DNA of 64,000 bases, taken from the NCBI RefSeq assembly GCF_025149915.1, contig NZ_CP102278.1, forward strand, positions 558,001-622,000. The letters run 5' to 3'. The position numbers and the translations under genes were made by a program. This document shows, one piece after another, positions 1-64,000 of the stretch. How positions within the stretch are numbered: the first letter of the stretch is position 1; every line of letters starts with the position of its first letter. Under the pieces are notes generated by a model, which had not been told where the DNA came from, searched no databases, and was given only the letters and a program-made list of their open reading frames with translations. This DNA comes from Coprococcus eutactus (lineage in GTDB: Bacteria; Bacillota; Clostridia; Lachnospirales; Lachnospiraceae).

Positions 1-644
1 TGCTGCAGACAGTCATACAATACCTGTTCTTTTATATAGGTCTCGCACATACAAGCGGAGTCAAGGCGTCCATCATAGAGGCAGTAAATGTATTCGTTGC
101 CATCATAGTGTCAGGATTCATATTCCATCAGGAAAATGTCACTGCAAAGAAGATGCTTGGCTGTCTGGTTGGATTTGCGGGAGTTGTACTTATAAACATG
201 AATGGAATGAATTTCCATATGAGCTTGTCAGGTGAGGGTGCGATATTTCTGTCGACAGTGGCTTATGCATTTTCATCGGTGTTCCTGAAGCGATATTCGG
301 TAAAACACAATCCGGTTATGCTCAGTGGCTACCAGTTTATAGTTGGCGGAATTATTCTGTCGGCTGCCGGTTTTGCCATGGGAGGCAGACTCAGCACCGT
401 ATCCACAGGTGGAGTTTTGATGCTCATATATCTGGCTCTTGTATCGGCGGTGGCATATTCTCTGTGGGGAATGCTGCTCAAGTATAATCCTATATCAAGG
501 GTTGCAGTATTTGGATTTATGAATCCGGTGTTCGGCGTGATACTGTCGGCATGGCTGCTCCGCGAGGGCGCACAGGCGCTTGGTCCGATAAGTCTGGTGT
601 CGCTGGTGTTGGTGTGTGCAGGAATATACATAGTGAATAAGTAG
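1..644 (+). CDS. EamA/DMT-family transporter, 5' end outside window
   Basis: C-terminal roughly 213 residues of a drug/metabolite transporter superfamily (EamA) permease; the open frame runs in from the left edge (first full codon at position 3), so the start is missing. Alternating hydrophobic segments and the second EamA repeat are visible, including a segment reading ISRVAVFGFMNPVFGVILSA, typical of the ninth helix region of these ten-helix exporters. Substrate cannot be told from sequence. An internal GTG at 108 is not the start because coding sequence continues upstream of it. The stop codon is embedded in the first bases of the palindrome that follows. A second member of the family lies at 33127-34065. 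Confidence 0.9.
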   Translation, partial: LQTVIQYLFFYIGLAHTSGVKASIIEAVNVFVAIIVSGFIFHQENVTAKKMLGCLVGFAGVVLINMNGMNFHMSLSGEGAIFLSTVAYAFSSVFLKRYSVKHNPVMLSGYQFIVGGIILSAAGFAMGGRLSTVSTGGVLMLIYLALVSAVAYSLWGMLLKYNPISRVAVFGFMNPVFGVILSAWLLREGAQALGPISLVSLVLVCAGIYIVNK

Positions 645-731
645 GGACGTTCCTTTTGTACCGAGGAGTGTCCCCGTGTCATGATAACAATAGGACATAG
701 GGACACTCTTCGGTACAGAAGGAACGTCCCT
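643..731. repeat. long imperfect palindrome (MITE/REP-like)
   Basis: Two 32-base arms (643-674 and 700-731) match as an inverted repeat at 30 of 32 positions, and both mismatches are G-U compatible; the 25-base centre contains a further short GTC/GAC pairing. RNA from either strand would fold into a long hairpin. There is no T-run after it, so it is not a simple intrinsic terminator. The arm core GGAACGTCCC followed by a purine-rich Shine-Dalgarno runs straight into the start of the NUDIX gene. An eight-base remnant of the core (GAACGTCC) recurs at about 2341 before the PPC-domain gene. A dispersed non-autonomous repeat is the likeliest explanation. Confidence 0.7.
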
Positions 732-742
732 GGGAGGATAAT

Positions 743-1204
743 ATGAAGATGACAACACTTTGTTACATAGAGAAAGATGGAAGATACCTGATGCTCCACA
801 GGACAAAGAAGGAGAAGGACATTAATAAAGGCAAATGGATCGGTGTAGGTGGACATGCCGAGGAGGGTGAGAGTCCTGAGGACTGTCTTCTGAGGGAGAT
901 AAAGGAGGAGACGGGACTTACGCTTACATCGTACAGATTCAGAGGGCTGGTGACATTTATCAGCAATGAGTGTGAGAATGAGCTTATGTGCCTGTTCACC
1001 GCAGATGGATTTGATGGGGAAGTTCAGATATGCGATGAGGGGGACCTTCAGTGGATAGATAAAGAGATTGTGCCAACACTTCCGACGTGGAGTGGGGATG
1101 CGATATTCCTGAAATTGTTGCTCGAAGGGGAGAAGAGATTTTTCTCACTCAAGCTCGTATATGAGGGAAGTGAGCTGGTGGAGCACAGGCTGGAGTTTTA
1201 TTGA
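743..1204 (+). CDS. NUDIX hydrolase, MutT/8-oxo-dGTP diphosphatase type
   Basis: A 153-residue single-domain NUDIX protein. The Nudix box is complete: G37, E43, R51-E52, E55-E56 and G58 fit the Gx5Ex7REUxEExGU pattern, so it should bind Mg2+ and cleave a nucleoside diphosphate linkage. The start MKMTTLCYIEKDGRYLMLHR and the GKWIGVGGH segment just before the box are typical of the bacterial 8-oxo-dGTP/MTH1-like group that sanitises oxidised nucleotides in the cytosol. A good GGAGG lies eight bases before the ATG. It stands alone, preceded by the palindromic repeat. Substrate is inferred from subfamily resemblance; other NUDIX substrates are possible. Confidence 0.88.
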   Translation: MKMTTLCYIEKDGRYLMLHRTKKEKDINKGKWIGVGGHAEEGESPEDCLLREIKEETGLTLTSYRFRGLVTFISNECENELMCLFTADGFDGEVQICDEGDLQWIDKEIVPTLPTWSGDAIFLKLLLEGEKRFFSLKLVYEGSELVEHRLEFY

Positions 1205-1491
1205 TATTGAAGATGTGATATGGTGAAGGGGAATATAATCACGGAAAACAGAGCTGGGATTTATTATTACTTGCATGGGATGGAAATGGTGCAGTGGACA
1301 ATTCGGTCACGGATTTCTACAGAGAACATAAAGAGGGTATAGACACGACCATAAGAACTGTACAAAAGGGAAGGAATATTTCTGGCAGTTGGAATATTAG
1401 TGATAGTAAAAGAAATAAAAGATTTGCTTGGAAAGTGATCCGGACAAACACAGGGGATACATTGAGCGCGTTTAGAGGAAAGGGGTATAGG

Positions 1492-2340
1492 ATGTTTCAA
1501 AGAAACAATCGTGGAAATATAAGCAGTAAGGTTTCGGCTATAATAATTATGGTCATTGGTATTGGAATAATGATAGTTGGAATATTGATGGCAGCAGACA
1601 GAATGCGGAAGGATGATTACTACGGTTTCGCAACAGGAAAGGTAGTGGGATCGTCATATTATGAAAACAGCGATGACGAGAGGATGTACTCGGCTATTTA
1701 TGCGTATTCCGTGGGCGATACGGAATATGAATTAGAGGATGATGATGCATCAAAGGTTCCACCGCAAATTGGAAAAAAGGTGGAGATCAGATATGATCCA
1801 GAGGAGCCAGCTGATGCATATGTGGGCGGAAAGCCATTGCCGGGCCGCATATTGATGAGCATAGGAATTACGATGATCATGTTATCAATACTTGCCTTTG
1901 TGAAAATGCGTAAGGGTCAAATCTCTGATGAGAGAAAGCTTGTGATCGAATTGCTGACGGGGATTATAATGCTTGTGGTTTGCATAGGAACTATTATATT
2001 ACTCCAGGACGGCGGGGAAGGTATCGGCTTATCTGAAATAAGCATAGTTGTATGTGGAATTGTGGGAATTATTGTAATTATCTCAAGTATTAAGTATTAC
2101 ATAGATGTGAAGATGGGCAGGACCCCATCTAGATCTATACTCTCTCATTTAGGATTAGACGCGGCTTCTCTGATATTGGATGATGAATCAGAGGGGGAAG
2201 AGTATAATATACCGAAATACCTCATGCCGGAATCTGAACAAGCGGAAACGGTAGGGGAAAAATCGCAGAAACAGGAGTATGAAAAATATGATCATCTGCA
2301 GGGAGATGGAACCCAGAACCCATATAGTGGGAAGATTTAG
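1492..2340 (+). CDS. DUF3592-like membrane protein
   Basis: A 282-residue protein with an N-terminal membrane helix, a soluble region of about 75 residues resembling DUF3592 (ending in the characteristic KKVEIRYDPEEP stretch), then two further helix-rich segments and a hydrophilic acidic tail. The frame is open back to an ATG at 1294, but the purine-rich AAAGGGG just before the ATG at 1492 and the abrupt change to a normal membrane N-terminus favour 1492. Sequence 1294-1491 reads as low-quality protein and may be a remnant, since one other frame there gives a short hydrophobic peptide. No function can be assigned. Confidence 0.7.
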   Translation: MFQRNNRGNISSKVSAIIIMVIGIGIMIVGILMAADRMRKDDYYGFATGKVVGSSYYENSDDERMYSAIYAYSVGDTEYELEDDDASKVPPQIGKKVEIRYDPEEPADAYVGGKPLPGRILMSIGITMIMLSILAFVKMRKGQISDERKLVIELLTGIIMLVVCIGTIILLQDGGEGIGLSEISIVVCGIVGIIVIISSIKYYIDVKMGRTPSRSILSHLGLDAASLILDDESEGEEYNIPKYLMPESEQAETVGEKSQKQEYEKYDHLQGDGTQNPYSGKI

Positions 2341-2366
2341 GAACGTCCATAGAAGGAGAAAACAAA

Positions 2367-2789
2367 ATGGAATATAAAAGATTTGACAACACAATAATTG
2401 CAAGGATTGACAAAGGTGAGGAGATATTGGAGCAACTGAAGGTAATTGCTATTAATGAGAATATAAAGCTTGCCAGTATCAATGCTCTTGGAGCTATCGA
2501 TGATTTTACAGTCGGAGTATATAAGATAGATGAAAAGAAATATTACTCCAACAGCTTTAAAGGATATTATGAAATCACATCGCTTACAGGAACAATCAGT
2601 ACAATGGACGGAGAATATTATGCACATCTCCATATGAGCGCCGGAAATGAGAAGGGTGAAGTGTTTGGCGGACATCTGAACAGAGCTGTTGTCAGCGCAG
2701 TCTGTGAGATGGTAATTTCAGTAATTGATGGAAAAGTTGACAGAATTTATGATGAAGGAACAGGACTTAATATATTTAAGTTTGATTGA
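2367..2789 (+). CDS. PPC (DUF296) domain protein
   Basis: A 140-residue protein that is entirely one PPC/DUF296 domain (plants and prokaryotes conserved). Visible family features are the histidine motif YAHLHMS around residue 90 and the FGGHL motif some 15 residues later, which supply the metal-binding histidines. Bacterial stand-alone PPC proteins form trimers; many are called DNA-binding because the domain is fused to AT-hooks in plants, but no DNA-binding element is visible here, so the true role is unknown. Good AGAAGGAG site before the ATG. Spacing to the next gene is 44 bases, so co-transcription with it is possible. Confidence 0.85.
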   Translation: MEYKRFDNTIIARIDKGEEILEQLKVIAINENIKLASINALGAIDDFTVGVYKIDEKKYYSNSFKGYYEITSLTGTISTMDGEYYAHLHMSAGNEKGEVFGGHLNRAVVSAVCEMVISVIDGKVDRIYDEGTGLNIFKFD

Positions 2790-2833
2790 GTGCGTTGAAT
2801 ATATAAGATAAATCGGAATTTGTGAGGGTAATT

Positions 2834-3490
2834 ATGATAAATTTTTTGAATGATATAAGGAATGCAGAAAATCCAATATCCAATAATAGAAAACTTATAA
2901 ATACCATAGCGATATTGTTTCTCGGAATAGCTTTGGGAACTTTCTCAAAATATCTGGATTTTCGTCAAACTGAACTTCCAGGTGTGCTTATGGCAATAAA
3001 TGGAGTCTTAGATATTGGTAATTTTCTTGGGCGTTTTGCAATCTGGATATTGATTGCACTGTGTATTTCTATTTATAGCAATTCTGCAATAAGAGCAAGC
3101 ATCAATGTTTTTGTATTCTTTGTTGGTATGGTTGCAAGCTACTATTTGTATTCAAACTATATTGCAGGATTTTTCCCAAGAAGTTATGCGATGATTTGGT
3201 TTGGATTTACAGCTGTTTCTCCATTATTGGCTTTTGTCTGTTGGTATGCAAAGGGGAAAAGCAAACTGGCATTTATACTATCAGCGCTGATTTTGGCAGT
3301 ATTGTTCAATATGTGCTTTGTATATGGATGCTGGTATTTTAATGCAAAATCTGTTTTGGAAGTGATAGTCTTTATTATTGGACTTATTGTTTTGAGGAGA
3401 GACACATTGAGGAGTTCTGCGCTAATGGGAACGATTAGTATAGTTCTTGCAGTTTTACTTGATATGGTTATTCCATTTCATTTTGGATAA
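2834..3490 (+). CDS. multi-pass membrane protein of unknown function
   Basis: A 218-residue, very hydrophobic protein with about six to seven predicted membrane segments and a short positively charged N-terminus. I chose the ATG at 2834 because the frame's earlier GTG at 2822 lies inside the GTGAGGG ribosome binding site. I do not recognise the family with certainty. It resembles small uncharacterised integral membrane proteins common in Lachnospiraceae. It is encoded just upstream of the recombinase block, and its AT content is higher than that of the metabolic genes elsewhere in the window. Confidence 0.7.
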   Translation: MINFLNDIRNAENPISNNRKLINTIAILFLGIALGTFSKYLDFRQTELPGVLMAINGVLDIGNFLGRFAIWILIALCISIYSNSAIRASINVFVFFVGMVASYYLYSNYIAGFFPRSYAMIWFGFTAVSPLLAFVCWYAKGKSKLAFILSALILAVLFNMCFVYGCWYFNAKSVLEVIVFIIGLIVLRRDTLRSSALMGTISIVLAVLLDMVIPFHFG

Positions 3491-3539
3491 ACAACTTCCA
3501 GTAATACGCTCTGTTGATGTGCTGATTTTTCTACGATAT

Positions 3540-3557
3540 ACTCCTTCAAAAAGGAGT
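3540..3557 (+). promoter_or_regulatory. hairpin covering the recombinase ribosome binding site
   Basis: ACTCCTT at 3540-3546 is complementary to AAGGAGT at 3551-3557 with a four-base loop. The right arm contains the only Shine-Dalgarno of the recombinase gene (ATG nine bases further on at 3566), so a folded leader would hide the site and lower translation. Confidence 0.5.
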
Positions 3558-3565
3558 GTGCTCTT

Positions 3566-4537
3566 ATGGGTAGAGAAATTTATGACATCATCAATGACAT
3601 GGCAGAAGTATTAAATGCATCGCAGATGCAGAAACTACAAGAGGTGTTGGTAAAACGGTTATCTGAAAATACTGTATCTGATTATTTGCAGACAACGAAT
3701 ATGGACTTTCTAGATATGTTTTTAACTGCAAAGCATTTAGAAGGGTGTTCTGACAAAACAATACGCTATTATAGGTGTAATATTGAAAAGATGTTGGATA
3801 CAATAAATATTCCGGTCATAAAGATAACGACCGAGATGCTACGAAAATATCTTGTAGAGTATCAAACGACAAATAATTGTGGAAAGGTAACTATTGATAA
3901 TATTCGTAGAAGTCTTTCCACATTTTTTTCGTGGCTAGAGGAAGAGGATTATATTATAAAAAGCCCAATGAAAAGAATTCATAAGGTAAAGACTGCCGTT
4001 ATTGTAAAAGATACCATTCCGGATGAGAAAATAGAAATTCTTAGAGATAATTGTAATAATCTGCGTGATAGGGCAATGATTGATTTCCTGCTTTCAACAG
4101 GAATTAGAGTAGGCGAATTGGTAAGGCTGAACATTGATGATATAGATTTCTCTGAGCGGGAATGCGTGGTTTATGGCAAAGGAGACAAAGAGAGGAAAGC
4201 ATATTTTGATGCTAAGACCAAAATTCATTTGTTGAATTATATTGAATCAAGGACAGATAATAATATAGCGTTATTTGTGTCGTTAAACAAACCACACAGT
4301 AGACTTACTGAAAGCGGTGTGGAGTTACGATTACGAGAAATGGGGAAGAAGTTAGGTGTAGAAAAGGTACACCCACATAAGTTCAGAAGGACTATGGCCA
4401 CCAGAGCAATTGAGAAAGGTATGCCGATTGAACAGGTACAGAAAATTCTGGGACATGAGCAAATAGATACAACGCTCAGATATGCAATGGTTAATCAAAA
4501 CAATGTGAAGCTATCGCATCGAAAATATATTTCATAG
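3566..4537 (+). CDS. tyrosine recombinase/integrase (XerC/D-like)
   Basis: A 323-residue phage-integrase family recombinase with an N-terminal extension of about 40 residues, a SAM-like core-binding domain (about 44-130) and a C-terminal catalytic domain. The catalytic residues are all present: R181 in STGIRVGEL, K205 in YGKGDKER, H271 and R274 in HPHKFRRT, H297 in LGHEQ, and nucleophile Y306. It should therefore be active in strand exchange. There is no excisionase, relaxase or phage gene beside it, and no obvious att repeat was found. It may be a small-element integrase or a resolvase-type orphan. A toxin-antitoxin pair follows 54 bases later, suggesting an acquired block. Confidence 0.93.
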   Translation: MGREIYDIINDMAEVLNASQMQKLQEVLVKRLSENTVSDYLQTTNMDFLDMFLTAKHLEGCSDKTIRYYRCNIEKMLDTINIPVIKITTEMLRKYLVEYQTTNNCGKVTIDNIRRSLSTFFSWLEEEDYIIKSPMKRIHKVKTAVIVKDTIPDEKIEILRDNCNNLRDRAMIDFLLSTGIRVGELVRLNIDDIDFSERECVVYGKGDKERKAYFDAKTKIHLLNYIESRTDNNIALFVSLNKPHSRLTESGVELRLREMGKKLGVEKVHPHKFRRTMATRAIEKGMPIEQVQKILGHEQIDTTLRYAMVNQNNVKLSHRKYIS

Positions 4538-4543
4538 ATTGAT

Positions 4544-4566
4544 TTGTAACGCAAAAGACGTTACAA
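4544..4566. promoter_or_regulatory. dyad upstream of relB-like gene, candidate operator
   Basis: TTGTAACG and CGTTACAA form a perfect 8-bp inverted repeat separated by seven bases, 25 bases before the antitoxin ATG. Type II antitoxins of the RelB/DinJ family usually autoregulate through such palindromes. It could instead act as a weak terminator for the recombinase, but no T-run follows. Confidence 0.45.
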
Positions 4567-4591
4567 TAAAAGAAAGATGGAGGTGTATTCT

Positions 4592-4894
4592 ATGGGAAAA
4601 ACAGCAACATTAAATATAAGAGTAAATCCAGATGTAAAAGAAAATGCAGAAAGAGTATTGGCACAATTAGGGATACCAATGGCTACTGCTATAGATATGT
4701 ATTTAAAACAAATATCATTAGTAGGAGGAATTCCCTTTTCTATTGTATTACCAAAAGCAGCTAATTCAGTGAATGCAGATATGATGTCTGTTACACAGAT
4801 TCATCAAAAGTTAGAAAAAGGATATGCCGATATAGAGAAAGGAAATGTTGAGGATGCAGCTAGTGCGTTTGTGGCATTTAGAGAGAGGCATTAA
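4592..4894 (+). CDS. RelB/DinJ-family antitoxin
   Basis: A 100-residue antitoxin. The N-terminus MGKTATLNIRVNPDVKENAE is the ribbon-helix-helix DNA-binding region, and AMATAIDMYLKQISLVGGIPF-like sequence (here GIPMATAIDMYLKQISLVGG) is the hallmark of the RelB/DinJ group. The earlier in-frame ATG at 4577 precedes the GGAGGTG ribosome site, so 4592 is the start. The C-terminal part would wrap and neutralise the toxin encoded next; the stop and the toxin ATG overlap by one base (TAATG), meaning translational coupling. Expected to bind the dyad just upstream and repress the pair. Confidence 0.9.
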   Translation: MGKTATLNIRVNPDVKENAERVLAQLGIPMATAIDMYLKQISLVGGIPFSIVLPKAANSVNADMMSVTQIHQKLEKGYADIEKGNVEDAASAFVAFRERH

Positions 4895-5214
4895 TGAAGC
4901 AATATAAGGTAGAGATTACAAAAGAAGCTTTGCAGGATATGGAAGATATATACAATTATATTGCTATAGATTTGCTTGCTCCGGATAATGCAATGGGGCA
5001 ATATAATCTCATTGCTGATGAAATACTTACATTAGACACTTTCCCAGAACGATTTAGGATTATGGATTCTGAGCCGGAAAAGAGAATGGAGTTGCGTAGA
5101 ATGCTCGTCGATAATTATTCAGTGTTTTACATAATCCGTGACGAAAGGGTAATTGTAACGGATGTGTTATACACGGCATCTGATATAGAAGCACGTTTGA
5201 GAGGCGAGCTATAA
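4894..5214 (+). CDS. RelE/ParE-family toxin
   Basis: A 106-residue protein with the RelE/ParE fold pattern: MKQYKVEITKEALQDMEDIY at the N-terminus (strand then paired helices), a central LRRMLVDNYSVFYIIRDERV beta stretch and a C-terminal YTASD-like end. Members either cleave mRNA on the ribosome (RelE/YafQ) or inhibit gyrase (ParE); the helix-rich N-terminus and YNYIAxDLLAPDNA segment resemble the ParE/RelE_StbE subgroup, and I cannot decide between the activities. It is coupled to the antitoxin gene by a one-base overlap. Confidence 0.9.
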   Translation: MKQYKVEITKEALQDMEDIYNYIAIDLLAPDNAMGQYNLIADEILTLDTFPERFRIMDSEPEKRMELRRMLVDNYSVFYIIRDERVIVTDVLYTASDIEARLRGEL

Positions 5215-5280
5215 AAGCACGCGTTTATTTGAATTTGTCGACTTGTTAATTTCCAATTTTTAGTGATAGGGAGATACACA

Positions 5281-5865
5281 ATGAATGGTTTGATTATAAA
5301 GGTACTCAGCATAAGTATTGCGGTAGTAACCGTAGTATACTTGATTATTTATAAAGGAAATACCATGATTACAAAGATATTTAGCGTGTGTATTATAGCA
5401 GCAATGGTAATATACTGGATTGTTTATGAAAGAAATACAAGAAAGCGAAAAAAACAGGAATTACAGCGTGATGACTATTTATTTGCGAAAGAAAACGATT
5501 TGCCGTTACAGATAAATTGGAATGAGATAAATGACTTTTTGTCAGATTCCGGATATGGTGTAAATATGCCGATGGAGAATTGGTTTATGATGGATTGGGC
5601 GAGACAGCCCTGTGTGGAGAATGGTATAAAAGAAGGAAAGTTTTCTATGAAAGGGTTTCGAGTGTTACAAGCTTTAAGTAACGATATGAAACACATTTTT
5701 TATGATGTGAGGTTTAATTATGACCGTGGTCCGGATATAGAAGATAAAAATAGGAAGTACGAAGCCGTAAAAAAGGTGTTGGATACAAAATACGCCGGTT
5801 TGTCAGAAGAGGTACGGAAGAATATATATGACCAATTTGTTAAGATATATGAAAGAAAAATCTAA
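5281..5865 (+). CDS. hypothetical protein with two N-terminal membrane helices
   Basis: A 194-residue protein from the ATG at 5281, which follows TAGGGAGA; the in-frame upstream codon at 5263 has no such site. Residues about 5-25 and 32-49 are membrane helices, followed by a charged linker rich in Arg/Lys and a soluble domain of about 140 residues with aromatic segments such as ENWFMMDWARQPC. I do not recognise the family. It is AT-rich like the adjoining toxin-antitoxin genes and is probably part of the same acquired block. Confidence 0.6.
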   Translation: MNGLIIKVLSISIAVVTVVYLIIYKGNTMITKIFSVCIIAAMVIYWIVYERNTRKRKKQELQRDDYLFAKENDLPLQINWNEINDFLSDSGYGVNMPMENWFMMDWARQPCVENGIKEGKFSMKGFRVLQALSNDMKHIFYDVRFNYDRGPDIEDKNRKYEAVKKVLDTKYAGLSEEVRKNIYDQFVKIYERKI

Positions 5866-5977
5866 TTATAATACAAAGGAGGAAGCTGTTGAGTTTTTAA
5901 TGAATGAAACTAATCTTACATATGAAGAATGTTCTAAAGCCAACGATTTCCATATTAGGCTAAATAAGAAAAATTAA
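5849..5977 (+). CDS. small ORF, 42 aa, hypothetical
   Basis: An ATG at 5849 opens a 42-codon frame overlapping the end of the previous gene by 17 bases and stopping at 5975-5977. The product is hydrophilic and helical (MKEKSNYNTKEEAVEFLMNE, continuing to a KKN end). No strong ribosome site precedes it, so expression would rely on coupling to the upstream gene. It is followed by the terminator at 6037. No recognised homology. Confidence 0.4.
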   Translation: MKEKSNYNTKEEAVEFLMNETNLTYEECSKANDFHIRLNKKN

Positions 5978-6036
5978 TATACAATTCCAGTTTGTAGGGA
6001 ACAACAGCTAAGACAATTTTATAATAAAACAGCGTC

Positions 6037-6073
6037 AGAGCATTTATGTGTAAAAGCATGAATGCTCTTTTTT
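6037..6073 (+). terminator. intrinsic terminator
   Basis: AGAGCATT (6037-6044) pairs with AATGCTCT (6061-6068) and is followed by a run of six T. It would end the transcript of the small genes at 5281-5977. Confidence 0.7.
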
Positions 6074-6330
6074 GTCCTTTCATGGACAAAGAACAAGAAA
6101 GCAGCTTTTGGACAAATTGTCCAGAAGTTCAAATAAAAAAGAAGGAGGATACCTGATGTATAGCAAAAATGGTATTCCGTGGGTAAGACCACCCACACAG
6201 GACAGGAAGCATAGAGAAAATAATATCGGGAGGACAGAACAATGGTCGATGAATTGACGCAGGAGTCGTTCCAGACAGGAAAGGCGATTGTGACTGTCAG
6301 CATAGATCTGATTACTGCATGAAAAATAAA
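6074..6330 (+). other. stretch with only very short frames, probable remnants
   Basis: Between the terminator and the phospholipase operon no normal-length gene is present. Three short frames with plausible ribosome sites follow one another: ATG 6081 (24 codons), ATG 6156 after AAGGAGG (33 codons, MYSKNGIPWVRPPTQDRK at its start) and ATG 6242 after GGGAGG (26 codons). The good ribosome sites suggest decayed or truncated genes, perhaps of a mobile element, but I do not recognise any of them. Confidence 0.35.
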
Positions 6331-6335
6331 TTTTG

Positions 6336-6351
6336 TTGAGGTTAAATTGAG
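6336..6351 (+). promoter_or_regulatory. direct repeat, candidate OmpR-type box
   Basis: TTGAG occurs at 6336 and again at 6347, exactly 11 bp apart, upstream of the operon that itself encodes an OmpR-type regulator. Such one-turn direct repeats are the usual binding site for this regulator class. A TTGACT element at 6353 may be the -35 box. Autoregulation is inferred. Confidence 0.35.
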
Positions 6352-6403
6352 ATTGACTTTGTATTGTATAAGTATGAAATAAAAAGGAATCAGGTGATGT
6401 ACA

Positions 6404-7837
6404 ATGATAAAGCATAAAATATGTAAAATCCTTCTTGTTATACTGGCAATTTTTTTATGTGCGGCTTTTTATGAATTGCTCGGAATCTGCGTTGCATATA
6501 AAAAGCAGCCGGAAGTGTCCAATACAACCAAAAAAGAAACAAAAAATGGGTCATGGAACGAATGCAGTGAAAATACAGAACGGGCAGTAATCATAGAAAA
6601 GAATCCAGAAGCGCTTTTACAAAGAGTGCGTTTGATCAAGAATGCAAAAAAGGAAATTATTCTTTCTACTTTTGCATTTCAATCCGATGAAAGTGGAAAA
6701 GTGATTTTAGGAGCACTGCATGATGCGGCAGACAGAGGTGTACATATTCGTCTGTTAGTAGATGGAATGGAGAGCTGGATTGATATGGAAGGAAATCCGT
6801 ATTTCTATGGATTATCTTCCCATGAGAATGTTGAAATTAAACTGTATAATAAGGCCAATCCGTTGAAACCGTGGAAAATGATGGGTAGAATGCATGATAA
6901 ATATTTGATTGCAGATGGAAAGCGATATATTCTTGGGGGAAGAAATACACACAATTATTTCCTGGGTGATTTTCCGGGACATAAGAACTATGACAGAGAC
7001 GTGTTAGTGGTTTGCGATGAACCTGAGAAAGAAAATTCAGTTAACCAGTTGTCAGAGTATTTTGAAACTATATGGAATCAGGAAGACAGTGGTTATTTTC
7101 ATAACAATAAAAAACTGGCAAATAGAAAATCTGTAAAGAACGCAGTTTTAGAGCTGCAGAACAGCTATCAGAAATATTTTGAGGAGAATAAGGAAAGAAT
7201 CTGCGAGACCGATTATACGGACGAAACTTTTGAGACAGAAAAGATTACATTAGTGTCAAATCCTATTCACACAGGTTCCAAAGAACCAGTAGTGTGGTAT
7301 CAGTTGGGAGAATTGATGAAAAATGCAAAAAATCGTGTGAAGATCCACACGCCATATATTATCTGTAATGATATGATGTATAATACATGGGAGGAGATTG
7401 CAGAGAACGTTTCAGATTTTTCTATCATGACAAATTCAGTTGCGAATAATAGGAATCCATTTGGGTCTGCCGATTATGCGAAAAACAGAAATAGAATCTT
7501 AAGTACAGGAATTAATATCTGGGAATATGAAGGCGGTTATTCATACCACGGAAAAAGTATTCTGATTGACGATGATCTGTCTGTAATAGGTTCATTTAAT
7601 ATGGACATGAGAAGTGCATATCTGGATACGGAACTGATGCTTGTAATACGCAGTAAAGATATTAATAAACAGTTGGAAGAGGGCATGATGGAATATGAAA
7701 GAGTGTCCCGACAGGTATTGGAAGATGGAACCTATCGTGATCCGTATCATGTAGAGCCAATTGAATTGACAAAGAAGCGTCAGAGAAACGTACTTTTGGT
7801 ACAGCATCTGCTTGGATGGGCAAGATATCTGTTCTGA
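6404..7837 (+). CDS. phospholipase D-family protein, cardiolipin-synthase-like
   Basis: A 477-residue PLD-superfamily protein with an N-terminal membrane anchor (about residues 8-30) and two HKD catalytic motifs: H164-K166-D171 in MHDKYLIAD and H381-K383-D388 in YHGKSILIDD, each followed by the family's GGRN or GSFNMD signature. Two intact HKD motifs imply phosphatidyl transfer or hydrolysis through a phospho-histidine intermediate at the outer membrane face. Its arrangement resembles the YmdC/ClsC-like branch rather than classical ClsA, which has two helices. It begins a tight operon with a response regulator, kinase and FUSC-like protein, pointing to an envelope-stress role. Confidence 0.87.
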   Translation: MIKHKICKILLVILAIFLCAAFYELLGICVAYKKQPEVSNTTKKETKNGSWNECSENTERAVIIEKNPEALLQRVRLIKNAKKEIILSTFAFQSDESGKVILGALHDAADRGVHIRLLVDGMESWIDMEGNPYFYGLSSHENVEIKLYNKANPLKPWKMMGRMHDKYLIADGKRYILGGRNTHNYFLGDFPGHKNYDRDVLVVCDEPEKENSVNQLSEYFETIWNQEDSGYFHNNKKLANRKSVKNAVLELQNSYQKYFEENKERICETDYTDETFETEKITLVSNPIHTGSKEPVVWYQLGELMKNAKNRVKIHTPYIICNDMMYNTWEEIAENVSDFSIMTNSVANNRNPFGSADYAKNRNRILSTGINIWEYEGGYSYHGKSILIDDDLSVIGSFNMDMRSAYLDTELMLVIRSKDINKQLEEGMMEYERVSRQVLEDGTYRDPYHVEPIELTKKRQRNVLLVQHLLGWARYLF

Positions 7838-7855
7838 TAAAGGAGGAAGAAGATC

Positions 7856-8527
7856 GTGTTTCAAATATTAATTGTAGAAGATGATAAAGAATTAAGCCAG
7901 CTATTCCAAAAAGTGCTTGAGAAGAATGGATATCAGGTCAAAAGTGCATCGGATGGAGCACTGGCATTAGAAATATTGGATAAAGAGTATATTGATCTGA
8001 TCATTTCCGATATTATGATGCCGGTTATGGATGGTTATGAACTGGTGTCGGAACTCCGTTCAGCAGGATATCAGATACCGGTACTTATGATCACTGCGAA
8101 AGGTTCCTTTGATGATATGCGCCAGGGATTTCTTTCGGGAAGTGACGATTATATGGTAAAACCGGTAAATGTGAATGAAATGGTTTTAAGAGTCGGAGCA
8201 CTGCTTCGCCGTGCACAGATACTGAATGAACACAAAATTGTGATCGGTTCAACAGAGTTTGATTATGATGCAATGACGGTTACAACTGATAAGGAAAGTC
8301 TTGTTTTGCCTAAAAAAGAATTCCTGCTTTTATATAAGCTTGCAGCTTCGCCAGGCAGAACATTTACAAAACAACAGTTGATGGATGAAGTATGGGGATA
8401 CGAGACGGAGGCAGACCCACATACGATAGAGGTACATATAGGAAGAATCAGAGAGCGTTTTAAAGATAACCCTGATTTTGAAATCGTAACAATGCGTGGA
8501 ATTGGATACAAGGTGGTGAAAAAATAA
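7856..8527 (+). CDS. OmpR/PhoB-family response regulator
   Basis: A 223-residue regulator using a GTG start after AAAGGAGGAAGA. The receiver domain (1-115) has the acidic pair E8-D9-D10, phosphoacceptor D52 in ISDIMMP, T80 and K102; the C-terminal winged helix (about 128-220) ends in the expected GIGYKV motif. It would be phosphorylated by the kinase encoded next (stop and start overlap by one base) and act on DNA as a dimer, probably at the TTGAG repeat before the operon. The 18-base gap to the phospholipase gene supports co-transcription. Confidence 0.95.
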   Translation: MFQILIVEDDKELSQLFQKVLEKNGYQVKSASDGALALEILDKEYIDLIISDIMMPVMDGYELVSELRSAGYQIPVLMITAKGSFDDMRQGFLSGSDDYMVKPVNVNEMVLRVGALLRRAQILNEHKIVIGSTEFDYDAMTVTTDKESLVLPKKEFLLLYKLAASPGRTFTKQQLMDEVWGYETEADPHTIEVHIGRIRERFKDNPDFEIVTMRGIGYKVVKK

Positions 8528-9570
8528 TGGAACAAAAGAAAGAAAAAGGATTGCGGATCCGATCCTGTCTGACTGGTGCAATCTGGCTGGCACTTGTATT
8601 TTCAACAGTCATATCTGCTTTATTATTTGCTTTTTTGAATCATTTTTTTAATCTGCCGGGCAGCATACCTGTGCTTGGCTGGCTTTTGATTTTCAATACA
8701 TTGATTGCAGGGCTGATCACTTCCTTTATTAATGCAAAGTTGCTGGAACCAATTACCAGACTTAGTAAAGCAATGAAGGAAGTTTCTCAGGGAGATTTTG
8801 AACAGCATTTGGAAACGAACAGCCGTATAGCAGAAGTTGGAGAATCTTATCAAAGTTTTAACGTTATGACAAAAGAACTTCGTGCAACAGAGGTGCTGCA
8901 GATGGATTTTGTATCTAATGTTTCTCATGAGTTTAAGACCCCGATTAATGCCATTGAAGGATATACAATGCTGCTTCAGGGAGAAGAACTGTCTCCGGAT
9001 CAAGAGGAATATGTAGAAAAAATTTTATTTAACACCCAAAGACTTTCCGGATTGGTTGGTAATATTTTGCTGTTATCCAAGTTAGAGAATCAGAATATAC
9101 CAATGAAAAAAACAGAATATCGTCTGGATGAACAGATCCGCCAGGCATTTCTTTCATTGGAAACAAAATGGACAGAAAAAGAAATTGGTTTTCAGGTAGA
9201 ATTGGAGGAAGTTAAATATACTGGGAATGAAGAACTTTTTATGCATATCTGGATAAATCTTTTGGATAATGCGATTAAGTTCAGCCCTTCAAAGGGGACA
9301 ATTACGATGTTTCTGAAACAAGAACAGGATTCTGTTAAGTTCATTCTGGAAGATGAAGGACCAGGAATAGATGATGATGTAAAATCCAGAATATTTGACA
9401 AGTTCTATCAGGTAGATGGATCTCATAAAGCAGAAGGAAATGGCCTAGGTCTTGCACTTGTAAAACGGATTGTAGATAGTTCCGGAGGAACAATCAAAGC
9501 AGAAAACCGTGAATATGGTGGATGCAGATTTGTTATAGAGCTGCCAAAGCAGAAAGATGAGATTATATAG
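8527..9570 (+). CDS. sensor histidine kinase with HAMP domain
   Basis: A 347-residue membrane kinase. Two membrane helices (about 17-38 and 46-68) bracket only a handful of exposed residues, so it belongs to the intramembrane-sensing type that detects envelope perturbation rather than a soluble ligand. HAMP follows (about 70-120), then HisKA with phosphorylated H134 in NVSHEFKTPI and the ATPase domain with N-box NLLDNAIKF (244-252), DEGPG (276-280) and GNGLGLA (304-310). It is coupled to the response regulator by a one-base overlap and is its obvious partner. Confidence 0.95.
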   Translation: MEQKKEKGLRIRSCLTGAIWLALVFSTVISALLFAFLNHFFNLPGSIPVLGWLLIFNTLIAGLITSFINAKLLEPITRLSKAMKEVSQGDFEQHLETNSRIAEVGESYQSFNVMTKELRATEVLQMDFVSNVSHEFKTPINAIEGYTMLLQGEELSPDQEEYVEKILFNTQRLSGLVGNILLLSKLENQNIPMKKTEYRLDEQIRQAFLSLETKWTEKEIGFQVELEEVKYTGNEELFMHIWINLLDNAIKFSPSKGTITMFLKQEQDSVKFILEDEGPGIDDDVKSRIFDKFYQVDGSHKAEGNGLGLALVKRIVDSSGGTIKAENREYGGCRFVIELPKQKDEII

Positions 9571-9603
9571 TTTTAAGATAAATTAGAAGATGGGAGAATT
9601 TAT

Positions 9604-10641
9604 ATGACATTTTATCAGGAGTTGCAGTTAAATCAGGCAGGTTCTAAAAACCTGTTGAAAAAGAGTGAAACACGAAAAGAAAAATTATATCATATGTGGG
9701 TATATCTGGTGAAGATAGCTGTTACAATGGCATTTTGTTTTTTCTTTGTTAGTATTTTCAGCATCCTATTTGGAAATGAGAACAGCATTGTAGGTGTAGT
9801 AGTCTTATTATGTCTCATGGTGTTTAGAAATGCGGATCTGGGGATCCGCACCGGACAATCTACGATGCTTTTGGCTTTGTTCTTTGTAATTATGACTGTA
9901 TGTCCGCATTTAGCAAATCAGTTTTCACCGGTATCGGGAATGCTGTTAAATATTGCGGCACTGGCTGTGTTGATTCTGTTCGGATGCCATAATCCATTCA
10001 TGTTTAATCAATCTACATTGGGTCTTGGGTATCTGCTACTATATGGTTATGATGTTACGGGAAAAAGCTATCAGATGCGATTAGTCGGAATGGCTTTAGG
10101 TGCAGCACTTACCTGCTTCGTATTTTATCGAAATCATAAAAACAGAACTTATAAAAGAAATCTGAAAGATCTGATACAAGAATTTGATATCACTTCTTCC
10201 AGAACAAAATGGCAGATATGTCAGATTTTATGCGTACCGATTGTCCTTTGCATTGCAGAACTTTGTAATATGCCACGTGCAATGTGGGCTGGTATTGCGG
10301 CCATGTCCGTGATTTTGCCGTTTATGGAAGATATGCACTACAGAGTCCGTAAAAGGATTGTCGGAAATATTGCAGGTGTTATATGTTTTACAGTATTATA
10401 TTTTCTGCTCCCTTCGTCAATCTATGCATATATAGGAATTCTTGGTGGAATCGGTGTAGGATTTTCAGCAAAATATGGCTGGCAGGCAGTATTTAACACA
10501 TTTGGTGCTTTAGCCATTGCTGCAGAGACTTATGGACTACAAGGAGCGGTTAGTCTTAGAGTGATTCAAAATGTTTTTGGTGTTGTGTTTGCTTTAGCAT
10601 TTTGTGTTATATTTTATTGGTTTATGTCTAAAAAAAGATAG
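9604..10641 (+). CDS. FUSC-like aromatic-acid-exporter-type membrane protein
   Basis: A 345-residue integral membrane protein with two blocks of hydrophobic helices (about 33-155 and 200-340) separated by a basic cytoplasmic loop (NHKNRTYKRNLKDLIQEF). The two-block layout and the GIAAMSVILPF stretch match the fusaric-acid-resistance (FUSC/YccC) superfamily. These proteins are implicated in export of aromatic acids or in envelope homeostasis. It is the last gene of the phospholipase/two-component operon, 33 bases after the kinase, and a terminator follows. Substrate unknown. Confidence 0.75.
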   Translation: MTFYQELQLNQAGSKNLLKKSETRKEKLYHMWVYLVKIAVTMAFCFFFVSIFSILFGNENSIVGVVVLLCLMVFRNADLGIRTGQSTMLLALFFVIMTVCPHLANQFSPVSGMLLNIAALAVLILFGCHNPFMFNQSTLGLGYLLLYGYDVTGKSYQMRLVGMALGAALTCFVFYRNHKNRTYKRNLKDLIQEFDITSSRTKWQICQILCVPIVLCIAELCNMPRAMWAGIAAMSVILPFMEDMHYRVRKRIVGNIAGVICFTVLYFLLPSSIYAYIGILGGIGVGFSAKYGWQAVFNTFGALAIAAETYGLQGAVSLRVIQNVFGVVFALAFCVIFYWFMSKKR

Positions 10642-10724
10642 ATCTAAACAGTAAGTCAAACACACAAACTATGGAGTCTTTAGTCGGTTTAATAAAATTT
10701 TAGATAGAAAATAAATCATTATAA

Positions 10725-10765
10725 AAAGATCCTGTTCATACTATGATATATAGAACAGGATCTTT
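10725..10765. terminator. bidirectional terminator hairpin
   Basis: AAAGATCCTGTTC (10725-10737) and GAACAGGATCTTT (10753-10765) are a perfect 13-bp inverted repeat flanked by A-rich and T-rich sequence, so it can stop transcription from the FUSC-like gene and from the minus-strand pseudogene that converges on it. Confidence 0.8.
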
Positions 10766-10772
10766 ATTTACT

Positions 10773-11064
10773 TTATTTCGCCAGGAAATTGCTCTGAATC
10801 TCCATCGGCATATGATAAGCCTGGCCTCGTTTTGAACCATATCTTCGATTTCCTCATCTTCAATCAGCAGATCGGCAGCAAACAGATTGGCCTGGTATTC
10901 TGTATTATCCGTCATATTGTAGAGTGTATCGTCTTGCAGCTCATAAAACAATATCCTTTCAGTGTCTTATATCTGTAAGTTTCCCCGACAACAATGTTCA
11001 TCTGATCCATGATCTCAAATGGATCTCGGGTTCCATATTTCTTGATTAATTTCTTTGTTTCTGT
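10773..11064 (-). pseudogene. ImmA/IrrE metallopeptidase remnant
   Basis: Reading the minus strand gives recognisable ImmA/IrrE pieces in different frames. From about 11058 downward comes KKYGTRDPFEIMDQMNIVVG and the YRYKTLKGYCF stretch, ending at a stop in the region of 10924. Another frame gives TEYQANLFAADLLIEDEEIE, and a third frame gives MPMEIQSNFLAK before the final stop at 10773-10775. The central part of the family, which holds the HExxH zinc site, is absent, so there is an internal deletion plus at least two frameshifts. An intact member would cleave an ImmR-type repressor of a mobile element; this one must be inactive. It suggests a decayed integrative element here. Confidence 0.75.
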
Positions 11065-11108
11065 ATATATGTAAGTGTTTCATTTTTTTTACATTAACGT
11101 GAAAAATA

Positions 11109-11136
11109 TGGACGTGAAAAAATAAAATGCTATAAT
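11109..11136 (+). promoter_or_regulatory. sigma-A-type promoter
   Basis: TGGACG (11109-11114) and a perfect TATAAT (11131-11136) are 16 bp apart. Transcription would begin near 11143, at the 5' edge of the riboswitch-like element. Confidence 0.6.
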
Positions 11137-11143
11137 AAAAAAA

Positions 11144-11226
11144 TTGAGACAAAGCAGATGAAAATCTGTGACACAAAGCTAAAGGGCTTGTAAAACGAAA
11201 ATATTGAAATGTGTTTTAATCGAAAG
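11144..11226 (+). ncRNA. candidate c-di-GMP-I (GEMM) riboswitch
   Basis: The leader has the order of elements seen in GEMM-I aptamers. It carries ACAAAGC before a five-bp stem CAGAT/ATCTG closed by a GAAA tetraloop (11155-11168), then GACACAAAGCTAAAGGGCTT (11170-11189), which matches the conserved GACGCAAAGCC...GGGCCT core with one or two changes. A second, weaker stem (AAAAC/GTTTT) then ends in TAATCGA, resembling the conserved ACCGA end. The second stem is a poor fit to the tetraloop-receptor consensus, which lowers confidence. Context fits: it lies directly downstream of a TATAAT promoter and ahead of signalling genes. Confidence 0.5.
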
Positions 11227-11231
11227 AATAA

Positions 11232-11531
11232 TATAGCTATTTTAAAGAGCATGGTGAGTTGCCGATTGCATCTGGTATGAAAATAATTGTCAAAAACGAA
11301 GAAAACAGATTCTCATTAAAGGATATAACAATAAATGATAAAAAAATAGACACAGAAAAAGAATATTCCATTCTTCTTACGGATACGACAAAATCTATTT
11401 TGAAAAAAATTAATCCAAAATGTGCTATTGAGCAAATAGGGGATACAACATTATCTAGTGCATGGATTGCGGCCATGTCAAATGGGCAGCAACCGTCAGC
11501 ACCAGAAGACTATATAGAGGTTGAAAAATAA
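11232..11531 (+). pseudogene. 5'-nucleotidase C-terminal domain fragment
   Basis: The frame opens directly after a stop at 11229 and has no good start. It encodes about 100 residues resembling only the C-terminal (substrate-binding) domain of secreted 5'-nucleotidases, beginning near YFKEHGELPIASGMKIIV and ending PSAPEDYIEVEK. The catalytic metallophosphoesterase domain is missing. The likely history is a deletion that removed the 5' part and brought the promoter and riboswitch-like leader next to this tail. Its end overlaps the start of the hybrid kinase. Confidence 0.5.
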
Positions 11532-13818
11532 AGTGCAAATAGAACAAGAGATAATTAAGAGAAAAAAAATAATAATACCATTGTTTGTCATAATTTTCAT
11601 TCTTTCAAGTTTTGTTTTTGTAAAGTTTCTGTTGAATAGGATGAATACATATATTGAGGTAAATGGAGAAATCAGTATGGAAGCTGTTGTCGAACAGATT
11701 CAACAGACCTATGATATGCAAGTGAGTGGATACTATAGACAGTTACATTTTGTTGAGGGCTATCTGTGTAAAGAGAAGAAAATATCCCTTGAAACAGATA
11801 ATAACCGAATCTTTTTTAAGGCATGGGAAAAAGAATTTGAGAGTACACTTTTATTTCTACAGGAAAATGGAAAAGCTATAACCTCAGATGGAACAAAACT
11901 GAAAGTTGATATGCCTAGTGAGCTTTTGCTGGATTTGAGAAACGGATCTAATATTGGAAAATTGGTCGCTTTGGAATTTGAACAAGTGAAAAAAGACGGT
12001 TATTTGGTAGCAATTCCATGTCAGGAATATACGATTAATGGGGAAACTTATACAGCGATTGGAACAGTGTATGATCATTCGAAATTAGACTCCATGTTAA
12101 ATCCTGGAGGATATGATGGAAGTGCATATCTCTTCATGTTGGATGATGATGGAAATATTACTTATACGAACCAGAAGGATGACATTTTTTTTCGAAATTA
12201 TTCATTACTGAAACATTTGAAAAGTGATCATGCTATAACAGAAAAAGAGTTTGATTCTCTGAATAAAAAGATTGCGGGGGGAAAAAAAGGAGTAGAACTT
12301 TTTGGGAAAGATGAGCCTTATTATTTGGGATATTGTCCGATAGAAAGCAACAATACGATGTTGATTTGTATTGTAAAAAAAGCGACAGTAGATAATGTAT
12401 TGAAAGAATACCAGAAAACGATTGGGCTTACTACAATGCTCATGACAGGATTTATACTCTTGCTTTTTGCTGGATTATTCTACAGTATTTCCAGATTCAG
12501 TATTGCAAATCAAAAAGTTAAATTTGAAAAAAGAAACAATGAGCTTCAGGCAATGGCTATAAGCGAAATGGAAGAAGCTAATAAAAATCTGAAAAAGGCT
12601 AAGAACATTGCTATTGAGGCTCTACAAACCGCTGAAAATGCAAATAAGGCAAAAACAGATTTTTTATCCAATATGTCGCATGATATTCGCACACCTATGA
12701 ACGCAATCATTGGTATTATATCATTAATCAGACATAATGCCGGCGACAAAGAAAAAGTTATAGAGTATGCAGATAAAATAGCTATTTCTTCTCAGCATCT
12801 ATTAGGAATTATTAATGATGTTTTGGATATGAGTAAGATTGAAGCTGGAAAAACAGTTTTCAAATATTCTGATTTTTCTATTCTGGATTCTATAGAAGAA
12901 CTCAATACAATATTTCATTCACAGGCAAACGAAAAAAATCAGAGTTTTATAATCACAAAAGGAAACCTTAAACATGAGTGGGTAAATGGCGACAAGGTTC
13001 ATCTGATGCAGATTTTCAGTAATCTGTTGTCTAATGCAATAAAGTACACACAGGAAGGTGGAATAATCCAGTTTATAGCAGAAGAAAGTGAGACAAACTC
13101 TTCTACATATGGAAAATATCATTTTATAGTCAGTGACAATGGTATGGGAATGTCTGCTGATTTTAAAGAAACTATCTTTGACGCGTTTACTCGTGCAGAA
13201 AGTTCCGTAACAAACAAAATACAGGGAACTGGTCTGGGAATGGCAATCACTAAAAATCTGGTTGAATCGATGGGGGGAACGATTGAGGTTGAAAGCGAAC
13301 CAAATCGCGGAAGTAGTTTTGAAGTAATCTTAAATCTAAAAATTGTGGAGAACAGAGTAGTTTCTTCGACAGAACAGATAGAAATGCATGAGACAGATAG
13401 TGATATTCTGGATGGAATGCGCATCCTTTGTGCAGAGGATAATGAGTTGAATGCAGAAATCCTAATGGAATTATTAAAGCTTGAAGGTGCAGAGTGTACT
13501 ATTTGTGAAAATGGCAAAAGGATTTTGGAAGCATTTGAACAGTCCGTGCCCGGTGAGTATGATATGATCTTGATGGATGTACAAATGCCTGTTATGAATG
13601 GTTATGAGGCAACGGAGGCAATCCGTAGAAGTTCGCATGAACAGGCAAAGACGATCCCGATTATTGCCATGACTGCCAATGTATTTTCAGAGGATATGCA
13701 GCACTCTCTCGCTGCTGGAATGAATGCTCATATTTCAAAACCAGTTGATATGAAGTTGCTGAAGAAAACCATAAGAAATATAAAACTTGGGAGGGAGGAA
13801 GTCCAATTTATTGATTAA
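11521..13818 (+). CDS. hybrid sensor histidine kinase/response regulator
   Basis: A protein of about 765 residues: membrane helix at about 18-36, an extracytoplasmic sensor of some 250 residues (Cache/PAS-like by length and topology), second helix at about 298-322, and a coiled linker. Then come HisKA with H387 in NMSHDIRTPMNAI, an ATPase domain with NLLSNAIKY, SDNGMGM and GTGLGMA boxes, and a C-terminal receiver with D686 in LMDVQMP. Start is uncertain: TTG at 11521 overlaps the preceding fragment and sits too close to AGAGG, while GTG at 11533 is the alternative. No DNA-binding output is fused, so phosphate must pass to another protein. Tandem internal phosphorelay is inferred. Confidence 0.9.
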   Translation: MKNKVQIEQEIIKRKKIIIPLFVIIFILSSFVFVKFLLNRMNTYIEVNGEISMEAVVEQIQQTYDMQVSGYYRQLHFVEGYLCKEKKISLETDNNRIFFKAWEKEFESTLLFLQENGKAITSDGTKLKVDMPSELLLDLRNGSNIGKLVALEFEQVKKDGYLVAIPCQEYTINGETYTAIGTVYDHSKLDSMLNPGGYDGSAYLFMLDDDGNITYTNQKDDIFFRNYSLLKHLKSDHAITEKEFDSLNKKIAGGKKGVELFGKDEPYYLGYCPIESNNTMLICIVKKATVDNVLKEYQKTIGLTTMLMTGFILLLFAGLFYSISRFSIANQKVKFEKRNNELQAMAISEMEEANKNLKKAKNIAIEALQTAENANKAKTDFLSNMSHDIRTPMNAIIGIISLIRHNAGDKEKVIEYADKIAISSQHLLGIINDVLDMSKIEAGKTVFKYSDFSILDSIEELNTIFHSQANEKNQSFIITKGNLKHEWVNGDKVHLMQIFSNLLSNAIKYTQEGGIIQFIAEESETNSSTYGKYHFIVSDNGMGMSADFKETIFDAFTRAESSVTNKIQGTGLGMAITKNLVESMGGTIEVESEPNRGSSFEVILNLKIVENRVVSSTEQIEMHETDSDILDGMRILCAEDNELNAEILMELLKLEGAECTICENGKRILEAFEQSVPGEYDMILMDVQMPVMNGYEATEAIRRSSHEQAKTIPIIAMTANVFSEDMQHSLAAGMNAHISKPVDMKLLKKTIRNIKLGREEVQFID

Positions 13819-13819
13819 T

Positions 13820-13993
13820 ATGGACATAAACGAATTGGTGGAGCTGATGGTTGAGACCATAGCGGTTAAACAGCCAGTAATCCGTATCAATAAATATGAT
13901 TTCCCATATGATGTTGTTCGGAGCAGATTGGAGAAGATGAGGGGTAGGAGGACACACCTGCCTCTCGTTTTAAGGAGATTGCTGCAAGCATGA
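13820..13993 (+). CDS. small hypothetical protein
   Basis: A 57-residue frame starting at ATG 13820, two bases after the hybrid kinase stop; the purine-rich GGGAGGAAG lies about 20 bases upstream, inside the kinase gene. The product starts MDINELVELMVETIAVKQPV and carries a basic C-terminal half (RSRLEKMRGRR), which could be a short DNA- or RNA-binding peptide. It might alternatively be a remnant. I do not recognise a family. Confidence 0.4.
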   Translation: MDINELVELMVETIAVKQPVIRINKYDFPYDVVRSRLEKMRGRRTHLPLVLRRLLQA

Positions 13994-14050
13994 TTCTTTG
14001 ATATAATCAATGCAACAGTTTTACAAATCGGAATTTAGGGAGGTACAAGA

Positions 14051-14848
14051 ATGATAAATTTAGTGGCACTTCCGTGCCTCTGTGTAGATGTTTTTGATGG
14101 AACAGATGAATTGCGTGCAGGTGGTGAAGCCCTTAATTTTGCAGTTCATGCATCAAAATTTGAGGAGTTTAATGTTTCAATATTGGGTGCGGTTGGACAG
14201 GATTCCTATGCAAAATTTATTATGGATTCTGTTTCTGATAAGAGAATAGATGTAAGCCATGTAAGAGTTGAAGAGGATAAAGTAACTGCAAATAATCGTA
14301 CATATCTTACGGCTGACGGTGACAGATATTACAAAGATGATTCATGGACGGGTGATATTGTTGATAAAATGATATTGAATCAAGATGAATTGGACTTTAT
14401 AAAAAAATCAGAGGTTGTATTTATACATTTCTGGGCAGGCTGTTTTGAACAAATTATAGATTTAAAAAAGAATAATAACTTCAGATTGGCTGTGGATTTT
14501 GTAGAATATCGTAATTTTAAGGAGATGGAAAAATATGCACCATATATAGATTATTTCCTGATTAGTGGAGAGGAATCAATTCTTCCGATATTTGAAGCAT
14601 TTTCCAAGAAGTATAAAGGACTATTTAATGCATCTTTAGCTGATAAAGGAAGTGTTACATATTATAATGGTGAAAAGTATTTTGTCCCAGCTGATGAAGC
14701 TTTAGAAATAGTTGATACTACTGGTTGCGGAGATAGCTACCATGCAGGCTTTGTGTGTTCTCATATGTTAACAGGTGATATTTACGAGGCTATGAGAGTT
14801 GGTACAGAATTTGCAACAGAGACATTGTCTCATTATGGTGGCTTTTAA
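14051..14848 (+). CDS. PfkB-family carbohydrate kinase, fructoselysine-6-kinase-like
   Basis: A 265-residue ribokinase-family kinase. The C-terminal PfkB signature DTTGCGDSYHAGF is at 222-234 with catalytic base D228, and an N-terminal GG pair (about 24-25) near the substrate pocket is present. Length and sequence style (short N-terminus MINLVALPCLCVDVF) resemble FrlD-type kinases that phosphorylate fructoselysine or related sugar amines. No deglycase, transporter or regulator accompanies it, so the substrate is open. GGGAGG lies seven bases before the ATG. Confidence 0.8.
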   Translation: MINLVALPCLCVDVFDGTDELRAGGEALNFAVHASKFEEFNVSILGAVGQDSYAKFIMDSVSDKRIDVSHVRVEEDKVTANNRTYLTADGDRYYKDDSWTGDIVDKMILNQDELDFIKKSEVVFIHFWAGCFEQIIDLKKNNNFRLAVDFVEYRNFKEMEKYAPYIDYFLISGEESILPIFEAFSKKYKGLFNASLADKGSVTYYNGEKYFVPADEALEIVDTTGCGDSYHAGFVCSHMLTGDIYEAMRVGTEFATETLSHYGGF

Positions 14849-14871
14849 TTCGATTTGTAAGGAGAAACAAT

Positions 14872-14973
14872 ATGACAGGGTTTATTATATGGTCACTTTT
14901 CGGAGTGTTTATAATTGGATTATGAATAAACGATATGTTTTCTAAGAATCCGGTTGTGAAGAAAAGTAAATAA
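14872..14973 (+). pseudogene. broken small membrane protein (DUF6199-like)
   Basis: After AAGGAG, an ATG at 14872 encodes MTGFIIWSLFGVFIIGL, then an in-frame TGA at 14923, then INDMFSKNPVVKKSK and a stop at 14971. The join reads like the N-terminus of small two-helix membrane proteins (DUF6199 type: MTGFIIW...GL GI-D-FSKKPV). A single nonsense change, and loss of the second half, would explain it. Recognition is from memory and moderate only. Confidence 0.45.
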
Positions 14974-14992
14974 ATTCCAGTTTTTCAACTTG

Positions 14993-15035
14993 CCCTTTGA
15001 GAGAGAAAAAATCTTTTTCTCAAAGGGTTTTTCTA
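14993..15035 (+). terminator. intrinsic terminator
   Basis: CCCTTTGAGA (14993-15002) pairs with TCTCAAAGGG (15018-15027), extended by an inner A/T-rich stem, and is followed by TTTTTCTATTT. It ends the PfkB transcript. Confidence 0.75.
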
Positions 15036-15198
15036 TTTATACGGATATTCGCAAACTATAAAAGACTCGAGGTGCCAGGTGCAAATGAACCCGTGAGGCA
15101 ATTCAGAAAAGTTGGATTGACGATTGGAGTTTTAGAATAAAATTGTATAATAACGGTAATAGAGAAAGCGTAAAAGAACAGAGAAGAGGTGTGATTAT

Positions 15199-15465
15199 AT
15201 GTGGACAATAAAGAGAATAGACGAGGCAGATTTTGGCTGTGAGGAGAGACTTCCGGGTGAACCGCTGATGGTGCTGGTGAGCCTGGAGAGCGATGACGGG
15301 AGAACTATACAGTTTGAGGCTGCGGACAACTGGCTTACAGTTCAGGAACTTTCTGAGGGTGATGAGTGGCCGGAGGACATAGAGACGCCAGATGCGGCTG
15401 ATGAGAGAACAGCCAGGCAGATTCAGTGGATGGAGAATTATTTTGATGCTCTGGAGGAACTGTAA
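15199..15465 (+). CDS. small acidic protein of unknown function
   Basis: An 88-residue, strongly acidic cytosolic protein (Asp/Glu-rich throughout, ending MENYFDALEEL) preceded by GAAGAGGTG. Its codon use matches neighbouring chromosomal genes, and a single beta-rich domain is suggested by the pattern around MVLVSLESDDGRTIQFEAAD. No membrane segment, signal or motif allows a function to be given. It stands alone between terminators and the LysR gene. Confidence 0.6.
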   Translation: MWTIKRIDEADFGCEERLPGEPLMVLVSLESDDGRTIQFEAADNWLTVQELSEGDEWPEDIETPDAADERTARQIQWMENYFDALEEL

Positions 15466-15884
15466 CAATAAAATAACATATCGTATCACTTGTCATGCAG
15501 GAGCAGATAAGTGCAAATGATGCGAGGGCGTGTGTGATGGTTGTCATGCTTTTAATGATTCCTGTGTGGTGGAATGTAATCAGGCAGCTCCTGGGTTGTT
15601 GAGAAAGATGTCGATTCAGACCAGGTGTAGAATGATAACAGTAGCGGGAGAGTACAAGATCGGAAAATGCAAGTCAGGAAGGTGTAAGATCAGAAGAGCC
15701 GTTGACAAAGAGCGAGGTAAGAACCCTGTATGTGTTTGCGGAGAAGCTCTATGCAGTTGGAAGTGCTATGAAAATAAAGATCAGACTGAAGCTCAGATAT
15801 GGTATGTAGACAAAATCTGCAGTAACGGATTTAATTATTCATAATAAAATAAAGTTATCCCGCATGATTTCTTAGTTTAGAAAA
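15466..15884 (+). other. gene-poor stretch
   Basis: No convincing gene. A 104-codon frame (15530-15844) is open but lacks a ribosome site, uses a Cys/Lys/Arg-rich composition unlike real proteins here, and overlaps other open frames on the opposite strand. No hairpin with a T-run was found. Confidence 0.5.
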
Positions 15885-15913
15885 TTGTGCTTAAAATACT
15901 AAAAAGATATACT
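15885..15913 (+). promoter_or_regulatory. promoter of the LysR gene
   Basis: TTGTGC (15885-15890) and TATACT (15908-15913) have the ideal 17-bp spacing; the LysR ATG lies 36 bases further on. Confidence 0.6.
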
Positions 15914-15948
15914 ATATGCATAACTATACCGAAAAGGAATGATGGCAT

Positions 15949-16845
15949 ATGGATATAAGAGATATGAATTATTTTTTACAGATAGCGGAGTATGAGAACA
16001 TATCGAAGGCGGCTGAGGAACTACACATTTCACAGCCGCCGCTCAGCAGGCAGCTCAGAAAGCTGGAGGAGGAACTGGGCGTGGAATTGTTCACGAGGGA
16101 TAACGGCAGGCTGCAGCTCACGGAGGCCGGGCACTTTTTCAGGGAGAGGGCGCAGGAGGTCATATCGTTGGTGGACAAGACCAGAAGCCAGATGGCGGAG
16201 AGGTACAATGGAGCCGGAGGCAAGATAAGGATAGGGACTATAGAGACCTTAAGTGCAGAGAAACTTCCGAAATGGGTGGCAGGATTTCATGAGATTTATC
16301 CAGATGTGACTTATCAAATAGTGAACAACAATTCCGAGGAGATCATACGGATGGTGGACAAGGGGCTGCTTGATATGGGAATTGTGAGGGAGCCTGTGAA
16401 CAGCCAGTATTATGAGAGAGTAAGGCTTCAGGAGGATACATGGATCGCATATATACCTAACAGAAATCCTCTGTCGCAGAAGAACAGGACAACGATAGAG
16501 ATAGAGCTTGCGGATCTCAGAGACGAACCGCTTATACTTCCGTCGAGGGGAATACACGAGAAGCAGATAAAGACGTGGTTTGAGATGATAGGCGCCGAGC
16601 CGAAGGTTGTATGCTGGTATTCGTCTCTGGTAAATGGTGTGTCTCTCGTCAAAAATGGCATAGGGACAATGCTCTGCCCAAAGTCTGCGCAGTCCATTCT
16701 GGATTACAGCTGTGCTGCCGTGAAGGAGATTGTGAATCCTACCATGACAACGGGATCGGTAATCGTGTGGAAGAACTTCCACAATCTGTCAGAGTCTGCA
16801 AGAAAGTTTATAGATTACGTGAAGTCGAAGGAGATAAAAGAATAA
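15949..16845 (+). CDS. LysR-family transcriptional regulator
   Basis: A 298-residue LTTR. The N-terminal winged HTH (1-60) is canonical: MDIRDMNYFLQIAEYENISK, then AAEELHISQPPLSRQLRKLE. The remaining 200 residues form the two-lobed periplasmic-binding-like effector domain. It is most like the CynR/BenM-style regulators by its HTH and by the IGTIETL opening of the effector domain. It sits directly upstream, in the same direction, of a seven-gene catabolic/transport operon, and two related dyads plus a strong promoter occupy the gap, so it very likely controls that operon in response to a substrate or intermediate. Confidence 0.93.
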   Translation: MDIRDMNYFLQIAEYENISKAAEELHISQPPLSRQLRKLEEELGVELFTRDNGRLQLTEAGHFFRERAQEVISLVDKTRSQMAERYNGAGGKIRIGTIETLSAEKLPKWVAGFHEIYPDVTYQIVNNNSEEIIRMVDKGLLDMGIVREPVNSQYYERVRLQEDTWIAYIPNRNPLSQKNRTTIEIELADLRDEPLILPSRGIHEKQIKTWFEMIGAEPKVVCWYSSLVNGVSLVKNGIGTMLCPKSAQSILDYSCAAVKEIVNPTMTTGSVIVWKNFHNLSESARKFIDYVKSKEIKE

Positions 16846-16874
16846 CTAAAAGAATAGGTAAAATAACAGATGCC

Positions 16875-16920
16875 ATACCTGCAAGGTATACATACGCGGA
16901 CTGCATATCTGCCAGGGTAT
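16875..16920. promoter_or_regulatory. two related dyads, candidate LysR-type operators
   Basis: ATACCTGCAAGGTAT (16875-16889) is a perfect dyad with a three-base centre. ATATCTGCCAGGGTAT (16905-16920) is a second, degenerate copy whose centre is about 30 bp, or three helical turns, away. Both lie within 70 bp upstream of the -35 box at 16942, the standard layout for LysR activation sites. Confidence 0.55.
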
Positions 16921-16941
16921 AGAAAATTGAAAAATGGTGAT

Positions 16942-16970
16942 TTGACAATCTATACGAGCACTGATATTAT
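16942..16970 (+). promoter_or_regulatory. promoter of the PrpD operon
   Basis: Perfect TTGACA (16942-16947), 17-bp spacer, TATTAT (16965-16970). Start of transcription should be near 16977, giving a leader of about 110 bases with a terminator-like hairpin inside it. Confidence 0.7.
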
Positions 16971-17004
16971 GTGCCCAACGAAAACGAAATGCAGTTGATC
17001 AGGC

Positions 17005-17040
17005 AAAGGAGCCACTCTTTAGGGAGAGGCTCCTTTTCTT
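17005..17040 (+). terminator. leader hairpin, possible attenuator
   Basis: AAAGGAGCC (17005-17013) pairs with GGCTCCTTT (17028-17036) and a T-rich tail follows. Because it lies downstream of the promoter at 16942-16970 and upstream of the first gene, it would act in the leader RNA; alternatively it terminates read-through from the LysR gene. Confidence 0.55.
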
Positions 17041-17086
17041 TATATCTGACAGCCGCTGTATTTTAACAAAGGCAGGAGGAAAGAAT

Positions 17087-18385
17087 ATGCATGATATGAG
17101 ACGATATGTTACAGATCAGATCAAGTGGATAAAACAAATGTCTTATGAAGATATACCAGATGAAATAAAGACTAGGGCGAGATGGATCCTGCTGGATTCC
17201 GTGGGCTGTATAGTGAACGGAATGTCGGGGGATAAGCTTCCACCAGATATATATGAGGCGGTGCTGAAAAGTTCGTCGGCTATGGTGTCGACAGAGCTTT
17301 ATGAGGGAAACAGATTTTCTATAGGGCATCCGGCATGTCACATAGTTCCGCTACTCTTGGTTGAAGCTGGAGAGAGAGCAGATCTTACATATAAAGATGC
17401 TTTAAGGATTTTCATTTGTGCATATGAGCTTGCATCAAGGTGGGGGCGTTCGGTTAGATTTACAAATGACATGTTGGGGCACGGAACCATCATGAATGCT
17501 GGGGCGGCGGTTGTGGAAGGGCTCATGACTGACATGACTGAGGAGAAATTTGTAAATTACCTCATGACATGCGAAGTGCTCCCGGAGGTATCGACGTGGC
17601 AGTCGGTATTTGAGGGAAGTACAATACATGACTATTATCCTGGAATCGCGGCGGTAAATGCCAAGAATGCACTTTACATGTCAAACAACAATGTGAAGAG
17701 CAGTGAGGAACTGATAAGAAGCGTGTACGGGAAGATAACAGGAACAAAAGTCATAGAGGACAATCTGGCTGATGACGATGACATAGGCTGGTACATAGCG
17801 AAGAATTATTTCAAGGTACATTCAGGATGCAGATTCATACACCCATTTGTGGATGTGATAGAACAACTGATGAAGGAAGGGCTCACCAAGGAGGATGTGA
17901 AGGAGATACAGGTATCTACATATAAGAAAGCGGCAATGATCTCAGATCAGCATGTGACAAATGTTCTGGCGGCGAAATTCTCTACGCCGGTATCGTTGGC
18001 TATCCAGTTGTCGGAGGGGCGTTTATATCCCGAAGATATAGAGAGGGCGCTGCATAATAAAAGTGACATTCAGGAGCTGGCATCAAAAATTTCTCTAAGG
18101 GAGGATGACAGATATAACGAACTGCTTCCGGATGTCCGGGGCGGAATGGTGAGAGTCGTAAAGAATGACGGGCAGGTGATAGAGAGGGAGGTATTCCATG
18201 CGCATGGTGATTTTGATGATCCGGCCGGATATACAGAGAGACAGCTCACGGACAAGTTCCGGAGTGTGACGGAGCGGTGCTTAAGCACCACACAGCAGGA
18301 AGAGATTATAGAGAGTATATTGAGGGGCAGTGATGAACTTACAGTGCAGGAGATTTTCAGGACATATTTTGAATGTGTCAGATAG
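17087..18385 (+). CDS. MmgE/PrpD-family protein
   Basis: A 432-residue protein of the MmgE/PrpD fold, which includes 2-methylcitrate dehydratase, cis-aconitate decarboxylase and iminodisuccinate epimerase. Family features are the N-terminal helical domain with WILLDSVGCIVNGM, the FICAYELASRWGRS stretch, and KNYFKVHSGCRFIHPFVD, where H and the CRFIHP segment line the active site. There is no methylcitrate synthase or lyase nearby, so propionate metabolism is unlikely. Strong AGGAGG before the ATG. It is the first gene of the operon; the next starts nine bases after its stop. The reaction here is unknown. Confidence 0.88.
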   Translation: MHDMRRYVTDQIKWIKQMSYEDIPDEIKTRARWILLDSVGCIVNGMSGDKLPPDIYEAVLKSSSAMVSTELYEGNRFSIGHPACHIVPLLLVEAGERADLTYKDALRIFICAYELASRWGRSVRFTNDMLGHGTIMNAGAAVVEGLMTDMTEEKFVNYLMTCEVLPEVSTWQSVFEGSTIHDYYPGIAAVNAKNALYMSNNNVKSSEELIRSVYGKITGTKVIEDNLADDDDIGWYIAKNYFKVHSGCRFIHPFVDVIEQLMKEGLTKEDVKEIQVSTYKKAAMISDQHVTNVLAAKFSTPVSLAIQLSEGRLYPEDIERALHNKSDIQELASKISLREDDRYNELLPDVRGGMVRVVKNDGQVIEREVFHAHGDFDDPAGYTERQLTDKFRSVTERCLSTTQQEEIIESILRGSDELTVQEIFRTYFECVR

Positions 18386-18394
18386 GAGGAGATT

Positions 18395-19510
18395 ATGAGC
18401 AAGACAGAGTTTCTGTTTTTGTCAGAGGACGACCTTGTGAAAGCAGGGGTACTGAATGCTTCGGAATGTATAGATACCTGCGAGGAGGTATTTGGCATAC
18501 TGAGTGATGGAGATTACCTTATGGGTGGGCTGAATCACAATGAACACGGACTGTCCATTGTGTTCCCAAAGGAAACAAGATTTCCTGGGATGCCGGTGGC
18601 AGGACCGGAGAGAAGATTTATAGCGATGCCGGCATATCTGGGAGGTGATTTTCATGTGTGCGGAGAGAAGTGGTACGGATCAAATGTAGAAAATCCGGGA
18701 CACAGAGGACTTCCGAGATCAGTACTTATGATAACCTTGAATGATCCGGAGAGCTGTGAGCCGATCTCGTATATGTCGGGCAACCTGATAAGTTCCATGA
18801 GAACGGGATGTATTCCAGGGGTGTTCCTCAGATATTTCGGAAATAAGGATGCGAGGACAGCGGCACTCATTGGAACCGGACCGGTTCAAAGGGCAACGGT
18901 GCTTGCCATACATTCGGTTTTGCCTGGAGTACAGAAAATATACTGTAAGGCGGCACATATAGAGCATGCCGAGAAATTTGCAGAGTGGGTGAAACAGGAG
19001 ACCGGAATTAATGCGGAGGCTGTTTTATCCATGGAAGAATGCATAGCTGCGGGAGATGTGGTGAGCATAGCAGCTTCACCAAAGGATCCACTCTATATAA
19101 AGAATGAATGGATAAAGGACGGCGCATGTGTACTGCTGACATCCCCGATAGAAGCGGATGATGATTTCTGGTTGAAAAATGGGCTGTGCTTTGACAACAC
19201 GAAAATGCACATGGCTTACTACGACGAGGCGCTGGGAGTTGGAAGTATACTCAAGGCGAACAACGGCTGGGGAAAAATGTATAAGCTCATGGAGGACGGT
19301 CTTATGCCTGATCTCCGTTCCCAGATAAGTATGGGGGATGTGGTCAGAGGAAAGGCTGATGGCAGAATAGAGCATGACAGAAAAGAGATATTTGTGACAA
19401 GCGGGCAGGTGCTGTTTGACCTGGCATGGGGCTATAGGCTCTATCAGAAGGCGCTTGGATCAGGTGAAGGAACAAGATTGAAGATATGGGATGACCCATG
19501 TTGGAAATAA
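18395..19510 (+). CDS. ornithine cyclodeaminase/mu-crystallin family protein
   Basis: A 371-residue NAD(P)-binding protein of the ornithine cyclodeaminase/mu-crystallin family. The substrate half has SSMRTGCIPGVFLRYFG (usually SxRTaA.s), followed by the dinucleotide-binding loop AALIGTGPVQRATVLA. The normal GxGxQa fingerprint reads GTGPVQ. Members deaminate or reduce cyclic imino or alpha-amino acids; this long version resembles those labelled tyramine oxidase subunit B in clostridial genomes, a label with little experimental support. AGGAGG precedes it; it is tightly packed between the PrpD and nitrilase genes. Confidence 0.87.
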   Translation: MSKTEFLFLSEDDLVKAGVLNASECIDTCEEVFGILSDGDYLMGGLNHNEHGLSIVFPKETRFPGMPVAGPERRFIAMPAYLGGDFHVCGEKWYGSNVENPGHRGLPRSVLMITLNDPESCEPISYMSGNLISSMRTGCIPGVFLRYFGNKDARTAALIGTGPVQRATVLAIHSVLPGVQKIYCKAAHIEHAEKFAEWVKQETGINAEAVLSMEECIAAGDVVSIAASPKDPLYIKNEWIKDGACVLLTSPIEADDDFWLKNGLCFDNTKMHMAYYDEALGVGSILKANNGWGKMYKLMEDGLMPDLRSQISMGDVVRGKADGRIEHDRKEIFVTSGQVLFDLAWGYRLYQKALGSGEGTRLKIWDDPCWK

Positions 19511-19605
19511 ATAAAAGATACCAGAGGAAGAATCAAAGAAAAATTCAAAGAATGGGACAGAGAAAGCAAAGAGACAAAAAGAGAAGAAAGAGAGGCGTAT
19601 GTATT

Positions 19606-20442
19606 ATGAACAAAAAGATTTTTAAGGCGGCAGCGGTGAACATGGATTGTGAACTTGGAAATGTGAAGGCAAATCTTAAGAAGATGGCGGATTTCTGTAA
19701 GGAGGCATCGACCAAGGGTGCACTTGCCATATGTTTTCCTGAACTGGCAACGACAGGATACAGTCCGACAATACTTGGTGAGAAATACTACGAGATATCA
19801 GAGCCGATACCGGGACCTTCAACAAACTATCTGTGCAAGGTGGCAAAGGCAACAGGACTCTATATCGTGACAGGTATCTCAGAAAAGAGCGGTGTGCCGG
19901 GAAGACTTTACAATTCACAGATAGCGATATCTCCGGAGGGGAAGATCGTCAGCATTTACCGCAAGATACATGTATGGGGACTTGAAAAGCTCACATGGAG
20001 AGAGAGCATAACGTGCGAATATGGAACATTTGACATGCCGATGTGCAAGGCTGGACACATGATATGCTATGATACCTCATTCCCGGAGACAGCCAGAGTA
20101 TTGTCACTCATGGGAAGCAATGTGATATTTGACTCGGCTGCATGGAGAAATCTTGAAGCTGATATATGGGAACTCAACACGAGAGCCCGTGCAGTGGAAA
20201 ATCATGTGTTCATGATCTGTTCAAACAGATGTGGTGTGGAGGGGGATTCCACTCTCAACGGTGAGAGCAGGATCATAGGACCAAGAGGAAATGTCCTTGC
20301 GGCAGCAGGTCATGAGGAGGAGATCATTTACGCAGATATAGATATAGATTCCTGTATCAAGGACAATGCGATGATGCTCTCATATATGAAAGACAGAAGA
20401 CCGGAGGCATATTCACTTATATCAGATACAAGAAACTTTTAG
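19606..20442 (+). CDS. nitrilase-superfamily carbon-nitrogen hydrolase
   Basis: A 278-residue amidohydrolase with the complete catalytic triad E46 (CFPELATTGY), K120 (YRKIHVWG) and C154 (ICYDTSFPE). It should hydrolyse an amide, carbamoyl amide or nitrile through a cysteine thioester in the cytosol. The frame is open upstream to 19498, overlapping the previous gene, but that extension is Arg/Lys/Gln-rich and unlike the family; ATG 19606 after AGAGAGG gives a normal N-terminus. Subfamily resembles N-carbamoyl-amino-acid or omega-amidase types. Likely to release ammonia from the operon's substrate. Confidence 0.88.
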   Translation: MNKKIFKAAAVNMDCELGNVKANLKKMADFCKEASTKGALAICFPELATTGYSPTILGEKYYEISEPIPGPSTNYLCKVAKATGLYIVTGISEKSGVPGRLYNSQIAISPEGKIVSIYRKIHVWGLEKLTWRESITCEYGTFDMPMCKAGHMICYDTSFPETARVLSLMGSNVIFDSAAWRNLEADIWELNTRARAVENHVFMICSNRCGVEGDSTLNGESRIIGPRGNVLAAAGHEEEIIYADIDIDSCIKDNAMMLSYMKDRRPEAYSLISDTRNF

Positions 20443-20485
20443 TAAGACAGAGGTTTCTGGGGAAGCTGAGAAAGGATGTATACAT

Positions 20486-21094
20486 ATGGCAAATGATATT
20501 TATATAGTGACGATCCAAAGACAGTTTGGAAGTCTTGGACGTCCGATAGCGAAGAAGTTATCTGAGATATTGCAGATTGAATATTACGACAGGGATATTG
20601 TGGAGCTTGCCAGCAGAGAGATGAATAAGTCCAGGGAGGAGCTCTCAGATTATGACGAGAAATCCTATTCTAAGATGAAGTATCCGATGGGCATAGGAAC
20701 TCCAAAGATGCAGAATTATTTGTTCAGCGTTCAGCAGTGCATCATTTCGGAGATCGCGACGTATGACAAGTCTTGCATCATAGTCGGAAGATGTTCTGAT
20801 TACATACTGAGACACCTGAAAAATACGATCAATATATTTATATATGCCCCATATGAGAAACGACTGAAGAACTGTATAGAGGTTCTCGGTATGAATGAAA
20901 ATGAGGCGAAGGATATGATAGCAAAGGTTGACAGGGCGAGAGACAATTATCACCAGTATTATACGGGAATGCCGGCGGCAACCATAAATGGCAGACAGAT
21001 AATGATAGACTCCAGTTTCGTCGGCGTTGAGCACACTGCGGAGATGCTGGCGGATATGATAAAGAAGAGAGTCGCGATGGGTTTTGAAGAATAG
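20486..21094 (+). CDS. cytidylate-kinase-like family protein
   Basis: A 202-residue P-loop protein of the cytidylate-kinase-like family. The N-terminus ITIQRQFGSLGRPIAKKLSE-like sequence (actual start MANDIYIVTIQRQFGSLGRP) is the family's modified phosphate loop, followed by YYDRDIVELA and a central CIIVGRCSDYIL. Such proteins occur in many Clostridia, often beside transporters, and no substrate is established; they are unlikely to be the housekeeping CMP kinase. It lies 43 bases after the nitrilase gene and 23 bases before the ABC ATPase gene in the same operon. Confidence 0.85.
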   Translation: MANDIYIVTIQRQFGSLGRPIAKKLSEILQIEYYDRDIVELASREMNKSREELSDYDEKSYSKMKYPMGIGTPKMQNYLFSVQQCIISEIATYDKSCIIVGRCSDYILRHLKNTINIFIYAPYEKRLKNCIEVLGMNENEAKDMIAKVDRARDNYHQYYTGMPAATINGRQIMIDSSFVGVEHTAEMLADMIKKRVAMGFEE

Positions 21095-21117
21095 TGCGAT
21101 AACGGGAGGTGGCAACC

Positions 21118-21906
21118 ATGGAAGGTGCACTGGATACCAACAGAAAAAAAGCAATTGAGATAAAAGGTCTCGGCAAGAAATATGAAAGTTTCAACGATGG
21201 AGAAAGTCAGTATGTTTTGCGGGATATCAATATAGACGTCATGGAGAATGAATTTGTGTGTGTGCTCGGACCATCCGGCTGCGGAAAGTCGACACTGCTC
21301 AATCTGATATCCGGTTATATCAAACCTTCTGATGGTGAAATAGATATTTTCGGTGAAAAGGTCACTAAGGCAAGTGGCAGAGCGGGAATGGTATTTCAGG
21401 AACACGCTCTCATGCCGTGGCTCACGGTCAAGAAAAATATTATGATGGGACCGAAACTGCATCACAAGAGCAAAGAAGAATGTGAGAAGATCGCAAAGAA
21501 ATACATAGATATGGTTGGACTTGGCGGTATAGAGGACTACTATCCGAGACAGCTGTCAGGCGGTATGGCGCAGCGAGTTGGAATTGCGAGGGCTCTGGCA
21601 AATGAACCAAAGATCATCTTAATGGACGAGCCGCTCGGAGCACTGGATGCCATGACAAGGGAAAATATGAGAAGAGAGCTTCTGAAAATATTTCAAAAGA
21701 CCCAGATCACCATATTTTTTATCACCCACTCCGTGCAGGAGGCTGTGTATCTGGCAGACAGGGTGATCGTGTTGAAGAATGCAGCTGTTGACTGTGATGT
21801 AAAGATTGAACTGGACAGACCAAGAGATATGAAATCCCCGGATTTTGCAAAGTATATTGAGTATTTTGAAAAGAGGCTGGGTGACATACCTCTGACGAGT
21901 GATTGA
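21118..21906 (+). CDS. ABC importer ATPase, NitT/TauT type
   Basis: A 262-residue ABC ATPase. Walker A GPSGCGKST (51-59), Q-loop MVFQEHALMPWLTV (91-104), signature LSGGMAQR (146-153), Walker B ILMDEPLGALD (167-177) and the switch histidine in FFITHSVQEA are all present. The VFQEHALMPW and LGALDAMTR stretches are typical of the SsuB/TauB/NrtD branch for sulfonates, nitrate, pyrimidine precursors and similar small molecules. ATG 21118 follows GGGAGG; the earlier GTG is inside that site. Works with the permease and binding protein encoded next. Confidence 0.94.
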   Translation: MEGALDTNRKKAIEIKGLGKKYESFNDGESQYVLRDINIDVMENEFVCVLGPSGCGKSTLLNLISGYIKPSDGEIDIFGEKVTKASGRAGMVFQEHALMPWLTVKKNIMMGPKLHHKSKEECEKIAKKYIDMVGLGGIEDYYPRQLSGGMAQRVGIARALANEPKIILMDEPLGALDAMTRENMRRELLKIFQKTQITIFFITHSVQEAVYLADRVIVLKNAAVDCDVKIELDRPRDMKSPDFAKYIEYFEKRLGDIPLTSD

Positions 21907-21916
21907 GGTGGCAGAT

Positions 21917-22717
21917 ATGAAGAAAAAGAAAAGAAATAAAAAAGAACTTATATTGAGTATCACATCACTGATCCTGTTTTTTGCGATATGGCAGATAGTT
22001 ACACAGATGAACCAGATGCATGAGTGGTTCAATCCAAAGTTCCTTCCGGCTCCCACAGATATCATCAAAAAGGCAGTGGAATATGCTGGTGATGGCACGC
22101 TGTGGCTGCACGCTTCCGTATCAATTAGGAGAATACTGCTGGGATTTCTGATAGGTGGAGTTTTGGCGATAACGGTTGGAATTATATTTGCAAATCAGAA
22201 ACTTGTGGAGGCATGGTTTTCACCGATCATCAATCTGCTCGGACCTATCCCGCCATACGCACTCCTTCCTATCATAATAATATGGTTTGGAATCGGAGAG
22301 TCGTCGAAGATAGGACTTATTGCATATTGTACATTTATGACTATGCTGCCATACATAACCGATGGTCTAAAGAATACACCACCGGTTCTGATACGTGCGG
22401 CGACTTCCCTGGGGGCAACGCAGTTCCAGATATTTACACGGGTTATGCTTCCAAACGCCGTACCGAATATATTTGTCGGAATGAAGGTCACACTGGCAAT
22501 GACATTCGGAGCACTCATGGTATCAGAGATGCTGGGCGCATCAAAGGGGCTTGGATATATGATCATCAATGCAAAGCAGTGGTTTAAGATGGACGATATG
22601 TTCCTGGCGATCATAATGATCGGTCTGATCTACATAATAATGTTCAGTATAATACAGTTTGTCGAGCATATAGTGCTCAAATGGAAGACAGATGTTACAA
22701 ATGCCATCGAAAAGTAA
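21917..22717 (+). CDS. ABC importer permease, NitT/TauT type
   Basis: A 266-residue inner-membrane permease with six predicted helices and the binding-protein-dependent transport signature (EAA loop) at RAATSLGATQFQIFTRVMLP-like sequence. A basic start MKKKKRNKKELILSITS gives a cytoplasmic N-terminus. ATG 21917 follows GAGGTGG ten bases after the ATPase stop. It forms the homodimeric channel of the importer. Confidence 0.93.
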   Translation: MKKKKRNKKELILSITSLILFFAIWQIVTQMNQMHEWFNPKFLPAPTDIIKKAVEYAGDGTLWLHASVSIRRILLGFLIGGVLAITVGIIFANQKLVEAWFSPIINLLGPIPPYALLPIIIIWFGIGESSKIGLIAYCTFMTMLPYITDGLKNTPPVLIRAATSLGATQFQIFTRVMLPNAVPNIFVGMKVTLAMTFGALMVSEMLGASKGLGYMIINAKQWFKMDDMFLAIIMIGLIYIIMFSIIQFVEHIVLKWKTDVTNAIEK

Positions 22718-22814
22718 CGGCATTTCTGACATACAAAAGCAGAAGTAGTATAAGTGCTTATCAACAACTGGAAGCTCAGGGCTTTTCAGAAAAGGTCAAA
22801 ATAAGGAGGATACT

Positions 22815-23888
22815 ATGATGAAAAACAGAAGATTATCGAAGAAAGTCGTAAGTGTACTTACAGTTGCAGCCATGGGAATGGCTCTTCTGACAGGCTGTGG
22901 AGATTCAGGAAAAAGCAGCGGAACAACGGCTGCATCGTCTGATGATGGAGGTCTGATACCGGTCACAATATATGGTGTCACGGATCCACAGGAGGCTGCA
23001 CAGATAGTAATAGCAAAAGAAAAAGGCTATTTTGAGGAGGAGGGTCTGGATGTCACAAACAAGCTCATCGAGTCTAGTTCGGATCTCCCGGCATATATAG
23101 CAAGCGGTGAGGCTCCGGTATCAGCCGAGTCGCAGTATACCTGTACCGAGGTTGCAGCACAGGGCGTTAAGCTTAAGACCTTGATGACGAACAGCAATAC
23201 TTCAAATACACAGGGACTGATACTTGGTAAAGGTCAGACTATCAAGAGTGCAAAGGATCTTGAGGGCAAAAAATTGGGTATCATGAATGGCGCAGGATTC
23301 ATGCTGGCAATACAGAATATGTGTGAGGAAATGGGTGTCGACATAAATAAGATAGACATAGTATACTTGTCTCCATCAGAGCAGGTCGCAGCTCTTGAGA
23401 ATGGTTCGATAGATATGATGGCATGCTGGGAGCCTTATATGAGTCAGGCACTTGATGCCGGAGGGACCCTGCTGTTTACCGGTGTAAAGTCATACTTCCC
23501 TGAGAAGACAGGCGACGTAGACTGGTTGAATTTCTATTCAACATTTGAGGTTACAGAAGATTACTACAATGAGAACAGAGACACATGTGTCAAACTTGTC
23601 AAGGCAATGACAAAGGCAACTGACTATATCAATGCCAATCTCGACGAGTGCGCGGGAATAATTGCGAAGGAGTTGAACAACGACAAGGATGCCATATATG
23701 CGATCATGGCTCAGAATACATACGAAAATATCTTCGATGACACATTTGAAAAGGCTGTAAATGACATGGCCCAGTACATGAAGGATGCCGGAAATATCGA
23801 TAATGTACCGGATTTTAATAGTTACTGTGACCCATCAGTATTGAAAGAGGTAAAGCCGGAGAATGCGACATACGAACCATCGAAGTAG
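22815..23888 (+). CDS. substrate-binding lipoprotein of NitT/TauT ABC importer
   Basis: A 357-residue lipoprotein: signal peptide with lipobox LLTGC (lipidated C28), a Ser/Thr/Gly linker, then the NMT1/SsuA-like bilobed domain beginning IPVTIYGVTDPQEAAQIVIA. The family's typical motifs AKEKGYFEEEGLDV and DLEGKKLGI are clear. It would deliver the ligand to the permease. Ligand class (thiamine precursors, sulfonates, taurine, amino-acid derivatives) cannot be fixed from sequence, but the catabolic neighbours favour an amide- or amine-containing small molecule. It is the last clear gene of the operon. Confidence 0.93.
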   Translation: MMKNRRLSKKVVSVLTVAAMGMALLTGCGDSGKSSGTTAASSDDGGLIPVTIYGVTDPQEAAQIVIAKEKGYFEEEGLDVTNKLIESSSDLPAYIASGEAPVSAESQYTCTEVAAQGVKLKTLMTNSNTSNTQGLILGKGQTIKSAKDLEGKKLGIMNGAGFMLAIQNMCEEMGVDINKIDIVYLSPSEQVAALENGSIDMMACWEPYMSQALDAGGTLLFTGVKSYFPEKTGDVDWLNFYSTFEVTEDYYNENRDTCVKLVKAMTKATDYINANLDECAGIIAKELNNDKDAIYAIMAQNTYENIFDDTFEKAVNDMAQYMKDAGNIDNVPDFNSYCDPSVLKEVKPENATYEPSK

Positions 23889-23976
23889 AAGGCATGCTCT
23901 TTAGATAATATTTTATATGGATATACAAGAATAGGCTTTTGCGTCATTTATATAATTGGCGTGAAAGCTTATTTTT

Positions 23977-24538
23977 ATGCAAGTGATGGCAGTGGTAGCG
24001 ATAATAGGACTGGTTCTTTTATCAAAGAAAGCAAACGTGGCAAATACCGTGATGGGAATAGGATTTATCCTGAGTATAGCAACCTACATATGTGGCGGGT
24101 TTGGAACAACTGTGAAGATGTTGTGGAATGTAGCCAGATGGGGCTGGGTATTCTTTCCATTTTCAATCAGCGTATTAGCATTTGTAGTTACACTTTGATT
24201 TGGCGTAGCTGCAGTGATATGGGGCACGATCCTTATGGGGATCTCATTTGCCGACAGTTTTGAGCTGTCATTATCGATATTTACGTGTATCGTGCTTGCG
24301 CTGGCAACGATAAAGGGCGTCAAGATACTTGGTGGGAAAAAGACGGCCATGATGAGCTTTCTGATTTTGATTGCAGGAATAGTGGGATATATGTGCGACG
24401 GATTGAATGCAGCAGAGATTGCTGCTGGTGGCATTGATAGTTATAATCCTTGCGGTTGTGGTCATATTCAGAAATCAGCTTTCAACAATCGTGAAGACTG
24501 CCGGTAGCAAGGTTGTGAAGTGGATAAATGCGAATTAG
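23977..24538 (+). pseudogene. disrupted hydrophobic protein with Flp-pilin-like tail
   Basis: One frame encodes a multi-helix membrane protein from about 23977, interrupted by TGA at 24196 but continuing in the same frame (FGVAAVIWGTILMGISF) to about 24420. There a one-base shift is needed to continue into LLVALIVIILAVVVIFRNQL and a basic end, stopping at 24538. The last 35 residues look like the single helix of Flp1-type pilins. No start with a good ribosome site was found. Either a decayed gene or two decayed genes run together; function lost. Confidence 0.45.
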
Positions 24539-24638
24539 CTTACAATTTGCAACCATGATATAAAGAGATAAAGAGAAGATCGACAACAGAGCTTGAGAAA
24601 CATCTAACATTTGGACAGTATAATCATGCAAAATTGCA

Positions 24639-24667
24639 TTGACTGTTTTCCCTCTTTCCTATAAGAT
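24639..24667 (+). promoter_or_regulatory. candidate promoter upstream of MFS gene
   Basis: TTGACT (24639-24644) with TAAGAT (24662-24667) at 17 bp, or TATAAG at 15 bp. The leader to the MFS start would be about 130 bases and includes the dyad at 24694. Confidence 0.4.
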
Positions 24668-24693
24668 GTGGCTGGTGATTGGAAATAGAAAAA

Positions 24694-24717
24694 TTTATTC
24701 GTGTGAAAACGAATAAA
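24694..24717. promoter_or_regulatory. perfect 9-bp dyad upstream of MFS gene
   Basis: TTTATTCGT and ACGAATAAA are exact inverted repeats with a six-base centre, 88 bases before the exporter start. It is a good candidate operator for a drug-responsive repressor, or a leader hairpin. Confidence 0.45.
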
Positions 24718-24804
24718 ACAAAGTCTGGTCACCCATAATATCACCACAAAAATGTAGATAAGATGTAGATAAGAACACATAATACAAAAAGGAAGAGGAA
24801 TAAT

Positions 24805-25983
24805 ATGAAAAGCAGATTGACGAGAAAAGAAATGCTTCCACTTGTGGGAATGACTGTTTCGGCGTTCATATTCAACACATCGGAGTTTATGCCGATTGGC
24901 TTGCTGACCGACATCGCGAAGTCGTTCAGCATATCAGAGTCGAAGGCAGGAATGCTTATAACAGTATATTCATGGATAGTCATGCTGCTGTCCCTCCCAC
25001 TAATACTTCTGGTGTCGAAGATCGATTTCAGAAAATTGTTCATGGGAACGATCGCATTGTTTGGAATATGTCAGATCATGTCGGTGCTTGCACCGAGCTA
25101 TGGAGTGCTCATGGCGTCCCGAATCGGTGTTGCCTGCACCCATGCGATATTCTGGTCCATAGCATCGCCGGTGGCGATAAGACTGGTAAATGAGGAACAC
25201 AGGTCATTTGCACTCAGCATGGTCGTAACAGGAACCTCCATAGCGACCATAGCCGGACTGCCGCTTGGAAGACTTGTGGGACAGTATATGGGATGGAGAG
25301 TTACGTTTCTCATTGTCGGAATCATAGCGTTTGCAGTGCTCGTATATATGGCGTTTGTTTTCCCGAAGATAGCGAGCGGAGAGCAGTTCCATGTAAAGGA
25401 TCTTCCGGCACTCCTGAAGAATCCGGTGCTCATCTGTCTGTATGTCCAGACCATACTTTTTGTGCTTGGATATTACACAGTTTACAGTTATATAGAACCA
25501 TTCATGCAGCAGGTCGCAAAGCTGCAGAACAATGTCATAACCATAGTGCTCCTGATATTTGGTGCCACGGGACTTCTTGGAAGTTATCTGTTTTCAAAGC
25601 TGTATGACAGACATAGATTTGCATTTATAGGTACAGTTATGGCTACGCTTCTTGCATGGTTGCTGCTTTTGCTTCCAGCATCAAAGAGCCTGGCAACTAT
25701 GGTCATTCTCTGTGCATTCTGGGGAATCACGGCCATGGCGTTTAACGTAACTACTCAGTCGGAGGTCATCAGAAGTGTGGATGAGAAGGGGGCTGCCGTG
25801 GCGACAGCCATATATTCCGGACTTTTCAATCTTGGAATCGGAGGTGGAAGCTGGATCGGCGGAATAGTGTGTGACAAAGGTGCGATATCGTATATAGGAT
25901 TTGTGGGTGCGGTATTTGCGGTTATATCAGTTCTATTCTTTGCATTTGTACTTCTAAGAAAATTGAGACAGAGTGTGAACTGA
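24805..25983 (+). CDS. MFS efflux transporter, SotB/AraJ-like
   Basis: A 392-residue major facilitator with twelve predicted helices. The start EMLPLVGMTVSAFIFNTSEF and MPIGLLTDIAKSF match the DHA1 sugar-efflux/drug branch (SotB, AraJ, YdeA), where the FxxxTxEFxPxGLL motif is diagnostic. The conserved GxPLGRxxGxxxGWR motif between helices 4 and 5 is present (GLPLGRLVGQYMGWR). Exports sugars, arabinose or drugs in relatives; substrate here unknown. AAGGAAGAGG precedes the ATG. Monocistronic, with a terminator after it. Confidence 0.9.
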   Translation: MKSRLTRKEMLPLVGMTVSAFIFNTSEFMPIGLLTDIAKSFSISESKAGMLITVYSWIVMLLSLPLILLVSKIDFRKLFMGTIALFGICQIMSVLAPSYGVLMASRIGVACTHAIFWSIASPVAIRLVNEEHRSFALSMVVTGTSIATIAGLPLGRLVGQYMGWRVTFLIVGIIAFAVLVYMAFVFPKIASGEQFHVKDLPALLKNPVLICLYVQTILFVLGYYTVYSYIEPFMQQVAKLQNNVITIVLLIFGATGLLGSYLFSKLYDRHRFAFIGTVMATLLAWLLLLLPASKSLATMVILCAFWGITAMAFNVTTQSEVIRSVDEKGAAVATAIYSGLFNLGIGGGSWIGGIVCDKGAISYIGFVGAVFAVISVLFFAFVLLRKLRQSVN

Positions 25984-26027
25984 CAGCGTATTTGCATATA
26001 ATTAAATGTAATTGAAATATAATGGCG

Positions 26028-26087
26028 CGGCAGTGCTGACGTACAGGTTCGGTTTTGAACATGACATGTCAGGACTGCCGTTTTTTT
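26028..26087 (+). terminator. intrinsic terminator of MFS gene
   Basis: CGGCAGTGCTGAC (26028-26040) pairs with GTCAGGACTGCCG (26068-26080), with one bulge, followed by seven T. Confidence 0.8.
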
Positions 26088-26107
26088 AGTAAGTTTCAAA
26101 TAATAGG

Positions 26108-26170
26108 TTGACAAATTATCAAAATGATAATATCATGTAAACAACTTGCAGATATTATCAAAATGATAAT
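26108..26170 (+). promoter_or_regulatory. NAD-salvage promoter with two NrtR-like operators
   Basis: TTGACA (26108-26113) and TATCAT (26131-26136) are 17 bp apart. A perfect palindrome ATTATCAAAATGATAAT occupies the spacer (26115-26131), and an identical 17-base copy lies at 26154-26170, centre-to-centre 39 bp. A repressor bound to the first would block RNA polymerase directly. The operon downstream encodes an NrtR-like NUDIX-winged-helix protein, so it is the obvious ligand. Confidence 0.7.
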
Positions 26171-26334
26171 AATGGCAATAGTGATGACGCATGTAGATGT
26201 ACTTATATGTTTTATAAGGAATCTGTGCCTTTGGGGATTTCCTCATGGAAGCAGATAGCAGAAAATTGAAAATCGAAAATTTACCAATCAAAAATTTTAA
26301 GTTGATAGTTGAATGGAGAAGGAGAAGAAGAATT

Positions 26335-26850
26335 ATGGACAAAAACAAGAAAAAGACACTTATAGTAGTTGACATGCAGAATGATTTCATCGATGGAGCA
26401 CTCGGGACAAAGGAGGCTGTTGCCATCGTGGAGAATGTGAAAAATAAGATAAAAGAGTATGCTGACCGCGGGGATGAGATCATCTTCACAAGGGATACGC
26501 ATTATGAGAACTACATGGAAACCAACGAGGGAAAGCATCTTCCGGTTCCTCACTGTATAGAGGAGACCAAAGGCTGGGAGATCGCAGATGGTCTTGAGGT
26601 TCCGGACGCTATATACATCAACAAGACCAGCTTTGGATATACAGGCTGGGGAGACTTTGATCTTCAGGATGTTGAGATGGTCGGACTCTGCACAGACATT
26701 TGTGTTGTGTCCAATGCACTCATCATAAAGGCGCTGTACCCTGAGATAAGTGTGAAGGTTGATGCGAGGTGCTGTGCCGGAGTGACGCCGGAGAGTCATG
26801 AGGCTGCGCTTGCCACCATGTCGATGTGTCAAGTGGATATAATCAGATAA
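26335..26850 (+). CDS. pncA: nicotinamidase (isochorismatase family)
   Basis: A 171-residue isochorismatase-fold hydrolase. The catalytic triad D13 (VVDMQNDF), K97 (INKTSF) and C123 (CTDICVVSNA) is intact, with a metal-site D53/H56-like cluster in FTRDTHYENY and the family's PHC motif. It should deamidate nicotinamide to nicotinate for the Preiss-Handler route. The ATG at 26335 follows GGAGAAGGAG; the frame is open further upstream but without a site. First gene of the NAD salvage operon under the palindromic operators. Confidence 0.9.
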   Translation: MDKNKKKTLIVVDMQNDFIDGALGTKEAVAIVENVKNKIKEYADRGDEIIFTRDTHYENYMETNEGKHLPVPHCIEETKGWEIADGLEVPDAIYINKTSFGYTGWGDFDLQDVEMVGLCTDICVVSNALIIKALYPEISVKVDARCCAGVTPESHEAALATMSMCQVDIIR

Positions 26851-26883
26851 CGACGGAAATGTACAGGAGGATGAAGCAGACTT

Positions 26884-27861
26884 ATGAAGACATATGAGAC
26901 GAGTGACGAAGAGAAGAAATTCTTCGCCGGATATGATCTGACGAAATATGACAGGCCATCTGTTGCCGCGGATGTGGTTGTATTTTCAGTTATGAAGGAT
27001 GACGAGTGCAAGGATGTAAGAAGACTTCAGGAGAAGAAGCTCAAGATACTCCTGATAAGAAGAGGTGGATTTCCATATAAAGGATGCTGGGCTATGCCTG
27101 GTGGGTTCTGCAAAAAGGGAGAGGATGTCATAGATTCAGCCAGAAGAGAGCTTTGCGAAGAGACAGGTATAGACGATGCATATGTAAAGCTTGTCGGAGT
27201 GTATGGCGAGCCGGGCAGAGATCCGAGAGGCTGGGTCATATCATCAACTTATATGGCACTTATGAATGCCAGAGCCTGTCATCTGAAGGCAGGAGATGAT
27301 GCACAGGATGCGAGATGGTTTACGGTTGAACTGACAGATGTTTCAACAGAGATGTCAGGTGCAGGTGGACATTCTGTGAACGAGATGTCAACAAAGGTGT
27401 CAGGCACAGGCGAAGAAATTGTTAAAAATGAAGATGAAGCTTCACGTAAAGTCCAAAATGAGAAAAGATACAGGCTGGTTCTCAAGGATGCAGATTCTGA
27501 TATAAAACTTACGGCAGTGTTGCGCAGAACAGATATGAGCTCATGTGGACGAAGCTCGGACAGTTACGATATAGAGGAATGTGAAGGACTGGCATTTGAC
27601 CATGCAAGGATCATAACAGAAGCGGTGCTCGGACTGCGGGAGGATGTCAGGAGAGACATGAAGCTGGCATTTGACCTGCTGCCGGAGAGATTTACACTTA
27701 CTGAGCTTCAGAATGTATATGAACAGATATGGGACATGGAACTCACCACACCTAACTTCAGAAGAAAGATTGCGGAATATGTTGAGGAGACTGATGCATA
27801 TCAGGCCGGTGAGAGATACAGACCTGCCAAATTATTCAGGCGCAGGACAGACGTAAGATAA
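26884..27861 (+). CDS. nrtR: NrtR-like regulator: NUDIX domain plus winged helix
   Basis: A 325-residue protein with an N-terminal NUDIX domain (about 25-160) and a C-terminal winged helix (about 230-320, with HARIITEAVLGLREDV and FTLTELQNVYEQIW). This pairing defines the NrtR family of NAD-metabolism repressors, whose NUDIX part senses ADP-ribose or related nucleotides. The Nudix box is complete here (G74, E80, R88-E89, E92-E93, G95), so hydrolase activity may remain. About 70 residues of low-complexity insertion (about 150-215) separate the domains, longer than usual. Sits between pncA and pnuC. Confidence 0.85.
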   Translation: MKTYETSDEEKKFFAGYDLTKYDRPSVAADVVVFSVMKDDECKDVRRLQEKKLKILLIRRGGFPYKGCWAMPGGFCKKGEDVIDSARRELCEETGIDDAYVKLVGVYGEPGRDPRGWVISSTYMALMNARACHLKAGDDAQDARWFTVELTDVSTEMSGAGGHSVNEMSTKVSGTGEEIVKNEDEASRKVQNEKRYRLVLKDADSDIKLTAVLRRTDMSSCGRSSDSYDIEECEGLAFDHARIITEAVLGLREDVRRDMKLAFDLLPERFTLTELQNVYEQIWDMELTTPNFRRKIAEYVEETDAYQAGERYRPAKLFRRRTDVR

Positions 27862-27908
27862 TGAGGTGTAGCGTAAGGGACTAACATAGAGAGAAAGGGG
27901 ACAAATAT

Positions 27909-28643
27909 ATGACTTTGAAAGAATTTGTGAGAAATGAGATAGAGGGCTGGAAGAAGCTGGAGGTCGCCTGGCTGCTTATAGCATGTGCGGTCATCGTGGG
28001 ACTGTCCATATACTGGGATGATACGGTTATGGGGATCATATCATCAACCACAGGCGTGATCTGTGTGGTATGCACGGGAAAGGGAAAGTTGTCAGCGTAC
28101 ATATTCGGTCTTGTGAATACTGTGCTTTATGCAATCATATCGTATAAGGCGGCGTTGTACGGAGAGACGATGCTCAATGCGCTATATTATGTGCCTATGC
28201 AGTTTGTTGGATTCTATGTATGGTCAAGACATATGAACAATGAGACGCATGAGGTCAGAAAGAAACACATGAAGGCAGTGGGCAGGATATTCATGGTGCT
28301 GGCGGTGGCACTCGGCACATTCCTATATGGACTACTGTTAAAGAGACTTGGGGATGCTATGCCATTTGTGGATGCATTTACAACAGTTTCATCGGTTGTG
28401 GCGATGGTTGTATCTGTAAGGATGTTCGCGGAGCAGTGGTGGATATGGATCGTAGTAGATGTGTTTACAATATATATGTGGGCACGAAACTTTATGAGTG
28501 GCAATGACAACATAGCGACGCTGCTCATGTGGATAGTGTACCTTGGAAACGCCGTTATTATGTGCGTCAGATGGGAGCGTGAAGTCAGGAGAAATCGCCT
28601 GGACGAAGCACACGTTTTCGAAGACAGTACGGCGGCAGAGTAA
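27909..28643 (+). CDS. pnuC: nicotinamide riboside transporter PnuC
   Basis: A 244-residue membrane protein with about seven helices. It has the PnuC signatures: GKGKLSAYIFGLVNTVLYAI, NALYYVPMQFVGFYVW (the NxxYxPxqxxGWxxW motif) and a C-terminal WWIWIVVDVFTIYMW. PnuC facilitates entry of nicotinamide riboside, which is trapped by phosphorylation; the kinase is encoded immediately downstream. The gene follows nrtR by 47 bases. Confidence 0.93.
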   Translation: MTLKEFVRNEIEGWKKLEVAWLLIACAVIVGLSIYWDDTVMGIISSTTGVICVVCTGKGKLSAYIFGLVNTVLYAIISYKAALYGETMLNALYYVPMQFVGFYVWSRHMNNETHEVRKKHMKAVGRIFMVLAVALGTFLYGLLLKRLGDAMPFVDAFTTVSSVVAMVVSVRMFAEQWWIWIVVDVFTIYMWARNFMSGNDNIATLLMWIVYLGNAVIMCVRWEREVRRNRLDEAHVFEDSTAAE

Positions 28644-28656
28644 GGGAGGCTGACAA

Positions 28657-29703
28657 ATGATGTATAGATATAAGGTAGGAATGTATGGGGGTTCGTTTGA
28701 TCCACTTCATATAGGGCACATCCATGATATCATACGTGCTGCGGCGATGTGCGAGGAACTGTATGTGATGATAAGCTGGTGCGAGGGCAGAGAGTCTACC
28801 TCTAAGGAACTGAGATATCGCTGGATACTCAACAGCACAAGACATCTGCCAAATGTTAAGATAATCATGATAGAGGATAAGGCGGTCTCAAAGGAAGAAT
28901 ATAATACGGATTATTACTGGGAAAAGGGAGCTCAGGATATCAAGGACACGATAGCAAAGCCCATAGATGCAGTGTTCTGTGGTTCGGATTATCTTGGAAC
29001 CGGCAGATTTGAGAGCCTGTATTGTCCGGAGAGTGAGATCGTGTACTTTGACAGGGCGGAGGTTCCGGTATCCTCGACAGAGATCCGCGAGTGGGCAACG
29101 GCACACTGGGAGTATATTCCAGAGGTGTGCAGGGATCACTACGTCAGAAAGGTTCTGGTGGTCGGCGGTGAATCCACAGGAAAATCCACACTGGTTGAGA
29201 ATCTTGCACTGGCATATAACACGAATTTTGTACGGGAGATAGGGCGTGATACCTGTGAGTACGCGGGTGGCGAGGAGTTCATGGTTGAAGATGATCTGGT
29301 GGAGAACTTCATCAGACAGAAGGACGAGGTCCGCAGGGCAGCCAGGTATAGCAAAAGACTGTTGTTTGTGGATACCGATGCGCTGACTACAGGATTCTAT
29401 TGTGATCTGCTCATGGATGATGACGAACAAAAACGCAGGCTCACGGATATGGCGGATGCGATAAATGCAACAAATGAGTGGGATCTGGTGTTGTTTCTTG
29501 ATCCTGATGGAACTGATTTTGTTCAGGACGGAACTCGGAATGAGGATATAATGCGGGAGAGAAGACATTACAGTGATTTGCTCAAGGCGTGGTTTGACAG
29601 GCATGGAGTACACTGTGAGACGATATCGGGAGATTATCTTGACCGGTTCAACACCGCCAAGAAGCTTATAGAGGAACGACTTGCGATAACCACTGTATTT
29701 TAA
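28657..29703 (+). CDS. nadR: NadR-like NMN adenylyltransferase/ribosylnicotinamide kinase
   Basis: A 348-residue bifunctional enzyme. Residues 1-155 are an NMN adenylyltransferase domain with GGSFDPLHIGHI (11-22) and SSTEIR (139-144). Residues 160-345 are a ribosylnicotinamide kinase with Walker A GGESTGKST (170-178). It lacks the N-terminal HTH of enterobacterial NadR, consistent with regulation being handled by NrtR. Together with PnuC it converts imported nicotinamide riboside to NAD. Start could be either of two adjacent ATGs (28657 or 28660). Ends the operon before a terminator. Confidence 0.92.
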   Translation: MMYRYKVGMYGGSFDPLHIGHIHDIIRAAAMCEELYVMISWCEGRESTSKELRYRWILNSTRHLPNVKIIMIEDKAVSKEEYNTDYYWEKGAQDIKDTIAKPIDAVFCGSDYLGTGRFESLYCPESEIVYFDRAEVPVSSTEIREWATAHWEYIPEVCRDHYVRKVLVVGGESTGKSTLVENLALAYNTNFVREIGRDTCEYAGGEEFMVEDDLVENFIRQKDEVRRAARYSKRLLFVDTDALTTGFYCDLLMDDDEQKRRLTDMADAINATNEWDLVLFLDPDGTDFVQDGTRNEDIMRERRHYSDLLKAWFDRHGVHCETISGDYLDRFNTAKKLIEERLAITTVF

Positions 29704-29723
29704 ATAAAAATGATGATGTATTT

Positions 29724-29770
29724 AAACATTCACAACATGGTTTTTAAAACAACGTGTTGTGAATGTTTTT
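29724..29770 (+). terminator. intrinsic terminator of NAD salvage operon
   Basis: AAACATTCACAACA (29724-29737) and TGTTGTGAATGTTT (29755-29768) form a perfect 14-bp stem ending in a T-run. Confidence 0.85.
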
Positions 29771-29940
29771 GTCTGTTTTTTATCGTATTTATGACTATGA
29801 ATAAAAAGCCAATGATGATACAATAGTAGATAATATAATAATTATATAGTAGGAAAAGGCTGAAAAAGTAAATGAAATGCAAAATTAAAACGTACAGGTG
29901 AAGACAGAACTGTACAAATATATTGGAGAGGTGGACAAAC

Positions 29941-30828
29941 ATGGCAAAGTATATCTTGAGCTGCTGCTCAACAGCAGATCTTTCAAAGGAGCATTTTGAC
30001 AAAATAGATGTAAAATATATATGCTTTCACTACGAGCTTGATGGTGTGGAACATCCTGATGATCTGGGACAGACCATGCCATTTGAGGAATTTTACAGAA
30101 AGATGACAGAGGGGGCGGCTACGAAGACCTCGCAGGTGAATTCAGATGAATATTATGATTTCTGGAAACCTTATCTTGAACAGGGGTATGACATACTTCA
30201 CCTGACATTGTCATCGGGAATAAGCGGGTCTATAAACTCTGCAAATATTGCCAGGGAGGATCTGGAGGAAGAATTCCCTGACAGGAAACTCTATGTGGTT
30301 GATTCTCTGGGAGCGTCCTCAGGCTATGGGCTCATCATGGACACGCTGGCAGGCATGAGGGATGAAGGCAAGTCCATAGACGAGCTGCATGACTGGATAG
30401 AACAGCATAAGCTGGACCTGAACCACTGGTTCTTCTCAACAGATCTCACATTTTATATCAGAGGTGGAAGAATATCCAAGACTGCTGGAACAGTCGGCAC
30501 AATACTTGGAATATGTCCACTTCTCAACATGGATGACGAGGGCAGGCTGATACCGAGATCAAAGGTAAGAGGCAAAAAGAAGGTTATTCAGGAGATAGTA
30601 AAGCGCATGGAGGAGAATGCACAGGATGGGCTTGATTATTCAGGCAAGTGCTATATATCGCAGTCGGCATGTATGGAGGATGCCGAGGCTGTGGCAAGAC
30701 TTGTCGAGGAGAGATTTCCAAAACTTGACGGCAAGGTGGAGATCAATTATATAGGAACTACCATAGGAAGTCATACAGGACCTGGCACAGTTGCCTTGTT
30801 TTTCTGGGGCAAAAGACGTCAAGGGTAG
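29941..30828 (+). CDS. DegV-family fatty-acid-binding protein
   Basis: A 295-residue DegV protein. Typical landmarks are the N-terminal ILSCCSTADLSKEHF, TKTSQVNSDEYYDFW, the lipid-contacting LSSGISGSINSAN, and the GGRISKTAGTVGTILGICPL region. DegV proteins bind a fatty acid and, with a FakA kinase encoded elsewhere, feed phosphorylated fatty acid to phospholipid synthesis. ATG 29941 follows GAGAGGTGG. Multiple DegV paralogs are usual in Clostridia, and the lipid preference of this one is unknown. Confidence 0.92.
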   Translation: MAKYILSCCSTADLSKEHFDKIDVKYICFHYELDGVEHPDDLGQTMPFEEFYRKMTEGAATKTSQVNSDEYYDFWKPYLEQGYDILHLTLSSGISGSINSANIAREDLEEEFPDRKLYVVDSLGASSGYGLIMDTLAGMRDEGKSIDELHDWIEQHKLDLNHWFFSTDLTFYIRGGRISKTAGTVGTILGICPLLNMDDEGRLIPRSKVRGKKKVIQEIVKRMEENAQDGLDYSGKCYISQSACMEDAEAVARLVEERFPKLDGKVEINYIGTTIGSHTGPGTVALFFWGKRRQG

Positions 30829-30837
30829 GATAATACA

Positions 30838-30866
30838 TTGTGCATTCATTTTTCCACTGCTATAAT
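30838..30866 (+). promoter_or_regulatory. promoter of the EAL-domain gene
   Basis: TTGTGC (30838-30843), 17-bp spacer, perfect TATAAT (30861-30866); the leader is about 95 bases. Confidence 0.65.
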
Positions 30867-30968
30867 GTAAGAAGAGTTTATATTTATTAATTTTTGATGC
30901 GCTTGGGTCGATTTTGATATTTAAGACCGGACGATACAGGCTATGTGTTGAAGGCTGGAGGAGAGAGA

Positions 30969-32666
30969 ATGGATAATACAATTGATAAAAGCATACAAAT
31001 GGACAGCCGGATGAAGGAATTCTTCGAGTGCATAGGTGGGGACGCGGATACACAGCAGCAGAGAATCCAGTGTATAAGGAATGGTCTTGCTGCTATTGCT
31101 GACAGGCTCAGGCTGGGAAAGGCGGAGATTACTGTTGATATTCCGAAAAACAGGTTTATGCCGCTTGGAGAAAGAAGCAGCGCAGTATTATACGAGGAAG
31201 AAGGGGCTGAATTGGGTATCCCCGTTGATATAGAGATGAAGATCAGAACCGGTGGCACTGTGTTTATCAAGGATTACCCATATGGTCCGGGCTATTCAGA
31301 AGAGGAGATACAGACACACAGGTTTATATTCAGGGAGATATTTATTCAGTACAACCGGACATTAGCTCAGTGCATGCTTGAAAAGATCATGCATACAGAT
31401 ATCAACACAGGTGTAGCCAATCAGGATTCCCTGATGTATTATGCGGTAAATCTGATAAAAAACGGACGGATTGATGATTATACAGGCATCTTTTTTAATA
31501 TCCACAATTTCAAGTATGTGAATAAGGTTTTTGATTATTCACAGGGAGATGTGATACTTAGGAATTATGCGCAGATGGTGAAGTCATACCTTGACAGCGA
31601 TGAGGAGATAGCAAGACTTGGAGGAGATAATTTCGTTGTAATCTGTCGTAATGAGAATGCGTCTGATTTTATAAATAAGATTAAAGATGTCCATATAAGC
31701 CATGAGTACAGATCTGACAAAAGAGAATTCCAGCTGGGTGTTACAGCGGGTATAGCAGGTCTGGAAGGCGTTGCTAAGCCGAGGGAAGTCATGGCCAGAA
31801 CCAGCATTGCGTATCAGGCTGCCAGAAAAAACGGAGCGGGCTCCATAGTGGTATATACAAAAGAGATTCAGAAGCATCTTATGGATGACCAGGAGATCCT
31901 GGCTGCTTTTCCGCAGGCACTTGCTGCGGCTGAGTTTGTAGTATATTATCAGCCAAAGGTGAGGATTGCAGACAAAAGCATATATGGTGCGGAGGCACTT
32001 GTCCGCTGGGTGAGAGATGGGCAGGTGGTTACACCTGCGAGATTTATTCCACAGCTTGAGAGAGAGGGCAGTGTGTGCAGGCTTGACTACTATATGCTTG
32101 AGCAGGTATGCGGTTTTTTGAAAAGCAGACTGGATAAAGGTCAGAAGATCGTGCCTGTATCAGTCAATTTTTCCAGAAGGCATCTGGAAGAAAGTGATCT
32201 GGTAGAACGTATAACAGGTACCATAGACAGATTTGGGATAGACAGAAGTTATATTGAGATAGAGCTCACAGAAAGTGAGGATTATCAGAATTATGAGATC
32301 ATGTCCAGCGTTATAAGAAGACTCAAGGAACGAGGCATAAGTACATCCATAGATGATTTTGGCACAGGATTTTCTTCACTCAACATGATCAAAAAGGTTG
32401 ACCTTGATACCATCAAGATAGACAAATCCCTGATACCTTTTGATGATGTAAGCAATAATAAGCACCAGGATATAGTAATGTTTTCAAGCATAATAGACCT
32501 CATAGGCAGACTTGGGAAAAGGTCGGTTGCGGAGGGCGTTGAGACACATCAGCAGCTTGACTATCTGGGAAAGCTTGGCTGTGATATAGTACAGGGATAT
32601 GTGTTTGATAAGCCCCTGCCAAAGGATGAATTTGAAAGAAGGCTGGAATGGGGATATAGTTTATGA
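30969..32666 (+). CDS. EAL c-di-GMP phosphodiesterase with degenerate GGDEF
   Basis: A 565-residue cytosolic protein: an N-terminal region of about 130 residues without recognised domain, a GGDEF domain whose active-site loop reads LGGDNFVVI (Glu replaced by Asn), and a C-terminal EAL domain. The EAL part keeps EALVRW, the asparagine in VSVNFSRRHL, the glutamate in IELTES, DDFGTGFSS, the lysine in IKIDKSLI, VAEGVET and QGY. It therefore should hydrolyse c-di-GMP, while the GGDEF part is probably regulatory. ATG 30969 follows GGAGGAGAG. No membrane segment. Confidence 0.92.
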   Translation: MDNTIDKSIQMDSRMKEFFECIGGDADTQQQRIQCIRNGLAAIADRLRLGKAEITVDIPKNRFMPLGERSSAVLYEEEGAELGIPVDIEMKIRTGGTVFIKDYPYGPGYSEEEIQTHRFIFREIFIQYNRTLAQCMLEKIMHTDINTGVANQDSLMYYAVNLIKNGRIDDYTGIFFNIHNFKYVNKVFDYSQGDVILRNYAQMVKSYLDSDEEIARLGGDNFVVICRNENASDFINKIKDVHISHEYRSDKREFQLGVTAGIAGLEGVAKPREVMARTSIAYQAARKNGAGSIVVYTKEIQKHLMDDQEILAAFPQALAAAEFVVYYQPKVRIADKSIYGAEALVRWVRDGQVVTPARFIPQLEREGSVCRLDYYMLEQVCGFLKSRLDKGQKIVPVSVNFSRRHLEESDLVERITGTIDRFGIDRSYIEIELTESEDYQNYEIMSSVIRRLKERGISTSIDDFGTGFSSLNMIKKVDLDTIKIDKSLIPFDDVSNNKHQDIVMFSSIIDLIGRLGKRSVAEGVETHQQLDYLGKLGCDIVQGYVFDKPLPKDEFERRLEWGYSL

Positions 32667-32766
32667 AGGTGTTGATATGCCTTTGTATATCGAAAGAAGG
32701 ATTTTAACGCTTTATCAAAATAAATTGTTGGCATATGTCTAAAATTGAATTATTATTCCGAATATA

Positions 32767-32807
32767 AAAAGCGGCAATGGAGCCATATGAACTCCATTGC
32801 CGCTTTT
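32767..32807. terminator. strong terminator hairpin
   Basis: AAAAGCGGCAATGGAG (32767-32782) and CTCCATTGCCGCTTTT (32792-32807) are a perfect 16-bp inverted repeat, symmetrical enough to work on both strands. Confidence 0.85.
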
Positions 32808-32923
32808 GGCGTATGTAGTAAAACGGTAAAATATATATACATGGGGACTTGTTTCTTCACCGGTAAAATGATAAAACTGTTGAGAGGATTGATAAAGAAA
32901 CACAGCAAAAATTGCTGCTTGAG

Positions 32924-33067
32924 ATGGGGTTTGCCAGGGAAGTGGCTGACCGTGTTATATTTATGGCTGATGGGATCATAGTTGAGGATGGAACTCCGGA
33001 GCAGCTGTTCGGGGATCCGCAGAATGACAGGACAAAGGCTTTTCTCAGTTCAATTCTCAACACATAA
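32924..33067 (+). pseudogene. C-terminal fragment of a polar amino acid ABC ATPase
   Basis: A 47-codon frame ending at 33067 reads [20 protein letters not shown], then [20 protein letters not shown] and a short end. This is the unmistakable C-terminus of GlnQ/HisP-type ATPases just after the switch histidine. Everything upstream (Walker A, signature, Walker B) is missing, so it is a truncated relic. The stretch 32667-33126 holds nothing else besides the terminator. Confidence 0.7.
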
Positions 33068-33126
33068 TAGAGTGCCTGTATGTTGTATGCTGTGGCACGG
33101 ATTAAAAAGAACGAGAGGTTTCACAG

Positions 33127-34065
33127 ATGAAGAGTAGACAGGTAAGGAATTCACTGCTGCTGGTTTTGACAGCTTTTATATGGGGCGTAGCCTTTGTTGC
33201 ACAGAGACAGGGAGGAGATACGGTTGGACCGTTCTCTTTCAACGGAATACGATCGCTGATCGGCGGTGCTGTTCTTATACCGGTCATATTTATAATTGAC
33301 AGGATAAAACCGTCTGATAGGAAACCGCTCAATAGATCAGATAGAAAGAGACTTGTGATTGGAGGTATATGCTGTGGAACTGTTCTGTTCTTGGCAAGCT
33401 CTGCACAGCAGCTTGGTCTTTATATGGGAACACCGGCGGGGAAAGCGGGATTTCTCACAGCGTGTTACATATTGCTGGTTCCAATACTGAGTCTGTTTTT
33501 GAAGAAGAAATGTGGCTGGAATATATGGCTTGGAATAGTTATAGCTGTGGTGGGGCTTTATCTGCTTTGTATGAGCGGGTCACTGTCATTTCAGAGCAGC
33601 GATCTTATGATGCTTGTATGTGCATTGCTTTTTGCTGGACATATACTTGTGATAGACCACTTTTCACCTCTTGTGGATGGAGTCAGAATGTCCTGTATAC
33701 AGTTCTGGGTATGTGGAATTCTCAGCATATTCCCGGCGTTTTTCTCTGAGATGCATCACAGTGTGGCCGGGATTGCGGCGTGGGTTCAGCCTCTCGGTAC
33801 ATTGAGTGCGTGGATTCCTATACTATATGCAGGAGTATTGTCGTGCGGAGTGGCATATACACTTCAGATAGTTGGACAGAACGGACTAAATCCTACAGTC
33901 GCATCAATGATCATGAGTCTTGAATCGGTATTTTCTGTCATTGCCGGATGGTTGATACTTGGTGAGAAGATGGGAGGCCGGCAACTGGCAGGATGTGGGC
34001 TGATATTTGCGGCAATACTTCTTGCCCAGATCCCGGCCGGACGAGAAAAGAAAGAGATGGTATGA
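33127..34065 (+). CDS. EamA/DMT-family transporter
   Basis: A 312-residue permease with ten predicted helices in two EamA repeats; the first repeat starts LLLVLTAFIWGVAFVAQRQG and the second ends in the ESVFSVIAGWLILGEKMG motif, which is the family's best conserved stretch. Exporter of amino acids or metabolites in characterised relatives; substrate unknown here. Preceded by ACGAGAGG. Not obviously linked to the T-box-controlled gene that follows. Confidence 0.92.
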   Translation: MKSRQVRNSLLLVLTAFIWGVAFVAQRQGGDTVGPFSFNGIRSLIGGAVLIPVIFIIDRIKPSDRKPLNRSDRKRLVIGGICCGTVLFLASSAQQLGLYMGTPAGKAGFLTACYILLVPILSLFLKKKCGWNIWLGIVIAVVGLYLLCMSGSLSFQSSDLMMLVCALLFAGHILVIDHFSPLVDGVRMSCIQFWVCGILSIFPAFFSEMHHSVAGIAAWVQPLGTLSAWIPILYAGVLSCGVAYTLQIVGQNGLNPTVASMIMSLESVFSVIAGWLILGEKMGGRQLAGCGLIFAAILLAQIPAGREKKEMV

Positions 34066-34186
34066 ACGTCTTGAGAGTCGATGATAAAAATACTTTGTTT
34101 TCACAAGAAAAAATATGCAGCAGGTGTACATATATCGCTGAAACACTTGAAAAAAATACGAGTTTTTATTTACTTGCAAAAATGGG

Positions 34187-34215
34187 TTGACATTAAAATA
34201 CTTCAGTGCTAATTT
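34187..34215 (+). promoter_or_regulatory. promoter of the T-box/cstA transcript
   Basis: Perfect TTGACA (34187-34192), 17-bp spacer and TAATTT (34210-34215) place the RNA start near 34222, just at the base of the T-box stem I. Confidence 0.6.
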
Positions 34216-34221
34216 ATGTAC

Positions 34222-34548
34222 CGAACAAAGAGCAAATGCAAAGAACAGAATACGGTCGTCAAAGATCGCATACTTCAGAGAGCCGCCGGTTGGTGTGAGA
34301 CGGTGTATGTCCTTGATGATTATCCTCTGCGAGCAGTACACTGAATTCCTTGGTCATGAGATATCAGGGACAATAGGTGTCACCGGTTTTCTACCGTTAC
34401 ATAGAAGCTTATTTCAATAGACATTGAGTAGTGGTCAGGCGAGATGAGATCAGAGAGGTCATCCTTTTATGATGGCAAATAAAGTGGTAACGCGGAAGTA
34501 TACAGGCTTTCGTCTTTATGAGATTGCATAGAGACGAAAGCCTTTTTT
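34222..34548 (+). ncRNA. T-box leader (tRNA-sensing riboswitch)
   Basis: The conserved T-box sequence AATAAAGTGGTAACGCGG is at 34479-34496. It is followed by an intrinsic terminator (GGCTTTCGTCT at 34505 with AGACGAAAGCC at 34532, then six T). Upstream, stem I has the AGAGAGCC...GGTGTGAGACGG distal loops and pairs CATAC/GTATG and CGTCAA/TTGATG. The specifier loop faces ATTATCC; AUU (Ile) followed by A is my best guess for the specifier, with low confidence. Uncharged tRNA would stabilise the antiterminator and turn on the downstream cstA gene. Confidence 0.88.
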
Positions 34549-34679
34549 AATGTGTTTTTTATGTATAAACTCTTTGTACGAATAAATCATGTATCAGCCA
34601 GCTTGAGACCATTACGGATTCATGAGCAGGCATATACTTAAAAAAGGAGCCGCTGCAAGGCGGGAGAAAGGAGAAAGAT

Positions 34680-36401
34680 ATGAATAGTTTAGTTATCATT
34701 CTTATCGCAGTAGTAGTTTTAGGTGCTGGGTATCTTGGCTATGGAAGATGGCTTGCAAAGAAGTGGGGTGTAGATCCAAATGCAAAGACCCCGGCAGTTG
34801 CAAACGAGGATGGAAAGGATTATGTTCCTTCATCAAAGCTTACAGTATTCGCACATCAGTTTTCATCGATAGCAGGTGCCGGTCCTGTTCAGGGACCTAT
34901 CATCGCAGCCATGTTCGGATGGGTTCCAGTTTTACTCTGGCTGCTTGTCGGAGGCGTATTCTTCGGTGCAGTTCAGGATTTTGGTGCACTTTACGCGTCA
35001 GTTAAAAATGGTGGTAAGTCGATAGGACTTGTCATCGAGAAGTACATAGGCAAGGCAGGAAGAAGATTCTTCTCTCTGTTCTGCTGGCTCTTTACACTTC
35101 TTGTTATAGCAGCATTTACATCGATGGTTTCATCGACATTTAACGGTTTCACAGCAGGTGCTGACGGAGCTGTGACAAAGAACTTCAACGGCGCTGCAGC
35201 GGCAACAGTTTCAATGTTGTTCATAGTAGTAGCCATGGTATTCGGTGTGGTTATGAAGACATGCAAGAATATGAAGGAGTGGCTCAAAGCTATAGTAGCC
35301 ATCGTCCTCATCGTTGCAATGTTTGCGGTAGGTATGAAGCTTCCTTGGTACTTAAATGGTGCCCAGTGGAATTACGTAATCATGGCTTACCTCTTCCTCG
35401 CATCAGTACTTCCAATGTGGTTACTTATGCAGCCAAGAGATTACATGACAACATTCATGCTGGTAGGCATGCTGATCGGTGCATTTGTCGGTGTCCTGGT
35501 CGGACATCCGGACATGAACCTGAATGCTTTCAACGGTTTCACAGTTGTATCATCAACAGGTGTTAAGAGTTATCTGTTCCCAACACTGTTTGTAACTATC
35601 GCCTGTGGTGCGGTTTCCGGTTTCCACAGCCTTGTTTCATCAGGAACATCATCAAAGACAGTAAAAAATGAAAAAGATATGCTTTTCGTAGGTTACGGCG
35701 CAATGATCCTTGAGACACTCCTTGGAGTTATCTCACTTATAGTAGTTGGTGCTGTCGCAGTTGGCGGCAAGGCTCCGGAGGGTCTTACACCTTTCCAGAT
35801 CTTCTCACAGGGTATCGCAGGATTCCTCGAGAAGTTCGGACTTCCAAACTCAGTTGCAAATGTATTCATGACAATGTGTGTATCAGCACTTGCCCTTACA
35901 TCACTTGACTCAGTTGCACGTATCGGACGTATGTCATTCCAGGAGCTCTTCATGGGAGACACAACAGATACATCCAAGATGCCTGCATGGCAGAAGGTGC
36001 TCACAAACAAGTATTTTGCAACAGTTATAACACTGTTCTTTGGATATCTTCTCTGCAAGGGTGGATATTCAAATGTATGGCCACTCTTCGGATCAGCAAA
36101 CCAGATGCTTGCAGCCCTGGTACTTATAGGAGTAGCAGTATTCCTCAAGGCTACAAACAGAAAGCATGCAATGCTCTACCCACCTATGCTGATAATGCTT
36201 GCTGTTACATTTACAGCCATAGTGCTCAATGTAATTGGCAATATACAGAAGTTCCAGGCTGGAACAGCTACATTCCTTGTAGAAGGACTTCAGCTTATAG
36301 TCGCTGTATTCCTCATCGTTCTTGGTATCATAGTGGCCATCACATGTATCAAGAAGCTCGTTCTTATGAAGAAGGAGAATGCTGAAAAGGCAGAGGCTTA
36401 A
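34680..36401 (+). CDS. cstA: carbon starvation protein A, peptide/pyruvate transporter
   Basis: A 573-residue membrane protein with about sixteen helices. CstA landmarks are the N-terminal GYLGYGRWLAKKWGVDPNAK, the VFAHQFSSIAGAGPVQGPII motif, AGFHSLVSSGTSSKT-like sequence (SGFHSLVSSGTSSKTVKNE) and a C-terminal GSANQMLAAL. In enterobacteria relatives import peptides or pyruvate on starvation. Control by a T-box leader here ties expression to amino-acid shortage, which suits peptide uptake. AGAAAGGAG precedes the ATG. Codon usage is strongly biased, suggesting high expression. Confidence 0.94.
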   Translation: MNSLVIILIAVVVLGAGYLGYGRWLAKKWGVDPNAKTPAVANEDGKDYVPSSKLTVFAHQFSSIAGAGPVQGPIIAAMFGWVPVLLWLLVGGVFFGAVQDFGALYASVKNGGKSIGLVIEKYIGKAGRRFFSLFCWLFTLLVIAAFTSMVSSTFNGFTAGADGAVTKNFNGAAAATVSMLFIVVAMVFGVVMKTCKNMKEWLKAIVAIVLIVAMFAVGMKLPWYLNGAQWNYVIMAYLFLASVLPMWLLMQPRDYMTTFMLVGMLIGAFVGVLVGHPDMNLNAFNGFTVVSSTGVKSYLFPTLFVTIACGAVSGFHSLVSSGTSSKTVKNEKDMLFVGYGAMILETLLGVISLIVVGAVAVGGKAPEGLTPFQIFSQGIAGFLEKFGLPNSVANVFMTMCVSALALTSLDSVARIGRMSFQELFMGDTTDTSKMPAWQKVLTNKYFATVITLFFGYLLCKGGYSNVWPLFGSANQMLAALVLIGVAVFLKATNRKHAMLYPPMLIMLAVTFTAIVLNVIGNIQKFQAGTATFLVEGLQLIVAVFLIVLGIIVAITCIKKLVLMKKENAEKAEA

Positions 36402-36449
36402 TTGATGAGTGGGGGATTCCCCGTAAAGATTTTAAATATAATATCTATA

Positions 36450-36491
36450 GAGAGGCACCAATACTCCAATCGTATTGGTGCCTCTCGTTTT
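36450..36491 (+). terminator. intrinsic terminator of cstA
   Basis: GAGAGGCACCAATAC (36450-36464) and GTATTGGTGCCTCTC (36472-36486) form a perfect 15-bp stem followed by GTTTT. Confidence 0.85.
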
Positions 36492-36551
36492 AGATTTTCG
36501 AAGGTTAAAAATATATTAATATTGCACAAAAAAAGTCTGCTATTTATGACA

Positions 36552-36581
36552 TTGACAATAAACAACAACATGTTGTATCAA
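36552..36581 (+). promoter_or_regulatory. adhesin operon promoter with central palindrome
   Basis: TTGACA (36552-36557) and TATCAA (36576-36581) are 18 bp apart, and the perfect 12-bp palindrome ACAACATGTTGT (36565-36576) fills the spacer, a likely repressor site. Confidence 0.5.
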
Positions 36582-36662
36582 TAATGGTAAAAGGGAAATT
36601 GGGCATATATGTATGTGTTGAAAGTTATACATAAAAGATAAAAAGAGGGGAGAAAACAAAAT

Positions 36663-39600
36663 ATGAAGACTACCAGATCTAAAATACTAATATTGACAGG
36701 GGTGATTATGTTTGTCCTGTCAATTCTAATATTCAATATGGCACATGTCAGTGCGGCAGATACAGAGGTATACGATACAAAGGATGGAAAATGGATGTAC
36801 CAGATTGTCAATGCATCAAAAAAAACAGTCAGTCTGGTGGCGTATTGTTCTGATGACAAAAAAGATTTTCCACAGACACTTAATATACCATCATCTGTTG
36901 TCTCGGAGAAAGGTGTTAAGTACACTGTGACGGAATTAGGCTATGGTTATGTAGATTATGATGAAGTATATAATGATAATTTATTTGAATATTGCGATGG
37001 AGATTATTCTGAGAAAGTAAAAAAAATAGTTATACCCTCATCTGTACAGAAGATAAATCAGGGAATGTTTGGTTATGGTTTGCAGGCAACTGTCGCATTT
37101 GCCCAAAACAGTAAATGTACAACCATTGGAGAATATGTATTCAGTGAATCTGATATTACAGAGATCACGATACCTAAACTGGTGAAAAAAATTGACAACT
37201 ATGCTTTTGAAAATTGTGAAAAACTTAAGAAAGTAAGCTTTGAAAAAGGATCACAGCTTACCAGCATAGGTTGTTATGCATTTAGCAAATGCAATGCTTT
37301 GACTTCATTGAAATTGCCTTCAGGTGTTACGACTCTGGGGGAGAGCTTTATAAGTGAATGTGATTCACTTACAACTTTTGAGATACCGGCAGGAATAAAG
37401 AATCTGGATATGGCTGCGTTTATAAATTCGACGGCTATCGTAAAGTTTGCTGCAAATTCTACATGTATAAAGATATATAATTCGCTGGGGTATTTTGACG
37501 ATTCTGCAAATTTAGGTGACTTTGTAATACCTGCATCAGTCAAGGTGATAGACAATAGTTCATTTTACGGTGCAAAGGTTACGTCGGTCAAGTTCGCATC
37601 GGGGGCAAATTGCACAGGTATTGGGGGAAGTGCATTTTCCAGTTGCTCTGGACTCACAGCAGTAACGCTGCCGGCAAAGCTGACATCGATCGGTGATGGG
37701 GCATTTGAGGACTGTACAAAGCTGAAGAGTATAACGATACCGGCCGGGGTAACAAAGATAGGTGAATATGCTTTTGCTGGATGTAGTTCTCTCACCACAA
37801 TTACAATGAGTGCAAATTCAAAATTGACTGAAATTCCCGATTACTTTGCACAAAACTGTGGCAAACTTACAGCTTTTACAGTGACAGCATCAATCAAAAA
37901 GATTGGTACGGAGGCATTTAGCAGATGTAGATCACTGGCATCAGTAACTTTTTCAGCAAATTCGAAATGTTCAGACATAGGTGACTATGCTTTTGCGGGC
38001 TGTTCTGCATTGAAGAGCATCAAATTGCCAGCGTCAGTAACTAAACTGGAATCAGGAGTGTTTATGTCGTGTATAAAACTTACTGAGATCGATATAGAGG
38101 CTGATAGTATAGATCTGCCGTATTGCGACACATTTGCAACAAATGCATATAGCTCTGATGAGGGTGCATGGTGGGGACTGTGGAGTGATTTGGGAACATT
38201 CAGCGGTAATATATATGTCAACAATGATGATGTAAAATACAGTGTTTCGGATGAACTTTGGGATTATCAATTGACGGATGAACCAGTAGTACCCCAAAGC
38301 TGTATTATCATACGAAATTACACAGTTGTTCTGAAAGAGATAGATAAATCACATGGAGTAAAAATAATAGCATCGAAAACAGTTGGTTATAATGAGAAGT
38401 TCAAAATATCCGATTTTGCACCAGCTGCTCCGGATGGATATAAGTATGTATGGTCACTACCTAATAGAGGCGGTCTTGTAGATCCGAATGCTGCATTTAG
38501 CAGATTATCAAAGAATGGATATTTGTCTATTCTGGGATGGCTCAGTGAATGTACATACACTGTAAAGTACGATGCAAACGGTGGAGCTGGCAAGATGGGC
38601 GCGCAGGAGGAAATCAAGTACTCTTCAGATCTGACACTTAGAACAAATGCATTCTCAAGACGGGGATACGTGTTTGGTGGTTGGAATACCAGTGCTGATG
38701 GAACAGGTAAAGCTTACGCTGACGGTGCATCTGTAAGTAAAATTACGAACAATGATGAGATCGTCCTGTATGCACAGTGGAAGAAGATAGAGAGTTTTGC
38801 ATATTACCTGCCATATTCTATAAAAAATGGAAAGTTTGTATGCAACGATTATTCCCATACAGTGTACAGTGGAAATGTCGAAAGCGTAATGGATTATGAT
38901 CAGGCAGCAGCTGCTGCATCGTCTGTGGGTGGAAAGACTGTGACTGATGAACTGACATACATATATATGGATGGTGAGAATAAGGAACAGACCATAACCA
39001 AGAAATGGTCTGACATAGCTGCATTTGAAGGTTGGAATACGACAGATCAGACTGATGGCAGAGTGTCATTCAGATATCCAGGCACAGCAACAGAGAGTAC
39101 TTATAGAAGCGGTCAGAATATAACGATAGGGGCTTCTGTGGCACTTGTCCCTAATATAGTATATAAGAAGCTCACGATAAGCTTTGACGGCGGACAGGCA
39201 GAGGAAGATATGGTGGATGTTGTGAGTGAGCATGGACAGCTGGCAAGCGAGTCTCTGCAGAACAAGCTGAACAGGGATGGGTATGAATTTGCAGGCTGGA
39301 CGGTCGCACAGATGACATCAGGAGTGAATGAGAGCGTGCTGATACCGGCGGTGGATCTGAACCGTGGTGGGCAGCTTGACGAGTCGGATGTCTATGCGCT
39401 GTACATGTTTGCGGACAGCAATCTGCATGTGACTTTGAAGCCGGTTTGGAGCAGACTGGAAACTTATATGATCCAGTTTAAGGCTAACGGCGGAAGTGGC
39501 TCTATGAAACAAATAACATATATATGTGGTGAAAAGAGAAAATTACCAGAATGTACATTTTACCGAAAGGGTTATATATTTGCAGGCTGGTCGGTGGATA

Positions 39601-40631
39601 GAATCGGACCGGTAAGCTACGGGGATGGCTCAGTTATAAGCCGTACAGCAGAAGAAGGCGATGTGCAGCTGTTTGCGGTGTGGAACAAGCTCAACTACAC
39701 ACTGGTATATGATGCAAACGGCGGAGACGGATACATGCCAAATCAGACAGTTGAAAGTCAGTCGAGGCACACTCTTAAGACTGTGGGATATGTAAAGGAA
39801 GGTGCTGAGTTCCTGGAATGGAATACCAGGGCTGATGGTTCTGGAACAGCATATCCTGATGGCGGCACTATGATACATGCAGCCCTGGCCGAGGGAGAGA
39901 CGATGACTCTGTATGCGATATGGAATCCTAACATAGTAATGCTGTCATTCAATGCAAATGGAGGATTGGTAAGCAGAGCATCCAAACAGGTACAGTATGG
40001 GGAGCCGTGTGGAACACTTCCGACACCAAAGAGGACGGGCTATACCTTCAGCGGATGGTTCACAAGAAGGAATGGAGGCAGTCAGTATACAGCAGATACG
40101 ATCGTAGATGTGGACAGCGATATCGTACTGTACGCGAGATGGGAGTCACAGAAGTATAAGGTGTCATTCAATGCAAACGGAGGAAAATTGAGTGGTGTCA
40201 GCACGATTGAGGTCACATCAGGAAAGTCGATTGGTCAGCTTCCAGGTGCAGCTCGAAAGGGATATGCATTTGACGGATGGTACACTTCAAGTGAAGGCGG
40301 AATTAAAGTAAATACGGTATACAAGGTGACTGGAAATGTCACATTGTTTGCCCACTGGAAGCTTACGACCAAGAAGATAAGGATAGTTATGAATGTGGCA
40401 AAGATAGCTGGGGCAAAGGGATATGAGCTTCAGTATTCCACATCTGCCGGATTTGGCGGGGCCGTGACTCTCACGGACAGGATGACAAATGCAGGAAGTT
40501 ATTCAAGAGAGGTAGGTAATCTGAAAGCAGGAACGACATACTACTTCAGAGTCAGATCATATGCTGTCAAGAGAGGCAAGAAGGTATATGGATCCTGGAG
40601 CGCTGTTCAGAGAAAGACCACGTCAAAATAA
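36663..40631 (+). CDS. secreted BspA-type LRR / InlB B-repeat surface protein
   Basis: A 1322-residue exported protein. A signal peptide (about 1-35, ending HVSA) precedes a region of BspA-like leucine-rich repeats (about 90-500) with repeated units of the form AFxxCxxLxxxxIPxxVxxIG. Then come about six InlB-type B-repeats (Listeria-Bacteroides repeats), each with YDANGG, GYxFxGW and VxLYAxW landmarks, and a C-terminal fibronectin-III-like domain with TTYYFRVRSYAVKRGKK. No LPXTG anchor, S-layer or choline repeats are visible, so attachment is unknown. Likely an adhesin. Followed after 30 bases by a paralog. Confidence 0.88.
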   Translation: MKTTRSKILILTGVIMFVLSILIFNMAHVSAADTEVYDTKDGKWMYQIVNASKKTVSLVAYCSDDKKDFPQTLNIPSSVVSEKGVKYTVTELGYGYVDYDEVYNDNLFEYCDGDYSEKVKKIVIPSSVQKINQGMFGYGLQATVAFAQNSKCTTIGEYVFSESDITEITIPKLVKKIDNYAFENCEKLKKVSFEKGSQLTSIGCYAFSKCNALTSLKLPSGVTTLGESFISECDSLTTFEIPAGIKNLDMAAFINSTAIVKFAANSTCIKIYNSLGYFDDSANLGDFVIPASVKVIDNSSFYGAKVTSVKFASGANCTGIGGSAFSSCSGLTAVTLPAKLTSIGDGAFEDCTKLKSITIPAGVTKIGEYAFAGCSSLTTITMSANSKLTEIPDYFAQNCGKLTAFTVTASIKKIGTEAFSRCRSLASVTFSANSKCSDIGDYAFAGCSALKSIKLPASVTKLESGVFMSCIKLTEIDIEADSIDLPYCDTFATNAYSSDEGAWWGLWSDLGTFSGNIYVNNDDVKYSVSDELWDYQLTDEPVVPQSCIIIRNYTVVLKEIDKSHGVKIIASKTVGYNEKFKISDFAPAAPDGYKYVWSLPNRGGLVDPNAAFSRLSKNGYLSILGWLSECTYTVKYDANGGAGKMGAQEEIKYSSDLTLRTNAFSRRGYVFGGWNTSADGTGKAYADGASVSKITNNDEIVLYAQWKKIESFAYYLPYSIKNGKFVCNDYSHTVYSGNVESVMDYDQAAAAASSVGGKTVTDELTYIYMDGENKEQTITKKWSDIAAFEGWNTTDQTDGRVSFRYPGTATESTYRSGQNITIGASVALVPNIVYKKLTISFDGGQAEEDMVDVVSEHGQLASESLQNKLNRDGYEFAGWTVAQMTSGVNESVLIPAVDLNRGGQLDESDVYALYMFADSNLHVTLKPVWSRLETYMIQFKANGGSGSMKQITYICGEKRKLPECTFYRKGYIFAGWSVDRIGPVSYGDGSVISRTAEEGDVQLFAVWNKLNYTLVYDANGGDGYMPNQTVESQSRHTLKTVGYVKEGAEFLEWNTRADGSGTAYPDGGTMIHAALAEGETMTLYAIWNPNIVMLSFNANGGLVSRASKQVQYGEPCGTLPTPKRTGYTFSGWFTRRNGGSQYTADTIVDVDSDIVLYARWESQKYKVSFNANGGKLSGVSTIEVTSGKSIGQLPGAARKGYAFDGWYTSSEGGIKVNTVYKVTGNVTLFAHWKLTTKKIRIVMNVAKIAGAKGYELQYSTSAGFGGAVTLTDRMTNAGSYSREVGNLKAGTTYYFRVRSYAVKRGKKVYGSWSAVQRKTTSK

Positions 40632-40661
40632 ATGATATAAAGGGAAAAGGGAGGAAACATT

Positions 40662-43600
40662 ATGTTAAAGAAGATGAGAGTATGGCTGATGTTGGTGTGT
40701 GCATTTATAATGGCTGCGACAGTCGTAAGCAGTGTATCGTTTAAGTCAGATGCTGCGACTACGATACAATACACCGTCAAGGATGAGCTCAGTAGTGATG
40801 AAGCGTGGAGAATATGGGTACAGAAGGACGATGGTAAATGTATCATAAGACCTGTGACAACATCAACGATAACAGGTGTCAATTCAGGTGCGGTGGTTAT
40901 CCCAACTAAAGTAACAGTTAAAAAGACCAAAAAGAGTTACACAGTCAACACGATAGGAAACAGTGCATATAAGGGAAACACAAAGATCACATCGGTCAAC
41001 TTCAAGAACGCAACAGGACTTGTATCTATAAGAGAGAATGCATTCAGTGGATGTACAGGTTTGAAAAGAATATACAACCTGAACTACGCAACGGGGCTTA
41101 TAACAATATCAGCTGGGGCATTCCAGGGGGATACAGCACTCACGAGTGAAAATACAGGAGGACTTGCACTTCCAGCAGGGCTTAAGACAATAGGCGCAAA
41201 TGCTTTTAATGGATGTAAGAATATCAAATGTATAAATTCAGTCAGAACAAAAAATCTTACGGCAATAGGAACAGACGCATTTAAGGGTGTAAATTCAAAG
41301 TGTGTGACATATGTCGATAGTACAACACGCAAAACTTTATATACAGGAAAGGTTCCTGGAACAGTTATAGTTTATTACTATAAGATAATTTATAACAGCA
41401 ATGATGGACAAAAAGATACATATACAGAAAATTTGACATATCAGACAAATAACGATAATTATTCCTGGAGTTTTATACATGATGCATCCATATTTAGCCG
41501 CAAAGGATATACTTTCCAGAACTGGAATACAAAGGCAGATGGAACAGGAACTATATATAAGCCTGATCAGGAAGTGGCCAACCTGACAAAAACAGGAACC
41601 TTCAATCTCTATGCGATATGGAAGAAAAATACATATAAGGTGCACTTTGTGAAGAATGAGCCGAAAAAATTCGACACTCTGGAGAGTTTCACGGTATCTG
41701 GAACAATGGCGGACACATCATGTACATATGATGTCTCAAAGGCAATTCCGGCAAATTCATATACGTGTACAGGTTTCGTATTTGATGGCTGGTACAAGAA
41801 TGCTGATTGTACAGGAAGTGCAGTCACAAGCCTGTATAATCTGATCCCTGTAAATGGAGGTACAGTTAATCTGTATGCCAAGTGGACCCCGATATACTAT
41901 CAGGTAAAGTTTGACTCAAATGGGTCAGGTGATCGCCCTGAGAGTTATAAAGTGTATTACAACTATTCGTTCAGCCTGCCAAAAGATATATTTGACAAAA
42001 AGGGATATAATTTCAAAGGATGGTCAGATACACAAACGGGCAGCGTCAAGTATAAGAGTGGACAGTCAGTCAGCAATCTGTGCAGTACTAATGACGGAGT
42101 AGTAACACTCTATGCAGTGTGGGAACCGATAAGTTATACTGTAACATTTGTAAAGCCGATACTGATGGAGAACCGTGACGAAAATATCCAGACGGCAGTG
42201 TCTGGCGAGGTAGACAATGTCAGTGCAACGTATGATGTCAGGACAGAACTCCCAGCGGGGTATACATGTAAGGGATATACATTTAAAGGCTGGAAGACGG
42301 AAGTCGGTGATAAAGTAGAAAGTATATATAACCTCACAGATAACGACTATGAAATAGTAAAGCTCTATGCGGATATGAGCCCTGTTGAGTACTCAGTCAG
42401 ACTTGATAAAAATGAAGGAGAACTGAAGGACGGAACGGCCGAGTATGAACCTTTTAAGATGCTCTATTCGTATTCATATGCCATAGATGGTGACAGATAT
42501 CAGAGGACAGGATATGTACTCAGCGGATGGTCAACGGAGAAGGATGGCGCAGTCCAGTACAAGACTACAGACAAAGTAGTGAATCTGAGAGATACTGAAG
42601 GTGAGGTTACACTATATGCAAAGTGGCAGCCAATCACATACACGGTGGTTTTTGATTCAAATACTGAGGATCCGGACAGTGTAGATGGGTACAAGGATTC
42701 TGTAAAGTTTACATATGATGTGGCAAAGAAACTTGGAAATTGCGGCTTTGAGCATAAGGGATATGTGTTCACAGGATGGAACACAGAGCGCGATGGAAGC
42801 GGAACGGCATTTACAAACAACCAGATAGTAACCAATCTCAGCACCGAGGATAAAGCGGTTATCACTTTATATGCACAGTGGAGGCCGATAAAGTACACGG
42901 TAGTATTTGATCTTGGAATAGGTGGAGAGGGCACAGCCCCTGACAGTATAGAGTGTACATTTGGTGAAAGCTTTAATATGCCGGAAGAAGATACGGACAA
43001 GATGACAAAACCGGGATACAGGCTTGACGGCTGGTGTACCAATATGAACGGAATTGAAGATGAGGACACGGACAAGATATTTGATCTAGGACAGGAATGC
43101 AGTGAACCGCTCACATATAATGACGGAGAAGAGGTTACACTGTATGCACAGTGGAAATCAGAGAAGTTCAAGCTGAGATATGTCACAGGCACCGAGGAGG
43201 TCATAGCAGACAGCAGAGTGACATCAACCAATTCCAGAACGGGCGTGCTGACACCGGAGGCAGAGGAATCGTACAAGAGTGGATACGAGTTTGCAGGATG
43301 GAACACAAAGGAGGACGGAACAGGTATTACGGTAGGAGATAGCTTCAGACCTCTGAACAATACAGCGGCTCTCCGCGGCGGTACAGTGGATGAGGGAGAC
43401 AGTTACACAATAATAGTTACACTGTATGCACAGTGGGCACCAAAGTCCTACGAGGTGAATATCACGCTGTCCTGTCCTGGCTATAAGACGGGAAGCCTGG
43501 CAACCAATACCCCATTAAAGTACACTTTTAAGTATGGGCAGAAATTTGCATCGAAACTTCCAACTCCGACACTTAAAGGATACGATTTCCTTGGATGGGC

Positions 43601-44735
43601 AACCTCAGACAACAAACTTATAACAGCAGACTCAGAATATAAATATACAGACGATATAGAGGTTCACCCGGTATGGAAGATAAAGCAGTTCGCAGTGGTG
43701 TTTGACTGTAGTGGAGCAAGAATTAGTGGCAAAAATACATACACAAAAATCTATAATTATAATGAAAAAATAGGCAATATAGTACCTGTTTTGACGACTG
43801 CACAGAAAAATGCGAATAAAAAATTTATTGGATGGTATTACGTTAAAAACGTTAATGGCAGGCAGGAAAAAAAATATATTACAAAAGACTCCAAAGTAAC
43901 TTTTTTGGTTACCCTGAAGGCAGATATCAGCAGACCTACATATAAAGTGACCTATAATCTTAATTACAAGAGGAATAATAGAGTAGTTAAAGGATATGAG
44001 AATGTGCTGTATAACCAGACACTGGGAGAACTGGGAGCCGGAAGTATATACAACAGGTGTAGGAAGAGAACAGGATATCTGTTTGGTGGCTGGTATTACA
44101 AGAGTGGCAACAGGTGGATAAAGGTAGGAAACAATACACGTATAGAGGGCAGTGTTACACTTACTGCAAAATGGATCAAGCCAGCAGTTGTGAAAAAAGC
44201 GACAAAGATCGATAATAAGAAAAAGATCATGATTGTGTCATGGAAGGAAGATACAAGTTTTATCGGATACCAGTATAAGGCAGCACTATCAGAGCGTGGT
44301 CTTAAGGGTGCTAGTATATATACGGTAAATAAAAAGTCAGGGAAAAAACTTGGAAATTGGTTGCAAGTGTCAACTAGTCAGAAATTTGTAGTTGTACAGG
44401 TACGGGCTATATATAAAGATTCAAATGGAAAAAAGGCATATTCTGCGTGGGCAACATTTCGTGACGTGGGATGTACCAGGGTGTCAGCGACATTTGACCC
44501 TAATGGTGGAAAGATAGGTGGCACACGGGAGGCAAGAAAAGTCACTTTTATAAAGACCAAACCGCTTATAACCAGTTCCAATTTTCTAACTGGTAAGTTA
44601 TATACACCGACAAGAAAAGGATATACATTTAAGGGCTGGTATTATATAAAGGGCGGCAGATGGACAAAGGCGACAATAAATACCAGTCTTGCACCAAATA
44701 CCAGAGTATGTGCAAAGTGGCAGAAAAACAAATAG
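40662..44735 (+). CDS. secreted LRR / InlB B-repeat surface protein, paralog
   Basis: A 1357-residue exported protein with signal peptide (about 1-32, ending KSDAA). It has a short BspA-type LRR region (about 65-225), then about eleven diverged B-repeats in tandem, each ending in an LYAxW motif, an FN3-like stretch (around VSWKEDTSFIGYQYKAALSE) and one last B-repeat (ATFDPNGGKIGG to VCAKWQKNK) at the very C-terminus. It is more repeat-rich than its upstream neighbour. No cell-wall anchor is seen. AGGGAGG precedes the ATG; moxR begins 19 bases after its stop, so both adhesins appear to be co-transcribed with the MoxR-DUF58 genes. Confidence 0.88.
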   Translation: MLKKMRVWLMLVCAFIMAATVVSSVSFKSDAATTIQYTVKDELSSDEAWRIWVQKDDGKCIIRPVTTSTITGVNSGAVVIPTKVTVKKTKKSYTVNTIGNSAYKGNTKITSVNFKNATGLVSIRENAFSGCTGLKRIYNLNYATGLITISAGAFQGDTALTSENTGGLALPAGLKTIGANAFNGCKNIKCINSVRTKNLTAIGTDAFKGVNSKCVTYVDSTTRKTLYTGKVPGTVIVYYYKIIYNSNDGQKDTYTENLTYQTNNDNYSWSFIHDASIFSRKGYTFQNWNTKADGTGTIYKPDQEVANLTKTGTFNLYAIWKKNTYKVHFVKNEPKKFDTLESFTVSGTMADTSCTYDVSKAIPANSYTCTGFVFDGWYKNADCTGSAVTSLYNLIPVNGGTVNLYAKWTPIYYQVKFDSNGSGDRPESYKVYYNYSFSLPKDIFDKKGYNFKGWSDTQTGSVKYKSGQSVSNLCSTNDGVVTLYAVWEPISYTVTFVKPILMENRDENIQTAVSGEVDNVSATYDVRTELPAGYTCKGYTFKGWKTEVGDKVESIYNLTDNDYEIVKLYADMSPVEYSVRLDKNEGELKDGTAEYEPFKMLYSYSYAIDGDRYQRTGYVLSGWSTEKDGAVQYKTTDKVVNLRDTEGEVTLYAKWQPITYTVVFDSNTEDPDSVDGYKDSVKFTYDVAKKLGNCGFEHKGYVFTGWNTERDGSGTAFTNNQIVTNLSTEDKAVITLYAQWRPIKYTVVFDLGIGGEGTAPDSIECTFGESFNMPEEDTDKMTKPGYRLDGWCTNMNGIEDEDTDKIFDLGQECSEPLTYNDGEEVTLYAQWKSEKFKLRYVTGTEEVIADSRVTSTNSRTGVLTPEAEESYKSGYEFAGWNTKEDGTGITVGDSFRPLNNTAALRGGTVDEGDSYTIIVTLYAQWAPKSYEVNITLSCPGYKTGSLATNTPLKYTFKYGQKFASKLPTPTLKGYDFLGWATSDNKLITADSEYKYTDDIEVHPVWKIKQFAVVFDCSGARISGKNTYTKIYNYNEKIGNIVPVLTTAQKNANKKFIGWYYVKNVNGRQEKKYITKDSKVTFLVTLKADISRPTYKVTYNLNYKRNNRVVKGYENVLYNQTLGELGAGSIYNRCRKRTGYLFGGWYYKSGNRWIKVGNNTRIEGSVTLTAKWIKPAVVKKATKIDNKKKIMIVSWKEDTSFIGYQYKAALSERGLKGASIYTVNKKSGKKLGNWLQVSTSQKFVVVQVRAIYKDSNGKKAYSAWATFRDVGCTRVSATFDPNGGKIGGTREARKVTFIKTKPLITSSNFLTGKLYTPTRKGYTFKGWYYIKGGRWTKATINTSLAPNTRVCAKWQKNK

Positions 44736-44754
44736 CATACAGGAGACAAAGATA

Positions 44755-45699
44755 ATGAATCAGCAGATACAGCAGCTTATAATCGAAATAAAGAAAGCAA
44801 TAAAGGGTAAAGATGAGGTCATATGTAAGGTGATAATGGTAATACTTGCATCTGGACATATATTACTGGAGGATAATCCAGGACTTGGCAAGACGACACT
44901 TGCCAAATCACTTGCCAAGGCGATGTGCCTTGGCGAGGATCGTATCCAGTTTACCCCGGATACAATGCCGAGTGATATAGTTGGATATTCCATACTTAAC
45001 AAGGAGACAAATAAAATGCAGTTCACCAAAGGTCCTGTATTTACGAACCTTCTTCTTGCCGATGAGATCAACAGAACATCAAGCAAGACACAGGCGGCTC
45101 TTCTTGAGGCTATGGCGGAGGGCACGGTTACAGCGGAGGGAAACACATACAAGCTCCCTAATCCGTTTATCACCATCGCAACGCAGAATCCTATCACGTC
45201 AGGCGGTACACAGGCACTACCTGACTCACAGCTTGACAGATTTATGGTAAAACTTAGCATGGGATATCCAGATGTACAGAGTCAGATGGCAATGATACTC
45301 GAGGATCACGGAGGTAATCCTATAGATCAGATAGTTCCTGTTATGAATCTGGAACAGCTTGTGGCCATGAGAACACAGGTTGCGCAGACATATATATCAC
45401 AGGAGGTTGCTGAGTACATATCTCTTCTTGTAGATGCAACAAGACATCACGATAAGATTGAGTGCGGAATAAGTCCAAGAGGAACAAAAGCATTTGCCAA
45501 TCTTGCAAAGGCGTGTGCATATATGAACGGAAGAAATTATGTCATCCCAAATGATGTGTCTGCCGTTATATATGATGTGTTCATGCACAGGCTGGTACTT
45601 ACACCATCTGCCCGAAGAGAGAAAAATGCGGCAGAGAATATAGTTAAGGGCATTGTAGGACAGATAAAACCTCCTGCAGTAAACGGAGCGAGAAAATAG
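44755..45699 (+). CDS. MoxR-family AAA+ ATPase
   Basis: A 314-residue AAA+ protein with Walker A EDNPGLGKTTLAK, Walker B LLLADEINR, sensor 1 ATQNP and the SPRG sensor-2 region; the LPDSQLDRFMVKLSMGYP stretch is diagnostic of MoxR. MoxR ATPases act as chaperones for assembly of partner complexes, usually with DUF58 and transglutaminase or von Willebrand proteins, which are exactly the genes that follow. ATG 44755 after GGAGACAAAG; the open frame upstream overlaps the adhesin and is spurious. Confidence 0.93.
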   Translation: MNQQIQQLIIEIKKAIKGKDEVICKVIMVILASGHILLEDNPGLGKTTLAKSLAKAMCLGEDRIQFTPDTMPSDIVGYSILNKETNKMQFTKGPVFTNLLLADEINRTSSKTQAALLEAMAEGTVTAEGNTYKLPNPFITIATQNPITSGGTQALPDSQLDRFMVKLSMGYPDVQSQMAMILEDHGGNPIDQIVPVMNLEQLVAMRTQVAQTYISQEVAEYISLLVDATRHHDKIECGISPRGTKAFANLAKACAYMNGRNYVIPNDVSAVIYDVFMHRLVLTPSARREKNAAENIVKGIVGQIKPPAVNGARK

Positions 45700-45722
45700 G
45701 TCTTATGTGAGGAGAATATGTG

Positions 45723-46313
45723 ATGAGAAAGAAAATATATGGAATCCTTGTGGCGGGACTCATACTTTCGATGGCAGCGACCGGATGTACGAGACAGAAG
45801 TCAAAATTCACAATGAGAGATAATCAAAATACGGAAGAGCGAATGAACGACCAGAAGTTTGCGGATATGGCAGACAAAGATGCCGAGGATTCAGAGGAAG
45901 ATTCAGGCGATAAGACTGAGGAGGAGACAACGGAAGCTACGACGGAGGCGACAACTCAGGCTACGACGGAGGCTACAACGGAGGCAACCACTGAGGCTAC
46001 TACAGAGGCAACCACTGAGGCTCAGACTGAGGCTCAAACAGAGCAGCCATCTACGGAGCAGCAGGTCGATCCGTCTGATATCACAGTTGGTGAAGAACCA
46101 GACGATAGCAGTGATGATCCGGGAGCCGGAATAACGGTTGGCGACGGAGATGGTGATGACGGTGGTTCAGGCTCCGGTGGCAAAGGAACCGGCGGTAATG
46201 GCGGATCGGGCTCCGGTGGAAGCGGTGGCAAAGGCGGTAAAGGCACCGGAATCGGCGGCGATGATGACGAGCCGGGACAGGTCGACATTATAAGTATAGA
46301 TGAAGTGGAGTAA
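45723..46313 (+). CDS. lipoprotein with Thr/Glu-rich stalk and Gly-rich tail
   Basis: A 196-residue lipoprotein: signal peptide with lipobox AATGC (lipidated C22), an acidic segment, then about ten copies of a TEAT-type four-residue unit (about 67-105), then a Gly/Ser/Asp-rich low-complexity tail ending VDIISIDEVE. It is entirely low complexity after the signal, so it probably forms an extended wall-spanning stalk or spacer. Tandem codons ACGGAGGCTACC-like units suggest slippage-prone repeat length. It lies between moxR and the transglutaminase gene (three-base gap to the latter), which is an unusual insertion in a MoxR operon. Confidence 0.8.
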   Translation: MRKKIYGILVAGLILSMAATGCTRQKSKFTMRDNQNTEERMNDQKFADMADKDAEDSEEDSGDKTEEETTEATTEATTQATTEATTEATTEATTEATTEAQTEAQTEQPSTEQQVDPSDITVGEEPDDSSDDPGAGITVGDGDGDDGGSGSGGKGTGGNGGSGSGGSGGKGGKGTGIGGDDDEPGQVDIISIDEVE

Positions 46314-46316
46314 CTT

Positions 46317-48524
46317 ATGGGAAATGAGATCTCAATAGACATAAGCGGAATCAAAGCTTCTTCTAGGAATACGTGGATACTCAGGGGATTTATAACATTC
46401 TGTGCAGTATTAAGTCTGGTGATGGGTATCTCTTCCGGGTTCAAGCTTGGCACAGGCGTAACTGCGGTTTTGCCCGGTGCACTTATAGGCGGCTTTTTGT
46501 TCCAGTTTTTGCTTAGAAAAAAGAAATCTGCGATCATCGGCTATGTGGCATTTCTGGTGGCTGCTACAGCGGCTGGTATTGCAATGATGAATCAGGTCGG
46601 GAATGGATTTGCAAAGCTTGCAAACGATGTTCTGACGACAGTAAATAAAAATATGGCTATGGCCAATCTGATGTTTGTTGTGGATGAGAGTACTGCAAAA
46701 ACTGATGAGCTGATAACTATGATACTGCTCTCATTTGTCTCTGCTGCGGTTATGGCACTCATTATCCGGGCAAGACTCAATCTGCTTGCATCAGTGCTGG
46801 TATTTTTGGCAGTCACACTGCCGATGATATACAAGGGTGACGGTAGTGCTGTATGGCTTATGCTTGGGCTTGTCAGCGTGGTACTCATAATGTATGTAGG
46901 CAATGTCCACGGCAACATCACAGCGGATATGTATGTCCATCTTGGAATATGTATGGCGGTGATAGCGGGACTGACCATGGCAGTATATATGTTTATGGCA
47001 TACAGTCCGCTTCAGGTAGTTGATGACATCAAGACCAATATGCAGTATCACGGCGAGAATGTCATATACGGTAAAAGCGATTATCCTGAGGGAAAGTTTT
47101 CCAGATATGATGACACTATCATAACCGGAGAGGAGAGATTGCAGATCAGGATGTCCCAGCCAAAACAGATGTATATGAGAGGCTTTGTTGGCTCAAAGTA
47201 CACAGAGGATGGATGGGAGGACAGTGATCTCAAGATATATGGCGGTGATTATGAGGGAGTATTTGAGTGGTTTTCAAGTAATGACTATTCGCCGCTGGCA
47301 AATCTGTCAGCATATGTTACACAGTCAGCGGAAAATGGCGGTGAGGCTGCTGATAACAGTATCTATGTGGAGATATCCAACATCTCAGCAAGGAGAAAGT
47401 ATCAGTATGTACCGGAGTGTGTGACATACAGTTCTTTGGAAAATCTGTATGCACCGAAGAACGATGTGAATTTCAGATCCCAGGGACTTGGCCGAGAGAC
47501 GGATTATTTCTTTGATATGGTGGATGTCATAAATAATGATTACAAAGCTATATATGGAGAAAAGTGGTATCAGGATCAGACCGGTGACAAGATATTCCAT
47601 GACAGCGAGAATGTATATGGTACATTTGCAAGAAAATATTACGAGGATATTCCGGATGACATGAGGGAATATTTTGACAGCCATGTGCCGAATGCGGGGC
47701 AGAAGATGAATCCGTTTGATGCCATAAAAGTTGTCCGTGATTATATGGCAGGTCAAATGTCATACAGAAATGACGCGGATGAGTATACAGGTGATGAGGA
47801 TTTTGTCATCGAGATGCTGGATGGGCATAAAGCAGGATATTCAGCGCATTTTGCCACGGTGGCAACCATGCTTTTCAGATACTACGGTATTCCGGCAAGG
47901 TATGTCGAAGGCTATCTGGTAAATCCTGTTGCAGGATCAGATGTAATATCCGTTACGGATGAAGATTCCCATGCATGGGTAGAGATATATGCGGGAGGTC
48001 TGGGATTTATCCCGATAGAGGTAACGCCAGGATATTACTCTGAGGACGATGATACAGGAAAGGGCAACACAGACAGTGGAACAACACCTCAGACGATACC
48101 GCCAGAACCGGAAGATCAGCAGGAAGATAACGGCGGTGGTGGAGGCTCCATGGAGACTGTTCTGCTTATAGGATATATCATACTTGGACTGATAGCATTG
48201 TTTATAGTAGTTCTCATAATCAGAAGAATAGTATGTGCGATAGTGAGAAGAAAGAGAATGAATGATCCAGACAACGAAAAGTCCATTGCGGCATCTGGTG
48301 ATTATATGGCTGCCCTGATGGCTTACCAGAAGAAGAAACTGGAGGACAACATAAGTCCGCAGCTGCTTGATCTGCTTCGGAGATACAAGTTCAGCAGATA
48401 TATTCCAACGGCGGATGATGCAAAGTTTGTAAGGGAGTCAGCTTTGGAGATGAAGAAAAATGTAGTTCACGAGGAGAATATACTGAGCAGGATCAAAATG
48501 GGATTCTGGAATGCAATTAGGTAG
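46317..48524 (+). CDS. transglutaminase-fold membrane protein, catalytic Cys replaced
   Basis: A 735-residue membrane protein in the TgpA style: about five to six N-terminal helices (20-235), an extracellular region with a transglutaminase-like core (about 470-580), an acidic Pro-rich linker, another helix (about 620-645) and a cytoplasmic tail. The core matches GYxxHFATVATMLFRYYGIPAR and DSHAWVEIY, but the nucleophile position is Ser (S509, TCA) where the family has Cys; H552 is present and the third residue is Glu568 in place of Asp. It may be a non-catalytic scaffold or use serine. Companion of MoxR and DUF58. Confidence 0.88.
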   Translation: MGNEISIDISGIKASSRNTWILRGFITFCAVLSLVMGISSGFKLGTGVTAVLPGALIGGFLFQFLLRKKKSAIIGYVAFLVAATAAGIAMMNQVGNGFAKLANDVLTTVNKNMAMANLMFVVDESTAKTDELITMILLSFVSAAVMALIIRARLNLLASVLVFLAVTLPMIYKGDGSAVWLMLGLVSVVLIMYVGNVHGNITADMYVHLGICMAVIAGLTMAVYMFMAYSPLQVVDDIKTNMQYHGENVIYGKSDYPEGKFSRYDDTIITGEERLQIRMSQPKQMYMRGFVGSKYTEDGWEDSDLKIYGGDYEGVFEWFSSNDYSPLANLSAYVTQSAENGGEAADNSIYVEISNISARRKYQYVPECVTYSSLENLYAPKNDVNFRSQGLGRETDYFFDMVDVINNDYKAIYGEKWYQDQTGDKIFHDSENVYGTFARKYYEDIPDDMREYFDSHVPNAGQKMNPFDAIKVVRDYMAGQMSYRNDADEYTGDEDFVIEMLDGHKAGYSAHFATVATMLFRYYGIPARYVEGYLVNPVAGSDVISVTDEDSHAWVEIYAGGLGFIPIEVTPGYYSEDDDTGKGNTDSGTTPQTIPPEPEDQQEDNGGGGGSMETVLLIGYIILGLIALFIVVLIIRRIVCAIVRRKRMNDPDNEKSIAASGDYMAALMAYQKKKLEDNISPQLLDLLRRYKFSRYIPTADDAKFVRESALEMKKNVVHEENILSRIKMGFWNAIR

Positions 48525-48537
48525 GAGAGGTATAAAT

Positions 48538-49587
48538 ATGAAAGCAAAAATTGAATATGCCATAATAGTTATACTGCTCCTGCTAGTGTATATATGGACC
48601 AATAACCTGTATACCCTGTGGATCGCAGCTGCGGTTATCGGAGCTTGGATCATAGCTGCAGTTATCAATCTGTTCGTGGCAAAAAAGGTAAAGATAAGTT
48701 TTACAATATTGAATGAACTGTCGGAGGACAGACAGCTCCAGCTGTGTGTAGAGAACAGCTCCATATTCCCGGCATCCCATGTCAGAGTTGTATTTGGCTG
48801 TCAGAATGTGGTATTTGCCTCGGATTGCAATGCCACAGTGGACTGCTCTGTTGGCGGAAAGAAGACAAGCACATATGAGGTTCCTATAGGAAGCAAATAT
48901 TGCGGAAGAATCAATATAGACATATTTGGCATAAAAGTTTATGATTGGCTTGGTATAACTGCAAAGAAACTCAGACCCCATGGCGACTGTTATTTTTATC
49001 AGTACCCGGATGAGTCGGATGAGGTGCTTCAGGAGTTCGAGGGAAATAAGTCGAGTGACAGTGATGTGAATTATAAGCATGTCAAAGGAAATGATGTGTC
49101 GGAGATACTTCAGATACGAAAGTATGTGGTGGGTGACAGCATCAAGCAGATCCACTGGAAGATGTCTGCAAAGTTCGATGACATAATGGTGAAAGAATTT
49201 GACAGGCCAAATGATATGTCAACAATGCTTGCATTTGATTATGCTTCGTCAAATGACAAGGAGGAGAACAAGAAGATTATAGAGGCTGTGGCGACCATCA
49301 GTAAGGAGCTTCAGCAGAGTGCCACAGGCCATACGGTATACAGAATGGATACGGCAAAGACAAAGGTTGTTCACCGAGATGTCTTCGAGTACACGGAGTA
49401 CGATGTAATGCTTCAGGAGCTGTTGGGTACAGTGGCGAATGGTGGAGAATACAGTGTTGTTGATCATATTATAAGACACAACACCATAGAACGCTTTGCA
49501 AAGGTTATATATATTACGAGTGCAAGGGACAGGAGCAGAGCGGCAGAACTTGACAGTCAGGAGAAATGTCTGGTCATAGCAGTATGA
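48538..49587 (+). CDS. DUF58-domain membrane protein
   Basis: A 349-residue protein with two N-terminal helices (about 7-45), a beta-rich extracellular or membrane-proximal part and the C-terminal DUF58 motif YVVGDSIKQIHWKMSAKFDD, matching the family pattern of GDxxRxIhWxxSA. DUF58 proteins accompany MoxR ATPases and transglutaminase-like proteins in a widespread operon of unclear function. ATG 48538 follows TAGGAGAGG; the gap from the previous stop is 13 bases. Confidence 0.9.
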   Translation: MKAKIEYAIIVILLLLVYIWTNNLYTLWIAAAVIGAWIIAAVINLFVAKKVKISFTILNELSEDRQLQLCVENSSIFPASHVRVVFGCQNVVFASDCNATVDCSVGGKKTSTYEVPIGSKYCGRINIDIFGIKVYDWLGITAKKLRPHGDCYFYQYPDESDEVLQEFEGNKSSDSDVNYKHVKGNDVSEILQIRKYVVGDSIKQIHWKMSAKFDDIMVKEFDRPNDMSTMLAFDYASSNDKEENKKIIEAVATISKELQQSATGHTVYRMDTAKTKVVHRDVFEYTEYDVMLQELLGTVANGGEYSVVDHIIRHNTIERFAKVIYITSARDRSRAAELDSQEKCLVIAV

Positions 49588-49588
49588 T

Positions 49589-49717
49589 ATGGGATATAGT
49601 CTATTGTCAATTCCAGGGATTGTATGTATAATCTTAGTTGCATTATATGTTCTGATGATACTTATGTGCACAGCTTTGTACAGCTCACTTGCAAAGCGTA
49701 TGAAGAAGAAATATTAG
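49589..49717 (+). CDS. 42-residue single-helix membrane peptide
   Basis: Starting one base after the DUF58 stop, ATG 49589 opens a 42-codon frame with start MGYSLLSIPGIVCIILVALY, continuing hydrophobic and ending in a basic KRMKKKY tail. The layout is that of a one-helix protein with inside-positive C-terminus. It fills the space between DUF58 and NudC exactly (six bases to the next ATG), which supports it being a real coupled gene. Function unknown. Confidence 0.5.
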   Translation: MGYSLLSIPGIVCIILVALYVLMILMCTALYSSLAKRMKKKY

Positions 49718-49723
49718 TATGCA

Positions 49724-50614
49724 ATGGAGAATGCAGACATGATACAGGATATAGAACCACAGAGGTTTAATAATCAATATAGTAACAGGAGAGAACCAGA
49801 GGATCACGATATGGTTCTCTCTTTTTCTGAAAAAATGATATTGGCAAAGGTGATGGTCGATGAGAACCGGCTGGTGTTTATGACGTACGGAGAACTGAAG
49901 AAAATAACTGGATGCGATAGGGAAATAGGGAATCTGGTTTATCTCTTTTCAATAGATGATACCGCATATTTTCTGTGGAATGGAGATAACCGACTGACAG
50001 CGCCGGGATATGATTACCGAAGCATGTATAAGACAAGGGCTTGCCATCCGAAGACTGCGGTTCTTGCGGCGGCGACAGGCTGGCATCTGTCGCTTTGGTA
50101 CAGGACCAACAGGTTCTGTGGTGCCTGTGGAGAGAGAACTGTTCATGATGAGAAAGAGAGGATGCTCAGATGTCCGTCCTGTGGCAGGCTGATATTTCCT
50201 GTCATAGCTCCTGCTGTCATAGTGGGCGTGATCGACGGCGACAGGATCATACTTACCACATATGCGGGCAGGGAGTACAAGAGATATGCCCTGATAGCGG
50301 GATTTACCGAGATAGGGGAGAGCGCTGAGCAGACCGTCAGACGGGAGGTCATGGAGGAGGTCGGCATCAGCGTTAAGAATATCACTTATTACAAGTCACA
50401 GCCATGGGGCTATGACAGCAATCTTCTCATGGGTTATTTCTGTCAGGCAGACATACCGGAGGGCGGTGACGGGCATCTGACCATAGACAGACAGGAGCTT
50501 GCAACCGGAGAGTGGGTGAACCGTGATGATATTCCAGACTATCCGGAGCACCTGAGTCTCACACATGAGATGATGGTATACTTTAAAGAGCACGGACAGG
50601 AAGTGTTTAAGTGA
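49724..50614 (+). CDS. nudC: NAD(+) diphosphatase NudC
   Basis: A 296-residue NUDIX hydrolase of the NudC family. It has the zinc ribbon (FCGACG and CPSCGR), a complete Nudix box in GFTEIGESAEQTVRREVMEE followed by VGI, and the NudC-specific SQPWGYDSNLLMGY motif, which corresponds to SQPWPFPxS. It hydrolyses NAD(H) to AMP and NMN(H) and can remove NAD caps from RNA. The start may be 49724 or, better placed after TGGAGA, ATG 49739. It appears to end the adhesin-MoxR operon, although functional linkage is not obvious. Confidence 0.92.
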   Translation: MENADMIQDIEPQRFNNQYSNRREPEDHDMVLSFSEKMILAKVMVDENRLVFMTYGELKKITGCDREIGNLVYLFSIDDTAYFLWNGDNRLTAPGYDYRSMYKTRACHPKTAVLAAATGWHLSLWYRTNRFCGACGERTVHDEKERMLRCPSCGRLIFPVIAPAVIVGVIDGDRIILTTYAGREYKRYALIAGFTEIGESAEQTVRREVMEEVGISVKNITYYKSQPWGYDSNLLMGYFCQADIPEGGDGHLTIDRQELATGEWVNRDDIPDYPEHLSLTHEMMVYFKEHGQEVFK

Positions 50615-50789
50615 CAAGTAGAGCTAAGATGTAATATCCATTGAATATACGGACTGGTGGTCATTGTCGTTTTCAAGTTACACACGGAGTTAAGATCGCT
50701 GTTTATTGCAGGACTCACTACAAATACCCTACGGACAGAAAAAAGATTATTTAAGTTTTAAACGGTTGTGTAAATGTATGGAGTTATTG
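50615..50789 (+). other. non-coding spacer
   Basis: No gene, hairpin terminator or repeat could be recognised between nudC and the promoter at 50766. Confidence 0.4.
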
Positions 50790-50795
50790 TATTAT
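50766..50795 (+). promoter_or_regulatory. candidate promoter
   Basis: TTGTGT (50766-50771), 18-bp spacer, TATTAT (50790-50795), about 105 bases before the lipoprotein gene. Confidence 0.4.
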
Positions 50796-50901
50796 AGACA
50801 AATCGAGGATATGGATACTTGAGAAAAATATGGGAGAATGTTTCTTTATATAATAAGACATTAAAAATGGGCTTATATCGAGAAAAAAGGGTAAATGGAA
50901 T

Positions 50902-51603
50902 ATGAAAAAGACAGGAATTGTGATATGTGTGCTTGCGGCACTGGTGGGACTTGCGGGATGTTCATCAGTGGTAAGCAGTGATAAAACAGATAGAACCAAA
51001 TCGGGCATAGAGAGTCAAGGAAAGTTCAAGGTCAATACACCGGATGAGGAGTGGTTCAAGGAGACTGCCCTAGATGTGGCGGCTTCGGTGAACGAACTTG
51101 CAAATGATGAAGCTTATATAAAGATAATGGGCGGAAGTGACGAGGTTGCTGAAGCCGCAAGTGACTGGGGTGATAATATAGCCGACACAAGTGGCAAGAT
51201 TGCAGTTGTGATAATCTCGGATAAAGCAGCAGAATTCATTATGGGGCAGACTGATGGTGAAACGTCCCTATCCGATACGGCCAGAGACCGTGTTGAAAAA
51301 AATGCGTGCTTGGCATTTGGAAATTATGTGACCGCCAGCGCTGGGGGAGCGAGTGCATTGGCGGCCTCATCAATACTTAGGTATGATCAGGCGTATGTAG
51401 TAAGTGAACCGGTGCTGGATCAGGTGTGGGTGATCCCAGCTGGGGAGGAATGTGCACTGTGGATAGCCTATAGTAACTGTGGTGACGGAATAGTGAGCGT
51501 CAGTGGAAGTTACATGGCACTCCCTGATGGTCAGACTGTGGAGGAGGCTGCGGATTCACTGTTCAGCACGTGGGGGTTAGAAGTAGAGGTGCACGAGTGG
51601 TAA
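50902..51603 (+). CDS. lipoprotein of unknown function
   Basis: A 233-residue lipoprotein with signal peptide and lipobox GLAGC (C20), a short Ser/Lys linker and one soluble domain of about 190 residues without recognised motifs. The middle (LSDTARDRVEKNACLAFGNY) is helical, the end strand-rich (VWVIPAGEECALWIAYSNC). It contains several Cys pairs that could bond outside the cell. Monocistronic, with its own promoter and terminator. Family not recognised. Confidence 0.75.
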   Translation: MKKTGIVICVLAALVGLAGCSSVVSSDKTDRTKSGIESQGKFKVNTPDEEWFKETALDVAASVNELANDEAYIKIMGGSDEVAEAASDWGDNIADTSGKIAVVIISDKAAEFIMGQTDGETSLSDTARDRVEKNACLAFGNYVTASAGGASALAASSILRYDQAYVVSEPVLDQVWVIPAGEECALWIAYSNCGDGIVSVSGSYMALPDGQTVEEAADSLFSTWGLEVEVHEW

Positions 51604-51626
51604 AGTCACTTTGATATATGTGTTTT

Positions 51627-51668
51627 AAATAAACGGCGGAGACAATGACTCCGCCGTTTATTTTGTTT
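51627..51668 (+). terminator. intrinsic terminator
   Basis: AAATAAACGGCGGAG (51627-51641) and CTCCGCCGTTTATTT (51649-51663) form a perfect 15-bp stem followed by TGTTT. Confidence 0.85.
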
Positions 51669-51769
51669 ATATTCCGGAGTGCTCCGGCATTTGCAAGAAA
51701 ATAAAATATGATAAAAATAATAAGCAGCAATACGGAGTTGACTTTTAAGTTTACTTATATACAATAGAA

Positions 51770-52042
51770 ATGTGTATTTTTAGGCTGAAAATTTATATAA
51801 AGGGAGATTTATCAAAGAAAGAGCGGAATAATGCAGCATTAATAAGTGCAAAATATTGGAAGATCAGCAGTTTTAAGGGAATTAAGTATTTCCCTAATCT
51901 TAAGTATCTTGATTGTGGACACAATAATCTCACATCACTAGATCTTTCGGGAAACAAGAAACTGGAAAAACTCAACTGTGATTATAATAAGCTTACATCA
52001 CTTGACTTGTCAAAGAATACGAAGCTGAAGGAGCTCTTATGA
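51770..52042 (+). pseudogene. truncated leucine-rich-repeat protein
   Basis: A 90-codon frame with about three internalin-like LRR units (KYLDCGHNNLTSLDLSGNKK and KLNCDYNKLTSLDLSKNTK), cut off right after KLKELL. There is no signal peptide and no C-terminal cap, and the frame is far shorter than any functional LRR protein. It is best read as a remnant of a larger secreted LRR protein, although a tiny intact protein cannot be excluded. Confidence 0.55.
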
Positions 52043-52066
52043 TGTACATGGTATATGGACGGCGAT

Positions 52067-52091
52067 AATAAAGGGCGATAAGCCCTTTATT
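52067..52091 (+). terminator. short hairpin, possible terminator
   Basis: AATAAAGGGC (52067-52076) pairs with GCCCTTTATT (52082-52091), a perfect 10-bp stem with only a short T-stretch after it. Confidence 0.5.
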
Positions 52092-52174
52092 TCGTGTTAT
52101 ACGCGATTGTTGTATGGTGGTGGTAATAGCGAAGAGAAAGATCTTTCGCCAAGTCACATAAGGAGGAAAATAAA

Positions 52175-53152
52175 ATGAAACTGAAAAAGATAAAAAGATT
52201 GGCTGCAGCGGGGGCAGCCATGCTGATGACGCTCTCCCTTGCCGGGTGTGGAGCGGGCAGCAGATCCGTGAAGCTTGGTGCAGCGGGAGTTGGCGGTGGG
52301 TATTATGCCTTCTCAAATGCATTTGCACAGATGGCAGTGGCAGCGGACGAAGATCTTGAATTTGAAGTAAAGGCGACTGCGGGATCTACAGCGAATATAA
52401 GACTCCTGTCAGATGGGTATATTGATATGGCTATAGCACAGGCAGATCTGGTGGATGCAGCCTACAATGGAACAGGGGTCACAGATAAGAAGCGGTATCG
52501 TGGTTACTCGGCGGTTGCCAGTCTGTACACTGAGGCGTGTCAGATCGTGGTGAGGGCTGACTCAGGCATAGACAGCCTGGATGATCTTCAGGGCAAGAAA
52601 GTTTCCGTTGGCGAGGAAGAATCAGGAACCCAGAGAAATGCAGAGCAGATACTTAAGATGACAGGTCTTGTGGAATCCCTTGTAGACACAGTAAATCTCG
52701 ACTATGTGGACGCGGCAAATGAACTCAAATCAGGCCAGATAGATGCATTCTTTTGTACAGCAGGTATACAGACTTCAGTGATCGAGGAGCTGTCTAAAGA
52801 GTGCGATGTGAAGCTTATCGGAATAGATGATAAGTGCAGGGATAGACTAAAATCCGTGTATGGCTTCTATACGGATTACACCATACCGGCGGGAACATAC
52901 GAAGGCCAGGATCAGGACGTTGAGACTCTTGGGGTCAGAGCGGTGCTTCTTGCAAGAGACGATATGGATGAGGAAATAGTGGAGGAGCTCACAGGACTTC
53001 TCTTTGAACATTCGCAGGATATACAGTATTCCATACCACTCACTTTCCAGATCGATGAGAGTGAGGCTGTGAAGAACGTGACCATTCCATTTCATGATGG
53101 TGCGAAAGCTTATTATCAGAAAAAAGGAATAGAGATCCCGGCTGAACAGTAG
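52175..53152 (+). CDS. TAXI-family TRAP transporter binding lipoprotein
   Basis: A 325-residue TAXI-type solute receptor: signal peptide and lipobox SLAGC (C25), then KLGAAGVGGGYYAFSNAFAQ, the family's GxxxGxYY opening, ATAGSTANIRLLSDG and DMAIAQADL. TAXI receptors normally serve a TRAP permease (DctQM fusion), which is absent here; the next gene is instead the sodium/glutamate symporter GltS, and characterised TAXI relatives bind glutamate or glutamine. A ligand-handoff or sensing link to GltS is an inference. GGAGG precedes the ATG. Confidence 0.88.
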   Translation: MKLKKIKRLAAAGAAMLMTLSLAGCGAGSRSVKLGAAGVGGGYYAFSNAFAQMAVAADEDLEFEVKATAGSTANIRLLSDGYIDMAIAQADLVDAAYNGTGVTDKKRYRGYSAVASLYTEACQIVVRADSGIDSLDDLQGKKVSVGEEESGTQRNAEQILKMTGLVESLVDTVNLDYVDAANELKSGQIDAFFCTAGIQTSVIEELSKECDVKLIGIDDKCRDRLKSVYGFYTDYTIPAGTYEGQDQDVETLGVRAVLLARDDMDEEIVEELTGLLFEHSQDIQYSIPLTFQIDESEAVKNVTIPFHDGAKAYYQKKGIEIPAEQ

Positions 53153-53312
53153 TTGTCAGCTGATGATAATAAATATACTGAATGCGGAAAAGAATATATG
53201 CAGATGATATTGGGTGAAATGGTATCGCCCCTTCGCTTGCGCTCAGCGGCTACTCGGGTATCTGATCACGGATGTCTGCATGTGTATATAATATAGATAA
53301 GAGAGGTCTTAC

Positions 53313-54500
53313 ATGGAGATACAGATAGATATGTATCAGACACTGGCGGTGTCAGTTCTGGTACTTATATTGGGACAGTTTTTGAAGAAAAGAATTAATT
53401 TTCTGGAGAAATTCTGCATACCGGCGCCGGTCATAGGAGGTCTGCTTTTCGCAGTCCTGACTTGTGTGTGTTACAGTCTTGGCATAGCAGAATTTACATT
53501 TGACGACACGCTGAGAGAGGTGTGCATGGTATTCTTCTTCACATCAGTTGGATTCCAGGCAAATCTTAAGGTGTTGAAGAGCGGAGGAAAATCGTTGTTC
53601 ATATTCCTTGGATTGGTTGTGGTGCTCATAGTGTTTCAGAATTTCTTGGCACTCGGGGTGAGTAAGCTGCTGCACCTTGATCCGCTTGTTGGCTTGTGTA
53701 CAGGTTCCATTCCTATGGTAGGTGGTCATGGAACTGCAGGAGCGTTTGGCCCGGTGCTGGAGGATTTTGATGTCAAGGGGGCAACCACTATATGCACGGC
53801 TGCGGCAACATTTGGACTCATCGCAGGAAGTCTTATAGGTGGACCTATTGGCAAGAGACTCATAGATAGGAAGAAGCTTCTGGACACTGCAGTTGCCGAG
53901 GATGACAGTATACTGGTCGAGGATGAGAAGAAGCATGAACGCCATACAAATATGTATGCGGCAGCAGTGTTCCAGCTCATCATAGCAGTAGGAATAGGAA
54001 CCATCATATCGGAGCTTCTCACAAAGACAGGACTTACATTTCCTATATATATAGGTGCGATGATCGCAGCTGCGGTCATCAGAAATATCGGAGAGTATTC
54101 AGGTAAGTTTGATATTTATATGGGTGAGATCAACAACCTTGGTGGTATCTGCCTGTCACTGTTCCTCGGAATGGCGATGATAACCCTGAAGCTGTGGCAG
54201 CTTGCAGAGCTTGCACTTCCGCTTATCATACTGCTCTCGGCGCAGCTTATACTCATGATATTGTTCACATATTTTGTTGTGTTCAACGTGATGGGCAGGG
54301 ATTACGATGCGGCGGTTCTGTCCGCCGGAACATGCGGATTCGGTATGGGAGCAACGCCAAATGCCATGGCGAACATGCAGGCTATATGCGACCGTTACGT
54401 TCCTTCGGTCAAGGCGTATCTGATAATCCCACTTATAGGAAGTTTATTTGCTGACTTCCTGAACAGCCTGGTAATTACATTTTTCATAAACATACTTTAG
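53313..54500 (+). CDS. gltS: sodium/glutamate symporter
   Basis: A 395-residue GltS-family symporter with about ten helices. Family signatures are LGQFLKKRINFLEKFCIPAP at the N-terminus, the first pore loop STGSIPMVGGHGTAGAFGPV-like sequence (CTGSIPMVGGHGTAGAFG) and the second reentrant loop GTCGFGMGATPNAMANM. Imports glutamate with sodium. It lies 160 bases after the TAXI gene without a clear terminator between, and a small acidic/basic protein gene follows after 15 bases. Confidence 0.94.
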   Translation: MEIQIDMYQTLAVSVLVLILGQFLKKRINFLEKFCIPAPVIGGLLFAVLTCVCYSLGIAEFTFDDTLREVCMVFFFTSVGFQANLKVLKSGGKSLFIFLGLVVVLIVFQNFLALGVSKLLHLDPLVGLCTGSIPMVGGHGTAGAFGPVLEDFDVKGATTICTAAATFGLIAGSLIGGPIGKRLIDRKKLLDTAVAEDDSILVEDEKKHERHTNMYAAAVFQLIIAVGIGTIISELLTKTGLTFPIYIGAMIAAAVIRNIGEYSGKFDIYMGEINNLGGICLSLFLGMAMITLKLWQLAELALPLIILLSAQLILMILFTYFVVFNVMGRDYDAAVLSAGTCGFGMGATPNAMANMQAICDRYVPSVKAYLIIPLIGSLFADFLNSLVITFFINIL

Positions 54501-54515
54501 GGGGTATAACCAACT

Positions 54516-54710
54516 ATGAGAGAAAAAAATAAAGAACAGCATAAAAAGCATCACAGATTCAACATGTCATTTGACAATCTGGCGATCCCTGAGGTGAACA
54601 CAAAGAGCCATGATGACAATGAGGATAATGTGGGTGAGGATGACTCGTCTGTGACATATGACACGGTGGCAATCCCGGAGATCCACATAAGGAAAAAGAA
54701 AGACAAATAG
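54516..54710 (+). CDS. small protein with duplicated AIPE motif
   Basis: A 64-residue hydrophilic protein starting MREKNKEQHKKHHRFNMSFD. Two similar segments, FDNLAIPEVNTK and YDTVAIPEIHIRKK, flank an acidic centre (DDNEDNVGEDDSS). It has no membrane segment or signal. GGGGG lies before the ATG, 15 bases after the gltS stop, and a terminator closes the unit, so it is co-transcribed with gltS. A role as a GltS-associated regulator is speculation; no family recognised. Confidence 0.6.
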   Translation: MREKNKEQHKKHHRFNMSFDNLAIPEVNTKSHDDNEDNVGEDDSSVTYDTVAIPEIHIRKKKDK

Positions 54711-54715
54711 TGATT

Positions 54716-54755
54716 AAAATCGTCCGGTTGTGTTAGAATACAGTCGGGCGATTTT
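54716..54755 (+). terminator. intrinsic terminator of gltS unit
   Basis: AAAATCGTCCG (54716-54726) pairs with CGGGCGATTTT (54745-54755), with G-U pairs, followed by a T-rich sequence. Confidence 0.65.
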
Positions 54756-54836
54756 GTATTGAGATTATTTTATTATTGACAGGTTAATCGATATTGCTGC
54801 GAAATTGACTTGTTATTGGATACATGGGGGTTGTAT

Positions 54837-55694
54837 ATGGGTGACAACAGGGTGAAAAACGAGAATCTGATCCTGGATTTTACACATGTATACTGTGACG
54901 AGTATATAAAGGATATAGACAGGTTCAGATATATGGACTGCTCGGACATAGAAGAGACAGATATGTATTGTTCAAAAAATGCATATGAAAAAATATGGGG
55001 CAGAATAGAGCCGTACGGAATTCAGGGTATACATTATATTGATTCAGGAAATTATCATTATATTTCAAAGATAATAACGGATCATATAACCGAACCGTTT
55101 GGGCTGGTTATGTATGATCATCATACAGACATGCAGATACCGATGGTTCCAGAAATGATGAGCTGCGGAGATTGGGCGGGACAGGCTTTGAGTCAGAATA
55201 AAAACCTCAGGCAGCTTGTGATAGTGGGACCGCCGGAGTCAGATATAGAGCAGACTTTGGAAAGTTATAGTGGGAGTCAGAGCGGAAGATTGTTGACATT
55301 TTCCGCCGAAGACCTGCATGGTGATCTGCCTAAGAATAAGCTGAAACTTATTAGAACAGATCTGCCTCTGTATATATCTATAGACAAAGATGTCCTCGGA
55401 ACAGAGTACACGGAGACGAACTGGAGTCAGGGGGATATGTCAATCGATGGACTTGAACGCCTGCTTAGTGTATTTCTTGGCGGTCAGGGTGAAGAAAAAA
55501 ATTCTGACGCTTGTCGTGATGATGAAAGAAATGCCGGTGATATAAGACATTCAAGAATATTGGGTATTGATATATGCGGAGAGATTCAGACGGATATTTC
55601 GGTGCCTGAGTATCTTGAGGCGGAGGAGAAGAATGAGAAGGTCAATATCGAGCTGTTTCGGTTTATATCGGAGCATGTGAAGAAATTCAGATAG
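54837..55694 (+). CDS. ureohydrolase (arginase/agmatinase) family protein
   Basis: A 285-residue protein with the arginase-family metal motifs: a first His in SGNYHYIS, DHHTDMQ (family DAHxD) and SIDKDVL (family SxDxD) followed by TNWSQGDMS. The binuclear metal site therefore appears complete, but loops are diverged from arginase, agmatinase and formimidoylglutamase, and the substrate is uncertain. There is an Asp/Arg-rich insertion around residue 225-245. ATG 54837 follows GGGGG; the frame is open to 54810 without a site. Monocistronic or linked to the repair genes downstream. Confidence 0.8.
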   Translation: MGDNRVKNENLILDFTHVYCDEYIKDIDRFRYMDCSDIEETDMYCSKNAYEKIWGRIEPYGIQGIHYIDSGNYHYISKIITDHITEPFGLVMYDHHTDMQIPMVPEMMSCGDWAGQALSQNKNLRQLVIVGPPESDIEQTLESYSGSQSGRLLTFSAEDLHGDLPKNKLKLIRTDLPLYISIDKDVLGTEYTETNWSQGDMSIDGLERLLSVFLGGQGEEKNSDACRDDERNAGDIRHSRILGIDICGEIQTDISVPEYLEAEEKNEKVNIELFRFISEHVKKFR

Positions 55695-55793
55695 TATTAG
55701 ATATAATAGTTGTATACAATTATGAGTCCGATTAGAAAAATGTAGAAAATGGAAAACTAACAACGAGAAAATTAGAAAGCGTAAGGTGAAAAT

Positions 55794-56468
55794 ATGGAGG
55801 AGATTCAAAAGCATCTGTTTGAATTACAGGATATGGCATACAGAGATTTTCACAGCAGGCTTATGCCAGACATCGACAAGGAGACTGTTATAGGCATAAG
55901 AGTTCCAATGCTCAGAAAATATGCAAAGAGCATAGTTGAAACAGAACTGGCAGAAAAGTTTATAAAAGAACTTCCACACTGTTATTACGAGGAAAATAAT
56001 CTCCACATGATGCTCATAACCGGGATAAAGGATTATGACAGATGTATTTCGGAGATAGAAAGATTTCTTCCATATATAGATAACTGGGCAACCTGTGATT
56101 TCCCTGCGCCGAAGTGTTTTGAAAATCACAAGGAAGATTTGCTGCCGGTTATTAAGCGTTGGATCGCCTCAAGCGAGACCTATACTATACGGTATGGAAT
56201 AGGAATGCTCATGAGGCTTTATCTGGATGCTGATTTTGACCCTGAGTATGTGCGGATTGTGGCAGAAGTTAAGTCTGATGAGTATTATGTCAACATGATG
56301 ATAGCATGGTACATGGCGACAGCACTGGCAAAGCAGTGGGATGCGGTCATTCCGTACATAGAAGAGCACCGCATGTCCGACTGGGTTCACAGAAAGACGA
56401 TACAGAAGGCTGTGGAGAGTTACCGCATAACGGACGAGCAGAAGAGATATCTTAAGGGATACAGATAA
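55794..56468 (+). CDS. AlkD-like DNA alkylation repair protein
   Basis: A 224-residue HEAT-like-repeat DNA glycosylase. The AlkD active-site stretch is visible as YIDNWATCDFPAPKCF, with W98 and catalytic D102. The protein should remove cationic N3- and N7-alkylated purines without base flipping. It is shorter than classical AlkD by a few residues but spans the same helical pairs. It is followed after 35 bases by a YjbR-alkyltransferase fusion, giving a two-gene alkylation repair unit. Confidence 0.88.
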   Translation: MEEIQKHLFELQDMAYRDFHSRLMPDIDKETVIGIRVPMLRKYAKSIVETELAEKFIKELPHCYYEENNLHMMLITGIKDYDRCISEIERFLPYIDNWATCDFPAPKCFENHKEDLLPVIKRWIASSETYTIRYGIGMLMRLYLDADFDPEYVRIVAEVKSDEYYVNMMIAWYMATALAKQWDAVIPYIEEHRMSDWVHRKTIQKAVESYRITDEQKRYLKGYR

Positions 56469-56503
56469 TTACATAATCGCAACACAAGAAAGGGAAAATA
56501 TAC

Positions 56504-57148
56504 ATGACGACAAGAGAGGAAGTACTGGCATATGGTCTCTCATTTCCTGATACATATCAGGAGGCTCCATTTCACGACCAGAACTGGCAGCTTGTGAGAG
56601 TCAAGGGAAGTAAGAAAGCATTTCTATGGACTTATGAGAGGAATGGATATATCAATCTGAACGTTAAAGCTGATTCAGAGTCGCTGGATTTCTGGAGGCA
56701 GGCATTTGAATCGGTTATACCGGGATGGCACCAGAACAAGGAGCACTGGAACACCATCATACTTGATGGAAGCGTGCCCGATGATGCGGTGAAGCAGATG
56801 ATAGCGGAGAGCTATGATATAGTTACATACAGCCCGACAAAGAGGATATATGATGCGGTGAAGAAGATACCGAAGGGATGTGTTGCAACATATGGTCAGG
56901 TAGCTGAGCTGGCAGGGAATAGAAAGATGGCGAGGGCGGTCGGAAATGCGCTCCACAAGAATCCAGATCCTGATAACATACCGTGCTACCGCGTGGTGAA
57001 TTCCAAGGGCGAGCTGGCGGGAGCGTTTGCATTCGGCGGGGCAGATGTCCAGGCAGAACGGCTCAGAGCGGACGGCATAGAGGTCGAGAATGGCCGTGTA
57101 GACCTAAAAAAATATGGAGTGAAAATACAAAAATATGACAACCGATAA
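56504..57148 (+). CDS. MmcQ/YjbR domain fused to MGMT-like alkyltransferase
   Basis: A 214-residue fusion. Residues 1-108 are an MmcQ/YjbR (CyaY-like) DNA-binding domain (SFPDTYQEAPFHDQNWQLVR). Residues 112-205 are an O6-alkylguanine-DNA alkyltransferase domain with GQVAELAGNRKMARAVGNAL (the recognition helix and arginine finger) and the active-site sequence IPCYRVV. The acceptor C161 is retained, while the usual His of PCHRV is Tyr. Repair or alkyltransferase-like recognition are both possible. It overlaps the next gene by 14 bases. Confidence 0.88.
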   Translation: MTTREEVLAYGLSFPDTYQEAPFHDQNWQLVRVKGSKKAFLWTYERNGYINLNVKADSESLDFWRQAFESVIPGWHQNKEHWNTIILDGSVPDDAVKQMIAESYDIVTYSPTKRIYDAVKKIPKGCVATYGQVAELAGNRKMARAVGNALHKNPDPDNIPCYRVVNSKGELAGAFAFGGADVQAERLRADGIEVENGRVDLKKYGVKIQKYDNR

Positions 57149-58550
57149 CACAAAGACAAACGAAAATCAGAACAATCCCATTGGATATGAGAATGAGGCG
57201 CATCTGCTCACAAGATTTGCCATACCATGTATCATATCCATGCTGGTGACCGCGCTTTACAATATAGTCGACCAGATATTTATAGGACACGGAGTAGGAA
57301 TGCTGGGAAATGCTGCGACAAATATAGCCTTTCCTCTGTCCACGGCGTGTACCGCCATATCGCTTCTTCTTGGAATAGGAAGTGCGACCAGCTTTTCACT
57401 GAAGCTCGGTGCGGGGGATGAGAAGAGGTCTGCGGAGGCGGCGGGAAATGGAATCTGTCTCATGGCGATATTCGGTGTGGCACTCTTTCTGGTGACAAGC
57501 ATTTTTCTGACACCGATGCTTAAGGCATTTGGCGCAACGGACAAAGTCCTGCCATTTGCGCAGGAGTATACAAGGATCACGGCGATAGGGTTTCCGTTCC
57601 TGATAGCGAATACCGGAATGAGCAAGCTCATCATGGCGGATGGAAGTCCGAGATATTCTATGATATCCATGCTGACAGGAGCCATCATCAACACTGTACT
57701 TGATCCAATACTGATATTTGGATTTGATATGGGTATGCGCGGTGCGGCTCTGGCCACCATCACAGGACAGATCATATCATTTGCCATAAGTCTCAGATAT
57801 ATGTTTCATTTCAAGACAATAAATCTTACCAGAGAAAGTTTTGTTATGCGAGGAGAGACCTGCGGCAATATATTCAGATTCGGTGCGTCGGCGTGTTTCA
57901 ATCAGATAGCCATGGCGATAGTCCAGGTGGTCATGAACAATACTCTGTCAAGATACGGAGCACAGTCGGTGTATGGAGGAGACATACCTCTTGCGTGTTC
58001 AGGAATAATAAGCAAGGTCAACATGATATTTATGGCTATAGTCATAGGAATATCCCAGGGAACCCAGCCGATCATAGGCTTCAACTATGGTGCAGGAAAA
58101 TACAGGAGGGTGAGAAAGACTTATCTTCTGGCGCTGGCAGCAGCATCAGCTCTGTCGGTTGTGGCATTTGTGGCATTCCAGTTGTTCCCAAGACAGATCA
58201 TCAGCGCATTTGGAGAGGGAAGCGAACTGTACTTCCAGTTTTCCGAGAGATATTTCAGGATATACATGTTCCTGACCATCGTAAATGGAATCCAGCCGGT
58301 GACATCCAATTTTTTTAATTCTATAGGCAAGGCAAAACTTGGTGTATTCATGTCACTCACAAGGCAGATACTTTTTCTGTTGCCACTCATCATCATATTC
58401 CCTATGTTCATGGGAATTGATGGTGTCATGTATGCGGGACCAATAGCGGATGGAATAACTGCGATTGTCTGCGGTGTGTTTACGGTGAAGGAACTTAAGG
58501 AACTGACTTCTATAGACAGAGATGCAAATGAAAAAATCGTAAAAATATAG
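57135..58550 (+). CDS. MATE-family efflux transporter
   Basis: A 471-residue multidrug-and-toxin-extrusion family exporter with twelve predicted helices; hallmarks are TRFAIPCIISMLVTALYNIV, DQIFIGHGVGMLGNAATNIA and GISQGTQPIIGFNYGAGKYR in the second half. It exports cationic compounds by sodium or proton antiport; substrate unknown. Its start overlaps the repair fusion gene, so it may be co-expressed with the alkylation repair unit. A second, divergent MATE protein is encoded at 61105-62409. Confidence 0.93.
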   Translation: MTTDNTKTNENQNNPIGYENEAHLLTRFAIPCIISMLVTALYNIVDQIFIGHGVGMLGNAATNIAFPLSTACTAISLLLGIGSATSFSLKLGAGDEKRSAEAAGNGICLMAIFGVALFLVTSIFLTPMLKAFGATDKVLPFAQEYTRITAIGFPFLIANTGMSKLIMADGSPRYSMISMLTGAIINTVLDPILIFGFDMGMRGAALATITGQIISFAISLRYMFHFKTINLTRESFVMRGETCGNIFRFGASACFNQIAMAIVQVVMNNTLSRYGAQSVYGGDIPLACSGIISKVNMIFMAIVIGISQGTQPIIGFNYGAGKYRRVRKTYLLALAAASALSVVAFVAFQLFPRQIISAFGEGSELYFQFSERYFRIYMFLTIVNGIQPVTSNFFNSIGKAKLGVFMSLTRQILFLLPLIIIFPMFMGIDGVMYAGPIADGITAIVCGVFTVKELKELTSIDRDANEKIVKI

Positions 58551-58571
58551 ATGATAATCAGGATCTATATA

Positions 58572-58599
58572 TTGCGCATAGAACTCATCGTGTTATAAT
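58572..58599 (+). promoter_or_regulatory. promoter of the feoAB gene
   Basis: TTGCGC (58572-58577), 16-bp spacer, perfect TATAAT (58594-58599). No Fur-type palindrome was identified with confidence. Confidence 0.55.
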
Positions 58600-58709
58600 T
58601 GAGAAAAATATCAATAAACACAAATAGACGGCATTCGACAGACGATTTTGTGGCATTGAAAGACTGCGGGGATGAATTTGGACGAATGATGAAAGAAGGA
58701 TAATCAATT

Positions 58710-61046
58710 ATGACACTGAGAGATTTGAAGGTGGGACAGAGCGCCAGAATAAAGACCGTTGGCGGTGAAGGAGAGCTAAGACAGCATTTCCTTGACATGG
58801 GTGTTATCCCCGGTGCGGAGCTCACCCTTGTGAAGCTTGCCCCGATGGGCGATCCCATGGAGTTTCAGATCCACGGATATGAACTTACACTCAGACTGGC
58901 AGATGCAGAGCAGATAGATGCAGAGCAGATAGAGACAAGATCCAGAGCTCACACCAGGGTTGAGACAATAGAGGAGAAGGAACATCCGGGACTTGGCGAG
59001 GAAGGAAAATATCACGTCAAAGGGGATGGCGATCCGCTTCCGGAAGGAACAAGACTTACATTTGCCTTGGTCGGAAACCAGAACTGTGGAAAGACGACAC
59101 TGTTCAATCAGCTCACCGGATCAAATCAGCATATAGGCAATTTCCCCGGAGTAACTGTCGACAGAAAGGATGGTCCGATAAGGGGCAGGGAGAATACCTC
59201 CGTGACAGATCTTCCTGGAATATATTCGATGTCTCCTTATAGCAGCGAGGAGATCGTGTCCAGAAACTTCGTGCTTGACGATCACCCAAAGGCTATCATC
59301 AATATAGTTGATGCTACTAATATAGAGCGAAATATGTATCTCACAATGCAGCTTCTCGAGATGGATATACCTGTTGTCGTTGCGCTCAACATGATGGATG
59401 AGGTCACAGGCAATTCAGGCTCCATAGATGTAAATGGGATGGAGGCAATGCTTGGAACCCCGGTTGTACCCATATCTGCGGCAAAGAACGAGGGTGTGGA
59501 TGAGCTTGTAAGACACGCCATACATATAGCAAAGTATCAGGAAAAACCTGGAAGACAGGATTTCTGTGATGAGAATGAGTTTGGTGGAGCTGTTCACAGG
59601 TGTATACATGCGGTGGCGCATCTCATAGAGGATCATGTAAAGGCAGCAGATCTGCCGCTTAGATTCGCTGCAACCAAGATCATAGAGGGAGATCATCTCA
59701 TACTTGAAAGGCTTGGACTTGATGAGAACGAGAAAGAGACGATAGAACATCTTATAATCCAGATGGAAAAAGAGCGAGGACTTGACAGAAGTGCAGCCAT
59801 AGCTGATATGAGATTTAATTTCATAGAAAAGGTATGTGAAAACTGCGTAGTTAAGCCAAAGGAGAGCAAGGAGAGGATCAGAAGCGAGAAGATAGATCGC
59901 ATTCTTACGGGTAAGTATACCGCAATCCCATGTTTTATAGGTATCATGCTGGCGGTGTTCTATCTGACATTTAACGTGATTGGAGCAGGACTTCAGAAAC
60001 TTCTGGAGATGGGGATAGATGCACTCACGGTTCAGGTCGGAAAGCTTCTCACCGCAGCAAATGTAAATGTGGTGGTCAAGAGCCTGGTTATGGATGGAAT
60101 ATTTGCAGGAGTGGGAAGTGTGCTCAGCTTCCTCCCAATAATTGTTACCCTGTTCTTCTTCCTGTCACTTATGGAGGACAGTGGATACATTGCAAGAGTC
60201 GCGTTTGTCATGGATAAGCTGCTAAGGAAGATTGGACTTTCCGGCAAGAGCATAGTTCCGATGCTGATAGGCTTTGGCTGTACGGTTCCGGCCGTTATGG
60301 CAACCAGGACACTCCCGAGTGAGAGAGACCGAAAGATGACTATTCTGCTCACTCCATACATGAGCTGTTCGGCTAAGCTTCCTATATATGCGTTCTTTGT
60401 AAGCGCATTCTTCCCTGGAAAGGGCGGTCTTATTATGGCAGGGCTTTATTTCCTCGGAATTGCGATAGGAATAATCGTAGCTATGATTTACCGAAGCACA
60501 TTGTTTAAGGGCAATGCGGTTCCTTTTGTCATGGAGCTTCCAAATTACAGACTTCCGGGTGCGAAGAACGTAGGCCAGCTCCTGTGGGAGAAGGCAAAGG
60601 ACTTTCTTCAGAAGGCGTTCACAGTTATATTTCTTGCAACTATATGTATCTGGTTCCTTCAGAGCTTTGATATGCACCTCAATATGGTGAAAGACTCGCA
60701 GGACAGCATACTTGCTGCGATAGCCGGACTTTTGGTACCGATATTTAAGCCGCTTGGACTTGGCGATTGGAGAATATGTACGTCGCTCATAAGCGGTATC
60801 ATGGCGAAGGAGAGCGTGGTATCCACACTCGAGATTCTGTTTAACGGATCAGTGACCGCAGCCATTACAACCAGAGCTGCCGCATCGCTGCTCGTATTCA
60901 GCCTGCTTTACTCGCCTTGTATAGCAGCCATCGCCTCCATCAAGAGAGAGATGGGACACCGCTGGGCAGTCATGGTAGTGATCTGGCAGTGTGTTGTGGC
61001 GTGGCTTGCAGCATTTGTGGTGTATATGATAGGTGGAATCCTGTGA
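58710..61046 (+). CDS. feoB: FeoA-FeoB fusion, ferrous iron transporter
   Basis: A 778-residue ferrous iron permease with FeoA (1-75, an SH3-like domain) fused in front of FeoB. The G domain has P-loop GNQNCGKTTLFN (122-133), DLPGIYS and NMMD (G4); the membrane part carries the two Gate motifs, including GFGCTVPAVMATRTL and SCSAKLPIYAFF. Between FeoA and the G domain is a 45-residue linker with a tandem DAEQI duplication (68-74). AAGAAGGATAA precedes the ATG. Single gene under its own promoter; imports Fe2+ in anaerobic conditions. Confidence 0.95.
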   Translation: MTLRDLKVGQSARIKTVGGEGELRQHFLDMGVIPGAELTLVKLAPMGDPMEFQIHGYELTLRLADAEQIDAEQIETRSRAHTRVETIEEKEHPGLGEEGKYHVKGDGDPLPEGTRLTFALVGNQNCGKTTLFNQLTGSNQHIGNFPGVTVDRKDGPIRGRENTSVTDLPGIYSMSPYSSEEIVSRNFVLDDHPKAIINIVDATNIERNMYLTMQLLEMDIPVVVALNMMDEVTGNSGSIDVNGMEAMLGTPVVPISAAKNEGVDELVRHAIHIAKYQEKPGRQDFCDENEFGGAVHRCIHAVAHLIEDHVKAADLPLRFAATKIIEGDHLILERLGLDENEKETIEHLIIQMEKERGLDRSAAIADMRFNFIEKVCENCVVKPKESKERIRSEKIDRILTGKYTAIPCFIGIMLAVFYLTFNVIGAGLQKLLEMGIDALTVQVGKLLTAANVNVVVKSLVMDGIFAGVGSVLSFLPIIVTLFFFLSLMEDSGYIARVAFVMDKLLRKIGLSGKSIVPMLIGFGCTVPAVMATRTLPSERDRKMTILLTPYMSCSAKLPIYAFFVSAFFPGKGGLIMAGLYFLGIAIGIIVAMIYRSTLFKGNAVPFVMELPNYRLPGAKNVGQLLWEKAKDFLQKAFTVIFLATICIWFLQSFDMHLNMVKDSQDSILAAIAGLLVPIFKPLGLGDWRICTSLISGIMAKESVVSTLEILFNGSVTAAITTRAAASLLVFSLLYSPCIAAIASIKREMGHRWAVMVVIWQCVVAWLAAFVVYMIGGIL

Positions 61047-61104
61047 TAAAAGCCTGGAGTATGGGGTTGATACATTCTGGAATACGTTTGGTATTAGTGT
61101 ATTA

Positions 61105-62409
61105 TTACACCAGTTTCTTTTCCGTCCACTTTCCACTTCGCCAGCGCAGGACCATACCCACTGCGCGCACACATTCGTCACAGGTAAGGCCTATGTAGGC
61201 GCCGGCTGCAAGGAGCCCAAGGTGCAGGCCGAACATCCATGTACCGCCGACAGCACACACGTACATAAAGACTGCTGCTATGATAGCCGGGAATACCGCA
61301 TCTCCGCTGGTTTTCAGAGCCTGGCCGTAGACAAGGTTTGTAACTCTGCCAACTTCGAGGATGATGTCAATTGCAAGAAGCCTTGTGACAATATGAACCA
61401 TGTCCGGGTTGTCGGTGAACAGTCTCATGGTCCATGGGGCTGTGACAGCAAATAAAGTTTCAAGACAGGTCGCCACGATCACACCGATGATGGCGGCCTT
61501 TTTGGTATCTCTTTTACATGCATCTATATCGCCGGAACCGATATGCCATCCGGTCATGATGGCATTTGCCTGGGCGAGCGCTGAGCCGACGCAGTAGGAG
61601 AAGTTGCTTATCTGGACTGCGTAGGATCGTGCCGTGACATTTATTCCGTCAGTATCCATCTGGTTCAGAAACTTGACCACCAGCATCATGGCGACATTGT
61701 ACAGAACGGATTCGAATGCAGATGGCAGTCCGACTCTGATGATCTGTGAAAGGACAGTTCTGTTAGAAAGCCTTTCGGGATTTTTCCCTGCTTTTATAAG
61801 GGTGCAGGAGAAAAAGATAACAATTGCAAGGTTGATAACCTTGGATATGACTGTCGCTGTAGCGACACCCTGCACCCCTTTATGCAGCGCAAAGAGAAAA
61901 ACTGCATTTAAGGCGAAGTTTACAAGGTTGCCGATTATGGTAGCGATGAGAGGCTGCTTAGTATGTCCAAATGCTCTGAGGTAGCTTGCAAATATTGGGA
62001 TCAGTGCGTTCAGAAAGCAGCCTCCGCCTACGATCTCAAGATAGCTCATGGCAGGTTCCCTGAGATTTCCGGCTATTCCAATCATGTCAAGAATGCCGCC
62101 GGAGAAGACGAACAGGAATACGGACATTCCCACGCCTATGACTGAATTAAATATAAGACCAAGCTGACGAGCCTGATAGGCGATGCCAGGTCTGCCTGCA
62201 CCTATGTTCTGTGTCATGACAGTCATCATTCCTGATGATATGATGGAGAACATGATGATAAACATGCCTATGTAGCTGTTGGCGGTTCCGACAGCACCCA
62301 CGGCATAGTCGCCCACTGATGAGAGCATAAGTGTGTCCACCATGCCAGACAGCATATAGAATAGTGTTTCAAAACATATAGGTATAAAAAGTGCGGATAA
62401 TTTCTTCAT
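61105..62409 (-). CDS. MATE-family efflux transporter
   Basis: A 434-residue MATE exporter on the minus strand, converging with feoB (58 bases between stops). It has twelve predicted helices; landmarks are LMLSSVGDYAVGAVGTANSY, MTVMTQNIGAGRPGIAYQAR and a second half with QANAIMTGWHIGSGDIDACK. The start MKKLSALFIPICFETLFYML is at 62409. It is divergent from an AraC regulator, which probably controls it. Clearly different from the 57135 paralog (shorter N-terminus). Confidence 0.93.
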   Translation of the reverse strand: MKKLSALFIPICFETLFYMLSGMVDTLMLSSVGDYAVGAVGTANSYIGMFIIMFSIISSGMMTVMTQNIGAGRPGIAYQARQLGLIFNSVIGVGMSVFLFVFSGGILDMIGIAGNLREPAMSYLEIVGGGCFLNALIPIFASYLRAFGHTKQPLIATIIGNLVNFALNAVFLFALHKGVQGVATATVISKVINLAIVIFFSCTLIKAGKNPERLSNRTVLSQIIRVGLPSAFESVLYNVAMMLVVKFLNQMDTDGINVTARSYAVQISNFSYCVGSALAQANAIMTGWHIGSGDIDACKRDTKKAAIIGVIVATCLETLFAVTAPWTMRLFTDNPDMVHIVTRLLAIDIILEVGRVTNLVYGQALKTSGDAVFPAIIAAVFMYVCAVGGTWMFGLHLGLLAAGAYIGLTCDECVRAVGMVLRWRSGKWTEKKLV

Positions 62410-62513
62410 ATAATCAGTACTCCTTTGGCGATGGGTATAAAATCATGGGTTATAACTAAATTGTATAATATCGCATTGGTGCCGCTCGAATCTTGTACTA
62501 TTTCAATTAAAAG

Positions 62514-62542
62514 TTGCACATATTCCACATATGAGTTAATAT
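62514..62542 (+). promoter_or_regulatory. candidate promoter of the AraC gene
   Basis: TTGCAC (62514-62519), 17-bp spacer, TAATAT (62537-62542), in the 195-base divergent gap between the MATE and AraC genes. Confidence 0.45.
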
Positions 62543-62604
62543 AACGAAGTTGCATGATATAAAAAGCAACGCAATATATAACAAATCAATATCAGGGGAT
62601 AACA

Positions 62605-63507
62605 ATGTACGCAGAATTAAAGGAAAATCATCCGCACGGAACAAGAGAATATCCATTTTGTGAGTATCATATGCGATATTTTCCTCATGCATTTCAGATC
62701 CCGGTCCATTGGCATGATGAGATGGAGATAATATATGTGAGGAAAGGTCCGCTTACGGTGGAGATTGATGGACAGAAGTTTACAGGGGAAGACGGCTCGG
62801 TGTTTATTGCAAGTCCGGGAGTGCTGCATATGATGAGTGCCCCAGACACTCCTGTGGACTATTTTACATTTATATTTCCTCTGGAATTTATATCATTTCA
62901 GACCAAGGATGCCTTGGAGGATGAAGTGTTTTTCCCACTCAGGAATCACACCCGGGGATTCAGACCAGAGGTGGCGGATCGAAAACTGCTTGGAAAACTC
63001 ATACCTATTCTTGATGAACTTGTGGAGGAGAATGGAAAGATGGGTACACACAGACAGATACAGGTAAGGATCCGGCTTTTACAGATGATGGATTTGCTTG
63101 TTGAATACAGTCAGCTTGAAGAGTTGACAAGGAATGCATCAGGTGAACTGGAAAAGGAGATACTTTTGTATATACAGGATAATTATCATGATAACATAGG
63201 GCTTGCTGAGCTATCTGAACATTTTCATTTGTCAGAAAAATACATGTCAAGGTTATTCAGCGAGAGATTTCACATGACACTTACCCAGTATGTGAACTAT
63301 GTGAGACTGAGGTATGCTAGACATCTGCTTGAGTCCACAGATCTGTCGGTGACCGAGATTGCCATGAAATCGGGATATCAAAATGTAAGCTATTTTATCA
63401 GGAGATTTTCTTCTGCTATGGGAGAGTCTCCACTAAGATATAGAAATGGTAAGGCCAGAAGAGATAAGAAAAATAAAATAAAAAATTCAAAAAATGATGT
63501 CTGTTGA
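62605..63507 (+). CDS. AraC-family regulator with cupin sensor domain
   Basis: A 300-residue regulator. The N-terminal cupin (about 25-110) has HWHDEMEIIYVRKG, a sugar-binding-type double-stranded beta helix. The C-terminal AraC HTH pair (about 185-285) reads NIGLAELSEHFHLSEKYMSR and ends with NVSYFIRRFSSAMGESPLRY, the family signature. It ends in a basic Lys-rich tail. It is transcribed divergently from the MATE exporter, so exporter control is the natural inference; the inducer is unknown. Confidence 0.92.
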   Translation: MYAELKENHPHGTREYPFCEYHMRYFPHAFQIPVHWHDEMEIIYVRKGPLTVEIDGQKFTGEDGSVFIASPGVLHMMSAPDTPVDYFTFIFPLEFISFQTKDALEDEVFFPLRNHTRGFRPEVADRKLLGKLIPILDELVEENGKMGTHRQIQVRIRLLQMMDLLVEYSQLEELTRNASGELEKEILLYIQDNYHDNIGLAELSEHFHLSEKYMSRLFSERFHMTLTQYVNYVRLRYARHLLESTDLSVTEIAMKSGYQNVSYFIRRFSSAMGESPLRYRNGKARRDKKNKIKNSKNDVC

Positions 63508-63569
63508 CGAATGAAGTGGATAAACATATAATTACAGTATTAAATCAATAACATCTGAGGAGACTGTGA

Positions 63570-64000
63570 ATGAGAATCAGACAATTTAGAGAAGACCATT
63601 GGGACAGATTGCCTACAATAAGGATACAGAAGGCCGTCCTTGATAATTTCAAGAGCGTTGAGCATGGCGAGATAGTATTTGCATGCGGAAAGAAATATGT
63701 TCCGTATGGAACGGAAGCAGATATATTGGGGCTGTATGGACAGAATGGATCAGGAAAAACGAGTTTTATAGAGGCGTTAGCTATTTTAAAATTGCTGATG
63801 ATGGGTGTTGAAGTACCCGGAGTATACGCTGAATGTGTGGCAAAAGGACAGGATAAGTCCAGACTTGAGTTCACATTTGATCTTCAGTACCCGGATGGGC
63901 ATATAAGAAAGGCAGTGTATGAGTTTGCACTCTCGGCAGTTGAAACTGAACAGCCTGGCGGCTTTGGACAGTACGGTGCAGACGATGCCGGCAGTTCGCA
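63570..64000 (+). CDS. AAA family ATPase, 3' end outside window
   Basis: ATG 63570 after GAGGAG opens a frame that runs off the right edge (143 codons visible). It begins MRIRQFREDHWDRLPTIRIQ, then has an SMC/RecF/OLD-like first strand (AVLDNFKSVEHGEIVFA) and Walker A GLYGQNGSGKTSFIEAL. This arrangement is typical of ATP-binding proteins related to OLD or RecF, which include defence and repair factors; the class cannot be fixed without the remainder. Confidence 0.75.
   Translation, partial: MRIRQFREDHWDRLPTIRIQKAVLDNFKSVEHGEIVFACGKKYVPYGTEADILGLYGQNGSGKTSFIEALAILKLLMMGVEVPGVYAECVAKGQDKSRLEFTFDLQYPDGHIRKAVYEFALSAVETEQPGGFGQYGADDAGSS

Follow-up and report, generated by a model that had tools for sequence, protein, structure and literature searches.

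A conserved LysR-linked operon of Coprococcus eutactus joins PrpD, cyclodeaminase-family, nitrilase and cytidylate-kinase-like proteins to an ABC importer

The MmgE/PrpD enzyme of the locus described here has, by profile, its best sequence match of solved structure in Bacillus subtilis 'IRG1' (PDB 7bra, E 1.2e-17), which we take to be YxeQ of the S-(2-succino)cysteine operon. The YxeQ operon of B. subtilis is reported to include an importer and an amide hydrolase, YxeQ itself being without an assigned function (PMC9706529). If 7bra is YxeQ, then this company is shared with the operon in our window (the whole 64,000-nucleotide stretch of C. eutactus DNA analysed); in contrast, the monooxygenase and acetyltransferase of the yxe operon are absent from it. 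The fold of the window PrpD is also that of 2-methylcitrate dehydratase PrpD and cis-aconitate decarboxylase, but the operon lacks a methylcitrate-cycle partner. Assignment to the 2-methylcitrate dehydratase equivalog (TIGR02330) was rejected at 17.2 of 458 bits. A further family member, iminodisuccinate epimerase (PDB 2hp0/2hp3), is 16% identical to the window PrpD, which has Phe in place of the epimerase's second-base Tyr and His in place of a conserved Lys. The dehydrogenase of the operon has its nearest solved structure in 4m54, presumably SbnB, which relates it to the SbnB branch. Its nearest NCBIfam model is NF004848 (350.2 bits), and the name 'tyramine oxidase subunit B' was narrowly missed (cut-off 362 bits); the window operon has no amine oxidase.

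All eight genes lie on the forward strand. The first, lysR (15949-16845), encodes a LysR-type regulator with PF00126 and PF03466 above cut-off. It is followed by prpD (17087-18385, 432 aa; PF03972 and PF19305 at 58.3 and 101.8 bits against a cut-off of 32.1), by ocd, an ornithine cyclodeaminase/mu-crystallin family dehydrogenase (18395-19510, 371 aa; PF02423, 148.5 bits against 24), by nit, a C-N hydrolase of the nitrilase superfamily (19606-20442, 278 aa; PF00795, 188.3 bits against 23.2), and by a gene for a cytidylate-kinase-like (CMPK-like) protein (20486-21094; PF13189, 148.1 bits against 28). The last three encode a NitT/TauT-type importer, with its ABC ATPase (21118-21906; PF00005 above cut-off), its permease (21917-22717; PF00528 above cut-off) and an SsuA/THI5-like substrate-binding lipoprotein (22815-23888). 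The seven structural genes are separated, in order, by 9, 95, 43, 23, 10 and 97 bp. The nit reading frame opens at 19498, with its likely start at the ATG at 19606, and the permease gene has an upstream GTG at 21899. All eight genes are intact, with open reading frames, at the location given in the original prediction; the family names given there stand, and each protein passes at least one Pfam cut-off. Together they are a new combination of known families. An MFS gene lies 0.9 kb downstream.

The full eight-gene order is kept in two other Lachnospiraceae genomes (L044 and L045; in L044 the binding-protein gene runs past the contig end), making three full operons found in all. LysR identity is 84-96% in these two and 55% in a Roseburia operon (L046). 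Against L044, dN/dS values of 0.03-0.09 for six genes (Nit and the binding protein being outside the comparison) indicate purifying selection; PrpD and OCD have diverged at roughly double the rate of the remaining genes. Among five genomes of the genus, PrpD, a close Nit and the leader described below are all present in the same two and all missing from the other three. It had been stated at the outset that the idea of a single pathway would fail if orthologs were scattered and never together; the conserved order and this co-presence place them together. With the predicted operator-like site behind lysR, they indicate that the eight-gene set is one conserved, probably co-regulated unit.

More distant loci keep parts of the set. 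The Roseburia operon retains only LysR, OCD and PrpD, its importer is of the ribose type, and no Nit was found within the 10 kb read on each side, so that the amide step lies outside the shared core. PrpD clusters in Merdinaster (L047) and Butyrivibrio (L048) each have a CN-hydrolase and a CMPK-like protein, and resemble the window operon in bringing these together with LysR and an ABC importer, but the importer is LIV-type, OCD is absent and identities are about 27-36%. In the Butyrivibrio cluster there are in addition a DASS-like anion symporter, a hydrolase of the isochorismatase family and two enzymes resembling dihydropyrimidinase/allantoinase, none of which reaches its NCBIfam cut-off. 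Ring-opening enzymes were identified by profile in L048 and by reading alone in L047; the window operon has none. Among five plasmid regions around PrpD relatives (26-29% identity), hydantoinase A/B genes occur in two and Asp/Glu racemase genes in two, three regions in total; a Variovorax region has no hydantoin-type gene and another carries no annotation. Relatives of OCD are widespread: at E 1e-20 they occur in 39 of the 299 genomes of the family, the own genome included. In two of five plasmid regions around OCD relatives, RidA and an FAD-binding oxidoreductase lie alongside. Seven longer stretches around the closest OCD relatives (L036-L042) gave no counted PrpD or Nit match, a 42-bit Nit match in L036 being a longer protein that was left uncounted. 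Such scatter could mean that the operon serves transport and carries salvage enzymes with only a loose relation to one another, PrpD, OCD and Nit not being linked by a single pathway. PrpD, OCD and Nit are each found apart in other genomes, Roseburia, Merdinaster and Butyrivibrio have importers of other types, and full operons are few. We nevertheless judge this unlikely, since the order is kept in three genomes, PrpD, close Nit and the leader go together in the five genus genomes, and an operator-like site and leader are common to the related loci.

The original prediction placed one strong promoter ahead of the structural genes, and the predicted sigma-70 type promoter TTGACA-17-TATTAT (16942-16970, forward strand; 11/12 match, TG before the -10) does score highest among the 26 promoter-like matches of 15400-24500, a count at chance level (shuffles 20.2, sd 5.2). 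It recurs at the same position in L044 and L045, and TTGACA is present in L046 too. A predicted LysR-type operator-like site, ATACCTGCAAGGTAT (16875-16889, no strand assigned), begins 67 bp upstream of the -35 box and is found in all four LysR-OCD-PrpD loci (the window, L044, L045 and L046). The consensus was derived from the window site, which therefore scores 12/12 by construction; L044 scores 12/12, L045 11/12 and Roseburia 11/12. These scores were reached by 0, 0 and 1 of 2000 letter shuffles of the L044, L045 and L046 intergenic regions, respectively. A second, weaker operator-like site, ATATCTGCCAGGGTAT (16905-16920, no strand assigned), read off the alignment, is in the window and L044 and absent from L045. 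ATACCTGCAAGGTAT, the conserved leader with its hairpin and the probable non-enzyme role of the CMPK-like protein are points that the original prediction did not contain.

Between promoter and prpD lies a conserved leader (16972-17041, forward strand), in which 64 of 70 compared bases match L044, with 3 gap columns, and 64 of 70 match L045, with 9; the rest of the lysR-prpD intergenic region, the ribosome-binding site excepted, is below this at 68-85% identity. It is found once in each of two of the five genus genomes, the two with the operon, and Rfam 15 gave no family at its gathering score over it. Fold energy indicates a terminator-like hairpin followed by a T-rich run (17005-17036, forward strand), the segment 16976-17086 folding at -32.3 kcal/mol (z -3.3). 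L045 retains the hairpin, whereas in L044 it is disrupted (-13.4 kcal/mol) and in L046 a different one takes its place. A candidate 25-codon leader ORF (MQLIRQRSHSL..., 16989-17066, forward strand) has a start and first codons common to L044 and L045; the ends diverge, and no clear ribosome-binding site was seen for it.

The active site of the window PrpD departs from that of its described relatives. Its Glu70, His81 and Lys243 match the family's carboxylate-binding and base residues Glu91, His102 and Lys266 (numbered as in P. aeruginosa methylsuccinate isomerase), and are invariant in 24 sequences, Glu70 being placed by counting 11 residues back from His81, beyond the aligned part. The family Lys202 (K200 in B. 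subtilis IRG1) is missing; His181, kept in at least 90% of the 24 sequences, faces the Lys of the MKPLHAG motif, on which the Lys202 assignment rests, with a Lys chain number one off the paper's K200. Leu130 stands at the place aligned with His152, and an invariant His132 follows two residues further on, aligned with the LDH His of PrpD 1szq. The second-base Tyr is Phe125, by alignment to Y146 of B. subtilis IRG1. Iminodisuccinate epimerase was accordingly set aside as an assignment: of its base pair His99 and Tyr145, the His is kept (His81) and the Tyr lost (Phe125). The same substitution makes it improbable that the operon degrades N-alkylated amino acids (opines or succino-adducts), with OCD as a reversed opine dehydrogenase cleaving a secondary amine oxidatively, PrpD epimerising the succino carbon as the epimerase does, and Nit removing a side-chain amide; OCD reaches only 131 of 327 bits with the SbnB model, and cis-aconitate decarboxylase ties equally. 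We regard the window PrpD as part of an unassigned branch of its family with altered active-site residues.

For Nit, the catalytic triad Glu46, Lys120 and Cys154 is at what we take to be the Glu-Lys-Cys motif positions. N-carbamoylputrescine amidase (TIGR03381) was rejected at 118.7 of 410 bits. The two Nit relatives at 37-39% adjoin permeases of the NCS1 type (cytosine/purine/allantoin family); a PucR regulator accompanies one of them and a weakly PuuE-like protein the other. The genomic context suggests, as the substrate class, a small dicarboxylic or amino acid in amide or ureido form. Binders of sulfonate, taurine, bicarbonate and HMP are the nearest to the binding protein, a likeness that suits sulfonate as well as carboxylate; the aliphatic sulfonate model (TIGR01728) was not reached (134.8 of 163.5 bits). 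Sulfonate scavenging, in which an organosulfonate is imported and its carbon chain processed by the operon enzymes, would fit SsuA and TauA being nearest by profile and fold. We consider it very unlikely, given the missed SsuA_fam cut-off and the ribose-type importer in Roseburia, and we know of no C-S cleaving enzyme among the Pfam families of the eight genes. It is more improbable still that OCD and PrpD convert an imported precursor into an unusual amino acid: the likeness of OCD to the SbnB family and the downstream MFS gene, which could export a product, agree with biosynthesis, but the eight genes include no peptide-bond-forming or partner synthase family, and LysR, importer and hydrolase together form a catabolic layout.

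The CMPK-like protein probably is no pathway enzyme. Active cytidylate kinase was rejected as an assignment: where we would expect the P-loop Lys, the motif of the CMPK-like protein reads FGSLGR, with Arg in place of Lys. This is mirrored in all 29 close relatives read, whereas a paralog in the same genome retains the Lys. Genes for ABC importers adjoin 17 of the 29, and close relatives neighbour importers and amino-acid enzymes of many kinds. Action on a nucleotide-linked intermediate, one of two roles offered originally, is opposed by these varied neighbours and by the Arg; the other, a regulatory role, is favoured by the same observations. A full-text literature search gave nothing joining arginine-P-loop PF13189 proteins with Lachnospiraceae, papers with the full name being judged unrelated from their titles and the starts of their abstracts.

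Our preferred reading, held tentatively and at somewhat less than an even chance, is that the operon imports and degrades an amide or ureido (carbamoyl) amino-dicarboxylate for nitrogen and carbon, under LysR and leader control. Judged from families and context, a route of import, then amide hydrolysis, then C-N oxidation is plausible. The enzymatic steps, step order, substrate class and regulation that we infer are as follows. The ABC importer would take up an amino-dicarboxylic acid in its amide or ureido (carbamoyl) form, and Nit would hydrolyse the amide or ureido bond, giving ammonia. PrpD could then remove a proton next to a carboxylate, leading to isomerisation or to elimination of a group, and OCD would use NAD(P)+ to oxidise the C-N bond that is left, giving an imine, which would be hydrolysed to a keto acid and ammonia. 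LysR would sense the substrate or an intermediate and, bound at 16875-16889, would switch on the seven genes from the promoter at 16942-16970, with the leader hairpin as a possible second on/off step ahead of prpD. The CMPK-like protein may regulate or assist the importer, and would not act on the substrate.

A broader proposal, which we consider rather doubtful, is that arginine-P-loop CMPK-like proteins generally accompany the solute importers of gut Lachnospiraceae and act as nucleotide-sensing pseudokinases, adjusting operons for uptake and breakdown; here one would serve a new pathway, with OCD and a PrpD of remodelled active site degrading an amide/ureido-dicarboxylate behind a transcription-stopping leader RNA. 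PF13189 proteins whose P-loop has arginine would thereby gain a possible role. The binding protein, the predicted LysR operator and the conserved leader are anchors for substrate screening, and operons of this kind decide which small nitrogen compounds gut bacteria draw from host or diet.

All eight genes, from lysR through prpD, ocd, nit and cmpk-like to those for the ABC ATPase, permease and binding protein, lie where the original prediction placed them in the 3.11-Mb, single-contig host genome. All are intact, and the seven structural genes are separated by 9 to 97 bp. When one genome per species was scanned with the PrpD profile, 53 stretches matched and nine were taken as relatives. Two of these, the Lachnospiraceae loci L044 and L045, carry the full set of eight genes in unchanged order. 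A third, the Roseburia locus L046, has LysR, OCD (the ornithine-cyclodeaminase-family dehydrogenase) and PrpD with a ribose-type importer, and two more, L047 from Merdinaster and L048 from Butyrivibrio, combine PrpD with a CN-hydrolase, a cytidylate-kinase-like (CMPK-like) protein and a LIV-type importer. In the remaining four, PrpD is present and OCD, Nit and CMPK all lack a match at E 1e-5. The conserved co-occurrence that had been proposed as a check is thus seen in the shared order of L044 and L045 and also within the genus, where PrpD, a close Nit (at least 95%) and the conserved leader upstream of prpD are present together in the same two of five genomes, the other three holding only 27–34% Nit relatives.

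Few of the sampled genomes have the system. At E 1e-40, PrpD was found in the own genome only among 398 genomes of the phylum, and Nit in three of 250 family genomes at E 1e-50 (own included) and in the own genome only of 166 order genomes at 1e-60. At E 1e-25, PrpD matched in six family genomes, namely the own genome, the Merdinaster cluster (L058, the same as L047) and four weak matches. The last were rejected as related operons, two (L061 and L062) lying beside aconitase-family and PrpF genes and two in other settings. OCD has relatives in many genomes (39 of the 299 family genomes at 1e-20), and PrpD is absent around the closest of them that were read (L036–L042). Contigs of equal size, 9384 and 41298, occurred in both the PrpD and Nit match lists, and others, 27123 and 67328, in both the PrpD and SBP lists (best 120 of 133 binding proteins). 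With jittered sizes, at least two pairings arose in 44 of 20000 trials for PrpD–Nit and, with the same best 120 of 133 binding proteins, in 752 of 20000 for PrpD–SBP. These pairings lend weak support to further linked copies of the operon. Among viral contigs, none of 24 stretches matched by the PrpD profile was confirmed, and the leader pattern had no match.

The surroundings of the operon were also read. At L044 (UBA5902), ORFs reading like mobilisation proteins lie at 6742–7540, 1.3 kb before the operon, and judged from their sequences may point to its transfer. Upstream in the window, at 14051–14848, is a PfkB-type sugar kinase whose best model is fructoselysine 6-kinase (118 of 247 bits); no such kinase was recognised among the ORFs preceding the operon in L044 or L045. 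Downstream, 24805–27861 holds an MFS transporter of PRK03545 type (over cut-off), a nicotinamidase-like protein recognised by reading, with no NCBIfam match, and a NUDIX protein resembling NtrR (142 of 400 bits), the latter two possibly forming an NAD-related pair.

All six genes compared with L044 are under purifying selection. The dN/dS values are 0.03–0.04 for LysR, the CMPK-like protein, the ATPase and the permease, and 0.083–0.085 for OCD and PrpD, which drift fastest of the six. In the comparison with L045, synonymous sites are largely saturated.

Between lysR and prpD, the best promoter-like match of the region is TTGACA-17-TATTAT at 16942–16970. Downstream of lysR a predicted operator-like site, ATACCTGCAAGGTAT, lies at 16875–16889. 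Taking the window's own site as the consensus, a counterpart behind lysR agrees at 12/12 positions in L044 and at 11/12 in both L045 and L046, scores which were reached by 0, 0 and 1, respectively, of 2000 shuffles of the intergenic regions that preserve single letters only. Counted from the start of the site, TTGACA lies 67 bp away in the window and in L044, 45 bp away in L045 and 47 bp away in L046. The pattern matches five times in the five genus genomes, two of these in the own genome, against 14 matches for the reversed control pattern; since it is not rare, the candidate site rests on its position and conservation. Since the LysR of Roseburia shares 55% identity with that of the window and sits in an operon with another type of importer, this regulator seems to go with the OCD–PrpD pair. 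A half-conserved operator-like site, ATACCGAAAAGGAAT, also lies just before lysR (15926–15940), and L044 and L045 have similar sites. Its overlap with the ribosome-binding site offers another possible reason for the conservation.

The leader at 16972–17041 is identical to both L044 and L045 at 64 of 70 compared bases (91%), with 3 and 9 gap columns, respectively. Elsewhere between lysR and prpD identity is 68–85%, excepting the ribosome-binding site (86–93%), and the six operon genes are 73–82% identical to L045 in DNA. The leader contains, ahead of the ribosome-binding site of prpD, a terminator-like hairpin (predicted fold, z −3.3 for 16976–17086), which is intact in L045 and broken in L044; the Roseburia locus has another hairpin and T run ahead of its first structural gene. 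A 25-codon frame runs through the leader, its start common to the relatives and its end differing. By its sequence the leader might act as an attenuator, encode a leader peptide or be a small RNA. A known riboswitch was rejected, as Rfam gave no family at gathering score over the leader, and a SCARNA7 match at 21141–21307, inside the ATPase gene and below gathering score, was taken as chance.

As to what the operon does, the structure model of the binding protein (pLDDT 90.5) is nearest to SsuA, CmpA and TauA, a likeness that fixes the transporter type, not the ligand. In L048 and on two plasmids, related PrpD genes have hydantoinase-type enzymes for neighbours; two other annotated plasmid regions around PrpD relatives have none. 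On these neighbours, and on the joint presence of an importer, an amide hydrolase, an enolate-forming PrpD and a C–N oxidising OCD, we tentatively propose as the likeliest reading, at somewhat short of even confidence, that the operon imports and degrades a small dicarboxylic or amino acid in the form of its amide or ureido derivative.

The best curated model for OCD is NF004848 (350 of 362 bits) and its best solved structure match is 4m54, which we take to be SbnB. An opine-type reading, where OCD would split an N-alkylated amino acid, ranks second and seems to us unlikely. Five plasmid regions with OCD relatives were examined: in two (relatives at 44–45%) enolase-family and DUF4147 proteins adjoin OCD, in two (36%) there are RidA and an FAD-binding oxidoreductase, and one (44%) is without either set. 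These differing neighbourhoods indicate that the OCD subfamily serves several pathways. That no single pathway joins the enzymes of the operon is an improbable reading too, level with the opine-type one. The cassette of OCD, enolase-family and DUF4147 genes was also seen at L036, L039, L041, L042, L090 and L091; all three are annotated in one Rhizobium and one Agrobacterium plasmid, and in the Lachnospiraceae genomes the identity of the partners was read solely from the ORF starts. Separately, OCD paralogs adjoin sarcosine-oxidase-like subunits and a small Fe–S type protein at L035 (7762–13413) and L077 (2–3890), identified by profile in the own genome and by reading in the same-genus genome G302.

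For the preferred amide or ureido reading, Nit is also relevant. Its close family is sharply bounded, with 19 clusters at 60% or above, one chimeric ORF included, and the next relatives dropping to 37%. In the family sample, two relatives at 37–39% adjoin NCS1-type permeases, which indirectly suggests nucleobase- or ureide-type chemistry. The metagenome cluster P0107 was rejected as an OCD–Nit Rosetta-stone fusion: the OCD and the Nit half are each truncated where they join and the ORF ends oddly, and it is interpreted as a deletion or assembly chimera. At most, its sequence suggests that OCD and Nit genes were neighbours in that source. At L076, in the sister genome G299, a CMPK-like gene precedes an antiporter, an amidohydrolase and a nitrilase; by its score (468.7 of 410 bits) the nitrilase is a true N-carbamoylputrescine amidase, and the neighbourhood was therefore not counted toward Nit.

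Each protein family of the operon is already known. A literature search, thin on subscription journals, found neither the gene combination nor a link between CMPK-like proteins and importers, and nothing uniting ornithine cyclodeaminase/MmgE gene clusters with Coprococcus or hydantoin breakdown with gut bacteria; for the leader, the comparison was with Rfam.

Relatives of the CMPK-like protein (gene at 20486–21094) occur at E 1e-38 in 36 of 299 family genomes, own included. Of the 45 matches outside the own genome, 29 were read, with one locus taken per genome. Their 48 same-strand neighbours within 300 bp include eight ABC ATPases, eight ABC permeases and two binding proteins, as well as four class-III aminotransferases, three arginine-deiminase-like proteins and two hydroxyacid dehydrogenases. 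An importer gene adjoins the CMPK-like gene at 17 of the 29 loci (16 by motif, with L102 added from the neighbour data). For the control, 11 stretches originally chosen around PrpD, Nit, PF13189 or OCD genes, and so not a random sample, supplied 141 ORFs, of which 96 were kept and 45 dropped by eye. ABC_tran matched 8/48 neighbours against 2/96 control ORFs. BPD_transp_1 matched 8/48 and is not among the 25 control families listed of 151, so that it has few control matches at most. With this non-random control of hand-picked ORFs, Fisher's p for importer adjacency is ∼3e-7 to 2e-6, depending on the unlisted permeases and binding proteins allowed in the control. Across L099–L127, all in Lachnospiraceae, the CMPK-like proteins recur with polar amino-acid type ABC importers and amino-acid enzymes. 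Arg replaces the P-loop Lys in 29/29 relatives read. The idea that the protein acts on a nucleotide-linked intermediate was set aside, these 29 nearest examined relatives lying in many different operons and having no P-loop Lys. The importer adjacency, together with the Arg P-loop of the CMPK-like proteins, is the most general new observation.
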